Below are positions 1 to 64,000 of a DNA stretch of 64,000 nucleotides, in pieces. The stretch comes from Ceratodon purpureus. Taxonomy: Eukaryota; Streptophyta; Bryopsida; Pseudoditrichales; Ditrichaceae. Positions within the stretch are counted from its first letter, which is position 1. Each line of letters opens with the position of its first letter. The notes below the pieces were generated by a model. It had not been told where the DNA came from. It saw only the letters and a program-made list of their open reading frames with translations, and did no database searches. The stretch covers positions 29,749,452 to 29,813,451 of the forward strand of contig CM026426.1 in the NCBI GenBank assembly GCA_014871385.1, read 5' to 3'. The position numbers and the translations under genes are program-made.

Positions 1-127
1 ACACGTCACTTCCCCGTTCGAGTGCCACGAACCCAAGCTAGTCGGCACCTCCCTCCAGAGTCTCGAAATCGCAGATTCCGCCGTCCCAAGACCCAACGCA
101 ATCTGGCCATAGTAGTGCAGCGTCCGG

Positions 128-387
128 TGTGGAAAGTGATTTCCACGGTTGACACACCGGAATACTAATTCCGGTAGGAAAATGATAAAAATTTAAAAAT
201 TTTCTGTTAGGAATACGGAAGTACTACTTAGATAAGTGAAACAACTGGTTAAGACGGTTGGCCGAATAAATAAGAGAACCGGAAGGTCAGCCGGGTGAGA
301 TCCGGTCGTCTAGGATGAAGGAGAGGAAGCACCGTCCATGTGACAGAACTCTGACACCGCAGACTTAAGGGTAACGACCGAAAGGTA
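128..387 (+). mobile_element. Partial LTR of gypsy family B (U3 start)
   Basis: This stretch matches, almost base for base, the start of the LTR at 13,194 (offset 13,066): both begin TGTGGAAAGTG and share the same AT-rich and CCGG-rich text up to about position 387, where they diverge. No polypurine tract precedes this copy, so it is a solo or truncated LTR, or the 5' LTR of a rearranged element. No target duplication could be identified. Confidence 0.8.
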
Positions 388-789
388 TGTTAACCGGAGA
401 CCCAACCGGTCTCTTCCTTTAACCCCATCCAGTCCCCTCTCAGTTTCATCCAGGAAGTGTCCCAACAGTCATCCAGTTCCTACGGATGAACTCTGTCAGT
501 CGGCTGGATGAACTCTGCCGGAGCGGACTGGATGATTTTGTCCGTTTTCAGGGGGTTTAAGAGGCAGGTTTAGGGTTTTGGGAGATCATTCTACACTAGA
601 GCAGGTAGAGTCAGAGAGGTCTGAGAGCTGTTAGGAACTGCTGTACCATGTGATTGGGGCTGTTTTGACCCAATTTATGCAGTTTTGACCTCTTTTTGCA
701 CTTGTATTGTACATTTCTAGCAACTTATGAGTGTTTGGAGCACTTCGTTTAGTTGGGTTTTGTTGGGTTTTGGAACGTAGCTTGTACGT
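388..789. other. Non-coding stretch with short GGATGAACTCTG repeats
   Basis: No convincing coding sequence. It contains repeated GGATGAACTCTG and CATCCAGT motifs between about 425 and 535. It may be the unmatched remainder of the family B LTR variant to its left. Confidence 0.4.
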
Positions 790-832
790 GAGCGGAGAGC
801 GGTGAGCGCAGATTTGGAGAGCGGAGAGCACA
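790..832 (+). repeat. Degenerate 7-bp tandem repeat (GAGCGGW)n
   Basis: Period-7 repeats of GAGCGGA/GAGCGGT, interrupted once. The same 7-mer array occurs at 21,721-21,764 and, inverted, at 32,047-32,087. Confidence 0.7.
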
Positions 833-1372
833 GAAGGGGGGACAGAACCTTAAAATAGCAATTTTTTTACTAAAAGTAAATAATAAAATTAGAAGATTCG
901 AATATTCTTAGGATATTTTTGGAAAGTTACTCATTTTAGTAAATTTTTTGACCCTATAACCGTGGACTGATGACAGTATTTTCATTGAATTTGTAGTTCG
1001 TTTTCTCTTTTCTTGGTGATTAATGTTTTAGGGTGCACCAATTACTATGCTCCAGCTCCTTCTAACTAGTTCAGGCATACATTAATTCCCCTTATCTCCT
1101 CAAATTTATATGCAAATTACTACTTAAAATGTATTGGTATTGAACCTCTTAAGAGGGATCAAGTAACATTTAGTTTCCTAACATTTTCTTAACATTGCTA
1201 GAATTCATCCTCCGTAGTCTACATGCCTTACGACTTTTTTATTTCTTTTATTTTTTATATTAACTTCCATTATTCTATCTATCTTGTTAAAGGGGTCAAA
1301 AGAGTCCTTTCCTTTAATTCTCTTTCATTTCATTTTCTCTTTCATTTTCTCAATCGCCTTCATATTTTTTTC

Positions 1373-1419
1373 AACCCAAATATTGATTTTCCTTTTGTTT
1401 ACTTTTATTTTTCTAATTT

Positions 1420-1458
<39 letters not shown>

Positions 1459-1558
1459 CAACCCTAATATTTATTTTTCCTTTTGTTTACTTTTTTTTTT
1501 TCTAATTTCATTTTTTATATATATTTTTTTTAATTTTTTTTTTTTTTTTTTTTTTTTA
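1373..1558 (+). repeat. Poly-T tract inside a tandem duplication
   Basis: A segment starting CAACCCAAATATT is followed about 86 bp later by a copy starting CAACCCTAATATT; both continue through the same T-rich text. A run of 37 T fills 1,422-1,458 and further T runs follow to about 1,557. Phe-rich ORFs here are artefacts of the T tracts. Confidence 0.8.
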
Positions 1559-1764
1559 ATTTTAAATGCTAAATGACTTCTGCTCAACCCTCATCCTTTT
1601 CCATTCATTTTAGGACAACGACAACTTTCAAATGAATGAAAAGCCGATTTTCAAGGGCGCCAAGCAACATCTTCACGGATATTTAAGATAGGATTATGGA
1701 ATGTCTCTTCCTCTTTTCTGTTGGTGTTTTTTGAAGCTCTTTTCCGTACTGCGCGACAGCAGTT

Positions 1765-2151
1765 ATGGAAGACCTTAGAGATATTGTTGTATCACTTGCT
1801 GATGATATTTGTCCATTTCAACCATATGTTGAGGTGGAGGACGAAGAAGAGGTGATGGCCAACAGCCAAGGGCGTCCTTTGACAACGGATGTTGACGTGG
1901 AACCGGATGTAAGAGCTGACCCTCCACGTTCAGAAAATTCGGATGATATCAGAGTGTTGGAGGAGGACGCAGATGTGCCTTTGCAACCTCATGCGTACTC
2001 CAAGGTTGGAAAGATCCCAAGGGGAACCTATTCCAGGGAATCAGTGAATCGGAGGCGGGGAGGTGGGCCATTGCTCAAACGTTCATACCGAGGACACTTG
2101 CCAAGTGTGGGAACGAAAGTGAATGGAAATGTAGTTTGTCCTGTAGTATAG
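1765..2151 (+). CDS. Hypothetical acidic-then-basic small protein
   Basis: An ATG-initiated ORF of 128 codons. The first 70 residues are acidic (an EDEEEV cluster near residue 25) and the last 50 are basic and Gly/Arg-rich (NRRRGGG near residue 95). I do not recognise a domain. No splice signals or neighbouring partners clarify its role. The composition is more protein-like than the flanking DNA, but it could be a chance ORF or an exon of a larger, decayed element gene. Confidence 0.35.
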   Translation: MEDLRDIVVSLADDICPFQPYVEVEDEEEVMANSQGRPLTTDVDVEPDVRADPPRSENSDDIRVLEEDADVPLQPHAYSKVGKIPRGTYSRESVNRRRGGGPLLKRSYRGHLPSVGTKVNGNVVCPVV

Positions 2152-2471
2152 TCAGAGGCTGGCAGTCCTCCTGATAGTGTAGTGGGCAACCCTAAACGTG
2201 TTAGGTTCGAAGATTAGGACATCTAATAACAAGTATATGTTTGCCGTAATAAATGGTACATGTCAGGGGTTACGAGATATATAGTGCACTTGTTCAGGAT
2301 AGAATGTATTGAAATAGAGTGCAATCAATGCGAGCAACAAAGCCTTTAATATAATGAAAAAGTCAATACAGCTTCTAAATAGCTGACTTAGTACATGGTA
2401 TATTACTAAAATCATTCACTACGTGATCAATGGTCATTGTGGAAATGGCAGTTCTAAAGTAGGAGGGCTAC

Positions 2472-3965
2472 CTACTTCTTCGCCAAGGGGTGACGCAAGA
2501 TTCCACTCTCTAGGAGTAGCTTGACCTCGTTAAAGCTGAAGGTGGGCGCATGGATGAAAAGCTCCGCTTCAGGATCACGGTTGCAGATCTTCAAGAGTAT
2601 GTAGTAAAGGTGCTTACAATACGTGAACTGAGTCCTGCCTCGGAACGTAGTCATCGTCTTCTGGAATGCAGGACAAGTGCAACCAGGGTAAGAACTGATG
2701 GTAATCTGGTACCGTGTGATGTGTGGAGCGATGCCCGAATCCAGCCCAATGATGCAACCGTGGCCCGGCTCCGGTATCATGGTGACGGAACGGAGGCGCG
2801 CTTTGAGAGACTCGGAGGAGCCCATGGAGAGTCGCTGCGCCGGATTGGGTCGAGTGGCAGTGCGCTTCACCATCTTGCCGTCTCTCTTGCCTGGGTAGCG
2901 GTCAGCGTCTGCAGGGACTGGCACCGAGCTGAGATTTGCAGGGGGCGGGGCAGAGGAGAAGAGGCGTCTTGGAGAGACCGGCTTCTTCGGCGGAAGTTGA
3001 AAGCGTGCTGCTTCGAGGGCAAGAATCTCAGTGAGTTTTAGGTTAGTACCTAGTTTCACTGGCCAGACCTCTGGAATAGAGGGGAATTCTTGGTCCTTTG
3101 AGTAGTAAGCTACCCACTTGCGCTTAGAGCCTTTCACGCAGCGTTCAATATCGTCGGAGCAGAAGAAGAACTCTGTCTTCTCGACTGTGTTTCTGCGATA
3201 GTTAGTCCAGAGCCCAGTGTAGGTCGGTGCAGCTGTGCAATGGGGCCCCCTGACGATTCTCTCAGTGCACTTCTTCTTTGTTTCAACTCTTTGGGCCCAG
3301 CAGCACTTCGCAGAAAGTTTGTGAAGTCTCGAAATGTGCCACTCCTTCACGTCGACCTTCGTTTCTTCAACCGCGTTGACATGGCGAATGCCGCCCTTGT
3401 TCACAGGTGAAGGTAAAGGGGAATCAACTTCCTGGGCAGGAGGTTGGGTACATTGTACCTCGGTGTCGTGTTCGGAGCCGTCTTCCACAATGACAGGCAT
3501 CTGCATAGGGCGAGCCCTGACGGCACGTCTTGGGCCTCTTGGGCGTGTGAAGTTTGTCTTGTCCGGGCAATGAGACTCCTCGTCAGCTCCGATGGGGACG
3601 TCGGCTTTTCGCTTCTGTGAACCGAAGACTTCCGCTCCAGGCATGATAGGCTGACGGGTGCAGAACTCATTCGCGCCTGGCATATTGAGCATGGGCTTAT
3701 CGAGCAGTGTAGGATTTCCCCATTTCTTCGCGTTGCGTTCAGCCATCCGGAGCCTGAGTTCCTTCTTGGACGGTCCGGTTCCGCCGACGTCACCTTTGAG
3801 GAACTAGTAGTATTTAACAACCTGAAGAAAAGCCCGAACGAAATCGTCCACGGTAGCAACGTAGAGGTCGTTCCCGTTGTTTCCAGAAGCTTGGAGCGAC
3901 TTGTTGTGAACTGTTTCAGCGAGATTACAGGTGGGCATCTCTGTGAGTTCTTCTTTCGTGAATTT
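2472..3965 (-). pseudogene. MULE transposase C-terminal exon with SWIM zinc finger
   Basis: The 424-codon ORF 3,746-2,472 ends with a SWIM finger: CTCPAF, then CKH about 18 residues later, near residues 350-375. SWIM fingers bind DNA or protein and are typical of MULE transposases and FAR1-like relatives. The homologous reading frame extends upstream to an intron acceptor at 3,966, through a TAG at 3,804-3,806 in the context Tyr-Tyr-stop-Phe-Leu. The 106-bp intron 3,966-4,071 has GT-AG ends and sits where copy 2 also has an intron. The middle of the ORF is Pro/Ser-rich linker. Confidence 0.75.
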
Positions 3966-4071
3966 CTGCAGATATGACAGTAGGTGCCGTTAGATTCACG
4001 GATTAGAGTTTTGTAGGTTAGGGCTAGGAAACCAGTATCAAAAACATCAAAACAGAGTGCAGAGATAATAC

Positions 4072-5774
4072 CTCGGTCATGAATCCCCCCCACTGGCGGA
4101 AGCGGTGGTGCCAGAATGACAGCCACTGATCGAGTTTGATGAGCCCGCTCTCGCCAACGACCCCGGTGGATGCCCACCACGCTCGCAACGCGTGGTACAG
4201 AGTTTCCGCCTCAGCCATGCTGGTCGCATTCTTGTACTGAGTGCACATCTTCTTGTGCTGTTCCCAGAGTTCTTCGGGGAAGTGCTTCTGCGTGGACGCC
4301 ACCATGTTTTGAGTCCAGTGGAACAAGCACGACCTCTCCCGGTCCTCCATTGGGTCCTCTTTGTTGCCATTGTCATCACGCGGCAGTAGGTGGCATCGTA
4401 CACATGGCACGCCATCGTCGACCAGTCTTTGACATGTTTTACATGGTCGAATATGATCCAGGCGTTCTTCAAGTCGCCACCAGCTTGCATTCTGCTGACC
4501 AGGTCGACACCACTTCCCGGGCCGACCTCCGACATCTTGAAGAGGAAGACTTTGTCACGCATTGATCCCTGACCAGGAAACCTATTCTCCTGGACATACG
4601 CCCAGAGACTGTTTCCACGGAGCTTGGTGATACCTTCCATCATTCCGTACCTTCTGATTTTTTTTAAGGTTGCGACTTTGTTGAGGATGTTTGGTGACGC
4701 CATGTCTTTGCATCGATCCAGAACAGGAACCAGCTCCTCCATCGTCAGCTTCCTCGGTGGTGCATCCTCGGGCTGTAGAAGGTAGCTCCCGATGAGGAGT
4801 TTGCTCGCCTCCAGGACAACGGCGCTCTTTGTTGCTTTGTTGTTCAGCTCTACCTGCTCTTCTATTAAGCTACTAATCTCTGCTTTAGAGTCTCTGTAGT
4901 CTCCAACTTTCACTGGATGATCATGTGTTCCTATGTGAATACAAGCTCTAGTCTGATTCGGTTTGCCCCCAACGTAATAAATCTTAGCCTCGCATGTAGC
5001 TACACATGATGGAGGTTCTTTACATACCTTGCACACTAGCGTGGAGTCAGATGGAGGAGGCTGATCCATGACAAAAGCTTGCAGGGTACAGCCTTCAAAC
5101 TCAGTCTCGTTAACCTCAAAGATCTTGGGAACACGCTTCACGAAGTGACACTCCTTGTTGCTGCAGCGCAGCCATCCGACGCAGGTGGAACTTCGAAAAG
5201 AGAGTCCCAAGTCGTTTTTGATGTTTGTTGTGATGGTCTTGGTCCACAAGTACCCGTCGTATCTTTTGTCCATTCCCTGCATTGACTTGGCGGCGAGCTT
5301 AGAGGATCCTACAGCAGCTGGGGGCAACTCAAAAAGTACCGGACCATCAAACTTCGCAGGCAAGTACTCCACTCTCTCGTATCTAATAGTGGAATAGTCT
5401 ATCTTCTTCAAAATGTTTTTTGACCCACGCGTCTTAGCAATCTCTTTAAGGAGCGGAACAATGCTAACTGTGACCTGGGACAATGGAGGAGACACAATGG
5501 AAGGAGGAGCATCAGCGTGGACCTTGGGCACCAACTTGACGGGACTGACTTCGTCATCAGAGGAGAGAGAAATGACTGTCGGAGGGGGAGGTTTCTCTAC
5601 ATCTGAAGTCTCCGTTCCAGGCTCGACTTTGACCTTGACATCAGGAGGTAAGGGAGTCTGAATTGTGCAAGTAGAAGAGCGACGGGGGGTGAGGATCTCA
5701 GTGGATGCAACCATCAGAGAATCAGTAAGACCATAGACCCTATAGGATCCAGGGAGAAGTCTCCACTGCAACAT
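4072..5774 (-). pseudogene. MULE transposase N-terminal and catalytic part, deleted
   Basis: The 565-codon frame has a low-complexity N-terminus, Cys pairs (CSNKEC; CKVCKEPPSC) before a conserved helical region, and the first catalytic Asp in CHVYDATYC near residue 470. In MULEs this is followed by the GFMAD/ANWNAV block with the second Asp. Here that block is absent; a shifted frame (4,410-4,024) resumes at DRERSCLFHWTQ, followed by the C-terminal core. About 80 residues plus the frame were lost. The exon ends at a GT donor after Met-Thr-Glu near 4,072. A further 116-codon ORF (6,064-5,714) may be the original N-terminus. Confidence 0.75.
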
Positions 5775-5967
5775 ATTGTTACATCTCTCAGTGAAGGTTG
5801 CCCGAGGGTGTGGGTAACTTCGGCAGTAACGTCATCAAAGATCTCCTCCTCTATACTGATGGAATCCTCACGGAAATGGAATCTGAGACTCAGCCGAAGA
5901 GAGGAAACTGTAGCTAGACCATCGTCATCGACGCGAAACCTAAGAGGGATGCCCATGCCTTGGGCGT

Positions 5968-6812
5968 ACAGACAGACCATCCCCATATTCGCAGGCAACT
6001 GAGAGATACTAGAGGAAGAACGGAGAAGAGTGAGTGTACTAGCAAAGCAGTATCGCGAGAGCAAAGTGAGAGGAATGATGCATCGCTGTTGATCATTTTA
6101 TTCAAATTGGAATGTCCATGTGGACGACTAGGTAATGATTCATTCTGCTACGTAACGAATGTATGATTAAAGAGAGACGGCGCTAACTGATTAGAATGTT
6201 GCTTTTTGCACGCCCATAAATATGTGGTAAGATTTTCAGAATATTGCTTTGAGTGTTTAAATCGTGGAGCAGATTCTATTTTTTATGGGGTGTGATTGGA
6301 TTAAAAAGAGCCGTCTTTTCCTTCTACATTTAAAACAATAAATATATAGAATTTGAATTAATCATATTCATGCATTAGTTATATATATATATAGGACTAA
6401 TGCAAGCATATGATTTATTCAAATTCTATATTTTATTCAGTGTTAGGGTTCCTCAATTTTCATAATAGATTGCTGGACAGACAGACCATCCCCATATTCG
6501 CAGTGAACTCAGGTAAGTAGGGAGAAGAGTGAGTGAAGTAGCGAAGCGATATCATGAGAGCAAAGTGAGAGGAATGATGCATCGCTATTGATCATTATAT
6601 TCAGGTTGGAATGTCCATATTTGATGTTTGATTTAAGAGAGACGGCGCTAACTAATTTGAATGCTGCTTTTTGCAGGCCCAAGTATACAAGGTAGGAGTT
6701 TTTAGAACTAAGCATATAATGTTTGAATCGTGGACCCGATTCTATTTGATATGTGGGTAGGTGAGATTAGAGTGAGCCGTCAGTTCCTTCTATATTTAAT
6801 ACAAGTATACCA
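5968..6812. repeat. Direct duplication, about 340 bp, two diverged copies
   Basis: Copy 1 (about 5,968-6,345) and copy 2 (about 6,476-6,812) both start CAGACAGACCATCCCCATAT and share AGAGGAATGATGCATCGCT and GAGACGGCGCTAACT in the same order about 508 bp apart. They lie at the 5' side of MULE copy 1 and could be remnants of its terminal region. No coding content. Confidence 0.75.
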
Positions 6813-7022
6813 TTGCACAATGAAATCTATTATTATTTTGCGGACATGTTTTTCTTCTTCCAATTTAGATTTATCAGATGAACTTTAATTCAAAATGCAT
6901 TTATTTATAGTCTAGGCATAGGGAAAGTATTCAGGACTGAGACCGAGGGGTTGAAGGTTTGGGATATATAAGATGAAGGGCAGTTAGAAGGAGAGCTATT
7001 TTGTGAGGAGAGGGGACGATTC

Positions 7023-10000
7023 TTGTTAGGTAGACACATGAAGGAGAGGGGAGGATCATCTCCCTCTAGTTGTGTCACCCGTAAACCTAGAAGAAAAGCA
7101 TATGGTACGGATTTTACAAATAGGAGAGCAAGGAAGAGGAGAGAGTCACGTAGAAAGGCGAATTCTAGAGGCAACATTTCGGGTGCACCTCTGAAGGTTC
7201 GAGGAGCTGGGCTGCCTTTGGCAATTAAATTCTGTAGCATTCGTAAACTCATTCTGGAGTCCATCATAGCGGTAGAAGAAGAGGTTTTAGGGGACAACCT
7301 AGTTGAGCATCGGGAGCATGATATAATAAATAGCGGAGAAAAACAGATAGAGATGACGGAAGAACTCGGGCTCAATTCCAGTCCACCTTTAGAGACACCA
7401 CAACCTTCTTTCGGTTTTAAGGAGTGTTCGATAAGAGGCACAGATTCACATTCGGGCAAACATTCTAACACGGATGTGGTAAGTTTCATAATTGCTACAT
7501 TGAATTATCTAAATGTTAATTATGTATTTTGTAGAGTAATATTCAGTTCTTTGCAATGTCCTCGCGTTTTATTTTTTTACTGATAAGAATTACGATGTTG
7601 CATCAAACATAGATAATGTTAAGAAAAAAAGATGCGAGGTAGAAATTATCGACATTGCCTTACATTTTTGTACAGATTCTCAATTGGTTTAGGATTGATC
7701 TAGAGGTCGTACAGGAAAAGACGCCAGAAGTGGATGCGGGCGAGGAGTCAGATCCTGAGACTTTGATAAGAGTGGCTCGTAGAGCAAGGCGAGAAATTAT
7801 GGAGGCGGGCGAAGGTGGGGAAGAAAACGCTGCAAGGCTAGCGGGACGAGGGGACCCCGGGAGTCCATCCCAGAGGAGTTTGAACAAAGACCAATTGCAA
7901 TGTACAATGGCGGGGCCCCTTGATGACAACGAGTGTCACGAGATAGAGGTCGCGGATCGAGGGAGAGGGGTAGGTGGTCCAGGGAGAGGGAGAGGTCGAG
8001 GAACTCGAGGAAGGAAGAGAAGTGGGGGCACATCTCAACTCCAACTTGCGGCATCGGAGTTTGAGCATTCTGTTGGGAGAATGGCGGCAGGTGGAGAAGA
8101 CCGTGGGGTTGTGGAGATGAGCAGTGCAGGCGGAGAGACAGATCGAGATGGAGCCACAGAGGAGGTAAGGGTTCGGATTTCCGAAGTTGGATTCCTGAAT
8201 AATGCTATGGCTAAAGTTCGGGATTTGCACAATGCTCTGCAGAGGGTCGTAGAAGGAGAGATTCGGATTGCAAGTGTCTCTGCAGCTCAGTCTGCAAATG
8301 CGGAGGTCGCGGATTGCGTAGTGATTGTGGAGATCATTGCATTTGTTGTGGGTGGGGTTTCGATACTAGAGGGAGTGTACAGTAGTTGGGGTTTTGGGGA
8401 GGTGGGGGGAGGCCGCGAGGGCACATTGGAGTGGGATGCGACTGCCCTGGCAGGGAAGGCAAAAGGGCGGGGGATTTACATTCGGTTCGGAGTGTGGGGT
8501 TTTGGGGAGGTGGGGGGAGGCCGCGAGGGCACATTGGAGTGGGATGAGACTGCCATGGCGGGGAAGGCAAGTGGGAGTGTAGACCCACATTCTGTACAGA
8601 ATGTGGGGAAGACGCAGATGGGGGAGGTGGAGGGAGGCCGCGAGGGCACATTCAAGTGGGATGCGGCTGCCATGGCCACGGTGGCAAGGGGGCGGGGGTT
8701 GTACATTCTGTACAGAATGTGGGCGTTTGGGGAGGTGGAGGGAGGCCGCGAGGGCACATTGGAGTGGGATGCGACTGCCATGGCCACGAAGGCAAGTGGG
8801 AGTGAAGACCCACATTCTGTACAGAATGTGGGGAAGATGCAGATGGGGGAGGTGGAGGAAGGCTGCGAGGGCACATTGGAGTTAGCTGCAACTGCCATGG
8901 CCACGGTGGCAAGGGGGCGGGGGTTATACATTGTGTACAGAATGTGGGCGTTTGGGGAGGTGGAGGGAGGCCGCGAGGGCACATTCAAGTGGGATGCGAC
9001 TGCCATGGCCACGATGGCAAGGGGGCGGTAGTTGTACATTCTGTACAGAATGTGGGCGTTTGGGGAGGTGGAGGGAGGCCGCGAGGGCACATTGGAGTGG
9101 GATGCGACTGCCATGGCCACGGTGGCAAGGGGGCGAGGGATGTACATTCGGTACAGAATGTGGTGGTTTGGGTAGGTGGGGTGAGGCCGCGAGGGCACAT
9201 TGGAGTGGGATGCGACTGGCATGGCCGCGAAGGCAAGGGGGCGGGGGATGTACATTCGGTACAGTATGTGGGGTTTTGGGGAGGTGGAAGGAGGCCGCGA
9301 GGGCACATTGGAGTGGGATGCGACTGCCATGGCCAAGAGTGCAAGGGGGCGTGCAGACCCACATTCTGTACAGAATGTGGGGAATACGCGTAGGAGGGAG
9401 GTGGAGGGAGGCCGCGAGGGCACATTGGAGTGGTATGCGACTGCCATGGCCATAAAGGGAGGGGGGAGTTCTTTGTACATTCTGTACAAAATGTGGGGGT
9501 TTGGGGAGATGGGGGAAGGCCGCGAGGGCACTTTGGAGTGGGATGCGCCTACCATTGCGATGAAGGGATGGGGGAAGTGGATGTACATTATGTACATGAT
9601 GTCGGGTTTTGGGGAGGTGGGGGGTGGCCGCGGGGGCACATTGGAGTGGGATGCGGCTGCCATGGCCATTAATGCAAGGGGGAGGGGGGTGATAATTTTG
9701 TATAGAATGTGGGGGTTTGGGAAGGGGAATAGAGAAGTTTCGCACCTCATGACGAATTCTTTTTTTTGGATTGCTACTTATTTTTTTTTGAAGCTTATAA
9801 GTGGTTTGCTGTTTGTAATATAGGAGTTCACAGATCAACTCACTGCGACTGAAGGTGATGGTTCAACTCCTGCAGAAACTGAGGTAATTTAATCATTTTT
9901 GCTTTTGTATTCAACATTGCATTTTTATTAAATCTTTCTTAAGTAGTTTTGAAAACTGAAATGGTAAATTGACATTGTCTTTGTCTCTATGCTTGCAGGT

Positions 10001-11831
10001 ATTCTCAGATGCACCCTTGTCCATCAGTTCCCCTATCTCAGTGATCAATGTTTCCGACCTCTCGGATTCATTTGATGAGCCCCATTTATGTTGGTGTGAT
10101 TTAGGAGACCCTGTGGACTTAGGTAGTGGACCTCTCGAGGTCCACTCTCCTCAGTACATGCCTACGTCTCCTGTCTATGAGCCTACATCCCCAGGCTACA
10201 TGCCTACTTCTCCACGACTTGGTACCCCGCCAATGTCTCCACCTTCTCCTTCCTCGCCTATTAGAGTGAGGAGGCCAGCCCATGTTGTCTTCGCCCTACC
10301 GGCGATACTGCCTTGCCCTGTCTAGCAGACCAGGCGTAATTGGAGGAGTTTAAGGATCTCCTCACACCAGCGGAGTATCATTTATGTTTGAACCACAAAC
10401 CGTCCAATCCATCCTGGTTTACATTGCCAACCAAAGTCTTCATCGCGTTTCTTTATCGTGTAAGCACTTCTTTCTCCCCCCATCACACTTCCATATCGAC
10501 AAAGGATTTGTGTTTGTTTGTAAACTTACCATTTGTTAAATCTGTTTTCCAGAGAGAAATCACGGCTGCTTCTGACGAAGCTGCCCGAGTCTACAAGACG
10601 AAAACAGCAACTGAAGACCAAACCGCGACTGGTGTTTGGGATGCCATGACTGCAGCAATAAACAACATGGTGGAATCCATTAAGAGGAAGGACTTCACCA
10701 AGTACTTGGCAATTGCAAATCCCAAGAACGGTGACGACTTCCTCAATGAAGTGCGACCCTGATCCTGGTTCACTTCAGTATTTCGTTTGACTACATCAGA
10801 TTTGTGATCATATTTTTTAAAATTCCTCTACTTGTTGCAGATTAATGGGCATTTTAGTGAGAACAATAAACCTGAGATGTCCCTCGATAAGCTTCAGAAG
10901 ATTGTTCCAGCGGCCGTTGAGGCCAAATACAAGGCTCGTTGGTTGAGGTGGTGGAACTCATCTCTGAGTTCCCGAATGTCCTACACATTTCTACCACCTG
11001 AATTCAAGGATACCGACTTCGACCCTTGGTTGAACAAGGCTTCATTCTGGGCTGGGGTATAGTTTCTTAAAAACCTTCTCAATGACCTGATCCTTTCTTC
11101 TCTTCCTCGAATTTCTTTCATTGAAAATTAATTGAATTCTGAAATACAGTTGGAGGAAGCCGTCATCAACGAATTTGAGGACATATGCAAGGCGGAGAAC
11201 CTCGTTATTAATTGGAATGCATTTCCAGATGTCCAAGAGCCGGGCGATTATGTGGAGAGTGCACGTATTCTGTTGTGGGACAAGGCCTTCCCTACGTTCA
11301 TTGGAAAGTCGGCTGATAAGCCCTTCGACAAGAAGTCCATTTTTGCTACTTTTCCTGGAACCGCTCAGGTTGTCAAGCGGGTTACTTACCGGTACGTTAC
11401 ATACCTTTAAATCAGATTCAAATTCGAGAATGAGGTCTCTTCTCTTTGATACTAACATTCCACATATTGGTTTACTAAGGTACTTCAAGCGAGAGCTTCT
11501 TCTGAAGGGGGCAATCATGGTTCAGCAGCTCCCTAACTACTTCCGTGCTTGGACGTCGATAACCTCGGACCAGTGTATGTACTCTCCCCAACAGCTGAAA
11601 AGGTACAAATCTCCTCACTTGCTTGAGGGATGCTGGTATCTTGATTGCTCTCGTGGTTTCACGATTGACTTAGAGGCGGATGTCAAGACTCTACACAACG
11701 GGGGTGAGGTTGTGGTGGACGACTCCGCGGATGATGGAGAAGGTCGTGAAGGAGAGGAGGATCAGTCTTCTGCTCCACCACCGAAGAGAGGAAGAATACC
11801 CGGTCGGTACAAGTATACAGGATATACCGGA
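7023..11831 (+). CDS. Multi-exon gene of unknown function, 3' end truncated
   Basis: Splice sites and phases fit one gene. Exons: 7,023-7,478; 7,676-8,164 (or longer); 9,824-9,883; 9,999-about 10,325; about 10,340-10,459; 10,553-10,750; 10,841-11,056; 11,150-11,391; 11,480-about 11,831. Introns have GT-AG ends and are phase 0 except 11,391/11,480 (phase 2). The N-terminus is basic, then acidic with an RGRG-rich stretch; the middle holds CTD-like heptads; the C-terminal exons encode an unfamiliar globular domain rich in Trp, ending in a basic KRGRIPGRYKY tail. A TAA at 10,337-10,339 and a frame change near 10,310 suggest damage. The 3' end runs into a truncated retroelement. The start at 7,023 is only the first ATG of the open exon. 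Confidence 0.6.
8391..9745 (+). repeat. Minisatellite of 108/117-bp units with palindromes
   Basis: About 13 units. The shared GGGGAGGTGG-type core starts at 8,396, 8,504, 8,621, 8,729, 8,846, 8,954, 9,062, 9,170, 9,278, 9,395, 9,503, 9,611 and about 9,717. Units are 108 bp, or 117 bp when 9 bp are added, so the plus frame is preserved (36 or 39 codons). Most units carry ACATTCTGTACAGAATGT, an 18-bp perfect palindrome, or a close variant; in three units (8,584, 8,809, 9,358) it extends to 24 bp. A consensus donor at 8,165 and an acceptor at 9,823 could make the array intronic; otherwise it encodes WGFGEV-type repeats up to a stop at 9,029-9,031. Confidence 0.9.
9999..10325 (+). CDS. Exon with RNA polymerase II CTD-like heptads
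   Basis: This exon follows a TTGCAG acceptor and continues the phase of exon 9,824-9,883. It encodes an acidic, Ser-rich segment and then heptads YMPTSPV, YEPTSPG and YMPTSP, followed by a Ser-Pro-rich tail. The heptads match the Y-x-P-T-S-P-x spacing of the RNA polymerase II largest-subunit C-terminal domain. The surrounding exons do not resemble RPB1, so this looks like mimicry or convergence in another protein. The frame closes at TAG 10,323-10,325; the neighbouring frame continues into the next exon, so a 2-bp indel is possible. Confidence 0.6.
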   Translation, partial: VFSDAPLSISSPISVINVSDLSDSFDEPHLCWCDLGDPVDLGSGPLEVHSPQYMPTSPVYEPTSPGYMPTSPRLGTPPMSPPSPSSPIRVRRPAHVVFALPAILPCPV

Positions 11832-13183
11832 CCCCCGCGACCTTCCGATCGTAGGAGAGACATCTTCCGTCTACCATATTCAGGAAGACGAAAAGGAGGA
11901 CCAGGATCTTCAGCGGATTAAGAACTATCTCTAGACCCAAAGGTATCCGGAAGGACTGAGTAGGGAGGAGAAAAGTGTGTTTCAGCACCGGGTGGCACCG
12001 TATTTTCTAGTCGGAGAATTACTTTTCAAACTAGGGGCGGATGAAAAACTCCGACGCTGCCTAGAACCCATCTATCGCCGGAAGGTCATCCGGGCTCTGC
12101 ATGATGGACCGGCCGGAGGACACTATGCATCAGTCATCACCGTATAGAAGATTCGCGAGGCCGGATACTGGTGGCCACACCTTCACCGTGATGTTCATCA
12201 ATTTATAAAAGAATGCGACCCCTGCCAACGGATAGGAGCTCCTGCCGTCCGGCATCACTGGCCGCTAACTCCCATTGTCCCCTTAGCACCGTTTGAAAAA
12301 TGGGGAGTGGATTTTATTGGGCCAATTCAACCATTAGGCACTCAGAGGCACCGGTACATCATTTTGGCGACGGACTACGCCACGAAGTGGGTAGAAGCTA
12401 GGGCCACCCGGAAGAATGACGCCGAGACATCCGCCCGGTTCATATTCGAAAGGATAATGATGCGGTTTGGCCATCCGTTGGAAATAATGAGCGGCCGGGG
12501 GACACATTTCCTGAACGAAGTGGTGGCCGATCTGACCAAGCAGTACGAAGTCAAACACCGGAAGACCACACCGTACAATCCCAAGGCAAACGGATTGACG
12601 GAACGTGCCAACGGAATAATTTGTAAGATTCTGACCAAGGTAGTTACCTCACATAAGACGGACTGGGACCGGAAACTGACCTCAGCCGTCTATGCGTATA
12701 ACACGGCACACAAGAGTGCGACCGGACGGACTCCGTATTATCTGGTATACGGACAGGACGTACTTCAGTCCATGGAAACGGAAGTAGAGACGCTGAGGGT
12801 GCTCGCAGCCAACCACGGAGATAAAACGGATGCCCTCGACCACCGTCTACAGGTCATCGACCGGATGGAGGAAGACCGGATGGAGGCATTGGAAAGAACA
12901 AAGGAGCTCCAAGCCAAAAGGAAGGAAGTGTATGACAAGCGGATCACGATGGACAAAGGGATCAAAGTAGGGGGATTAGTTCTAGTCTATGACAGCCGGT
13001 ACAAGAATTTTCCGAGTAAGTTACATACTCGGTGGATGGGACCGTTCCGGGTTGATAAGATTTATTCCAATGGGTCATTACAACTTTCAGATCTAGAAGG
13101 CTACCCAATGGACACTAGGGTGAATGGATCCCGGGTCAAACTGTACAAACCGGATGACGTTCACGAGGACGCTCACGGGTGAA
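11832..13183 (+). pseudogene. Family B gypsy Pol fragment: integrase
   Basis: One frame (with TAG at 11,932-11,934 and 12,145-12,147) covers the RNase H-integrase linker, the zinc-binding region (CDPCQR), the integrase core and the C-terminal GPFRV region, ending at TGA just before a polypurine tract. It aligns throughout with family A integrase at 46,390-47,707. The catalytic triad is damaged: D in GVDFIGP and E in GLTERANG remain, but the middle Asp of the usual SDRG motif is Gly (codon 12,493-12,495). Everything upstream (Gag, PR, RT) is missing; the junction with the host-like gene is near 11,832. Confidence 0.85.
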
Positions 13184-13190
13184 AAAGGGG
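13181..13190 (+). other. Polypurine tract of family B element
   Basis: GAAAAAGGGG, followed by TAA and the LTR start TGTGG. The equivalent in family A is GAAAATGGGG at 47,731. It primes plus-strand synthesis in gypsy elements. Confidence 0.8.
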
Positions 13191-13572
13191 TAATGTGGAA
13201 AGTGATTTCCACGGTTGACACACCGGAATACTAATTCCGGTAGGAAAATGATAAAAATTTAAAAATTTTGTGTTAGGAATACGGAAGTACTACTTAGATA
13301 AGTGAAACAGCCGATTAAGACGGTTGGCCGAATAAATAAGAGAACCGGAAGGTCAGCCGGGTGAGATCCGGTCGTCTAGGATGAAGGAGAGGAAGCACCG
13401 TCCATGTGACAGAACTCTGACACCGCAGACTTAAGGGTAACCACCGAAAGGTACGACGCACGCGGGAAGAATGGCTGCGACCATTAAAGCGCCGCCGGTC
13501 GCGACCGTCCAATGATGAAAGGCTACGACCGTCCGTCATGATGAGCTACGAACGGGCAAGAGTGAGGACAGG

Positions 13573-13579
13573 TATAAAA
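13573..13579 (+). promoter_or_regulatory. TATA box in family B LTR
   Basis: TATAAAA lies about 200 bp upstream of the LTR-borne ORF start at 13,781, at the same relative place as the family A TATA box at 38,475. Confidence 0.55.
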
Positions 13580-13780
13580 GGAGGAAGAGCAACCGTGCTC
13601 CTCCTTTCTTTTGTCATTTTGTGGCGCGCTGGATCCTTGTGTCCCACGGCGAAGGGCGCAGTTAGGGTTGGACGGTAGGAGAGAGACGGTGAGACGAAAG
13701 TGTTTCCGTTAGGTGAGGGATTGTGGTGAGGATCGTGCGTGCAGGTGTTACCGGAGTGACGGTGAGGAGGACTTAGCAGA

Positions 13781-15655
13781 ATGGGTAGAAAGGGGAAGGA
13801 ACCGGCGGAGGAAGGACACTTGTTCAGGGTACAACGGGTCATGCCGTTGATGCCGGTAGACGACGACGAGAAGGAGCTCCTCCGGACCACCTTAGATGCC
13901 ATGGGCTGTGCGCTCCTATTGGACAAGGCGTGGGGTTGGAAACATTCCTTTCCGGCCCAGAAGATCCTCGTCAAGAACCCCGAAAATTGAGGAACCATCC
14001 GGGGAGAACCGGAGCAGTGGACGGCACAAGACTGGAGGGATACATATGGTTTCAAGAACGTTGGAGAGATCTCAGCACCGGAGACCCAGGAGTTTGTGTG
14101 GACGTATATCAAGGGGCCCGGAGACCGGAGAGAAGGGTGGGACTTGGATGACATCAAGGATCCGGAGGCCCGGAGGGTAGTAGGGTTTATGAACCCTATT
14201 TTCCATCCGGAAAAGCCCAAACGGATAACCATCAAGTGGGCGTCCATTTTCATTGGGGCCATGATTGGTGAGTTCTCAGTAGACTGGGGCCTCATGATAA
14301 AGACGATAGTCGACCGGCAGGTAGCCAATCTCCGGAAGACCAAGAAACAGGCCACCTACCTTCCGTCTTTCCTCATTCACCTCTACCGTCACCGGGGGCT
14401 GTTGAACCCTAAGGAGATCCTGGAGTACGATGAAATCAAGAGCCTGCAGCAGTATGCCGAACCGGAAGAGGTGTCCGATCAGGACGATGATGAGGATTGT
14501 ACCGAGGTCTCTCCCACGCCGGCTAAGAGACCCCGTCCTAGCCCGGAGAAGAGGCAGCCGTCCGGATCACCTCGGACTCCCACCCCGACCAAGCGAACCC
14601 TGAACACAGAAGTCCAAAAACCCACCGGACCACCGGAGCACACCGGGGACCCGTGCCAGGACTTAGTCAACCTTTCGGAGCAGGTGTCGGCGTATGCACG
14701 GTTCCTATAGTCAACTAGGCAGACGGAGGGCCGGTTGGCTAAGGAGGTAATTGCCCTTACGGGCTCGGACCGGTAGGAGGAGTGCCTGAATATTCTTCGC
14801 AAGCACCGGGACTTGGCCAGTCTCTAGACCAAGCACATGGACCGGATAGAGCAGTACCGGGAGAGGATTCACAAGCTCGAGCAGGAGGTGCGTGATGCCC
14901 AGAAGGATTACAATGACGCTCGTGACCGGGCAGCCTATGCCATCCAGTCGGTCGTCGAGGTTAAGGCCACTTTAGCCCTTCCGGTGGATGTGGCAAATCA
15001 GTGCGCCGTTTACCAAGCCTTCTTGACCCGTCAACCGGATCCGGTAACCTCAAAGATCGTGAAATTCATGCACGACCGGACGCAGGTGATGAGGGACACT
15101 TGAGTGTAGATGATGAACCTTGTGGAGATAATCAGTGCCGCGAAGGCCGGTCCGTCAAGACCACCAGAGCTACCGGCAGATCGGGAGGAGCCTAGACCAC
15201 CGGCCCCAACCAGGGAACCGGCACCGCTGCCACTTCCAGCCTCTCCGGTACGGTCGACCATCCGGTCAGTCCAACAGGATATAGGACAGCCGCTGGAGGA
15301 TCCTATCCCGGATACCTTGAGCAGTTTGCACACTCTGCCCAATTTGGCTGGAATCGAGACTGTTAACCCCGGAAGCATCGCTTTGGAACCGGACCAAGGC
15401 CCACCAACGGAAGACTTTTTGCCGGTACAGGGATCTCCGGAACATCTCCAGGTGGATCTCAGCGCAGTTCCGGTGGCGGCACGATCTCCATCCCCGGCGG
15501 TTCAAGCAGGACGATCCCGGAAGGCCAGCGACCCGTCGGCAGCTGATGCTCCGGAAGAAGGCCCCTCGCTGAAGAGGCTAAAGAAGGGATTACAGAAGAA
15601 GGAACAGATGGATGGAACCCGGCACAGTCCCCGGTTCGATAAGAACAAGGAGTAG
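13781..15655 (+). pseudogene. LTR-borne ORF, family B, broken by stops
   Basis: A single frame of about 624 codons homologous to the intact ORF at 38,634-40,829. Shared parts: the N-terminal TIRGEPEQW/TIRGKPTLW region, the helical block around 14,180-14,440 (FMNPIFHPEKP and FSVDWG, matching FLVPILYPQKP and PVNWAA of family A), an acidic/Pro linker, a coiled coil (14,837-15,100) and a basic tail. It is interrupted by TGA 13,988, TAG 14,708, TAG 14,774, TAG 14,825, TGA 15,101 and TAG 15,107, but has no frameshift. Function is unknown; conservation between two families indicates it was once under selection. Confidence 0.75.
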
Positions 15656-16736
15656 AAGTTAGGATAAGGACCGGATAAAATGGCAGCGACTAACGATGGG
15701 GCTCAAGTGCACCTGGCTGCAAATCGGGATAGATAGCGGCAGTAAGTAGGAATAGAAGGCGGCCACCGGTCCGGGATTCCCAGATCCAAGATCCGGAATT
15801 TCTGGATCTCGGTTGGCCACTTGGTTGCTTTAGGATCGATAGGTTTTTGTATTTAAGCTGGACGTTTTTCCAAGGCCGGGGCCTTGTTTTGTACGCCGTT
15901 TTTGTTGTTGCAATTGAGAATATACTTTTGGATTTGTTGTGTCAACCGGCTGCTGACGGGTCCGTTGCCGTATGGTTTGTTGGTACTATTGTCTTCAGTA
16001 GGGTTCCGGAGGAGTGTTGAACAGTGGGGTAGTCTGGAGAGCGCCCGGAGAGATTGGGGAGGTGTCAAGAATCGAGTGTTGACGGTTCCCAGTCCCGGAA
16101 GGAGTCCGGAGGGAAGGAGAGACGTACTGCAGCAGGGCTGGTAGTCTTAAGGACACGGAGGGCCGTGTGTACACCGGGATCCGGAAACGGACCGGTCGCT
16201 TCCTGTAGAGGGGATAAAAGCCGGATGTCCTACTGCGAACCAATCCGGAAGGGAGATGATATAGTTAGAATGCCGTACAGCCGTAAGGTTATGTCATTGT
16301 AGTATGAGTTCCGTATCCATAACCGGCACTGAGTAGCTATCCGGACCGGTACCTCGCCATACGGAGGGATTATTACTCCACTTCTCGGGTGGTAGATAGG
16401 AACAGTGGGGTGTCCAGCCACTTTAAGTCACGGGACGGTGGAAAATCCAGGCACTTGAAAGGATAGACGGATCAGTGGGAATCGGCCACTAGTCTAAAAA
16501 GCCGGAAAATAGGAACGAGGCAAAAACTACCGGGTTCAGCCAACCGGTCGAAAGACGGACTACGGTTGGATCCGGGTGGTGATTTCCGTTATGATCTAAA
16601 AGGAGGAAAACTATAGGTCTTCGTGGGAACGAACACGGAGTGGTTTACTTTGGAGGGTATTTAGTGTGAATTAAGTGCCTTCCGGAGGAATACGGATACC
16701 ATGTCGTGCTACATCCGGATCACGTGATATGGTGCA

Positions 16737-17025
16737 CTTTGACGATTCGGAGTGAGATAAACTTCTAGAACTGTATAGAGTGATAACCATGAACAATGTT
16801 TTTAATTTTTTTCATAAGTAATATAACCATTGCATAAAGATAACTTTGTTCGGGTTTACCCTTTCCCGAAGACTCACCCAGAGTCACTAATGTGTAAGAC
16901 TGGATGTATGCCATCTGAGCAGTATCATCCCTCTAGTCCGCGCATGCGTCCGAGTACGCGTGGTGCAATCAGCGACCGACTCGTCCGCTCACATCATAAG
17001 AACGTGAGCCCACGCGGACACAGCA

Positions 17026-17064
<39 letters not shown>

Positions 17065-17245
17065 TCCGACGACCCGACTCGTCTGGCTGCACTGTCCGCC
17101 AAGTCCAACTTCGTGATCCAACCAACCCGCTAACCCTAAATCGCTCCAAGGCCTAGATCCTACCTCTGCCACCCGACCGATCCCTTCCAAGAATGATCGC
17201 CAACCAATCAGTTATCATCCCAGATCAATGATCAACCTTGTCTCT
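16737..17245. other. Non-coding stretch with a 36-nt poly-C run
   Basis: Between the family B LTR and the kinase region. Positions 17,028-17,063 are 36 consecutive C. The flanking DNA is GTCCG-rich and resembles the repeats at 19,680 and 33,030. No gene seen. Confidence 0.7.
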
Positions 17246-17253
17246 TATATAAA
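17246..17253 (+). promoter_or_regulatory. Possible TATA box upstream of kinase-like gene
   Basis: TATATAAA precedes a C/T-rich leader and lies about 700 bp before the first recognisable coding sequence of the kinase-like pseudogene. Assignment is by position only. Confidence 0.3.
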
Positions 17254-17964
17254 GGTGTCCCTTCATTTTCTCCTCACTTTCCCATCCTCTCTCTGGGCCT
17301 CTCGTTGGGATCCGAGACTCTGTTGCATCCGTTGAGACAGCGGCACTGCGCGGGTCCGGAGGGTCAGAAGAGCACGGGACCGATTTCAAAGACGAACCCT
17401 TGCTAATTTTCTTCAGGGTTCTGAACCGATTCGCCTACCAAAAACCAATTGCTCATTGTTTTGTTTTCTTCCTTTTTAGGGAACCATGGCAAACGAGAGT
17501 GGACGCATACATTAGGAATGGCGCTCCGACGGGAACCCTTACCCGAGCACTCGGGGTGGGCGGGGGGCGTGGTGGAGAGAGGACCAGGTTTAAATAAGAA
17601 TTTACCCTCATAGAAAACCTCGGAAGAGGCCACTTGCAGGAAGCGCGGGGAACGCGGGGAGGCCATGGTTCCCGGAGTCACGGCTCTTGTGGAACCCATG
17701 AATCTGGGAGGCGACACGGCGCGATAGGGAGCCACGCCGCGGAAAACATTGGGAGCCAAGGCACTAGGTCTGGTCCAACGAGCTTGGAAAGTTCTAGCGA
17801 AGTACAAGCACCCACCATGGAAATCCTCTCGCCACCTAAACCACTACCTAGGGTATTGTGGACATCGGCACCGTCCGACCCGTGTCCGCCGTCTACTGAA
17901 GAGCGTAGGGGAACTAAACGGGCAGGGGGGTTGTAGGGAACGGAGTCTGGATCGAACGCGTCCG

Positions 17965-19421
17965 GTTCTGAGGCTAGGACGCACAAGCATCAGAAGAAGG
18001 TAGCTAAGGACGACCAGCATTCCACGGAGGCTAGGCTTTGCTGTCAAAAGCTAATCCTGGAATGGTTTGCAAGCCAGGACATTCCATACTTGGAGTGTAC
18101 ATTCTTGAATGATGGTCCCGCGGTACACGAGAAAGCTTCGAATGCTCTAAGGCTACTACTGCAGGAGGAAATGGCGGGGGATGAGTTCTAGGAGGATAGA
18201 GCCTAAGAGCAATTGGGGACAGTGGATCGAGGAACAGGTGCAGGAGGCATTGTTCAATTCAACAGTGCCCTTTAACATGTTGTGTGGACCAGGTTCGGGA
18301 TGTAGTGGGGGAAACTCCGAGCTCCTACAGAAGCTGGAGAATTGGAAAAGAGGCGCTATCCTCGCGAAGGGGAAGGGAAGGACTACACTGCCAAAGTATG
18401 TCGGGAGAGCTCTGGCCAACCACATCGCTTCTCGGGACTGAAACGGTCTGAAGTGGCTACCAAAGGGTTCTTACGCCATCCCCGTAGACGAAAATAGTTT
18501 TCAGGGTTTGTTTGGAATTGTGCGAAGGGTGCGAATTGCAGAGGCACGTTTCATCCCGGAGTGGCTTCATTTTGCACGGGAGACCATGAAGGTGACTGAC
18601 TTCAAGACAAGTCGCGATCAACGCTCTATCGAGGCAATGTCATGTCCAGCTGATCACCGTGGTGTGATTAAGCTGCAATACCTAAACCGGAAGACGCTAG
18701 AGTCGTACTTGCTATGGTGGAACGGAGGCTCGTTGAAGAACATACGTGCGTTCGATTTGAAATTTGGGAAACCCATGAAATGGAACTCCTCAAAGACGCA
18801 GGTCTGGACTTCGAGGCCCGAAAGAAGCTGGTTGTTTACCGAGAAAACCGAGCTCACTTGGCCTGGGCTCTCATGTGCATTGTGGATGTGGTACACGGCG
18901 AGGAAGTGTTACACTGCGACCTACACCCTAACAATGTCATGCTCCACTTTCCAACAGACCGCAACGGAGCTATTTTCATAGGTATATGTGACTGGGGAAT
19001 GGCTTCTTTCATGTCCGAATCAGCCCCTTCGTACTACGGAGTACAGAGCGAAGACGCGATAAAGAAGCACATGGAAATGTACAGTTGTGCTGCTCCGGAG
19101 TTGTTCCATGTGCATGGCTCTAGAGGCTCATCCCAATCCCCACGTTGCATGGCAAAGAAGCACCCGCACACATGCAAATCAGAGTCCTACAGCGTTGGAG
19201 TACTCGCAAGGCAAATTTACAACTCCGACTCGACATGAGTTCTATTTCAGCAGAACCGCGACCCTAACGGGGTTAAGATGCGCTTTGAGCAGGGTTTAGA
19301 CGAAATGACCCAGATCAACCCGGCTGCTAGACAAACCGTCACACACGTTGTGAGGACGTTGAAGTTGCCACCTTACAATCTGCAAACACCGAATATGTGT
19401 TTCCGAGACTCCCATTCATAA
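17965..19421 (+). pseudogene. Protein kinase-like gene, decayed
   Basis: Kinase motifs appear in order across frames: a degenerate glycine loop (FQGLFG near 18,505), a hinge-like LLWWNGGSL (18,710), catalytic loop HCDLHPNN (18,913), a CDWG motif replacing DFG (18,985), APELF (19,095), SYSVGVLARQIY (subdomain IX, 19,185) and the C-lobe end NPAARQTVTHVV up to TAA at 19,419-19,421. The upstream frame (17,965-18,190) encodes a helical region. Damage: TAG 18,189, TAA 18,204, TGA 18,439 and frameshifts near 18,200, 18,740 and 19,230. HCDLH instead of HRDLK and DWG instead of DFG suggest an atypical kinase even before decay. The family is not identified. Confidence 0.7.
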
Positions 19422-19679
19422 ATTACATGTGAGTATGCAAAACTCCTTAGAAACGTTTTGTCCAACGCGCAGGTACCGCTTCTTAGTGGTCTGACAATTT
19501 AAATATAACTATATCATTCTGAACACGAGGGTCCGACTTTGCATTTAACTAGGTTAGGCGCATAAGAAGTCATGTATCGACTCAAAATCGATCAATTTGT
19601 AAATAGAGTTTGTTTATCACATTCCTGACCCCAAAGCCATGATAGAGTGATTGAAATTCCACAATATTGGGACCACAAC
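19422..19679. other. Intergenic, nothing recognised
   Basis: AT-rich sequence between the kinase pseudogene and the GTCCG-rich repeat; no ORF or repeat supported. Confidence 0.5.
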
Positions 19680-20060
19680 CCTAAACACCCAACGTTTATA
19701 CTACGCCGGACAATCTCAAAATGGTCCGGCGATGCGGACCACCCCCTTGCCCACTGTACCAGCGGATGGTGTCCGTTCACATCGAATCCGCGCGATCCGA
19801 CACCCTCCCGCATTTACCATTGTCCGACATCTAGTCCGCCTACTCCGCGTACGCATTGTGCCTTTTCATTCGGCCTTACTCGCGTCCAAATCATGCCCGC
19901 TTACCAGTCCGCCCTAGACGCGTTCGCATATTCCCCGCCATCTGACCCTAAACCTCAATCCGCAACCGCCGGTCCGACCTCAATCGTCTGCTACATTAAA
20001 CCACATCCATCTTCAACCCTGGCGACGAAGAATGTCTGAAAGACCGGACAAGTGGCCGAC
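19680..20060 (+). repeat. GTCCG-rich dispersed repeat, copy 1
   Basis: A GC-rich segment with many GTCCG/TCCGCC motifs. It aligns over its length with 33,030-33,400, sharing GTGTCCGTTCACATCG-like, CATCTAGTCCGCC, TACGCATT, TACCAGTCCGCCC and CCCCGCCATC in the same order. No long ORF is conserved between the copies, so it is probably a non-coding repeat. Confidence 0.75.
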
Positions 20061-20674
20061 AAATACGGCTAGTATCCCATGCCTAGGCCCAGGCAATGTC
20101 ACAAATCCTCTTCAACAACGTGAAATTCAAACTATGACCAAGTCATGAACAAAAAATCCCAATAGAACTCACGAACACAAGAGTTGGTCGGTGTGACACT
20201 TCAGTAGAATTTCAGAGTGCATAGGTTTTTTGAATGCAGTTAATTTCGTGTTAATCCATCTATTAAACCATCTATTACCACACAGGACATTTGATACACC
20301 ACATTCATGTTGCAATGATGGAGCCTATATGGATACACTGAGTGCGGACAGAGGAGTACGAAGATATGAAGTCCTGAAGGGTATGTTGTCAAGTCATAGT
20401 CGCCAATCCGAACTCAACCCCTCAAATTACCATAATGAGATGAGCACCTTGGCGTTAAATATGGCGGCTGCCTGTAGGGGTAGCCATGGCCAGGGTAGTT
20501 CCATTCAATCCCCGCCATCGCTGAGAGTTTTGATTGAAGTCGCCATTGCATTCTGGTTTCGATTTGTAGTTCGCTAGAATGAGGTTGCAAGGGTCCAATC
20601 GAAGAGGAGGGATATACCTGTTGCAAGTGAGAGGGGTCCGAATGGGAGAAGTTGGGAAGGAGAGTTAATTTCAC
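20061..20674. other. Intergenic; short motif shared with 32.9 kb
   Basis: GTTGGTCGGTGTGACACTTC near 20,173 resembles GTTGGTCAGTGTGTCATTTC near 32,912, next to the other GTCCG-rich repeat. The ORF at 20,230-20,577 has no recognisable features. Confidence 0.45.
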
Positions 20675-21591
20675 GTGAAGGTTGGGTTGCCAAATGCAGG
20701 TTTGGACCCCGCCTTCAACTACAACCATGTCAGCAATGAAGAGCTGAGGTCCATATTCGGAGAGAGGGTTCCTGGCAAGGGATATCTCTTCGACGAAACG
20801 AAATCAAGAAAGGTCAAGGCGAGAGTGTTGGAGCACTGCCTAGCGATCTCTCAAATTCCCAAGCCTTTCGTAGGTTTGTTCCACCCGGAGAGCTTCGCAA
20901 GGGCGGTCGTTTCGAAGGTATTCCATCGCTACCCAATGAACTGGGCAAAGTATGCGGAGGATCGCTAGAGGGGTAAGAAAATCAAGAGTGGAGATGAACT
21001 CACAGTCCTGTTTTGCACCCCTAACCGGAATGCCACCTATCTCAAAATCATCTCTAGGGGCCTGGAAGCCGAGATTGCGAACGCTGAGAAGGACTGCAAG
21101 ACCGCCGTGGCAACCCATCGTGTTGCACACGAACGGGCTGCGGTTCTGAGGCAGATGGCCAAGCCACGACTCACGGATATGGGCAGGTACAAGCTTCAGA
21201 TCAAGCTGAGGTGCATTGAGGAGACTATAGACTCCTCAAAGGCGAAACTGCAGAAGTAGGGGGCGATGAAGTCCGTCGTCAAAGGCACTGCTGATGAAAC
21301 ATTCCTCAATCCAATTGCACCTTCGAATCGACTAAATTGATGAAACATTTCTTCGAGGACAAAATCCACCGCAAGGAGCAGAGAATCTTGCACGCTGGGG
21401 AGGAAGTGCAACGTTTGAAGGAGGATTTAACTGAAACGTTGGCGAGGGATCTCGCGGAGACCATCAAGGATGAGAAACGCCTGTCTTTCGCAAAGCAGGA
21501 TGCAAAGGATAAAGTGAAGGGCTTGAAAGAAAATATCCACCAGCATCGGATATGGTCGTCTACATCAATGTTCCGTGCCCCCAATCCTTGA
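20675..21591 (+). pseudogene. PVNWA/coiled-coil family member C1
   Basis: An N-terminal helical region ends in SFARAVVSKVFHRYPMNWAKYAEDR (cited here in parts: SFARAVVSKVF, then YPMNWAKYAEDR), matching the motif in C2 and C3. The same frame continues through TAG 20,966-20,968 into a coiled coil (EAEIANAEKDC, then KLQIKLRCIEE) and another TAG at 21,257-21,259. A shifted frame (21,337-21,591) has more coiled coil (RLKEDLTETLARDLAETI). No zinc finger is visible in this copy. Function unknown; the architecture resembles the retrotransposon LTR-borne ORF. Confidence 0.55.
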
Positions 21592-21720
21592 ATCGCAGCG
21601 CCCACGCAGAACATCGACTCAATTATTCTTACAGTGCAAGGTTGCTCCTTTTGTAACCAAGGCTTTCCGGCGATGGACGTGGTGACTGCGTCCTGCGCTT
21701 GCCCGGGAAATGCTATTTTG

Positions 21721-21764
21721 CGAGCGGTGAGCGGAGAGCGGAAAGTGGTGAGCGGTAACTTTGC
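21721..21764 (+). repeat. 7-bp tandem repeat (GAGCGGW)n
   Basis: Array GAGCGGT, GAGCGGA, GAGCGGA, AAGTGGT, GAGCGGT, then AACTTT. A similar array with the same AACTTT end occurs inverted at 32,041-32,087. Confidence 0.75.
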
Positions 21765-22324
21765 GGAAATTTGACGTTTTTTCTAAAGTTTTTCACAGCC
21801 TAAAGCTGCAGCATGTTGGATTTATTTTGAATTTTTTTTTTAAAAAGTATGACCAAAAAAACATAATGACCGTGCGTGCCTAATCCCGTGCATGCTTATA
21901 TCCCGTGCGTGCCTATTTCCGTGTTTTAGGGCCATCATTGAAGACTAGGGCTGAAAACATTTTGACTTTTCATCTTTCCACGTAGTAAGTTCAGGAGAAG
22001 TGAATGGATTAAATTTATTTTGGGGTAGAGACGGTTTAGGGTAATGAAGACTATTGGATCATTTAGATAATGAATACATTATTATTCTTTATTAAGTCTC
22101 TAGGTCTAATATCATTATAAAGTATAGCCAAATAATTAGAGAGATAAAGGATTAATTGGCGATCACTATTAGATCTTTTAGAAAATTTTCCATTAATAAA
22201 TTGGATTTTAATTTAGCCCCTAAGTCTATGATCATTAATAATTATAAGGTCTAGGCAGAAAGAGAAATAAAAAGGCTGCACAGCAACTGCAGATTTTTTT
22301 TTTATCCAATTTGAATTTGTTAAT

Positions 22325-22665
22325 GTCAGTTTGGGAATGGCTCAAGCGGTTATCCCTTGCAAGGTACGACGTCCATTGCTTTTGCTCGTAAGGTATAACA
22401 CACCAAAGTCACCACCCAAGTGACGTAAACATATTTATTTGTGCACGGTTATATTCAAGGGTTTTCCGATTAAGCTAAGGGTTATGGGATAATCTGGTTC
22501 AGGATTCAAGTTAATCTGCTGCGGTCTCGACTGCCTCCGTTGTGGCCTGGAGATAATTTAATTTACTTGGATCTTGTTATTTAAATGAAGGAGATGGCTT
22601 AGTGGGGTTTCATCTCCAAAAAAAAAACCAAAAAAAAATAAAGAAAATCAAATAGGTTTTATAAC
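22325..22665 (+). mobile_element. Possible tRNA-derived SINE
   Basis: TGGCTCAAGCGG (22,341) fits a tRNA A-box, GGTTCAGGATTCAAG (22,496) is a weak B-box, and the segment ends in an A-rich tail from about 22,616. No flanking duplication was established. The A-to-B-box distance is far longer than in a tRNA, so this is tentative. Confidence 0.25.
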
Positions 22666-24480
22666 ATTTAATAAAAAAACAGAAAGGGAATTAAAATAAA
22701 ATTTAAATAAGCATGAAAGAGAAAACAATTAAAAAAAACAATGAAACAAGTTTTATAACATTTACAATAAAAAGAAAAGAGAATTTTAATAATTGAATTA
22801 GCATGAAAGAAAGAAAAGAGAAGCATAGAGTAAAGTTCCAATGCAAGATTGTATAAGTTGTATAGAGTGTACAAGGCTTGAATTCTGTGCTGATTAAGAT
22901 AAGGATTGGGACCTAGCAACTAGTACACTAAACCTAGGTGTGTACTGCAAGTGTGGGGGTATGGTTGTCGAATCCCTAGAATGTAATAACTGTGCGGACA
23001 ATATTTTTCTCACGGGCCTCGAGATCGCAGTGACGGTGCTTCCCACGTAGCGAATTCACTTCATCTCTATGATAGATCTAAGAGATTCCTAGCACTTTGC
23101 AGCAGGTGACTTCCTTTTGAAGTGGCAAATTCAAGATTTTGAGCTCGGTTTGAGGTTGCGTTTTAGCATAGTGGGGCAAACACTGCCATTCCGTGTTGTA
23201 TGTAGAGGTGCAGTACGATGTCGAGAAGGAAATCTGTAGTCTAGCTTGAAACGTTTGGGAACAACAACTCATTCTGAGGTGCGATGCCAAAGGTGCGTAA
23301 TGCGATGTCAAGGAGGACGAGAGCGGCTGTGGGTCTAGCTCCCAAGGCACTGGCGAGTTATGAGGAGCTGCGGCCATGGCTGGTGGAGGTGGAGCTCGCC
23401 AGGTATGGAGGCATGGACCTTCCGCCGTTTAGGCACATCGCACGTCTCAACGTTTCGGATGGAGAAGGCAGTGGACTGTGAACTGTACCATTGAGCTCCT
23501 CAACATCATGGAGGAGTCCCTTATCCCGTATCCCGTGGCCTCCACCGTCGTCGTGAATCCAGTTGTTCAGTCAAGCTCCGTGTTAGGTTCGAATGTACGG
23601 AGCCAAGGTAATGTCAGCAAGAGTTGGACGGGGGGTTGTTTACATTAAGAAATAGGAAACTAGTGGAGTGTTTGTGCGCCGCAAAAGACTGGATCTCACG
23701 GTGCAGAGTTAGCTTCCTTTACTAAGAGGAGATTTAGGCAGCATATCTAGAGATGCGCAACTGTTAGCTGCTTATCCATATGTCGACTTTAAGTGCACGC
23801 CTTGGTGTTACATGCCGGAAGTGGAGTACCTCCACTTATATGGAGATATGTTTTTTTTTTTTTTTTTTGATAATAATCATTGCTGTTATGGGCTTGAAAA
23901 GAATCTCAGCTAGATGAGTGTGGCCTTAGTAGATGGGTGGCAGCCATTGATTGTACATGAACAATGTTAGTCGGCATGAATCTCATTTGGGTCTTCTCCA
24001 GTTATGAATGTCAGCATCCAAAATTAGAACAATGTGTTAATTTCTTCCACTCTTGTAGAGCGTGTTTACGACTCTCTTCGTCAATTGAATTAACTAAAAT
24101 TTTGCATTTATCATTTCCTCTTAAGGGACCAATGAGTTCGTTAACTTCAATCTGTTAATCCTTTTACGAAGATATCGGGACAGCATGTGTATAATGCAAC
24201 CTCTCATGAGCTGCCTTTCTCAAGTCTCTACAGTGGGGAGCAATGTTCTCATGGCCACAAATTTACAGAATGAGAGTGGATAGGCATGACATAGAACTTA
24301 TTGCAAGGCCCCGAGCAGACTTCAAAAACGTAGCATGGAATCTCGAAATCACTGCTTGGACACAAGCAGAGTGACTTTACTTTCATTGTGTTACTGGGAT
24401 TATTGGATAATCAGAGTGAACACTAGGGGAGCAAGGGATAAATGAAAATATAGGATGGAATGGGGAAAAAAAAATGACCG
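22666..24480. other. Largely non-coding; weak ORF at 23,284-23,481
   Basis: AT-rich to 22,920, then mixed composition. A 65-codon ORF at 23,284-23,481 is basic at its N-terminus and otherwise featureless. A poly-T run lies near 23,851-23,868. No gene could be supported. Confidence 0.5.
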
Positions 24481-25330
24481 AGTCCACATGGAATTTTGGT
24501 TTTGGCAGTGATTTCATTTCCTTCTCATTTTTCTAATTTTGTCAGTTCTATTTTCATTTCCATCTCTCAATTTTCCCCTCTTTTGTACCTTTCAATTTTC
24601 ATTCACATTTCCCCAATTTTGTCCATTTCCTTTCTCGGTTTCATGTACGTTTTAAGTTTTTTTCACATTTTTCCTTTTGATTCTCATTTTTTCCCTTTCA
24701 TTATCATATCTATTTTGACCCTTCATGATCATTTTTTTCCCTTTCTTTCACCCCTCCATTTTCATTCCCAGATATTCATCCATTTCCATTTCCATTTTCA
24801 ATTCCATTTACGATTTTGTTCGCATTGCCATTCTGCCTTTCCATTCTAATTTCCCCCTTTCATTTTCATTTCCATTCCCCCTTTATAATTCTCATTTATC
24901 TCATTCACTCTAATTTTTCCCTTTTATTTTTATTTTCTTTTTCATCCCTGTATCTTGGTGTCTGTCTTCCTCTTTCCCTTACATTTTCATTCTCATCTCC
25001 CCTCAATTATTTACATTTTCGATTTTAGTTTCCTTTTACATTTTCATTTTCATTTTCATTTTTCTCTTTCATGCCGAGTTTTCTCTTTCACTTACGTTAC
25101 CATTGTAACCCTTCATTTTAAGTCAATTCACTTCTGTTTTGCCTTTCATTTCCAGTCCCAATTTCGCTTCCATTTCCATTTCCATTTCCATTTGAAATTC
25201 ATCTTTACTTTCATTTTCATTATCATTTTCTATATTTTCCCCTCTCAATTTTCACTTTCATTTCAATTCTCACCTTCTTCCTTATTTCCTTTTTTAATTT
25301 CTTAGGTCACTTTTTCCTTTCACTACCTTT
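24481..25330 (+). repeat. Low-complexity pyrimidine tract (TTTTCATT-type)
   Basis: About 850 bp dominated by C/T with recurring CATTTTC, CATTTCC and TTCATT units. Long Phe/Ser/His-rich ORFs arise here on the plus strand only because purine-containing stop codons are rare in such sequence. Confidence 0.9.
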
Positions 25331-26534
25331 TTTCATTCATCAACTTCATTTCATATTTTTTATTGTGAAAAAGAGAATATTACACTCAAAGTCCAAAGCA
25401 ACAGAATCTCATACTCGGTATCCAGTTGCAATTTAGTAAGTGCACAGAGAGTTGTTCTAATTAAAACCATGTTCAAATTTTAAAACCACAAGAGGCTTTT
25501 AAGAACTCTTTTAAAGTTTAGTGACGAAAGTGGATCAATTAATGGCCTATCAACATTGACGATTCTAGCGCAATTCATCAAAACCAACTATATATACAAT
25601 TCCAGCGTGGCTACGTGAGGTAATATTTCAATACTTTAACATGTGGCTATTTACTCTTAAGTAAAAATGTTTCGATGTTATTGCAGCTGAACTCTAACTT
25701 CAGGGTCTAATATTGCGTGTTCATACAATCTCAAACCATTTTAAAAGTTAGAAATGGTATGAATATCCAAAATGGCAGCTGACTTCTCAATGACCATTCC
25801 CTGTGTTCAAGTCTCCTCGGTGCTGAGTAGACTTGAACGTGATCAAGTCTGTTTGTTGCGGAGCAGACTTGAACACGTTTAAGTCTGCTCGGCTCCGAGT
25901 AGACTTATCACGACCGCCTCACTCCTCTCGCTGCCCATCGAAATCATTGACGGGGAGCCCTGCAATCATACACTACTAAGTTCCTGGTTGTCACATTGCC
26001 CTCCAGCACAGCATCATCAGTGAGTGAGTTCCTCCTGCCTTTCTGGTTTTGTTTCTAGCGTAAGTATAGTTTCTTCCTCCTTATGAGATGGCACTTGTTG
26101 TGTACTCTCTATGTGTGTAAGATGCTGGATAAGCAGACACTTCAGTCTTTACTCTTCTTCCTTTTGAGTTTTTATGTTTGGTGTTTCAGCTTTCAACCCT
26201 AGAGCTTACTTCACATTTCCTGGGGTCAGTTTTGCTTACAATCAGATCATGTTTTATTGGGATTTTTTTTTCTCTGGAGTTTTTTTTGGGAGGGTTATGG
26301 TGGGTGGGGTGGCATTTTTGAAGTTTGGGTGACTTGGGTTTTTGATTTGGTGGTTTGGTTTGGATGCAGGGATTGAGGTTTGAGAGCGTTAGAATTTTCC
26401 TGGATGTGGATTTTTTTGGAACTTGGGCGCTAACCCTAGGTAGGGGACTGGTATTGGGAGCTTGGAACGATTTTGAAGGAGGTGAAGAAGGTGTGGAGGG
26501 ATCTGAGTGGGCCTGGGCTGAATGGGTTCTATAG
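25331..26534. other. AT-rich intergenic DNA upstream of RAB6 exons
   Basis: Contains three AGACTTGAACR/AAGTCTG inverted motifs between 25,805 and 25,910. No coding region was recognised; part of it may be promoter or leader for the RAB6-like gene. Confidence 0.4.
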
Positions 26535-26765
26535 CGGACACAAACTGCCACAGTGTTGCCGTTGGCGAAGTACAAGCTGGTGTTCTTGGGAGACCAGTCA
26601 GTGGGTAAGCATTGGAACCAGGCTCTAGAATGTGCATAGCATTACTTAGAAGACTAGACGTGTTTTTAGAATCATGTCATCTGATAAAAGTGTTGATTGG
26701 TGTTGCCAGGGAAAACGAGTATTATCACACGGTTCATGTATGATAAATTTGACAACACTTACGAG
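26535..26765 (+). CDS. RABH1: RAB6/RABH small GTPase, first two coding exons
   Basis: Exon 26,535-26,604 encodes LAKYKLVFLGDQSVG and exon 26,710-26,765 encodes GKTSIITRFMYDKFDNTYE. Together they form the P-loop (GDQSVGKT) and switch I start of RAB6/RABH GTPases, which act in Golgi membrane traffic. The introns have GTAAGC...CAG ends, and the split falls in the P-loop glycine (phase 1). A donor follows at 26,766. The next exon expected in this family (starting ATIGIDF) is not in the window, so the gene continues across a very long intron or, more likely, this is a fragment. No ATG is visible between the stop at 26,532 and the first exon; the start may lie in an upstream exon before the TATAG at 26,534. 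Confidence 0.8.
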
Positions 26766-27725
26766 GTTAGAGCCTGTCTTTCTAACTTCTCCTCTGTGGG
26801 TGTAGATTCTTCCGTTTTTGTCACATTCATAGTATTGTGCGCCTTCTGCAGATTTTGCGTTGTGTGTAGGAAAGATGAATGAGTCAACCCAATAAAACGA
26901 GTACCCTCAGTCACAGTGTCCTCTCGCTCAAACGTTGGGTTCTAAGAGCATGTAGACCAAAACTTAGACACTAGAATGTGGGAAATTAATGGGTGGGTTT
27001 GAAAGCACAATTACCTCGTTATTTGGCATTTGCTTTGCTTCACCTCCAAAGCTAGACGGTCCTGCGTCCTCTATCCTTCAAGGGTGATTAGGAGAAGGGA
27101 ATCAGATGCAGAATGTTGCGTCTTCTTACTGGATGGAGAACGAGAATTGCGAGGCCGCTTCACTCTCTCTTGACCTGTGGAAGAGTCCCTGGACTGCAAA
27201 TCTCCTTCCTACACAGACAATGCACTACGTGAGAAATAGATTCTGAAATTGAGATTTCGGAAGCAGGTACTCGGAACACATTGTCAGGCAAATCAACCTA
27301 GGCATGAGGGTGCCTTCGAGGTCAACCATTAGGGTAGGAGGGTTTGAAAAGGCATTGTCTATGGACTAATAGCTTTGTGAACCAACTGCTTGCGGTCCCC
27401 TAGCCCAAGATGATGCACTTAAACTCTGGAAAATACAACTAGAACTCTCGAAATCACTCAAAAAATATGCATGATATGACCGGAATATGATCAACTTAGA
27501 ACATTCTAGCTTAAACAAGATCCTTTTTAACGTGAATCAGTAATCAGTGAATAATGTATGAAATCAATTACGTGACTGGAATGTGAACTACATATATCAA
27601 CGTAACTTACCATCGTAGTCTCTTTCAAAGTTGAATAACCGCCTTCGGCAAGAAAGTCAAGTCTAACTGGCTGGACCTCGGTCTAATCAAACGCATCATT
27701 GTCACCCCTAGCTTCCTGAGCAACA
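26766..27725. other. No gene recognised
   Basis: Sequence after the RAB6-like donor. I looked for the third RAB6 exon and did not find it. The part after about 27,600 may hold unrecognised upstream remains of MULE copy 2. Confidence 0.4.
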
Positions 27726-29681
27726 ATCTTACTAGAGTTCGTGGAGACTCACGGGGTCGTGAAAGTGAACTTCAAGGGGTTTATGGCTGACGGTGCCTAA
27801 GCAAATTGGAATGCAGTTCACATAATCTATGGGAGCGGTAACGCCTCCGAGATGATGATTGACAGAGAGAGGACATGCCTATTCCATTGGAGCCAATCTC
27901 TGCAGCAACATACAAAGGCTGACATTCGACCGAACCTTCGAGCGCAGCACATGAAACTCTGCGAGCAGTACAATAACGCGACGACACTGGCCGAAGCTGA
28001 AACAAAGTTCTTGGCGAACTGAGCATGGTGAATGTCATCCAGGGCTGCGACGGAAAAAGGACTCGCAAATCTAGAAACTTGGCTGGCGTTCTGGAACTTC
28101 CAATGGGGAGGCTCCATAGAATTGGTAAGCAATCTCTCGTCCTTTCAATCTCTGTCGCATCTAAAGCAACTTGCCCTACAGTCAGTTATCGAACAATCAG
28201 CTATCTAACCTAACCTCCAATGTTTGCAGAATCAGAGTGAAGATGAGCTCGCGGAGATGCCATCTTGCAACCTTGCTGAATCAATCTACAACAGATGGAA
28301 GCAGCAGTCTAGAGATTGGGGCAGCGACTTGTATGTTGTAGCTGTGGACAACTTTGTAGGGGCCTTCATGCAATGCGTTGCCTACTTCTAGTTCCTAAAG
28401 AGGGAGCATCCTAGGAAAGTTTCGTCAAAAGAGGAGCTCAAGCTCCGACGGGCACAAAGATCTATAGCGAGGACATGGAACCCAAAAGTCCTACATGAAG
28501 CAATTTTGAATATGCCAGGAGCAAACGACTGGTGCACTGGGAACCCGCATCTTGAAGGGGAGGAGGTATGTGTCTCTGTAAAACGAAAACTTGATGTTGC
28601 CTTCGGAGATGAACGGGAGTCTCATAGGCCGGACAAGATTAGTGTGTCAAGACCTCATATCGAGACTAGAGCTGCTCGCCAAGAGAGCGACTATCCTTCG
28701 ACGTTGGTAATAGCAGACTCTCCTACAAGCAGCAAAGAGGACCAAGCCGACCTTCAACCTCACCAGTCTCCACCTTCAGTTGACTACCATCACGTCACTT
28801 CAGTTGCGGAGACCGCCTGCAACCCTTCCGAGTGGCACATTGCACGACTTCCTAAGACATCCGCCAAGGCCTGCTTCACCCAACATGCCATGACTAAGAA
28901 GAGATGCGTAGCACGGATTGTCCAGCACGGGAAGAGCACTACCGCGCCGACATACATAGGCCTCATGAAGAACTACAAGAAAGACAGAATAGAGACTCAT
29001 CAGTTCTTTTTCTGTAATGACGACATTGACAGGTGCGTCAAGGGTAGCAGACGGAAGTGGGTCCTATTGGTGCCAAAGGTACTTGTGGTCTGGCCCGTGA
29101 AGCTTGGAACAAAGCTGACAAAGAGAGAGATCCTGTCTCTAGAGAATGCCGGCTTCAGATTCCCGCAGCAGATGGAGATGTCATCGAGAAGACTCTTTCA
29201 AGACCGGGCAGCGGCAGTGGACTTCTCGGCCTACCCTACGCCGGCATATCCGGACGAGTTCCCTACCCGGCGATGAAGGAAGCACATTTGACGGAACAAG
29301 AAGGCCCCGTCGACCAAGCATAGCAATAATTGTGCCTCAGCCTTGTCGTTGAACGCGAAGGTGAGCAAGTTGTGCATGCTGCCAGCCCCAGCCCTGGGAT
29401 GCATCGTCACATTGGACTCTGGGATGCTTCCAAAGGTACAGCACTATATCCTGACCATTTCGCAACATCCTTCCTGCACTTGCCCGAATTTCAAGGAGAT
29501 GGCAATTACGGCACTTGGGAAGCGGGGTCAATGGGCTAATTGTAAGCATTTGTACTACTTGTTCAATGCAGTTTGCGGTCTTGAATCAAAGTCGGATATA
29601 TTCATTCATGCAGCTAGTTTTAGCTTCAACAAAGTCAAGCGAGTCCTGGAGAGTGGCCTTTTGAAGTACTTGGAGAACTAG
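27726..29681 (+). pseudogene. MULE transposase, copy 2, 5' truncated
   Basis: The frame opens with KGFMAD (second catalytic Asp), then ANWNAV, DRERTCLFHW and the C-terminal core, then a phase-0 GT-AG intron 28,125-28,229 at the same position as in copy 1. The next exon runs through TAG 28,389-28,391 into the Pro/Ser-rich linker and a SWIM finger (CTCPNF, then CKH near 29,550) and ends TAG at 29,681. In-frame stops are TAA 27,798 (Gln expected in MADGAQANW), TGA 28,020 (Arg) and TGA 28,026 (Trp), plus TAG 28,389. Two compensating frameshifts lie between about 29,265 and 29,340. It lacks the N-terminal half kept by copy 1. Confidence 0.8.
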
Positions 29682-29897
29682 TGATATTTGATTTGTTGTT
29701 CGCACATGTGTAGCCTGTATTTATTTTAGTGGTGAAGTAGTGAGACTAAAAGGGCCACTACCAAAAATTTGCAGTAGCACTGGATTTCATTTCCTCAAAT
29801 TTGTGTGAATCTCGCTCTGAATATACATAAGCTCTGTAAAGAACTATTGAGTAAGCAATGTAAGGAACTATGTAATTCCTAATGAGGCTATGATAAA
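29682..29897. other. 3' flank of MULE copy 2
   Basis: AT-rich, no ORF; may contain the untranslated 3' end of the element. Confidence 0.35.
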
Positions 29898-30056
29898 AGG
29901 GTTTAGAAGGGAGTCACGTAAGTGTGCTCGGATCCAAACAAACCTTTTTCAGGGTTTATGAGGGAGTCACGTAAGTGTGCTCGGGACCAAACAAACCTTT
30001 TGCACGGTTTAGGAGGGAGTCACGTAAGTGTTTGGGCATTCCCAATCCCTTTTCAG
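29898..30056 (+). repeat. 53-bp tandem repeat, three copies
   Basis: GAGTCACGTAAGTGT starts at 29,911, 29,964 and 30,017, each preceded by GGTTTA-like text and followed by ACCAAACAAACC in the first two copies. Confidence 0.85.
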
Positions 30057-30347
30057 ACTCCTAGAACGTAGAGAACTCTGTTTCAAAGGGAGGTATACTA
30101 GTGGCCCACTTTTGTGAGGATTTGATGAATAGGGTAGAAGCTTCTGACCATATTAACCCCACCACGAGGTTTATGCATGACCATGGAGACTATAGACCGT
30201 TTTGAATTTATATTTTTAAAAGGTCCTCTATAGTAATTTATATCTTCGTCAGAACCGCTCTTTCTGTCGCAGATTGCTGTACGAGAGTATGTGTGTATGT
30301 TATGATGCATATCTATGTTCTAATCACTTCCCTGATGCGCACTGTAG

Positions 30348-31411
30348 TCATAATTCATTGTGTTCCAGTTTTTGACACTTGCTTGGATTTTCATCATCCA
30401 CATCGGCTGTTGGGTGACGGTCCTCCACATCCACTACTACCTCACGACATCCAATCCAATCAAGTTGTTTTACCCACTTAGGGCTGTTCTGATTACAGCT
30501 TCTTGTATCCAGGAAAATACCACTATCATTTGCTTTCCAAGCGCAATCAATACACATTATGGGCTGATCGAGGTCATCAGGTGGTTTCCATTGAAATACA
30601 TCATTGCGGGATTGCCTTGTTGCTATTAGAATGAAGTTGCATATCCATTTTGTAATAAAATGTGGATGTGTAGCTCTTCTTAAGATAACTCCTGTGGTAC
30701 GTTCATTCTCAAATTCTCTCTGAAGACGGGATGGCAGTGCTCTGACTATCGTAGCTCCATTTACTGGTCCGGAAACCACCATCAATTCGTGTCAGGGTCG
30801 TTAAGTATTGAAACAAAGTAGTCGCCAAGTCTATCAATCAATCCCCAGGTGTATGGATTAATCCCGAACTAGCCCTTCTTCAGAAAGTGCTTGCAAGCTC
30901 GAGGAGGACTGAATTGAGAGACATATACTCCATCGACCTAAATTCTCCAACGACATTGAGGTTCCTCAGTATGCGGCCATTCATCCCAGATTGGATAGTC
31001 ATTGTCCGAGTATCCTGCCAACTTGATTCGCTTGCTCATCACTTTTGGATTTTCATAAACGCAGACAAGTTCAACAATATAGGATTCCACGCAATTTCAA
31101 CTCTTGGTTTTGTACGTAAATTTGCAGAATAGATTGTTTATGAACATTTCCAAATTCATACGTTGTTGAAGCGGAGAACCAAGAAGAGCTACCGAATTCG
31201 GACTAAGATTTTTAGAGAAACTGTATTCCATTCTAACTAGTCCATTGGTGGCTTTCTTTTCGGCACAATTCACTATAACCGGATGAGAAGATGCGTTTTG
31301 AATCTGGAGGGGACTATGTGTACTCGGTCGCAAAGCATGTACGCAATGAAAATCTAAATACATTATAAAAATCATAGAACAAAGTTGATTCTTACAGACC
31401 TGGTTTCGCAT
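30348..31411 (-). other. Unidentified decayed coding remnants
   Basis: Minus-strand ORFs 31,411-31,097 (104 codons) and 30,785-30,348 (145 codons), with protein-like text between them in other frames (for example ending VMSKRIKLAGYSDNDYP near 31,000), suggest one decayed gene running right to left. I do not recognise a family. The second ORF has Cys and Trp residues and an acidic tail. Confidence 0.3.
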
Positions 31412-32040
31412 ATCTACGAATGGAGGAGAACTATTACTATGTGCAACAATGTTATTTTCTGATTCTGCCTGGAAATTGTAATAGAGGAATTACTGGCAGA
31501 CAAATATTGTGTTCAAAAAAGGATCACGATGTATTCAACTCAAATTCAAGCAGTCATTCACTCGGTTGAATCTAGGCAAGAAGTGATCAATAATTGAAGT
31601 TCGATGTTTTGAATTGTCAAAGGCATTTGAGGAGGTGACCGGTTGAAAGGTTGTTGACATATAAAAGATCACTTTAGCATGTTTACAAAGACACAAATTC
31701 CCAACTGTCATAAAAGAGTGATAGATTCTGTACAGGACCAACGTTTGCAAATAAGAACAAAAGGCCGCTACCGTGTGACCTCAGTGCAAAAACCCAAAAT
31801 AAGCACCAGCCGAACAATTCTTATGACAACATTCCACGGGTGTTGGCCTCTATTCCACTGACCCTAACACCAAGATTTCCACGGTCATAGATCTACGTCC
31901 TCCAGTCATTTCACTGCAATTGTCCACGGCCATAGGTCACATTCCAAACTATATTAAGAATTTCAAAAAACAAAAAAATTGTTAGTCCATAAAATACCGT
32001 AATCTTACCGCTCTAATTCATATTTTCATCAAAATATCCA
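31412..32040. other. AT-rich intergenic DNA
   Basis: No convincing gene. CCACGG/CCACGGT motifs recur near 31,840-31,930. Confidence 0.4.
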
Positions 32041-32087
32041 AAAAGTTACCGCTCTCTGCTCTCCGCTCACTGCTCACCGCTCGCACT
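32041..32087 (-). repeat. Inverted 7-bp tandem repeat (GAGCGGW)n
   Basis: Read on the minus strand this is GAGCGGT, GAGCAGT, GAGCGGA, GAGCAGA, GAGCGGT followed by AACTTT, like 21,721-21,770. Confidence 0.75.
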
Positions 32088-32887
32088 TTAGCGTCGTCCG
32101 CGCTTGCCCATACCACCCGTGGTGCACTGCAGTGCGGACTTCGCTTGGTCAGAACTACGCAAGATGGAGGGAGCATTTCGCAGAGAACTGGTTGAACAGC
32201 TTCGGCTTTTTCAATGTCGCGCATGTGCATTGATTTTCACTATTGCTGAATCCGTATATGCAACCGAATATAACATACTTCCGACTTATGCGTTTGTAGC
32301 TTGCATCGGATAAGCAATTTTTTATTGAAATTCGTTATTGACATGGAGTTGTACATTAGAGTGTCCATTGCGCTGGTCCAGATTCGATATCTGAGTTTTG
32401 CTACAACGGCGCGAGTGGAGATTGGCAGTGCGCCGGATACCGGAGAGGGAGAAAAGAAGCGCAGGCATTTGAACTCGGACATTGGAGGGTGGTATTATGC
32501 GCGCAAGGACAAGTCGACCTCTACATGCCCCCGGAAATCAAAATAGTGTTATCCACCTCCGATTTCTTGGAAGACTGCGACTATTTGCAAGTGACGGAAT
32601 GGATTGCATTGTGATTCTGCAGAGAATTTTCGTACAATTGCTTGGACAATTTACCTTTTTTTAAATTCCCAACAATATACCTGAACTAGGAAAACTTTGA
32701 TCCCAGGCTATTTGTAAGGAATTTTCGAACCTATACTCGTTTGATGACTAAGTTTCTACTAAGGTAGTCATGTTTTTTACAAGGAACTTTCAAACCTATA
32801 CTCTTTCTCTGACTAAATTTCTACGAAGACAGCCATGTTTTAATGGACCGGTTGATATACAGGTCAATTACAATATATAATCTGATG
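32088..32887. other. No gene recognised
   Basis: Short ORFs only. Two diverged copies of a CAAGGAACTTTCAAACCTATACTC-like motif (cited core: TTCRAACCTATACTC) occur near 32,730 and 32,790. Confidence 0.35.
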
Positions 32888-33000
32888 GAAATCAATGTCA
32901 GTTTGAGAAGTAGTTGGTCAGTGTGTCATTTCAGTAGTGTCGGATGGTTCGAACTTCATATTTGCTTGTTAACCATTTGAGCTATGTGAAAATTGAAAAA
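32888..33000 (-). repeat. tRNA-like sequence (pseudo-tRNA or SINE head)
   Basis: On the minus strand TAGCTCAAATGGTTA (32,970-32,984) fits an A-box and GTTCGAACC (32,946-32,954) fits a B-box at roughly tRNA spacing. The stems do not form a clear cloverleaf by eye. Confidence 0.4.
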
Positions 33001-33029
33001 TAATATGTTCCCAATACCCTGTAGCATTC

Positions 33030-33400
33030 GATAGTTTCAAAATTGTCCACCATCGCGGACCACCTCGTAACCCTCTATGTGTTCGTTCACATCGCGTCCG
33101 CCCGGTTTGACAACCTCCGTCCGCAATACGATCGGCATCTAGTCCGCCCACCCCGGATACGCATTATGCCCGCTTTATGGCCCGTCCGAGCCATGTCCGC
33201 CTACCAGTCCGCCCCACTCGCGGACTTCCCCGCCATCCAATGCTCGGGTTCCTCCTCAATCGTCCGCCGCATTAAATCATGTCCGCCCCTGAACCCTAAA
33301 TCGCTTGCCCATCTCTGTCCGCCCGACTGCGCCGTCGGAACTCCTCCGCACATCCACGTCATCGTCCGGGACCACCGCAATGCCAAGTAGGACGCCACGT
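33030..33400 (+). repeat. GTCCG-rich dispersed repeat, copy 2
   Basis: Diverged copy of 19,680-20,060 with the same motif order. It abuts the gypsy RT fragment. Confidence 0.75.
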
Positions 33401-33440
33401 AACGGGGCCGGGTAACTATTTTACCCGCTACTCGCTGGAC

Positions 33441-34046
33441 CTAAAGGACCCTACGCTGACCCCTATTATGACGTCGGAGGACCCCCGTCACGACCCATTC
33501 GGACGTCGCGACAGGATAGTCACGACCCGACGGCATAGAAAACCTAGAATCCGGGACAATGAAAGTGGGTGTGTTCGAATATGCGTGTTTGATTTCTACT
33601 AACGCTATTCTGGCTTCCGGGGTCCAATCCTTGGAGTAGGTATAGTTGGCATGGTTCAACGCGGTGATTGGTGCGGTGATATGTGCTAGTATTTCAATGT
33701 AGATACAACTGAATTGGGACAGGCCAAAGAGCCTCTGTACACCTTTTTGATTTGTGGAAGGTGTCATGTTCAGGATGTCCTGCATTTTCTCAGGGTTGGG
33801 GAGTTTGCCATACTTGCACACGATGTACTCCAGTATCACCCCGACAAAAAATAGGAACATACATTTTTTTGCGTTGAGACTTATCCCGTTGGCTCGACAA
33901 GCGTGGAAGATTTGCATTACAGAAAATTTTGGGTGAAGGAGTGTCCAGTACTTTTGGCTTGGAAATGCAATTAAACTTTTCCGAAAATCAAAGAAATTGG
34001 CCAGTTTGAGTACTTGCAGCAAGTTGCCATCAAATCCATTGGCCAA
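33441..34046 (-). pseudogene. Gypsy reverse transcriptase/RNase H fragment
   Basis: The 201-codon frame resembles the Ty3/gypsy RT thumb to RNase H region: NGISLNAKKCMF, then ILEYIVCKYGKLPNPEKMQ, NQKGVQRLFGLSQF, a PITALNH block, and a DWTPEARIALVEIK block matching the RT connection. It is clearly diverged from family A (45,690-46,040 region). The catalytic RT palm with the DD motif is absent. There are no LTRs nearby, so this is an isolated remnant of a different gypsy lineage. Confidence 0.7.
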
Positions 34047-34240
34047 TCAAAAGGTGGAGCCATGGCAAAGTTGGCACTATGTGGGAAAGTAGTGGGCTTT
34101 GTTGGCAGCATTTGGAATGTCCCGCATGTACTGCGTTGGTAACAGTAATGAGCACCTGGGATAAAATAAAATATTAAGCCAAATATATTATGTATTTAAC
34201 CTTGATACATCGTTTTTGGGAAAATGTACATCAAATTAAA

Positions 34241-34456
34241 CTGGGATTAGTTTATGTTGGCACCGCGTGGCCATGCGGAGCCATGAGGTGTTTAATATCC
34301 GGTACACATGTTGCCGACACATGCGTGGGTGTTGCCACCAACATTAATCTGGGATTATTTATGATGGCACCATGTGGTCATGTGGAGACATGAGTGTATT
34401 ATATACGGTACACATGGTGCCAACACGTGTGTGGGTGTTGCCACCAACACAGTGGC
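34241..34456 (+). repeat. 108-bp tandem duplication
   Basis: Two copies starting CTGGGATTA at 34,241 and 34,349, each containing GGCACC, GTGG, CGGTACACATG and GGGTGTTGCCACCAAC. Confidence 0.85.
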
Positions 34457-34600
34457 CGAGAGATATGGACAGGCCGAGGTACTATTGTGGACATGTTAAA
34501 AATCTAGATTGTCAGATTGTCACAGTTTTGTTGTTAGAGATGGCGCTTCAGGATGTTGCTAACAGGGGAAGGGGTAGTGGATACACGACATCTGTAGCTC

Positions 34601-37600
34601 TTGATAGCAAGTTTGCACCTATTGTCGAGATGGGTTCGACTTCATCAACAAGTCTCCAGATTAGAATTTCCAGTCTTGAGAGCATCTGGTGCCACCAACA
34701 TGGATCTGTGGTTGGATGGAAATTTGTACCCAACAGATCGACTCACTAGGAAGCCACCGCAGTTTGGGACGTTGAAGAGTTGTTTGGAATTCCTTTGTCA
34801 GGGGGAATCTAGCCTGTTAGGATATACAAAACGCCTCGTTAGCACCAACGATGCAATAGTAAGGTTGGAACAAGAGCTAGAAAAGGCAAGGACTGATTGT
34901 ATCCATGAAAAGGTTGGCTTGCAAAATTCCGTTGCCAGTCTGAAGTCCGAACTTGATGCTGCAAATAGCAGATGGGCAATGCGTTCAGTTGACCTTCTTG
35001 CCAGTAGTACAGAGGAGATTAATATGTTGAAGAGCGAATCTGAATCTTTGAGGTCTCGATGTGTAGCACTGGAAGATCAGTTGGAGCATAACGGTTACAA
35101 TTACAGGAACAACTTACTACAGCTCCGACAGCGAGGACAAGAAGCGGCTGAGCAACATGCAGAAGAAATATTGTTGGCAATGTTGCAAGCAACCCATGGT
35201 TTGCAACAAGTACGTGAAGCGCATCAACAGCAACTTGCGGATGGGCAACATGAACTGACAGAAGCGAGGAGGGCTTTGTCGAAGTTGGGGAAGAAAATTG
35301 AACGAATGATTAGTACTCCACTAGGAGCACAATTGAGAGCATCCAAGGGTTTATCTGAATTAGCCAAGTCTGATGGAGCTGCAAGAGCTTGTATAGCCAA
35401 AATTAGAAGCTTGTTGCAACCTAGGGTAGTTCAATCTATACATGATGGAAACAAGACATCAAAAGGTAGGAAGCGGTTGTATGGCGATAGGGACATACAA
35501 GAGGGGACAGGCCATGCTCTTGCTCAAATAATGTCACAAGGAGGGATAGTGGCATTGGTGTCAAATCCGCGAAATAGTTTTGCTGCAACCATGATGACCA
35601 ACTACTACCTTGAGAGAATTGGGAAGGAGCTGGGAACAGAAGCGGTTCTGGCAGCATGTGATATGACTGGAGTCTCTCAAAAAGGATACGGTGAGATCTA
35701 TAAGACAGTTAAAGGGAGAGTGCAGCTTTTTGACAAAATCTTAAAGGCAACATTTTTGCCAAATCCTCACAAGGTATGTGGTAACACTTGTTGGGAACAC
35801 TGATTTTGAAGCAGAATACTAGTTAACCTTGATACTAGTCTCACAGTTGAGTACACTGTTGGGAACTAGAATTTGGGAGAAAAAATCATCTGCTTTGCAA
35901 TTTTTTGGTTCTAATCAAATGACATGCATGTATGCGATTATTGTGTAACTTTTTAAATTGAACTCTGGGCAATGCATTGAACAGGTCAATTTGTTGCGAA
36001 CAGAATTAAATTCAAAGTTGAAAGATCTTGTTGGTGACTATTACTCGATAGATAATACACTGGAGCTGGTAACACAAGTTCCAACGACCAAAGGAAAGAA
36101 GAAGAAATCAGAGATTGAAAGAGTTGTCTTGACATCAAAAAATTCTTTGTTTGTTGACATCAAAGTTGTGCAACGGAGTATGGTGAAGGTGTACGGTTTT
36201 ACCACCGCAGGTAACTACTTCGTTCGAAAGCAACTGTAGACAAGTATGGAGAGCTAGCTATGTGTTCCCAACGGGTTTCTTATTGATTAGCAATTCTACG
36301 CTTTGTCATGATTGCATCGTGCTCAAATGTGGTAGCTGTTGGTATGTGCAGAAGTTGAAAACACGCCTTTGGTCTTTGTGTTGAAGATGGACAAAGCTGC
36401 GATTATGCATGGAAGGAAGTATGAAAGGGTTATTTTGACAATTATGAATCGTGCCTTAGACACCAGCATTGAAAAAAGCGACAATAGGTATTTTTTGGTT
36501 CAGTCAGAAACTGAAATATTACTTGTTGCTTGCTTTGAGGTTGCCAAAGAATCACATGAGGTCCTCAAATGGGTGTTTGAACTTACTGTGTTCCCAGCAT
36601 TGATCAAAGCTCAATAAGGGACCAGCTGCTTTCTGTTGAGGGGGTTGGCAACTTCAAAGTCTAGTGGCATTTATCTGCAGATATGAAGACAATCAAATGC
36701 TTGTATGGATTGAAGCATGGTGCCAACGCGAAACATTCTTGCATCTATTGTAACCAAGAGAGGACAAAACCTGTGGTGGAAACAGCGGCAGGTGCCACCT
36801 CTGAGGCTAGGAGAAGAAGAGATTCGTGGCATGGAGGTCTATTTGCAAGTAATATCAGATCCAACCCGTCTCCTATTGTAGAAGAATCGCGATGGAAACC
36901 TTTACTGCCTATTCCACTTGAAAGAGTCCATATTTGTACAATGCATGCTTTGACAAGAATGATTGAGAAAATTCTTCACATGCACTTCATGTTCATTTGG
37001 AACATGGAGAATGAAGTCCGTCAACATGTTGCTATAGAGAATATGGAAAAGACACTGTCTCCAGCTGGGCTTCATGGTGGGAACGTGCGCATAATGAAGG
37101 ATGCAACACTTAGCGGTGCTTCCAACAGTGTCCCTATCAAACCTTCCCTCAGTGGCGTGACTGCAGCTAGAAAGTTTTGCGCTCAGAAAACAACACCCTA
37201 GATCAGGGTAGGCAATATCTAGATAGGGTGGAAATGTGGGAAGCGTTGGAACAAGTGTTTCCATATCTCGTAGGCCTTACCTTGAATCAGGAGCAGATCA
37301 GCACTTTTAGGCCTAAAATTGAGAAATGGGGGCGCCTTTACTTGAAGTGTTTTGGGGAAGACCACGTCACTCATTATATGGTATGATTCTGGATTTGAAC
37401 CACCATTACTATTTGATCTTAATTGTTGCAACAGTTCTAGTCATTACCACCGTGTTGTTTAGGATGTACTAATAATTCATGAAAGTGGCTTTTTTTTGTA
37501 GCCTAACCTTGTGAGGCACGGTCCTTGGTATGTGGAAACATACGGGAGCCTTGCTGTTTGGAACAATCAAGGTATGGAAAAATCGCATCATGCAGCTAAG

Positions 37601-37979
37601 GCTGCTAATCAACACCACACTCAACACGACGGCACTAAGGACAGGACAAGTGCTATTGTTCAGCAATATCAACATTGGTACCGGAATATACAGCACGGTT
37701 TGCAAAGAAGGAACGAATGCAAAGAATCAACAACGTTAGGTCAGTGGAAAATGACGAGTTCATAGCAGCAGCATTGCAGAAAAAGAGGATGGCATATAAC
37801 GCATAAGATGCGGTGGAGGGAGCAAGAAGGTGGAGGGAAGATAGAACACGGGTTGGCAGAGCTTGGGTTAGGGTGGATGTGACAGAAGATTCCGTCGATA
37901 ACAATGTTGTTGGCAACGTGGAGTCCTCCGTAGATCAACAAAGCCACATAGAAAATAGCGATGATGATACTTAGTCTAA
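34601..37979 (+). pseudogene. Spliced gene of an uncharacterised, transposase-like family
   Basis: Exons: to 35,773; 35,985-36,210; 36,352 to 37,380 (with frame changes near 36,605 and 37,170); 37,502 to about 37,979. GT-AG introns are in matching phases. The first exon has a long coiled coil (about residues 90-230). Later blocks are VLKMDKA...MHGRKYERV, WHLSADMKTIKCLYGL with CIYC, PLLPIPLERVHICTMHAL, and YGSLAVWNNQGMEKSHHAAK. From memory these match, in order, uncharacterised proteins of cnidarians and amphioxus; Asp, Asp and Glu in these blocks could form a DDE triad (inference). TAG 36,662 and TAA 37,804 interrupt it at likely Gln positions. The N-terminus is uncertain; an alternative start is near 34,541. 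Confidence 0.6.
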
Positions 37980-38104
37980 AGTTTACCTCAAGGTTGCAAA
38001 CTTCTTACCATTGAAGTGAAGGGCTCTTGAGGTTTCCAACGCATATTCTGCTAATGTACTAATTCATGTACTAATTTCCCCATCAAGCAAATGCCAATGT
38101 CAAA

Positions 38105-38109
38105 TATGA
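38105..38109 (+). repeat. Target-site duplication, left (TATGA)
   Basis: TATGA immediately precedes the 5' LTR and recurs at 50,264-50,268 directly after the 3' LTR, as expected for gypsy integration. Confidence 0.95.
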
Positions 38110-38474
38110 TGTGGGATCCGAGAAACTCAGAATAAACCGGAAGAGCCCCAGCCGGCGTAAGTATTCCATTTATTTTTCATTTTTTTGGTTAATTAGGTAA
38201 AAACTGGCCAGACACTAGCAGCATTAGCAGTTAACGCAAATCGGATACTCCAGAAACGTTAAAACAGTTAACGTAGGAAGTGTTCCCGGAACCTGGGTTC
38301 CGGAAACTCGGAAGATAAGATACGGAACGAGTGGACGATCCGAGTACTGACCGTTACTGTAACCGCGTCAAGGATCCGAAGCGACGCGGAAGTCATCATG
38401 ACTCGGATAGGCGTTTACCCCGGTACGTTGGCGGCTGCAATTACGGGCCGCCACAGCGTTTATTATGCCTGGGG

Positions 38475-38481
38475 TATATAA
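38475..38481 (+). promoter_or_regulatory. LTR promoter TATA box
   Basis: TATATAA sits 159 bp before the LTR ORF start; transcription would begin near 38,505, so the ORF would be the first reading frame of the genomic RNA. The same box is in the 3' LTR at 48,109. Confidence 0.6.
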
Positions 38482-38633
38482 GCGAGGGTGTTAGGGTTTG
38501 GAGTTCCTTTTTGCGAACTGGGAGTAGAGAGTGAAAGAGCGGTGAGGTGTCTTTGACTTTTCCGATTCACCGGCAGTTGGATTGCCGGGTTTCTTGCTGT
38601 CGGATCGTAGAGGGAGAGAAGTGAGGAGTAGAG

Positions 38634-40829
38634 ATGGCACGCGTGCAGTGTTGCGTCCTTAGCCCCGGAACTCCAGTGAAGGAATCGGATATGGAGGAAC
38701 TGATCACCGACCTCACTCGGATGAGGTGTGAGGGATTGTTGGCACGGCCGTGGTTACTGAAGAGTGAGGTGATGGTGAGGGAGGTCCTGGAAGGTCCGGA
38801 CAACCGGTGGGATAATACGATCCGAGGCAAGCCCACGCTGTGGAATGCGGAACAGTGGGCGGAAGCTTACGGTTTCGAGCAGAAGGGACTCCTTTGGGCG
38901 ACCCGGACGGATCAGTACGTGCAGGATAGGTTCCACGGGAAGATCCATAGGAACAATGGATACGAGATAGACGCCTGCAAGGATAGGAGGCAGAGGCAGG
39001 TCTTAGCTTTCCTCGTTCCGATCCTGTATCCGCAGAAACCGGCACAAGTTACCATTACGGTCGGGAATACCATCCTCGGAGCGTATACAGGAGAACGTCC
39101 GGTGAATTGGGCTGCACTCATGGCGGAAGTGGTGCAGAAGATGGTTCCGACGATCGGAAAGAAGCCGACCCCACTCTCCCCTTACCTCTTTCACCTTTAC
39201 CATGCGTATGACTTGCTGACCGATAAGGAGGACGAGACGTATACGCACGCGAAGAACTGCCTCAACTTCTCGGAGATTCCGCCCAGAATGGAACCCGATC
39301 CGCGAGGTGAGCCCTCTGATACAACGGACTCGGAAGATGAGGACGATACGAGGGAAGTTCCGAACCCTGGCGCTGCTAGGGCTCAGTCCAGGTCGAGATC
39401 GGAGCAGGCTCCGTCACGACACGCGGAGCCGTCTACGGTCCGGGGAGATCCGGAACGGAGAGAGGTCAGTTCCGATCGGGGATTTCCGGTGGACCTGTTT
39501 CGGGGGATTCGGGAGGAGACTCACCGGGCTCAAGCTTCTTATGATCGGATCGAAACCCTGTTCCGGAGGGTCTGTACAGCTCTGGGAGGGTGCTTACCGG
39601 AAGAGGTGATCCGAGAAGTGGAGTTGTTGAAGGATGCCCCAACTCTCCGGAGTGAGAAGAAGCGGCTGGAGCTTCAGTTGCAGGAGCTGACGAAGGAGCT
39701 GGCGGCAAAGAGTGACGAGATCCGTAAGTTCCACGCCGAGCAGGAGGGGACTTTAGGGGAGCTTCGGAAGTTGGTGGGAAGTTCGGGAGCGGTAATCAAC
39801 AAGGCCCGGCTGTTTGATGAGAACGTAGTGCAGCCGGCCGATTTCGAGGACAAGCAGAAGATCATCAAGATCCTCTCCAAATGCGAGCACTCGATGAACA
39901 TGATCCTGAAGAAGGTCCGGCAGCTGCTCAATCCGAGCACCGGAAGTCCCAGTCTCGTAGTCGCTGGCCGGGGTCTTCCGCTCCCCGGATCGCCCTCTCG
40001 TGCCGTGGTAGGAGAATCTCGCGGAGTTGGGTTCCGAACCCCGATAGGGAGTAACCTCCAAGCAGCAGAACAGATGACGGTCGAAGAGGCCGCCATGACA
40101 AATCGGACGATTGCGGAAGCGATCCGGGAAGTCCAAGCACAGGCGGCGTCACCCGGAACCACTACGGTCCAGCAGAGCTGCGCGATCCCCAGAGGACAGG
40201 TGGAGGTGACCGGAACGACAGTCACCGAGAGGCGGATCGAGGAGAGGACGGTTTCGGAACAGGTGACTCGGACCGTGCCACCGGATGTTCTTCCACGAAT
40301 CGGAGAGGAAGTGATCATTGCGAATTACCGAGGGGAGGTAGCGGGACCGGAATGGGGACGACCTATTTCACCACCCGGACGGACCCGAGTAACTCAGGAG
40401 GGGGGATTGACCCCTTCACCCACAGCCAAGACCGGAACGGTGACGCCTACTCCCACCGGAACGCCAGCAGCGGGTTCCCCTCCGAACACTGTCGGTGAGT
40501 TCCGGAGGTTGCGGAAAAGGAAGGAGCCGATTACGATTTCCGAGTCCGACTCAGAGACGCATGGGAGCTCTCCGGTCAGGACCACGGGAACTGAAACTCA
40601 GACTCCGACGTCCGGAACCCCTCCCGCACATATGATCCCGAAATCGCCCAATTCTCCCAAGCCCCGGATCGTTACCCGGTTGTCCTTAGAGGCTCAGGAG
40701 AGAGAGTCAAAGGCGGAACGGAGTGCTAGGCGCAAGGCGGCACGAGCAGCAGAGGCGGGCGGATCAGAGCCACGGGTGACCAGGTCGAAGGATCGCGAGC
40801 AGGAGAGCCACAAGAAGACAAAGAAGTGA
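38634..40829 (+). CDS. LTR-borne ORF, family A, intact
   Basis: 731 codons from ATG (38,634) to TGA-TAG. Residues 1-230 form a helical domain with TIRGKPTLW, FLVPILYPQKP and ERPVNWAALM. Then come an acidic Ser/Asp linker (220-290), a coiled coil (about 310-420), Pro/Ser/Thr-rich segments and a basic C-terminus (about 690-731, SARRKAARAAE and KKTKK) that could bind nucleic acid or direct nuclear import. A broken homologue lies in family B at 13,781-15,655. The PVNWA motif recurs in C1-C3. The helical block faintly recalls the so-called putative plant transposon protein domain, but I cannot confirm this. No enzymatic motif; function unknown. Confidence 0.8.
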   Translation: MARVQCCVLSPGTPVKESDMEELITDLTRMRCEGLLARPWLLKSEVMVREVLEGPDNRWDNTIRGKPTLWNAEQWAEAYGFEQKGLLWATRTDQYVQDRFHGKIHRNNGYEIDACKDRRQRQVLAFLVPILYPQKPAQVTITVGNTILGAYTGERPVNWAALMAEVVQKMVPTIGKKPTPLSPYLFHLYHAYDLLTDKEDETYTHAKNCLNFSEIPPRMEPDPRGEPSDTTDSEDEDDTREVPNPGAARAQSRSRSEQAPSRHAEPSTVRGDPERREVSSDRGFPVDLFRGIREETHRAQASYDRIETLFRRVCTALGGCLPEEVIREVELLKDAPTLRSEKKRLELQLQELTKELAAKSDEIRKFHAEQEGTLGELRKLVGSSGAVINKARLFDENVVQPADFEDKQKIIKILSKCEHSMNMILKKVRQLLNPSTGSPSLVVAGRGLPLPGSPSRAVVGESRGVGFRTPIGSNLQAAEQMTVEEAAMTNRTIAEAIREVQAQAASPGTTTVQQSCAIPRGQVEVTGTTVTERRIEERTVSEQVTRTVPPDVLPRIGEEVIIANYRGEVAGPEWGRPISPPGRTRVTQEGGLTPSPTAKTGTVTPTPTGTPAAGSPPNTVGEFRRLRKRKEPITISESDSETHGSSPVRTTGTETQTPTSGTPPAHMIPKSPNSPKPRIVTRLSLEAQERESKAERSARRKAARAAEAGGSEPRVTRSKDREQESHKKTKK

Positions 40830-41772
40830 TAGATTCCTCTCTCTGCCACTTGTCGTAACTTTCCGGATTTATAGGAGTAGATTCCGGATCGGGAGATCCG
40901 TTCTAGTCGTAAAGTAGAATTCTAGGTAGATAGTTAGGGATTAGGGTTTTGATTGAACTGCCGGCGCCGCCGCTTTGTAAAAGCCCCTGCTTACTTAAAC
41001 CGGGCAGGCGATGCGGTCCGGGTCTTCGTTTTGCATGTTTTCCCCCTATATTCCTTATCAGTAAAGTATTTGTGTTTTGTAAGTACTGTGCGTGATTTCC
41101 CGCTAAGTGTGAATGATCCGGGAAGGATATGGGAGTTCCGCTGTAGCTCGGATAGGAAGGTGATGGGAGTTGCGACGAGACCCGAACCGGAAAGGAAATG
41201 GGATTGAGCGGAAAGATTTAGCGGATTGTCGTAGGAGTGAAGCCTCACTGTTCCGTCCCCAAATCAACCTCATACGGAATAGCCGTCGCTAGGGTCGAAG
41301 CGGATCAAGAACTACTTGGTCGGGCTCCCTGAACTTCTGAAGAGGTTCCGTGCACAGTGAGAGGGGGAGTCGGAACGTGGTACGGGTCGCCTAGGGATAA
41401 TCGGATCCTGGTTCTCCCAGATCCGGATTGGTTTGTCGTTGTAGTCCCACGGATCGGAGAGGATCGTTTGTGTGACCTGCTGGCCAGAGTACTCTAGGAC
41501 AGTTGTGAGACGGTAACTGATCCGAGACGTTGGGGTTTGTGGACGAAACACCTAATGAGAGAAGAATAGAGAAGGAGATAGTTCGGGAGTTACGGTCCGA
41601 ATACACTATCCGAGCAGTGGCAAGGCTCGGAACGATTAGAAGTAACTACTTGGTGAAACACTATTGAATCCCTGGACGATACTCGGAACCTAGTGACAGT
41701 ACGGAAGTTTACGCTCAATTAGAGCACTATCCGGATGATAGTTGCGTTTCCGTGTTCCGACACGTAAAAATC

Positions 41773-41790
41773 TGGCGCCGCTGCCGGGGA
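41773..41790 (+). other. Primer-binding site, tRNA-Asp type
   Basis: TGGCGCCGCTGCCGGGGA begins 10 nt after the LTR. It is complementary to the 3' end expected of a tRNA-Asp and resembles primer-binding sites of plant Athila/Tat-type gypsy elements. Confidence 0.8.
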
Positions 41791-41960
41791 TTCGATAAGC
41801 TGTGAACCAGGTGGATACTCGGAAGATAAGTGAGCGCAGATTTGAAGAAAAGTGGAGTCAGACCGTGAAGGCTTCATTTAGGTGGATATGCGGTAGGCGG
41901 AAGTCTTACGTACAGATCTTGCCTTCCGAGGAATCGGAAGAAGAATTCCCAATCTCTTCC

Positions 41961-43631
41961 ATGGTTGGGGCGCAACCGGAAGAGTTAGGGGGAAGAAGAT
42001 CCACTCGGTTGCTACAGAAGAGGGGAAGAGTTTTGGTACACGATCTAACGGGAACGAATCTACTTCCCCGGATCCAGACTGCTGTAGAACGAGAAGGAGA
42101 CGTAATCGTGGTATCGTTGGCCGGAACCTCCACAGCCGGAGCAGGTACAGCTCCAGATCCGGAAGAAGAAGAAGTTGTAGCTGACGAAGTCGAAGCCGAC
42201 GCAGGAGGAGAAGAGGAGACCGAGGAAGAGGAAGAAGACGAGGAAGACAATCCAATGGCACCCTCTACCCGACTGAAGTACAACAGATTCAAAGGGGACG
42301 GAAGTCAAGACGTGGACGAATGGCTCTGTGAGTTCGAATCCATCGCTCTGGCCAATCAGGAAGATCCGGATGCGAAGAGGAGGATATTCCAGGGTCTTCT
42401 GAAGGGAGAAGCTCTCCAGTGGTACCAAGACGTTCCGGAACGTACACGTAACGACTGGACCAGTTTCGTGACCTTGTTCCGACGTACGTTCCGTGAGGCC
42501 GGAGGAGAAGCTCGCGCACTCGGAAAGCTGAGTCGGATGACGATGAGATCTTCCGAATCAGTACGGAAGTACAGTCAGAGGGTAAAGGCGCTCATACAGA
42601 AACTCACTACGGCCATAGCTCCGAGTGTACAAGTGGAATGGTTTGTCGCCGGATTCCCAGAGGAGATGGGGTTTCAGATACGACAAACCCGTCCCGCCAC
42701 ACTTCAGGAAGCCGTGGAAGCAGCTCAGAACTATGAGAACTCGGCCCAGTCTCTACGGAAGTCCCTGAAGCATACCGAGAAGCGGGGTAAGAAGATCCGG
42801 AAGGAGAGAGAGCGCCGTCGGAGGCACGAGTCCTCCTCGGAAGATTCCGACTCTACCAGTAAGAGCGATTCTACTTCATCCAGTTCCGATCAGTCGGAAG
42901 AGGACTCCAGGGGAGCCTCGAAACGCCGAGGCGGTTCCAGTAGAGACTCCCGGCCTAGACGGAACCGAGAGTTGATCAAGGTGAAGGTGGAGGATGACGA
43001 TTCTCGGAAGGTCATGAAGGAGATGAAGGAGATCCGAGAATCGATTGCCGAACTCAACGTTCACCTTTCGGAGAATCGGAAACCTCGTAAGATGATTCCA
43101 ACCAGCAGAGCTAATGTGTGGTGTGCTAACTGCGGAAAGCAAGGACATTATCCTCCGGAGTGTACTGAACCCCGCCAGAAACGAATTCACTACGTCCATC
43201 CGGAAGAAGAGGTATACTTTGCCTATCCGGAAGAGGAGGAGTTTCAGATGGAGGAGTACCAACCTGTGTATCAGGTTCAGACCACTTACGGGCGAGGGAA
43301 AGCTCCGATCCAGATAGCTCGTCCTCCCGCCGGATACCGCATTCCACAGAACGTTCCGGGTAGGCCGATGTACCAGAAGCCGACCCACGGGTACTGCTTT
43401 AACTGTGGGAGCCCGGATCATTACGCGCCTAATTGTCCGTTTGAGCGACAGGGGCAGGGAGCACCGCGGATCCTTCCGTGCCAAAATTGCGGAGAGTACG
43501 GACATACGGCTCCTCAGTGTGCCAAACCGGCACAACCCCGCCCGACTTTCAAACAGGTGGAGGTCCCTCCGAGAGAGATGACTGGGCTAAACTACGGTCA
43601 CTCGGGTGGGATAGAGAATCCGGACAAATGA
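41961..43631 (+). CDS. gag: Gag polyprotein, family A
   Basis: First in-frame ATG at 41,961 (the frame is open from 41,802). A long Glu-rich segment (42,164-42,250) is followed by a retrotransposon Gag capsid-like domain (KYNRFKGDGSQDVDEWL to FVAGFPEEM), a basic/Ser-rich linker and three CCHC zinc knuckles: CANCGKQGHYPPEC (about 43,123), CFNCGSPDHYAPNC (43,399) and CQNCGEYGHTAPQC (43,481). Three knuckles are more than the usual one or two. The ORF ends at TGA 43,629 and Pol follows in the same frame. Gag forms the particle and packages the RNA. Confidence 0.92.
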   Translation: MVGAQPEELGGRRSTRLLQKRGRVLVHDLTGTNLLPRIQTAVEREGDVIVVSLAGTSTAGAGTAPDPEEEEVVADEVEADAGGEEETEEEEEDEEDNPMAPSTRLKYNRFKGDGSQDVDEWLCEFESIALANQEDPDAKRRIFQGLLKGEALQWYQDVPERTRNDWTSFVTLFRRTFREAGGEARALGKLSRMTMRSSESVRKYSQRVKALIQKLTTAIAPSVQVEWFVAGFPEEMGFQIRQTRPATLQEAVEAAQNYENSAQSLRKSLKHTEKRGKKIRKERERRRRHESSSEDSDSTSKSDSTSSSSDQSEEDSRGASKRRGGSSRDSRPRRNRELIKVKVEDDDSRKVMKEMKEIRESIAELNVHLSENRKPRKMIPTSRANVWCANCGKQGHYPPECTEPRQKRIHYVHPEEEVYFAYPEEEEFQMEEYQPVYQVQTTYGRGKAPIQIARPPAGYRIPQNVPGRPMYQKPTHGYCFNCGSPDHYAPNCPFERQGQGAPRILPCQNCGEYGHTAPQCAKPAQPRPTFKQVEVPPREMTGLNYGHSGGIENPDK

Positions 43632-43634
43632 CGG
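43629..43634 (+). promoter_or_regulatory. Gag-Pol stop in readthrough context (TGA CGG)
   Basis: The only stop between the Gag and Pol frames, which are otherwise continuous, is TGA followed by CGG. UGA CGG is a known leaky stop context in several plant RNA viruses. Short complementary segments downstream (TTCGCG near 43,635 and CGCGGAA near 43,658) could form a stem. Confidence 0.55.
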
Positions 43635-46049
43635 TTCGCGACGGAACTACAGGAGGGCGCGGAAGTACCAGTACACAGAATATCAACCCGTAGTTCCGCT
43701 AGAGAACGTGCCCAGGAACCGGAGCTTCCAAAATCCCGGAAGACCAGGAGGAGGGTAAGATCCAGAAGAGTGGATTCGGATTCGGGATCCGAACCCTCTA
43801 CGGTAACCAGAGCTTTACCAGAAGAAAATGACCGTCCAAGAGCGGAAAATGGGGTGGAAGGAGGGAACCTTCCGGAAGATATCAGCGAGGAAGTTCGGAA
43901 AGAACTCACGGATCCCCCTGTCCGGAAGATCACCAAGCCTTCGGTCCGGTTTGATGACGTTCCGGTGATTATTCCTGCCGATCCCAGAGTGGACGAGTAT
44001 GACATTCTTGGGGACATCAAATCCCTCAAGGCAAATGTCACGATTGGACAGTTGCTCCATGACAATGTGAATTACCAGAAGGTAATCCGAGAGGCATGGA
44101 CGAAGCGGAGGCGCCGAGGGGTGAAACTTCCGTCTGTAGCTACTAACTTCTTACAGGTTGAGGATCACGGAGCCCTGGAACTGACGGTGCTAATAGAAGG
44201 ATGTGCTATCCCGAAAGTTCCGGTAGATGGAGGATCCGGTGTGAACCTGATGTTGGAGGATACGGCCTTTGAACTCGGATACACCTCGTTCGAATCCACC
44301 GATCAGGTGTTACGAATGGCGGATCAATCTAGAGTTAAACCCGTGGGAAGGTTGTCCCAAGTTCCGACCACGATCGGAGAGGTAACCTACCTCTTGAATT
44401 ACGTGATAATCCGAGTTAGTACGGGCCGTCCCTTTCCGGTGTTGTTGGGAAGACCCTGGCTATACATGGCGCGAGTCCTCGTTGATTGGGGAGCCAAGGA
44501 GTTCGTGCTCGGAAAAACCAATCAACGGATTCCGTGGAAGATGGATGGATATCTAGGGGAAACCAGTGGCTCGGATGGGTATACGTCTGATTGGTCCGAC
44601 CCGGAAGAGGAGGATGACGAAGTATTTAGTTATTTCGTGAATCAGTTCTCGGAAGTTACCGAGGAGGACTTCCGATTTCATAATCCGATCAGTGAGCAAC
44701 CCCAACCATCACCGGAGAACGTGAAATTCCCGGTACTAGAGGATCGCTCTCTCGGAGAAGGAAGTGTCCCACTCTCAGCTGAATGGTTCCGACAACAGGT
44801 CGAGGAGGGAAACCTGCCCGCCATGGGTCTCGATCCGGACACCCCTGTCCGGGTGTGGAGCGCATGGACGGATCAGGGAGAGGAACAGGAATCGGAACGA
44901 GTCAAGAACGTTGTGAAACCATCCGACTATGATAAGGTGGAAGTAGCCCCCGGAAAGACATTTCTGCTAGGGCGAAGCATGAGCAAGGAGCAGAGAAAGG
45001 AGTATGTGGATTTACTAAAGGAATATTTAGACGTATTCGCTTGGTCACCATCCGACCTCAAGGGAATACCTCCGGAACTCGGCCAACATCATATAGATTT
45101 GGTTGACGGATCAGTCCCGGTCAGACAACGCCAGTACAGGCTCAATCCGAAGTATTCTCTGATGGTGAAGGAAGAAATCGATAGCCTCCTGGAGGCCGGA
45201 TTCATTTATCCAGTAAATAATTCCGAGTGGGTATCGCCCATAGTCGTCGTTCCGAAGAAAGTTGGCTCGGATGGGAAAGTAAAGATCCGAGTTTGTCAAG
45301 ATTTTCGGAAACTGAATGCGGCCACAAAGAAGGATTACTTTCCGTTACCTTTTACGGACATTATCCTCGATCACGTGGCAGGGCAGGAGTGCTACAGCTT
45401 TCTTGATGGATTTTCCGGTTACAACCAGGTGTCGATCCGGGAAGAAGATCAGCTGAAGACGACCTTCACCACGGAATGGGGGACGTTCGCCTTCAACAGA
45501 ATGCCCTTCGGACTGTGTAACGCTCCCGGAACATTCCAAAGGCTGATGGTGGATATTTTCCGAGATTTCTTGAGGCATTTTCTAGAAGTCTTCATCGATG
45601 ACTTCGCGGTGTTCAGTAAGTGGAAGGAACATCTCGAGTACCTCCGAAGGACCTTCCAGAGGTGCAGGGAAACCGGACTGAAATTACACCCCAGAAAATG
45701 TTTTATGGGGATGATTTCCGGAATTCTTCTCGGGCACATCGTAAGTCGGAACGGGTTGGAAGTCGATTCGGATAAGGTACGAGCTATCCTTATTCTAGTG
45801 TCTCCCACCAACGTCCGAGAGGTCCGGGGATTCCTAGGATGCGTCGGATACTACAGGAGGTTTATTATTGCATATGCCAAATTGGCAGCCCCATTAACGG
45901 AACTGTTGAAGAAGGAAGAAGAGTTTTTGTGGACGGAACGGAGGCAGCAGGCGTTCGAGGAACTGAAGAAGGCCTTGACCACCGCTCCGATACTATCAGC
46001 ACCGGATTGGTCGAAGGAATTCCATGTGACAATCGACGCTTCCGGGTGA
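43632..46049 (+). CDS. pol: Pol, family A: protease, RT, start of RNase H
   Basis: Open in the Gag frame from the TGA CGG junction. The protease has VDGGSG (44,223), a DGG variant of the usual D[ST]G site. RT spans about 45,190-45,830 with FRKLN, FPLPFTD, MPFGLCNAPGTFQRLM and the catalytic FIDDFAVF (Asp-Asp at 45,597-45,602), followed by the gypsy connection (GFLGCVGYYRRFI). RNase H starts with its first Asp in TIDASG (46,025), then hits TGA 46,047: a deletion shifts the frame and the sequence resumes at SLAERKYTTTE in the frame of the next entry. About 25-30 residues between the first Asp and the Glu are missing. Confidence 0.92.
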   Translation, partial: RFATELQEGAEVPVHRISTRSSARERAQEPELPKSRKTRRRVRSRRVDSDSGSEPSTVTRALPEENDRPRAENGVEGGNLPEDISEEVRKELTDPPVRKITKPSVRFDDVPVIIPADPRVDEYDILGDIKSLKANVTIGQLLHDNVNYQKVIREAWTKRRRRGVKLPSVATNFLQVEDHGALELTVLIEGCAIPKVPVDGGSGVNLMLEDTAFELGYTSFESTDQVLRMADQSRVKPVGRLSQVPTTIGEVTYLLNYVIIRVSTGRPFPVLLGRPWLYMARVLVDWGAKEFVLGKTNQRIPWKMDGYLGETSGSDGYTSDWSDPEEEDDEVFSYFVNQFSEVTEEDFRFHNPISEQPQPSPENVKFPVLEDRSLGEGSVPLSAEWFRQQVEEGNLPAMGLDPDTPVRVWSAWTDQGEEQESERVKNVVKPSDYDKVEVAPGKTFLLGRSMSKEQRKEYVDLLKEYLDVFAWSPSDLKGIPPELGQHHIDLVDGSVPVRQRQYRLNPKYSLMVKEEIDSLLEAGFIYPVNNSEWVSPIVVVPKKVGSDGKVKIRVCQDFRKLNAATKKDYFPLPFTDIILDHVAGQECYSFLDGFSGYNQVSIREEDQLKTTFTTEWGTFAFNRMPFGLCNAPGTFQRLMVDIFRDFLRHFLEVFIDDFAVFSKWKEHLEYLRRTFQRCRETGLKLHPRKCFMGMISGILLGHIVSRNGLEVDSDKVRAILILVSPTNVREVRGFLGCVGYYRRFIIAYAKLAAPLTELLKKEEEFLWTERRQQAFEELKKALTTAPILSAPDWSKEFHVTIDASG

Positions 46050-47707
46050 GCCTGGCGGAACGGAAATATACTACCACTGAACGGGAAGCCTTGGCGGTAG
46101 TATACGCCTGCAAGAAGTTCCGACACTACCTTCTCGGATACAAGATCGTGTTCCATACGGATCAGGACTCCCTGAAGTATTTGGTGAACAAACCGGATCT
46201 CTCAGGGCGTATTGCACGATGGATCTTGCTGCTCCGGGAATTCAACTACGAGGTAGTAGTGAAACCGGGTAAGGCCAATGCCAACGCTGACTACCTGTCC
46301 AGGATGCGAGGCCCGGAAGCAGTCTCGGATATCACCGCCACGTTTCCGGATGAATTTCCGGAAGAGGCGGAGGTATTTCACATTTCCGGAACGGAGGAAT
46401 CCGATTATTCGGAGATTATCCAGTATTTAACACAACGGAGGTACCCGGAGGGATTTACGCGGGAGGAGAAGATGGTATTTCAGAATACAGTAGCTCCTTT
46501 CACACTGATCCGAGGGGTACTTTTCCGGATGGGACCGGATGATGTATTACGGAGGTGCCTCGAGGAGTCCGAACGAAGGCAGGTCATGAGGGCCTTACAC
46601 GCCGGACCCTCGGGCGGCCATTTCGCCTCGGAGACAACCATCAAGCGGATCCGATCAGCCGGATATTGGTGGCCTTACCTCTCCCAGGACGTGAAGGAAT
46701 TTGTAGGGCAGTGTGACCAATGTCAAAGAACCGGGGCACCCTCGTTCCGGAACCACTGGCCCCTCACTCCCATTATTCCCTTGGCTCCGTTTGAAAAATG
46801 GGGGATAGACTTTATCGGACCGATCAATCCGGTCACAGCCCGGAAGAGGAGATACATTATCCTGGCTACGGATTATGCGACCAGATGGGTAGAGGCAAGA
46901 GCAACGGTGAAGAATGACGCCGCAGCCGCAGCCACATTCCTCTTTGAAGAAATAATGATGAGATTTGGACATCCGTTAGAACTGGTGAGTGACCGGGGAA
47001 AACATTTCCTGAACGATGTCATCATCAATATCACGGAACGGTATCTCATCAAGCACCGGAAGACGACCCCTTATAATCCGAAAGCGAATGGGCTGACGGA
47101 ACGAGCTAATGGCATCGTCGGAAAGATTCTGAACAAGATGGTCTCGGCTCATAAGACGGATTGGGATCGGAAGCTCCCTTCAGCTGTACACGCCTACAAT
47201 ACCAGTGAGAAGAAAACCATGGGTAAGAGTCCGTTCTTCCTAGTCTTTGGACAATCCGCAGTTCACGGAGTGGAGCTGGAGGTAGAAACCTTACGGGTTA
47301 TGGCTGCCCGTCACGGGACGAGAGTCGAGGATCCGGGGTACCGGATCGTGGCGTTACAGGATCTGGAAGAAGTCAGGAGAGGCGCTCTACAGCAAGCTGT
47401 AGATGTCCAGGCAAAACGTAAGGAGACCTACGACAAAAGAATTCCTAAGGACAATAAGGTGATAGAAGGAGGCTTGGTGCTCTTATACGATAATCGGCAC
47501 CAAAAGTTTCCGGGAAAGTTACATACGAGATGGATGGGACCTTACCGGGTTACGCGGATCTTTGAGAACGGATCATTACAACTGGCGGACCTCCAGGGAA
47601 ATAGCTTCGAAACCCGGGTGAACGGATCCCGAGTGAAGAATTACAACCCTGAGGAGTTCACAGACACCGAAGGAAGCGAAAGTCCGGAAGGGGAGGAAGA
47701 AGAATAG
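46046..47707 (+). CDS. pol: Pol, family A: RNase H remainder and integrase
   Basis: In a different frame from RT because of the RNase H deletion. RNase H continues with TTTEREALAVVYACKKF, HTDQDSLKY and NADYLSR. Integrase follows: zinc-binding region (HAGPSGGH and CDQCQR), core with GIDFIGP, SDRGKHF and GLTERANG carrying the DDE triad, and a C-terminal GPYRV region with an acidic end at TAG 47,705-47,707. The triad is intact, unlike family B. The ORF ends 23 nt before the polypurine tract. Without a frameshift event it cannot be made as part of Gag-Pol. Confidence 0.9.
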   Translation: MSLAERKYTTTEREALAVVYACKKFRHYLLGYKIVFHTDQDSLKYLVNKPDLSGRIARWILLLREFNYEVVVKPGKANANADYLSRMRGPEAVSDITATFPDEFPEEAEVFHISGTEESDYSEIIQYLTQRRYPEGFTREEKMVFQNTVAPFTLIRGVLFRMGPDDVLRRCLEESERRQVMRALHAGPSGGHFASETTIKRIRSAGYWWPYLSQDVKEFVGQCDQCQRTGAPSFRNHWPLTPIIPLAPFEKWGIDFIGPINPVTARKRRYIILATDYATRWVEARATVKNDAAAAATFLFEEIMMRFGHPLELVSDRGKHFLNDVIINITERYLIKHRKTTPYNPKANGLTERANGIVGKILNKMVSAHKTDWDRKLPSAVHAYNTSEKKTMGKSPFFLVFGQSAVHGVELEVETLRVMAARHGTRVEDPGYRIVALQDLEEVRRGALQQAVDVQAKRKETYDKRIPKDNKVIEGGLVLLYDNRHQKFPGKLHTRWMGPYRVTRIFENGSLQLADLQGNSFETRVNGSRVKNYNPEEFTDTEGSESPEGEEEE

Positions 47708-47730
47708 TGTTCGCGGGGACTCTCACATTT

Positions 47731-47740
47731 GAAAATGGGG
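47731..47740 (+). other. Polypurine tract, family A
   Basis: GAAAATGGGG, three bases before the 3' LTR start. Confidence 0.85.
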
Positions 47741-47743
47741 TAA

Positions 47744-50263
47744 TGTGGGATCCGAGAAACTCAGAATAAACCGGAAGAGCCCCAGCCGGCGTAAGTATTC
47801 CATTTATTTTTCATTTTTTTGGTTAATTAGGTAAAAACTGGCCAGACACTAGCAGCATTAGCAGTTAACGCAAATCGGATACTCCAGAAACGTTAAAACA
47901 GTTAACGTAGGAAGTGTTCCCGGAACCTGGGTTCCGGAAACTCGGAAGATAAGATACGGAACGAGTGGACGATCCGAGTACTGACCGTTACTGTAACCGC
48001 GTCAAGGATCCGAAGCGACGCGGAAGTCATCATGACTCGGATAGGCGTTTACCCCGGTACGTTGGCGGCTGCAATTACGGGCCGCCACAGCGTTTATTAT
48101 GCCTGGGGTATATAAGCGAGGGTGTTAGGGTTTGGAGTTCCTTTTTGCGAACTGGGAGTAGAGAGTGAAAGAGCGGTGAGGTGTCTTTGACTTTTCCGAT
48201 TCACCGGCAGTTGGATTGCCGGGTTTCTTGCTGTCGGATCGTAGAGGGAGAGAAGTGAGGAGTAGTTATGGCACGCGTGCAGTGTTGCGTCCTTAGCCCC
48301 GGAACTCCAGTGAAGGAATCGGATATGGAGGAACTGATCACCGACCTCACTCGGATGAGGTGTGAGGGATTGTTGGCACGGCCGTGGTTACTGAAGAGTG
48401 AGGTGATGGTGAGGGAGGTCCTGGAAGGTCCGGACAACCGGTGGGATAATACGATCCGAGGCAAGCCCACGCTGTGGAATGCGGAACAGTAGGCGGAAGC
48501 TTACGGTTTCGAGCAGAAGGGACTCCTTTGGTTTACGGTTTCATAATCCGATTAGTGAGCAACCTCAACCATCACCGGAGAACGTGAAATTCCCGATACT
48601 AGAGGATCGCTCTCTCGGAGAAGGAAGTGTCCCACTCTCAGCTGAATGGTTCCGACAACAGGTCGAGGAGGGAAACCTGCCCGCCATGGGTCTCGATCCG
48701 GACACCCCTGTCCGGGTGTGGAGCGCATGGACGGATCAGGGAGAGGAACAGGAATCGGAACAGGTGACTCGGACCGTGCCACCGGATGTTCTTCCACGAC
48801 TCGGAGAGGAAGTGATCATTGCGAATTACCGAGGGGAGGTAGCGGGACCGGAATGGGGACGACCTATTTCACCACCCGGACGGACCCGAGTAACTCAGGA
48901 GGGGGGATTGACCCCTTCACCCACAGCCAAGACCGGAACGGTGACGCCTACTCCCACCGGAACGCCAGCAGCGGGTTCCCCTCCGAACACTGTCGGTGAG
49001 TTCCGGAGGTTGCGGAAAAGGAAGGAGCCGATTACGATTTCCGAGTCCGACTCAGAGACGCATGGGAGCTCTCCGGTCAGGACCACGGGAACTGAAACTC
49101 AGACTCCGACGTCCGGAACCCCTCCCGCACATATGATCCCGAAATCGCCCAATTCTCCCAAGCCCCGGATCGTTACCCGGTTGTCCTTAGAGGCTCAGGA
49201 GAGAGAGTCAAAGGCGGAACGGAGTGCTAGGCGCAAGGCGGCACGAGCAGCAGAGGCGGGCGGATCAGAGCCACGGGTGACCAGGTCGAAGGATCGCGAG
49301 CAGGAGAGCCACAAGAAGACAAAGAAGTGATAGATTCCTCTCTCTGCCACTTGTCGTAACTTTCCGGATTTATAGGAGTAGATTCCGGATCGGGAGATCC
49401 GTTCTAGTCGTAAAGTAGAATTCTAGGTAGATAGTTAGGGATTAGGGTTTTGATTGAACTGCCGGCGCCGCCGCTTTGTAAAAGCCCCTGCTTACTTAAA
49501 CCGGGCAGGCGATGCGGTCCGGGTCTTCGTTTTGCATGTTTTCCCCCTATATTCCTTATCAGTAAAGTATTTGTGTTTTGTAAGTACTGTGCGTGATTTC
49601 CCGCTAAGTGTGAATGATCCGGGAAGGATATGGGAGTTCCGCTGTAGCTCGGATAGGAAGGTGATGGGAGTTGCGACGAGACCCGAACCGGAAAGGAAAT
49701 GGGATTGAGCGGAAAGATTTAGCGGATTGTCGTAGGAGTGAAGCCTCACTGTTCCGTCCCCAAATCAACCTCATACGGAATAGCCGTCGCTAGGGTCGAA
49801 GCGGATCAAGAACTACTTGGTCGGGCTCCCTGAACTTCTGAAGAGGTTCCGTGCACAGTGAGAGGGGGAGTCGGAACGTGGTACGGGTCGCCTAGGGATA
49901 ATCGGATCCTGGTTCTCCCAGATCCGGATTGGTTTGTCGTTGTAGTCCCACGGATCGGAGAGGATCGTTTGTGTGACCTGCTGGCCAGAGTACTCTAGGA
50001 CAGTTGTGAGACGGTAACTGATCCGAGACGTTGGGGTTTGTGGACGAAACACCTAATGAGAGAAGAATAGAGAAGGAGATAGTTCGGGAGTTACGGTCCG
50101 AATACACTATCCGAGCAGTGGCAAGGCTCGGAACGATTAGAAGTAACTACTTGGTGAAACACTATTGAATCCCTGGACGATACTCGGAACCTAGTGACAG
50201 TACGGAAGTTTACGCTCAATTAGAGCACTATCCGGATGATAGTTGCGTTTCCGTGTTCCGACA
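47744..50263 (+). repeat. 3' LTR of family A, chimeric (2,520 bp)
   Basis: Matches the 5' LTR over 47,744-48,531 (offset 9,634) and 48,755-50,263 (offset 8,501). Between them 48,532-48,754 replaces 1,356 bp of LTR with 223 bp, nearly all matching pol 44,676-44,898. See the chimeric ORF entry. Confidence 0.95.
48268..49330 (+). pseudogene. Chimeric LTR ORF in the 3' LTR
   Basis: The first 74 codons equal the LTR ORF, ending at a TAG (48,490-48,492) where the 5' copy has Trp. The pol-derived patch 48,539-48,761 (source 44,676-44,898, with at least three transitions) then joins the LTR ORF C-terminal half at a 7-bp microhomology, TCGGAAC. At the left junction, TTTACGG (48,532-48,538) looks like recopied text from the nearby TTACGGTTTC. 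The result from 48,538 on is an open frame fusing the Pol linker between protease and RT to the C-terminal half of the LTR protein. Whether it is expressed is unknown. Confidence 0.9.
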
Positions 50264-50268
50264 TATGA
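50264..50268 (+). repeat. Target-site duplication, right (TATGA)
   Basis: Matches 38,105-38,109. Confidence 0.95.
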
Positions 50269-51109
50269 TTCCAAATTACCTATTATTCCGAAGATGCCTG
50301 CCTTGAAATGTAGATCTGCTTCAGACTTGGAACAATGTTCACTGCACTTGAATAGTTCATTTTGCAAAAAAGAGTTCATGGTGCTTATCAACATCGTGCA
50401 AAATTAACTAAGAGTATCATGGGTCACAATGGTCATACAAATTCAGTCACAAAGGTCATACAAAGACAATGGCTACAAGCATTATATTTACCACACCCAA
50501 AAATCATCATTTCAGGGTACTAGCATTCCATCAAAAGAAACCATTCCATTAGAAGAAACCATGGGTAGCATCCTATGAGAAAAAACAGTCATGGGTAGCA
50601 TAATCTCAGACAAACTAAACTTTGGTAGCATTACATCACTCCAAATCATATATAGGACACATTCTTTCAAACAAAATGTCATGGGTACTACTAATCCATC
50701 AAACCAAAATCATGGGTGGCATTCCACCATGCGTTAGCCCTTGGGTGATTGGTATATATCAAGCATCAGTCCAGACTTTGATTCTTGTTCTAAAGGTCAT
50801 TTGTAGACTGAAGCAAAGACCTGATCAATAGTCTAAGCTGCGAGGCCATTACCAGCAGCTGCTACAGATGGAGGCTGCCTTCAATCCAGGAGTGAGAGAC
50901 TAGCTAGCAGGTGAACTGCACCGATTGCAAGATGATCTAAATGCCCACATTCCACTCTCTTTATACTTAGCGGCCCATTCAGACACACAGGAATCTGGGA
51001 GCCTAGGTGTGCATGAGGAGTCCGTGGGAGACTAGTTGTACCTCCCTGATAATAAATTGCAGCGGTTTGGGAGTGGAAGGACATATCCCACGCAAAAATT
51101 CTGAAGAGA
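50269..51109. other. Non-coding, CATGGGTAGCAT-type motifs
   Basis: Repeated ATGGGTAGCAT/ATGGGTACT motifs between 50,560 and 50,720. No gene seen. It may include the 3' untranslated region of the minus-strand gene C2. Confidence 0.4.
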
Positions 51110-53742
51110 CTACTCTGAGCCTGAAGATACGGGAACTAGAGACTCCGCGCAAAGACCCTGTGCTCGGTCGGTTCCCATGGGGACATCTGTGACTATTCCA
51201 CTTGGAATAGATAGTCTGCGGGGGAGTCCTACAGTGATAGGTTTGGCCACGGTAACATCAACCTCCATGGGCTCCGACTGCCCTCCACTTTGCCTCTCTA
51301 CCTCCTCATCCATTGATTTGCCATGTTCCTCCTCCCCCTTGGCCACAAACTCATTTGCTGTTAGAAACAGACCAAACCCATTCCGGACATTAGCAACAAC
51401 CTATGGTAAGTGAGTTTCCAACAACAATAACGGATATTATGGTTATAAGCCTTGCAAACAAAGAGCTCTACATCTCACTGGCTAGAAATAACTATGGTGG
51501 AAACTAAAAAGTGTGACGAGGAACGTACTGTGAAGAAGTAAGTACGCCACAGCTTTAGCAACCGCTTCTATCTTGCTAATAGAAATTTGCTTGTTCTTGT
51601 TAGAAGGTTTTAGCTGTAGTGTCTTAAAACAAGGAAAATCTTTGGGCAGTTTTAGAGGGGGCAGAAAACAAAGAAAATCCGAAATGTATTCTGTAGGACA
51701 AGATAAAAAAGTGGAGATTCTGTGCTGAGCCTTACCAAGCTCAGGTGAGGGCTCTGAGTTCAATGTCGCTCCAGCCTGAGACGATTCACCCTCACCAAGC
51801 ACAGGATTGGGCTCTGAATCCAATTTTGCCATCTTTAGAGGCGGTTCACACTCAAATGAACCAGACCCTGGTCTCTTCCTTGAGAGAGGCATGTCAGCGT
51901 CTTTGTCAGATTTATATGCATACGAATCCACAAGTGGAGTAGAGGTCACGTTGGTAGTGGTGTCTTCGCTGGCTTATGGCTTTGGTGCCGACACATCAAA
52001 CCCCTATGCTGCCATCCACCAGGAGTCACCTTCTTGTTTGCACAGAGGACACACACGACCTCCTGCAAGAAGCTCTGCCCACAGACACCAAGAGTGGAAC
52101 AAACAATCACAAGAGAAAGGGAAGACAGTATTCGCAACAAACTTGAGGTGGCACCGAGGACAAGCTTTGTCGAGTTGAAGAACAAGGTCCCCACCCGCCT
52201 CTCCTCCGTTGTTTCCAGGAGGCGCCTTAGGCTTGATGGAGGCTTGAGCAAGTTTTTCGGCTTTGCACTTCTCCTGGACCTGTCTGCGATTTCCTCTCCC
52301 ACCTTCTTGTACTTCATTGCAGCCACATCCACATCTATCTTTGCTAAAGTCCTGGCGAGGTCAGCCGCATCCCACTCCAAGATGTTTGCTTGAATCTCCC
52401 CCCCGACCTTGCGGATCTCCCTATCATTCCGAATCTTCTCCTCTACATTCCCGGCCCGCTGTAGCTCCTTACTCTTCTTCCGCAAGAGCATTGCATGCTG
52501 TTGGAGGCGCTCATCCTCGGCCTCAAAGTGGCAAATCCTCTCATCCATCTACAACAGGGATTGCAGCTTTGTCTTCAGCCTTTGCTCTACATCTTGAAGC
52601 TCGGCCGTCTTTCGCACCACCTCCTGGAGCAATTCTTCGAGCTTAGTAGTAGCACAGCCCTTCGTGTTGCCACCAGTACTTACTTCTTGGTGCGGTTCCT
52701 TGACATTGCCAACAAAAGCGGCCCCTCCACCATCACCCCAAGTATTGCATCCTCCATCCTTCAAGAACGTTGCTACCTCCTTGAGAATTTGCTTGACCTA
52801 GTAACGGAGAGCTGGGGGTCGCAGCTTCAAGGGATTTAGGGATGCGTGTTGGAATCGTTCCTCCAGAATGTGATCCGCTGCCCCGGCCCAATTGACTGGG
52901 TGCCCCTCCTTGAAATGGTAAATGCATGCCCGCAAGAATGATTGACTGAAGGCCTTGTTGTCCGGAGCTTCCCCATACACCTCCATGTAGCATTGGTTGT
53001 ACGTCTTCAAGGCTACTTCATCACAGCATTGCTTGAAGTAGTGTCGATTTTTGTTGACACCATTGCCAGGAGGCCATATCTGATCATACCAAGAGCGAGG
53101 CACCATAGCTTCAATGACCTTGTTGGGCATGGGTCCTTCATTGCTGAGCCCGAACGCCTCCATGAAAAAGGTAGGTGGGTACCTGGCGTCATCCCTCCCC
53201 AGCAGCAACAGAGCCTTAGCCTGGAGGCGCTCACGGAGCTTTTGTAAAATCCCATCCAAATTGAAGGGAGTCGGCCACTCATAGCTGGTGATCCCTTCCG
53301 GCCCTGGCTCCGTCTTGACCTTCGGCAGATCCGTCTTCCCCTTCGCGGAATCGCGCCGTAGCTCCTCCTCTTGTGCCACGGCTTTTCCTTTCACCAAAGA
53401 TTTGGATCGCGGCTGCACATATAGGTTTGACATTCTGCTGCACAAATAGGTTTATCATCATATTGCCATTCCCTCTTGATCCTGAAAAAAATATTTTCTG
53501 ACTAAACTAGACATTGCGTCCCATCGGTAAACTATTGTCTTGAGTTCAACACAGAGCAAGAAAACAACATGCAAAAATCAATTCAGGAGCCATGCACAAA
53601 TAGGTTTGACATTCTGCAACCACAGCATTACTGAAGGTAGGCGGTGGCAACAAAGGTAATAGATTTCTAAACATACCCAGCAGTTTCTTTGAAAGCGTAA
53701 GACCCCGCTGCTCCAATTTGAACTCCCCTCGGCCGCCCAAGA
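51110..53742 (-). pseudogene. PVNWA/coiled-coil/RING-like gene C2
   Basis: Minus strand. A short first exon (about 53,742-53,680, GRGEFKLEQRG) with a GTATGT donor; the main exon from about 53,417: a helical domain (YEWPTPFNLDGILQKL to CYMEVYG), SFLRACIYHF and HPVNWAGAADHI, a coiled coil (52,764-52,200), then in a shifted frame a RING-like finger (52,166-52,036: CPRC, CDC, FHSWC, CPLC), a Lys/Arg patch (SRKRPGSG) and a donor near 51,738. The last exon is 51,359-51,110. Stops: TAG 52,798, TAG 52,549, TAG 52,004, TAA 51,974, all where Gln is plausible. RING-type fingers often mark ubiquitin ligases, but here that is inference. Confidence 0.6.
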
Positions 53743-54030
53743 CCTTTAAATCACAACAACAACATTAGAATGCTCAAAGACTTTATCCATGCAATGTGGC
53801 CCATATCATATTTGTGAGTTCATTGGATAGGTGTTTCCACCTCGTACCGGTTGGGTTATCATCAAATTGCCATTCCCTCTTGATCCTAAAAAAATATTTT
53901 CTAACTAAACTGGACATTGCGTCCTATCAATAACTATTATCTCCAGTTCAACACAGAGCAAGAAAACAACATGTAGAAATCAATTCACGAGCCATGCACA
54001 AATAGGTTTGACATTCTGCAATCACAGCAT
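53450..54030. repeat. Direct duplication, about 185 bp, offset 397
   Basis: 53,450-53,640 and 53,847-54,030 share TTGCCATTCCCTCTTGATCC, CACAGAGCAAGAAAACAAC and AAATAGGTTTGACATTCTGC in order. The first copy lies in the first intron of C2. Confidence 0.8.
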
Positions 54031-55759
54031 TACTCACACCACAGCAACAAGCTCGCGCACCTCACGAAATTTGCCCTTCACAAACCTGGTTCTAAAATAC
54101 TATATTAAATGCAGCAACACACACGGCCACATTACTTTGGTAGCAACACACACGGCCACAACCCTTTGGTAGCAACACACACCGCCACAACTTTCTGGTA
54201 AAACCCTCAAAGCAACAACCCTATGGTTATAAAATAATTACAACCACAACCCTCTGCTGAACCCTTGACCTAATTTGTGAACGCCCAACCCCTAAAGCTG
54301 GGAATTTTACTTTCTAGAACTTAAAATTTGCGAATCAGAAGTAAAAGTGGAAAAGTAAAAGTAAAAGTTTATTTGCTAATCAAATTCCAGGTAAGAGTGG
54401 AAATTGGCCTCTTGAGAATTTACATTGGAGTCTAAAGCTAATGCACAATTACTAATTAATCAAGCAACATTAAGCAATCAAGGAAATTAGTAATTTACTC
54501 ATTTAGTAATTGCTAAACTACCAAATTCCAAGTAAAAGTTGTTATACGGCTCCTGAGGTTTCACAATGGAGTCCAAAGCTTAAACCGAGATCCCTTTGGA
54601 TTTGCTTATCTAGTTTAACTTTTGGTGAATTTCGGCATTGAGATCTTTTAGAGAGATATTTGAGAATTAGTACTGTTGGGAACTCCGGTAAGTTGAATTG
54701 TCGAGGGACTCTTGGATTTAGTGAATTGTCAAGGGGCAAAACAATTTATTTAGATTAATTACTGCGTAGAAGGTTGTTGTGAAATTCATGTTTGAAATTC
54801 ATGTTTGACTTGAAATTTAAAGTGATGAGTATCGTAAAAACTGATTCTGTATTTTTACTGACTCGTCTGACTTCAAAATTTTCTAATTTTCTTCAAAATG
54901 GTTTCAAACATTTATTTTGTGCCTTAGCATGCTAATGTACATAAATTCTGCATCAACATCCTCTACGATTTATCAGAACTGTATTCAATATAAACTTCCT
55001 CATAAGTCCATCATTGCAATTCATCCACGTTTAGATTAAACCTCCAAAATTCTACACATAGTAATTTCAAATTCAAGATAACATGAAGATAACTACCACA
55101 AACTAAAATCCTGTTTAGAACATATGCTAAACATCTTAAGTGGACATATAACACTTCTCTAGATTTTTGTGATTATCATGCCAAGATAAACAAACAACTA
55201 CCGCCACGATGTTGAAAGCAACTTGGATTTAGTGACAAACAAGAGCAAGGAAACAAGCAAGGTTTGAGATTCTTATTTATGACATGCCTAGAAGTTGAGA
55301 TTCTAATTTATAAAATGCCTAGAGGTTGAGATTCCACATGGGGACTGGTTGAGGAGATGAGTCTGTGCAAACTCCAAAACTTAGAGTACTGTTGGGAACT
55401 CCGGTAAGTTTAGCAATTACTAAATGACTAAATTCCAGAGTTACCAATTTTTGAATGACTACTGTTGGAAACTCCGGTAAGTTGAACTGTCGAGGGACTC
55501 TTGGATTTAGTGACAAACAAGAGCAGGGAAACAAGTAAGAACAGGGAAGTGGATAAGAACTAAACTACCAAATAATAAACTGAAAGTCAAAATTCCAGGA
55601 GTAATTGAGAGTTTCACCAATAAAGGTCACAATTGGGTAATTGTTAGACAGTCTAAATAGAATTACCTTCTGTTGCGTACTACTATGTTGCCATTGTTTA
55701 GCCATATATGAAATTTTCTTCTTGTTAATTTCATTCATTGTTGCCACCGCCTTTAAATG
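54031..55759. repeat. AT-rich DNA with recurring short segments
   Basis: No gene. ACACACGGCCACAA repeats near 54,110-54,190. A segment with GGGAACTCCGGTAAGTTGAA and GTCGAGGGACTCTTGGATTT occurs at 54,676, again (as GGAAACTCC) near 55,465, and in part at 55,391. TTGTTGCCACCGCC occurs twice near 55,738 and 55,770. Confidence 0.6.
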
Positions 55760-56328
55760 AGTTTGCCTTTGTTGCCACCGCCTTGATTTCTAGCCATTTA
55801 ATTATCAACAGTAGATTTAAATGTTTTCATCAGTCAAATGAAAATTCTAAGTTCTTTAAATTCTTATACCGAATGGCTACGATTTGTATAAGGATTTTTA
55901 AGGATAATGTCACAACTATGTTAAGTTGCTTTTGCAAAGTCAAAATATCCTAATGAATAAGTCTTACTTTCTAATCAACTTTCAAAAGAATTTTGTTTAC
56001 ATTCTATCCATTACAAAATTTTAATTAAACTATTTTAAAAAATTGATTATAAAATATTAATGATAACTTGACTACATTTTTTATTAACATAGAAATACAA
56101 TCTACATAGCTATGATATTGAAAGATCTACTCGTCAATTTTGAGTTAATTAGTTGTTGCCAAAAATTAAAAGAATGAAATGGTAAACAATTTAAAATAGA
56201 AGTCGTTTTAAATTATAGAAGTGCAAAATTGTTAGAAATTTGCACTAAAAGTTGCATTTATTTATGCACTAAATACTGCATAACTTCATGCTCTTAAGAT
56301 TGCATTAATTTGCGCACTTATGGACAAC
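55760..56328 (+). repeat. Left arm of a 569-bp inverted repeat
   Basis: Base 55,760 pairs with 64,000 and base 56,328 with 63,432 with no length difference; the segments I compared are identical when one is reverse-complemented. The arm starts AGTTTGCCTTTGTTGCC and ends CTTATGGACAAC. The AT-rich text has no long ORF. The 7.1 kb between the arms contain the MYC_N exon and gene C3. Confidence 0.92.
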
Positions 56329-56640
56329 ATTAATTTGTGCACTAAACGTTGCATCAATTTTTGCACTTGATTGAGCAATAATTTTTGCTTTAAATGGTGC
56401 AAAAAATCGTTTCATTGAATTGAGCATTAGTTTTTGCACAAAATATGCAATAATTTATGATTAAATTGTGCATTATTTTATGCACTAACTAGTGCATTAA
56501 TTTATGCACTAGTTAGTGCATTAATTTATGTACCAAGTTGATTAGAAATGTATGCAAAAAAATTTGCAATAACTTATGTATCAATTTGTGCTTAGATTTA
56601 CGCAAGAATTTTTGCATTAATTAGTGTATTGATTTTTTGC
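56220..56640. repeat. TGCACT/TGCATT short-motif cluster with palindromes
   Basis: Dozens of TGCATT, TGCACT and TGCAAT words in AT-rich DNA, including TGCACTAACTAGTGCA and TGCACTAGTTAGTGCA back to back near 56,480-56,520. It overlaps the inner end of the inverted-repeat arm. Confidence 0.75.
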
Positions 56641-56890
56641 AATACTTGGTGTAGTAATTTAAGAAGTGAGGATTAATAAGAGGGGCTAAATAAACACAAC
56701 GTCGCTTAAGAACCTATGTCCGTGTCCTCTTGCATGGAGCCCTGTATAATAAACACGCAGTTGCAAATCAATTGATAACCATCAAAAGTGAGAGTGTTGA
56801 CTAGATAACAGGATGATTTAGTCAAGCATTCTTACATCTCCATGCCCATCCCACAACAAGAATTTCCGGCTCTACAAAGACTTCAATGGT

Positions 56891-57080
56891 GAGAGAGTTG
56901 TTAAGTGTAATATGATGGACAGCATTGTTATGTGTAATATGATGAACAACACTGGAGTGAGGGAATTGTTAAGTGTAATATGATGGACAGCATTGTTATG
57001 TGTAATATGATGAACAACACTGGAGTGAGGGAATTGTTATGTGTAATATGATGGACAACATGACAGTGAGAGTTGTTATG
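56891..57080 (+). repeat. 68-bp tandem repeat, nearly three copies
   Basis: Units with TTGTTAAGTGTAATATGATGG begin at 56,898, 56,966 and 57,034 (core cited: GTGTAATATGATG). Each unit holds two related GTGTAATATGATG halves. Confidence 0.85.
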
Positions 57081-57503
57081 TGTAATGTGATGAACACATC
57101 TACTAGTGATTCGGCGCAAATGAAGAAGCATTTTATCGCTCTCTGATAATCCACATCTGAAAAATGATGTCACAAATATCTATAGTCAAACGATTAAAAC
57201 TTTAAAACTTAAAAAGATTAAAAAGAAATGTAAAATTGGAATTGAGAAGTTGAGACAAATGCGCAAGATAGAAAATTAACAAAATCAAAAAGACACTACT
57301 TCAGGAAGATCCATTGCGACCCAAATGTTAGATTATTGAAGCATTAGAAATATAAAATTGGAATTGAGAAGTTGAGAAAAATGCACATAGATAGATTAAA
57401 AAAGCATCAAATGATATTTGAAAACAAAAAGCATGAATTGCATCAATGAGAGTCAAAGTTGCTAAAAGGTACTTCAACAAGTAATCACTAGATCCTTTTT
57501 TAA

Positions 57504-57825
57504 AAAATGTAAATTAAATAAAAGTATGAAATGTAAAAAATAATATTTAAAATTGTAAAAGAAATAAAAAAACAATCATTGAATGATTGAAAAGAATAAC
57601 AAAAAATACACTAAAGCATCAACTTGATACTTGAAAATGAAAAGCATGAATTGCATAAATGATATTCAACCATGCCAAAAGCTACCTAAACAAGTAATTA
57701 CTAAAGTATCTTAAAAAATATGTAAATTAAATAAAAGTATGGAAGGTAAAAAATAATATTTACAATTGTAAAAGAAATAAAAAAACAATCACTGAATGAT
57801 TGAAAAGAATAACGAAAAATACATA
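57504..57825 (+). repeat. About 210-bp tandem duplication, A-rich
   Basis: 57,504-57,610 and 57,713-57,825 share GTAAATTAAATAAAAGTATG, GTAAAAGAAATAAAAAAACA and GAATGATTGAAAAGAATAAC in order. A shorter pair (ATTGGAATTGAGAAGTTGAG) lies at 57,236 and 57,357. Confidence 0.8.
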
Positions 57826-58507
57826 AAAAGATGAAGACGAGAAAATGAAGTTTAAGAATGTCACACAAAAAGAAAAAAAAAACTATAGAAACAATTAAAA
57901 GAATGAAATGAAGCAATAGATATTTAGAAAACCAAAAAAATAAAAACAAATTATTGAATGATCTCTACGAACAACGGAAATCCCATAAAAAATGAAAACA
58001 TGGTAAAATGATATTCGTATTTAAGAATGTCACAAAGAAAGAAAAGAACGAAAAGCATCAAATGAAATTTAAAATCTCATCCAAAAAATCTCATCCAGTT
58101 GGCACAGTGATGACAGTGCGATTGAGTGAAGCGAGACAGTTTGAGCTGATCTGCTCAAGACAATGGCGGCTTAAATGAGTGAAATCAAGCTTTTGGCATC
58201 AAAGCAGCAGCTGTAATGAATTCCTCCCAACCCGTGCTCCAGCAAGCATGGCACTAGAGATCGCATTGCAGGTTTAGGGGTTTCAAACAACGTCTACAAT
58301 TCTAAGGTTGCTACTACCGCACCCAACATGAATCGACGCATCACGTAATGTGTTGGTAGTCGCCCGCAAAAGAGATATTGATCGGAACTAGAAAAGGAGG
58401 GAAAGCGAGGGACAGGTCAGGAAAGGAATTCAGCTCGAGCAGAAAGTGATTTAGGTGGATGTAAGTCTAGGTGGGGGCATGGTAGGGAGTTTCGGCCTTC
58501 ACTAGAT

Positions 58508-58729
58508 TTGGTTCAATTCAAGGGGAGAGCCAGGGAGGTGACAGCGCAAGCTAGAATTAGTTTTCTCCTGCCTGCTTTGGAAGTGGGTATGTGTGCGTTG
58601 ATCATGGCCAAGGTGCTGGAAAGCAAGGCACTTGAGATTATAGGTGGCGGATCAGCGCTGAACGCCTCGCTCCTTCCAAAGCTGACGGAGCTGGAGAAGC
58701 CTTACACCACGGAAAAAACAGTGATTTAG
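58508..58729 (+). CDS. Possible 5' exon, hypothetical
   Basis: Short ORF of 73 codons upstream of C3 and the MYC_N exon, with a helical Ala/Leu-rich sequence and no recognised domain. Just upstream (58,428) GIQLEQK resembles GEFKLEQR of the C2 first exon, so the 5' part of C3 may begin in this region. Weak evidence. Confidence 0.25.
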   Translation: MVQFKGRAREVTAQARISFLLPALEVGMCALIMAKVLESKALEIIGGGSALNASLLPKLTELEKPYTTEKTVI

Positions 58730-58902
58730 GTGAATTCAGTTATGGTAACTTTCAGATATACACTATGAAGTGGTTGTGATTGCTCTGCTGGGTATGGAAT
58801 TCAGAGCATTGGTTTCATGAGTCCTTAGAACTCTTTTGCTACAAAAGGGGTCTAATATCTCATTGATGAGAATACAACTGATTTCATTTTTTGATGTGGC
58901 AG

Positions 58903-58959
58903 ACTATCTTATGTGTGCCAACTATGAATGGGGTGGTTGAGCTTGGTTCAACTGATTTG
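58903..58959 (+). CDS. Isolated bHLH-MYC_N domain exon
   Basis: A 57-bp exon between a GGCAG acceptor and a GTGAGT donor encodes TILCVPTMNGVVELGSTDL. This matches the conserved core of the bHLH-MYC_N domain of plant transcription factors (pattern T-V-C-x-P-x-x-x-G-V-V-E-L-G-S-T). I found no neighbouring exons of such a gene, so this is probably a captured or relic fragment inside the inverted-repeat unit. A short exon match could be chance, but motif and both splice sites agree. Confidence 0.6.
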
Positions 58960-59017
58960 GTGAGTTTTTTGAAGATTCTAGAGTACTCATTGAGATTTTT
59001 TGTTGGTTTTGTGGTTG

Positions 59018-60560
59018 TCATGGTTGCCACTGTTGCTAACTGTCATCGTTGCCACTGTTACTAATTTTAGATACCAAAACGGACAGTGAACTTTGAAGCC
59101 AAAGACTAGTATTTTGGACTGTTTTTATGGGCGGGATTTGTATATTGCAGGTATTGCTATCTCCATTTTCGTCTTGTCCTTTTAGTGGTGTAGTGAGTAC
59201 TTTATAATGGTGCATATACGATGTGTTTTGAGATGTAGAATTTTGTTTTGGGAGTGCTAGAACTGGCAAAGATATTCAAATTCAGTATACTATTTTATAA
59301 CCATTGAGCGATAGTGTAGATACTGAAGTGCCTTGAATCTTGTTGTCATCGTTGCCACTGTTGCTAATGCCGCACTCAACAAACATCGTTGCCACTGTGT
59401 TGGACCATGTATGAGGTGTTGCCAGCAAACGCAAGGGACATTGACTTTTTTCATTTCCATGTCGCAGCTACCGACTGCTTGTTTGCATCAAAATGGCCAC
59501 TGAACTTTGAAGCCAAAGATTGGTGCGTCTCTTGTTTCTGTGGGCGGGATTTGGAGGCCAATAGTTTCGGCTGCAACTTTTTTTCCTTTTCTTATTGCAG
59601 GTATTGCTATCTCCATTTTCGTCTTGTCCTTTTTGTCGCTATGCTGCAGCTAATCATTGCTGGTTTTTTGGAAACTAATACTTTAGATTGCTTAAGAACC
59701 ATTGAGACCAGTTTTGATTTTTTTTCTTGTTAGAGCTATGAGTTGGGATTTGATAGCCTTGTTGGCATGTTGCATGGATATGAGAAATATTGGGATGAGT
59801 ATGTGATTGAATGGAGATCAGTTTGTTATATTGGCAGTTTTTTTTTTTTTTTTTTTTTTTTTGTGGTTTCGATGGTGTAGTGAGTACTCTGTAATGGTGC
59901 ATATACGATGTGTTTTAACTTTTGAGATGTTGAATTTCGTTTTGGGAATGCTAGAACTGTCAGAGATATTCTATTCAGTATATAGTAATTTAGAACTATT
60001 GAGCTTGCTGTAGATGTTGAAGTGCCTCAAATCTTGTTTTCATCGTTGCCACTGTTGCTAACTGTCATCGTTGCCACTGTTACTAATTTTAAAGGTATAA
60101 TTTGTATTTGTGTTCTTTTGTGTGATTTGATCATTGAGCACTTAATACCGATTAATTACCATTTCATATTTCAGGGCTGTTTGGAACTTCTCAACAACCT
60201 CTAGGACGCAGTAATCCTTCCAATCAGGTCAGGGTTGTTTCCATGCTATTTTTTTTCCTTTTGTTGGAATTCTCTTGTTGGTTGCTGATGGGTAGGACTT
60301 CAGCCGTATTAACAGCACTATGTGTTGTGGTCTAGATGTGTAAGTGATAGACTGAATCCGATATATACCTCGAACTTATTTTAGGTGGGCTGCAGATTTT
60401 GATCAGCCAAAACTGTAGGGCTTCAATACATTTGTTTAACTTCTAAAGTTGCGGAAGGGGAGTGCAGATAGTAGTACGCAACAGAAGGTAATTCTATTTA
60501 GTATGGTATTTTAGAACCATTCAGCTTGTTGTAGATGTTGAAGTGCCACAGTGTTGTTGT
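59018..60560. repeat. Imperfect internal repeats, intron-like
   Basis: TCATCGTTGCCACTGTT recurs near 59,018, 59,345 and 60,040-60,085. GGTATTGCTATCTCCATTTT recurs at 59,150 and 59,600. GTGCATATACGATGTGTTTT recurs at 59,211 and 59,897. GTAGATGTTGAAGTGCC-like text occurs at 59,315, 60,010 and 60,530. A 23-nt T run lies near 59,840. This looks like repeated segmental duplication within an intron or spacer. Confidence 0.75.
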
Positions 60561-61022
60561 CATTGTGTATGGCCTTTGAATTAGATGTTGTGTTCGGTCG
60601 TGGCTTCTAGTTTTAACAGAAGTTGCGATTGCTTGAATCTGGTTGCAGATATGAGGAGACCCATTTGCAAGTGTAGAGGAGATTCCATGCAGCTTCACGA
60701 TGGAGCAGATGCAATGGGCCCAACAATGTAGGAAACAGGCCCCAGCAATGTTGGAGACGGCACTGTTTCGATTGGCAGGCAGGGTTGTCATAACAAACGG
60801 ACATGGGCAAAATTTCCGGACACGGATGGACAGACGGACGGACGGACTGGTTGGTCCGGGGTGAAAATCGGACATATTCTATGAATATTCCTAATTTTTC
60901 CTCAAATATGCTCGAATATGCTTGAATAAGCTCGAATATGCTCGAATATTCTCTTATGGACCGGACATGACCCCTAACAGACGGACAAGCGGATCGGACG
61001 GTCTTTCGGACGGGGAGGTCCT

Positions 61023-62870
61023 ATGAACAATCATGTTGGCAGGGAAGACATTGGCAGCGATGAATTCCAAGAGCCGATTATGTTGGATGGAATTCCGGAA
61101 GATCTTCAACAACGAATGTATGCTGTGGCGCCCATGCTTAAAGGCCGTGATGGTGTCTATGACGAGCGATTCTTCACCCTTGTTTGTGGACTTTGTAACC
61201 ATGGTGTTGAGGTAGACTAAGTCCAGACGGTGGCAGCTGATCTGACGCCGAGATTCTCACAAAGTGGTCGCCTTCATCAGACAAGTACAGGTTTGCAATT
61301 GACAACTGTGTTGACCAGGACCAAGCCGCACAGTTCTGTGAGCACTATAGGCTTGTCTAAAGAGGCCACCTGACCAACAGTTCCTTTTCTATGAGGTTTT
61401 TATGGGCTTGTTATGCAACATTTGTGCACAATGTCAAGGTTGATTGGGTGGCAGAGGTTGTGAAGAGGCACAAAATTTGAATGTCCACTAAGTCCCTAAA
61501 CCGCCACAAATTGGGCCCTGTGGCGATGCGGGAGCAACTGGCCTCCTTGTGCGCCATCGTTGCTGCCAACAAAGTGGCAACTGGATTCAAGAGGAGCTCC
61601 CCTAAACACCCTAAATCGCCTAAGTTGCAGAGAGATCTGGCTATACGCGAGGTAGAGACAGCCTTGAGAGATTGTTACAAGCTTCAGGAAGAAGCAATGG
61701 CTGTCCAAGACGATCTGCTGCAGACTGTGATTAAATTGAAAGAAGGACTTCTCTCCAATGGCGAATAGATGAGTGCAATTCAAGAGGAGTATAATGAAGC
61801 TTATGCAGCGGCAAATGAGCTGAAACTAAGAGGTACCAACCAGCTGTCCGCTCAGAATTGGTGTGAGGGAAAGGATTTAATTGGAGAAGCTGATTGAAAT
61901 GTCAGATTCGCAACAGAAGACGGAGGAATCCATACTAGTCATTGAGACTAGCAAGTTGCCAGAGGCTGCCAATGCAGTTGAGCGAGCGGCTCGTGCCATT
62001 GCTGCCAACAAGGAGAAGTTGCTGAACCTTCAAAATTTCACCTTAATGCTGCAAACAAGAGCTCCATTTCTGTATCCAACAGGGACGTCATTGCCTAAGT
62101 TGCCAACAGAGTCAAAGTTGAAACTGTGCGCAGGATGCGGGAAACATGGATTTGTAGCGTGTGCTATTGTTGTCGGTTCTTGTGGGTGTGGATTTCATCC
62201 AACGTGCATTGCAGTGTTGCTACAGTTCAAGCGACCTAGTTGTCCACGCTGTTGTACGTCCTTCACTCGGGCTTGGATGGCTTAGTTTGGGCTCCCTCTT
62301 ACAGCAGAGATGGAGGAGGATGTCTCCAACGTGAAGAAGATTTTGGAGGCAACAGTTGGTGGAAGTTCAAGTTCGTGTAAGTCACACTTACTACTCCTTG
62401 GTATGCCATGTAGAGTATTTGTATTCTTTGTAGAAATGGCGGCTTCTTGCAATTATTGGCTAACAATTTTTTTTTGGCATTGGTACAAGGAAAGTGGACG
62501 CATTTCTAAAGGAGTTGGAACTAAAGGCTTCAGAACTCTAGCAGTTTGCATATGCACTAGAGGAGAAGAAGGTAGCTCACACTCGTTTGCAAGCCCGGAT
62601 TTTGGCTTGGAAACAGAGGATGAGCGGGTGTATTTTATGAAGGATGATATGCTACAACCGGAGAGCTTAAAGAGAAGGCGGGTGTAGACAAGGAGCAACA
62701 GGAGATCAGCAAATCGATTGCTGCCAACATCGCCACGTTGGAGGCAGCCCAAGACGAAGTAGTGAAGCTGGCATCAATCATAGAGCGCGACAGTTGAGCC
62801 ATCCTATGTTCCCAAGAGCAGCTTTGTCAACTTGAATCGAAACGTGGACAGTAGAATGAAGCCAGATACT
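61023..62870 (+). pseudogene. PVNWA/coiled-coil/RING-like gene C3
   Basis: Homologous to C2. LDGIPEDLQQRM matches the C2 start; a later frame has FRAIDNCVDQ-like text, then MRFLWACYATFVHNVKVDWVAE (motif core VKVDWVAE, 61,440), a coiled coil (61,520-61,880) and, after a frame change near 61,870, a RING-like finger (62,125-62,260: CAGC, CGC, FHPTC, CPRC). After a GT-AG intron (about 62,377-62,489) more coiled coil follows (FLKELELKASEL...). Stops: TAA 61,218, TAA 61,358, TGA 61,478, TAG 61,766, TAG 62,539, TGA 62,797, TAG 62,852. Function unknown; the gene lies inside the inverted-repeat unit. Confidence 0.55.
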
Positions 62871-63431
62871 CTAGAAATGAAGCACCAAACAATCATTTTT
62901 CTTTATGTAACTGTCTACACCTATTGTATGCTAGGACAGTCTACCAGTGTTTCAGTAGTTTTGTGTTTGGTACATTTGCTATGATCTTGGCCCTTGGGTG
63001 TTTCTTTACCTCTGACTGATGTAGGGTTTTCAGAGACTTTTCAATATTTTAGCACCATTCTCGGATTTGATACATATCATGGTCACATTTTACTTTGAAC
63101 ATAGATGTCTTGCTTGAACATCCTGCTGGTTTCTGAAGCAATCTTGCAATTGAAAAAGCAAGCACGGATTGAATTCACCTCCTGATCATTCTTTTCAGTC
63201 ATCGGCTTTATCACCTAGTTGTCATTTTTGATTCAAAGTGCTCGTACTGTTGAGAATGCAATGGTTTTATATATATAATGCTATGTAGAATTTTCTCATG
63301 AAGACTTCTTCTTGTGACTTATTCTTGCTATTTAGAATTTGCAATCAATGGGATAATGGATAAGAGTCGTCTGCAGGACATGTTGCTTGGTCTGCGCCAC
63401 ATACTATATGTGGCTAAACAATGGCAACATA
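62871..63431. other. Non-coding 3' flank of C3
   Basis: No ORF of note. ACTATATGTGGCTAAACAATGGCAACATAG-like text near 63,405 (core GGCTAAACAATGGCAACATA) repeats, inverted, 55,683-55,705. Confidence 0.5.
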
Positions 63432-64000
63432 GTTGTCCATAAGTGCGCAAATTAATGCAATCTTAAGAGCATGAAGTTATGCAGTATTTAGTGCATAAAT
63501 AAATGCAACTTTTAGTGCAAATTTCTAACAATTTTGCACTTCTATAATTTAAAACGACTTCTATTTTAAATTGTTTACCATTTCATTCTTTTAATTTTTG
63601 GCAACAACTAATTAACTCAAAATTGACGAGTAGATCTTTCAATATCATAGCTATGTAGATTGTATTTCTATGTTAATAAAAAATGTAGTCAAGTTATCAT
63701 TAATATTTTATAATCAATTTTTTAAAATAGTTTAATTAAAATTTTGTAATGGATAGAATGTAAACAAAATTCTTTTGAAAGTTGATTAGAAAGTAAGACT
63801 TATTCATTAGGATATTTTGACTTTGCAAAAGCAACTTAACATAGTTGTGACATTATCCTTAAAAATCCTTATACAAATCGTAGCCATTCGGTATAAGAAT
63901 TTAAAGAACTTAGAATTTTCATTTGACTGATGAAAACATTTAAATCTACTGTTGATAATTAAATGGCTAGAAATCAAGGCGGTGGCAACAAAGGCAAACT
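63432..64000 (-). repeat. Right arm of the inverted repeat, cut by window end
   Basis: Reverse complement of 55,760-56,328. The arm may continue beyond the window. Confidence 0.92.

Follow-up and report, generated by a model that had tools for sequence, protein, structure and literature searches.

Evidence for a selected protein-coding gene inside the long terminal repeats of a Ty3/gypsy retrotransposon lineage in the moss Ceratodon purpureus

Organization of the locus

The window, a stretch of 64,000 nucleotides of Ceratodon purpureus DNA (G000:C6:29749452-29813451), comes from a genome of 362 Mb and lies on a 110.5-Mb contig, C6, that is probably a sex chromosome. In some mosses, C. purpureus among them, the sex chromosome is larger than any other chromosome (PMC10619864, in part).

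An open reading frame (ORF) of 731 codons, from ATG to stop, occupies 38634..40829 on the plus strand and begins at the first ATG past the TATA box region. It sits in the 5' long terminal repeat (LTR) of a retrotransposon, element A. This LTR (38110..41762, +) is 3,653 bp long, begins with TGTGGG, ends with CGACA and is paired with 47744-50263; other A copies have LTRs of similar length with similar ends. The target-site duplication (TSD) TATGA is found at 38105..38109 on the 5' side and at 50264..50268 on the 3' side. With the ORF, the LTR ends and both TSDs located, the arrangement is as described in a sequence-only reading of the window, which had placed the ORF wholly inside a 5' LTR bounded by TG...CA and a TATGA duplication.

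The internal region of element A has the parts of a Ty3/gypsy element. A primer binding site (PBS), TGGCGCCGCTGCCGGGGA (41773..41790, +), follows the 5' LTR, as the same kind of motif does behind other 5' LTRs; we take it to resemble the tRNA-Asp type. A polypurine tract (PPT; 47728..47743, +) stands just before the 3' LTR at 47744. The gag gene (41961..43631, +), whose start ATG was placed by comparison with its relatives, encodes a Retrotrans_gag domain and CCHC knuckles. It is followed by pol (43632..47707, +), with a protease region, reverse transcriptase, RNase H and integrase. Pfam matches occur in the order Retrotrans_gag, RVT_1, RT_RNaseH, Integrase_H2C2 and rve, which is the Ty3/gypsy order, and the paired TG...CA LTRs, PBS, PPT and 5-bp TSD fit the same assignment. 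No chromodomain, the mark of a chromovirus, was present among Pfam matches up to E 1, a search that a very diverged chromodomain could escape.

The gag and pol genes share a frame, with one UGA between them and CGG directly after it (43629-43634). Because UGA CGG is a known leaky stop context, readthrough of the gag-pol stop is likely. The predicted RNA fold past the gag stop was not special (z -0.06). An ENPxK-like motif ends 38 of 116 Gag relatives, as counted with a simple pattern and with fragments included in the 116.

The same reading had called the element young and gypsy-like. Both descriptions hold, but this copy is defective. Its pol is broken within RNase H near 46050, and part of RNase H is missing. 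The 3' LTR (47744..50263, +) is rearranged and its ORF interrupted: about 1.3 kb, corresponding to LTR positions 38898-40232, has been swapped for about 229 bp of pol (48533..48761, +; 97.8% like 44670-44898). The rest is nearly identical to the 5' LTR, and one codon ahead of the pol insert is a stop. The rearrangement resembles the outcome of template switching or conversion, either during insertion or later.

Copies of the LTR gene across the genome

The A copies analysed were the best 61 of 2067 candidates, ranked by protein match, a choice that favours open, conserved copies. All 61 matches span residues 1-731 at 97-100% identity. In the search table 57/61 of these best copies were free of stops, and 56/61 were open by our own reading; the others stop at codons 729, 121, 167 and 479, the last in both LTRs of one element.

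Twenty pairs of LTRs, on the same strand and spaced 9,710-9,712 bp (9.71 kb) apart, could be built from 39 ORFs, and each pair carries the ORF in both LTRs. All 20 ORFs of the first ten pairs were open. Nine of these pairs have LTRs that differ at 1-7 bases. Compared position by position, the tenth has 309 differences, 5 of them within the ORF, and presumably contains a length shift. The terminal redundancy proposed for the gene is thus seen in 20 elements elsewhere, but the window's own 3' LTR has no intact ORF. In one case (L049-L051, C1:18183182-18206256) three LTRs with identical ORFs stand in a row at 9,711-bp spacing, a tandem LTR-retrotransposon structure.

The stop at codon 479 is identical in both LTRs of its element (L064/L065), which apparently moved with a truncated ORF. 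If so, either the element has no strict need of the gene in cis or the first 478 residues suffice; the case could reflect supply in trans or a dispensable C-terminal part.

Older copies were recovered with a protein relative, P0003. This search returned mostly broken copies, with 12/65 rows free of stops, and four (L073-L076) were picked from these 12. Along its whole length the A LTR aligns with L073, L074 and L075 at 83-92%, and their ORFs are open at 737-740 codons. L076 has a 735-codon ORF and lacks the LTR end.

Solo LTRs

Twenty-two A copies, the window's included, were unpaired, and the flanks of 20 were examined (L068 was left out). Ten of the 20 have an exact 5-bp TSD and no PBS, and 8 of these 10 hold an open ORF, one of them at 729 codons. 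The rest comprise five loci with a PBS and two with a PPT, which are parts of elements, and three that are ambiguous. L073, L074 and L075 are also bounded by exact 5-bp repeats. L075 is nested in an older LTR of its own kind, which resumes past it with five bases repeated. In total there are thirteen solo LTRs with exact 5-bp duplications, 11 of them with an open ORF, three of which had been selected for openness. The 5-bp TSDs of these LTRs and of the window's element A vary (for example TATGA, GTTTC, CATTC and AGGTT). At the sequence level, solo LTRs do have the coding capacity that had been suggested for them.

A second family carries the gene

A second element family, B, is represented in the window by a 3' LTR (13194..16713, +; end good to about 1 base), which is preceded by a PPT and by the end of a pol gene. 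This part of pol (11833..13158, +) encodes integrase and is 60% identical to that of A. The only partner of the B LTR within the window is the first 260 bp of another copy (128..387, +; 98%). The B version of the gene (13781..15655, +) occupies the same place in its LTR, past a TATA box, GTATAAAAG, at 13572..13580 (+). Its frame is 33% identical to A over 260 aligned codons (A residues 11-285), and the open piece 14096-14707 matches the gene profile at E 1.2e-23. A homologue at this position with its frame preserved had been claimed; position, profile match and freedom from frameshifts uphold this, but the window copy has six in-frame stops before its last.

Intact B copies exist elsewhere. 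Among the 150 scored of 1502 candidates, about 46, counted by hand, match without a stop and have open frames of 616-633 aa in the stretch that matches. Two B pairs were fetched. The LTRs of L069/L070 are 99.86% identical and have TTTTT as TSD; a PBS follows the first LTR, a PPT precedes the second, and both hold an open 619-codon ORF. In L071/L072 the ORF is open in one LTR and cut at codon 496 in the other. The window B LTR (its 1-3521) aligns lengthwise with L069 at 89.6%. The L069/L070 pair, with its ORF open in both LTRs, puts the B LTR at about 3.5 kb. Clearly, many elements carry the gene in both LTRs, families A and B both have it, older A copies have it too, and it is open in solo LTRs.

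Transcription signals in the LTR

The ORF had been said to lie downstream of an LTR TATA box, and such a box, GTATATAAG, was located at 38474..38482 (+), with transcription presumed to start about 30 bp downstream. The sequence TATATAAG is present in 60/60 fetched A LTRs, and the 30 bp around the TATA box show zero variation. From the presumed start to the ORF there is no ATG for 131 nt in A and 179 nt in B. The leader is free of ATG in 60/60 fetched A LTRs and in five of six further leaders. In single-sequence shuffles its freedom from ATG gave P values of 0.043 and 0.026 for mononucleotides, and unremarkable values of 0.34 and 0.14 for dinucleotides. TATA box and leader fit the proposal that this would be the first ORF of the element RNA.

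About 200-280 nt past the stop codon is a T-rich stretch (41030..41109, +), a putative poly(A) region by its composition and low diversity. Nucleotide diversity (pi) in its core is 0.0049 in A, as against 0.040 before it and 0.023 after. A T-rich stretch is common to A and B, roughly 150-350 nt past the stop. The TATA box, the ATG-free leader and this constrained stretch suggest a transcription unit inside the LTR. If the stretch is read as a poly(A) region, R would be about 2.6 kb long and contain the gene. Nine ATGs lie between the ORF stop and gag, so that gag would need splicing, a second promoter or unusual initiation.

We propose the following model. The LTR would be a complete transcription unit of TATA box, ATG-free leader, ORF and T-rich poly(A)-like region, and the ORF, in R or U3, would be the first gene on the element RNA. 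A short LTR-only mRNA would encode the protein, and the genomic RNA would arise when transcription reads through the first poly(A) region.

The gene may instead lie in U3, as does sag of mouse mammary tumour virus (MMTV). Genomic RNA would then start downstream, near 41,080, with most of the protein made from the 3' LTR or by way of a U3 promoter of its own. A TATA word does occur within the T-rich stretch, and sag mRNAs are started from several promoters (PMC4667437, in part). Without such a start, moreover, gag would stand behind a 731-codon ORF and nine further ATGs on one RNA. On the other hand, an invariant TATA box upstream of the ORF and an ATG-free leader are found in both families, and the clearest T-rich poly(A)-like region comes after the ORF. 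We regard this arrangement as a real but less probable option. Splicing from the leader to an acceptor past the ORF, giving a gag-first mRNA and leaving unspliced RNA to serve as both LTR protein message and genome, is rather unlikely. The leader has weak donors, and a pyrimidine-rich acceptor-like site ends at 41,061, one of three with near-equal scores; these raw scores are modest.

The LTR-encoded protein and its relatives

A search of 5.8 billion proteins found 12 relatives: one is 98% identical, one is 56% identical over the full length, and the remaining ten match 52-58% of the length at 31-35%. A profile search found 21. Among these, one reaches 76% identity over 44% of the length, and others have 33-48% over 26-44%. 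Residues 101-160 are best conserved, at 88% identity to P0003 and 60% to a further relative, P0008. They are followed by an acidic linker, a segment rich in A, E, K, L, Q and R (320-380), a long part rich in P, T, S and G, and a basic tail, whose motif PR.TRS also occurs in P0003 and P0008.

Sequence searches of Pfam, PHROGs and the PDB gave no convincing match (best E 0.0048, with many weak ones to coiled-coil proteins), and no Pfam family was assigned to the protein (P0001) up to E 1. An Rfam search gave no match. AlphaFold predicted a mostly helical structure for the first 447 residues (pLDDT 62.5, pTM 0.43, both weak), and in a fold search of the PDB nothing fell below E 1 (best E 1.1). 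Searches found no relatives of the gene in viral contigs, prokaryote genome contigs and plasmids, none of Pol or Gag in viral contigs, and none of Gag in genome contigs.

Among 8000 candidates scored, 116 Gag relatives were found, with identities of 99 and 83%, then mostly 43-64%. The organisms named among them are Marchantia polymorpha and C. purpureus itself (locus M758_UG081400, where UG presumably denotes the U chromosome). In a family B element of this genome, the Gag start has 75% identity to M758_UG081400 over 61 residues and 90% to another protein. Since the Gag identities (99, 83, 43-64%) roughly parallel those of the LTR gene (98, 76, 56, 31-48%), joint descent of the two is suggested.

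The domain picture is of an N-terminal globular domain, an acidic linker, a coiled coil, a long disordered part and a basic tail. It leads us to suggest, tentatively, that the protein could be a nuclear accessory factor that aids expression or replication of the family, for example by countering silencing or assisting RNA, and that supply in trans is possible. This role is a guess, because the structure prediction is weak and no PDB fold fell below E 1.

Selection on the gene

Variants were counted in 60 fetched A copies and the window copy. After removal of a length variant (L032) and collapse of identical ORFs, 53 distinct sequences remained. Variants shared by at least two copies comprise 118 synonymous, 34 nonsynonymous and 1 stop (pN/pS 0.094), and singletons comprise 89 synonymous, 56 nonsynonymous and 2 stop. 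Under neutrality about 69-74% nonsynonymous changes are expected. By codon position 1, 2 and 3, shared variants occur at 3.2, 2.6 and 19.2%. Differences between the two LTRs of one element, in 20 pairs, comprise 12 synonymous and 16 nonsynonymous (pN/pS 0.44), and the contrast with shared variants is significant (Fisher P 0.0005).

Since shared variants are mostly synonymous, selection acts while the element multiplies. The within-element differences were found in the same way and are nearly neutral, which argues that bias from choosing copies by protein match is not the source of the signal. As their pN/pS of 0.44 is below 1, some bias remains or the events are few. These results show that the A gene is protein-coding and under purifying selection, and that selection is relaxed after insertion.

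The same constraint is seen over longer times. Against the four older copies, three of which are solo LTRs, the A gene gives dN/dS of 0.25-0.28 at dS 0.24-0.62. Against intact B it gives about 0.41 over 572 aligned codons at 30% identity with the frame kept, at a dS (2.0) near saturation. Computing dN/dS had been proposed as a check on the gene, with values near 1 between families, together with a lack of transcripts, as the refuting outcome; from the pN/pS of 0.09 within the family to the A-B comparison, every value lies below 1. Within B, dN/dS is 0.37 for L069 against L071 and 0.55 for the window's broken copy against L069; these values and the window copy itself show that decay occurs too.

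Three readings without a protein gene that serves the element fare poorly. A host gene captured by the LTR, or a solo LTR domesticated by the host, is very improbable. Old solo LTRs with open ORFs do exist, as such a reading would have it; against it, both LTR ends stand at their expected places in 18/20 copies of one set and 19/20 of another, two families have the gene, selection relaxes once an element has inserted and Pfam gave no convincing match. Selection at the DNA or RNA level, for packaging, dimer formation or promoter function, is slightly less probable still as the keeper of the open frame. The TATA box, the leader and the T-rich regions do vary even less than the ORF, but constraint falls on codon positions 1 and 2, and the frame is kept between A and B at the identity and dN/dS just given. 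A chance or decaying ORF without protein function in a GC-rich LTR can be dismissed, for although LTRs are ordinarily non-coding (PMC4667437, in part, and said of retroviruses) and many older copies are broken, the codon-position bias and pN/pS refute it, the protein has its full-length relative at 56%, GC3 is 0.66 in the ORF against a GC of 0.49-0.50 in the LTR parts on both sides, and the longest ORF in 1000 dinucleotide shuffles of the A LTR was 351 codons (mean 133) against the 731 observed.

Taken together, we put at about 90% the probability that this is a real, selected, LTR-borne gene of a moss Ty3/gypsy lineage, lying entirely inside the LTR.

Comparison with known systems and implications

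The nearest parallel is MMTV sag. Most of sag lies in U3 of the LTR, and of 527 shortlisted sag-containing mammal contigs 490 appeared to be solo LTRs (PMC4667437, in part). The moss gene shares with sag and with sag-bearing endogenous betaretroviruses a location mostly in the LTR, carriage by solo LTRs and long conservation (PMC4667437, in part). With a coding sequence on both LTRs and on solo LTRs, it appears to work like a sag-type LTR gene. However, sag belongs to animal retroviruses and lies in U3, whereas the moss gene belongs to a plant Ty3/gypsy element, is the first ORF past the LTR TATA box, has 619-740 codons and encodes a protein that no library recognised; the likeness is one of arrangement.

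Among plant elements, Athila, Grande, RIRE2 and Retand also have, in addition to gag-pol, a conserved gene of unknown function. Their extra ORFs are internal and in most cases stand between pol and the 3' LTR, whereas the moss ORF sits wholly within the LTR (PMC7264820, in part). No LTR-internal ORF was found in part of the text of PMC7264820 or by a phrase search of the whole, nor in the parts covered of the Retand paper (PMC11963269), a plant-wide survey (PMC6317226) and a Physcomitrium transposable element paper (PMC7466625). More widely, no protein gene inside the LTR of a plant retrotransposon was seen among the papers listed on LTR ORFs, additional ORFs and non-seed-plant elements. Cassandra and retrozymes, in the accounts covered in part, do have functional sequence inside plant LTRs, but this is a 5S RNA-type promoter or ribozyme sequence and not a protein gene.

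Phygy of Physcomitrella and Selgy of Selaginella are likewise non-seed-plant gypsy elements outside the chromoviruses. By description they differ from the moss element in being rather short, with a polyprotein across nearly the whole interior; Phygy also prefers NCGN targets (all PMC6317226, in part), whereas the 5-bp TSDs of the moss element vary. LTR genes such as MMTV sag and internal extra ORFs in plants were known before; what appears, from the papers covered, to be new is a selected protein gene in a plant gypsy LTR.

This gene, of 600-740 codons, is doubled by reverse transcription at every insertion; solo LTRs are not coding-dead, and coding sequence can fill kilobases of R or U3. LTRs are usually regarded as non-coding control DNA, and repeat annotation by known domains overlooks this gene. 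Near-neutral differences between the LTRs of one element, set against constrained differences between elements, offer a clean test for an LTR gene that serves its element, and the test is applicable to other genomes.

It is conceivable, if doubtful, that each LTR is a self-contained gene, so that LTR-LTR recombination leaves a working gene behind. Genes on solo LTRs might then act in trans on the family, as helper or regulator, and outlast their parent elements. If this is true, LTR-LTR recombination, which normally erases the genes of an element, would fill the genome with solo-LTR genes.

Other features of the window

Two further ORFs, at 52801-53445 (-) and 34601-35800, are alike to the LTR gene by eye but were rejected as its kin, with profile E values of 0.3 and 0.74. 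Minus-strand ORFs at 51946-53445, of which 52801-53445 is the N-terminal one, encode a charged, coiled-coil-like part and a 'PVNWA' motif. A tandem array of about 12 copies of a 108-bp unit (8376-9725) is open in several frames on both strands, and a run of 36 C is present at 17028-17063. A perfect 569-bp inverted repeat (55760-56328 and 63432-64000) is cut by the window end.
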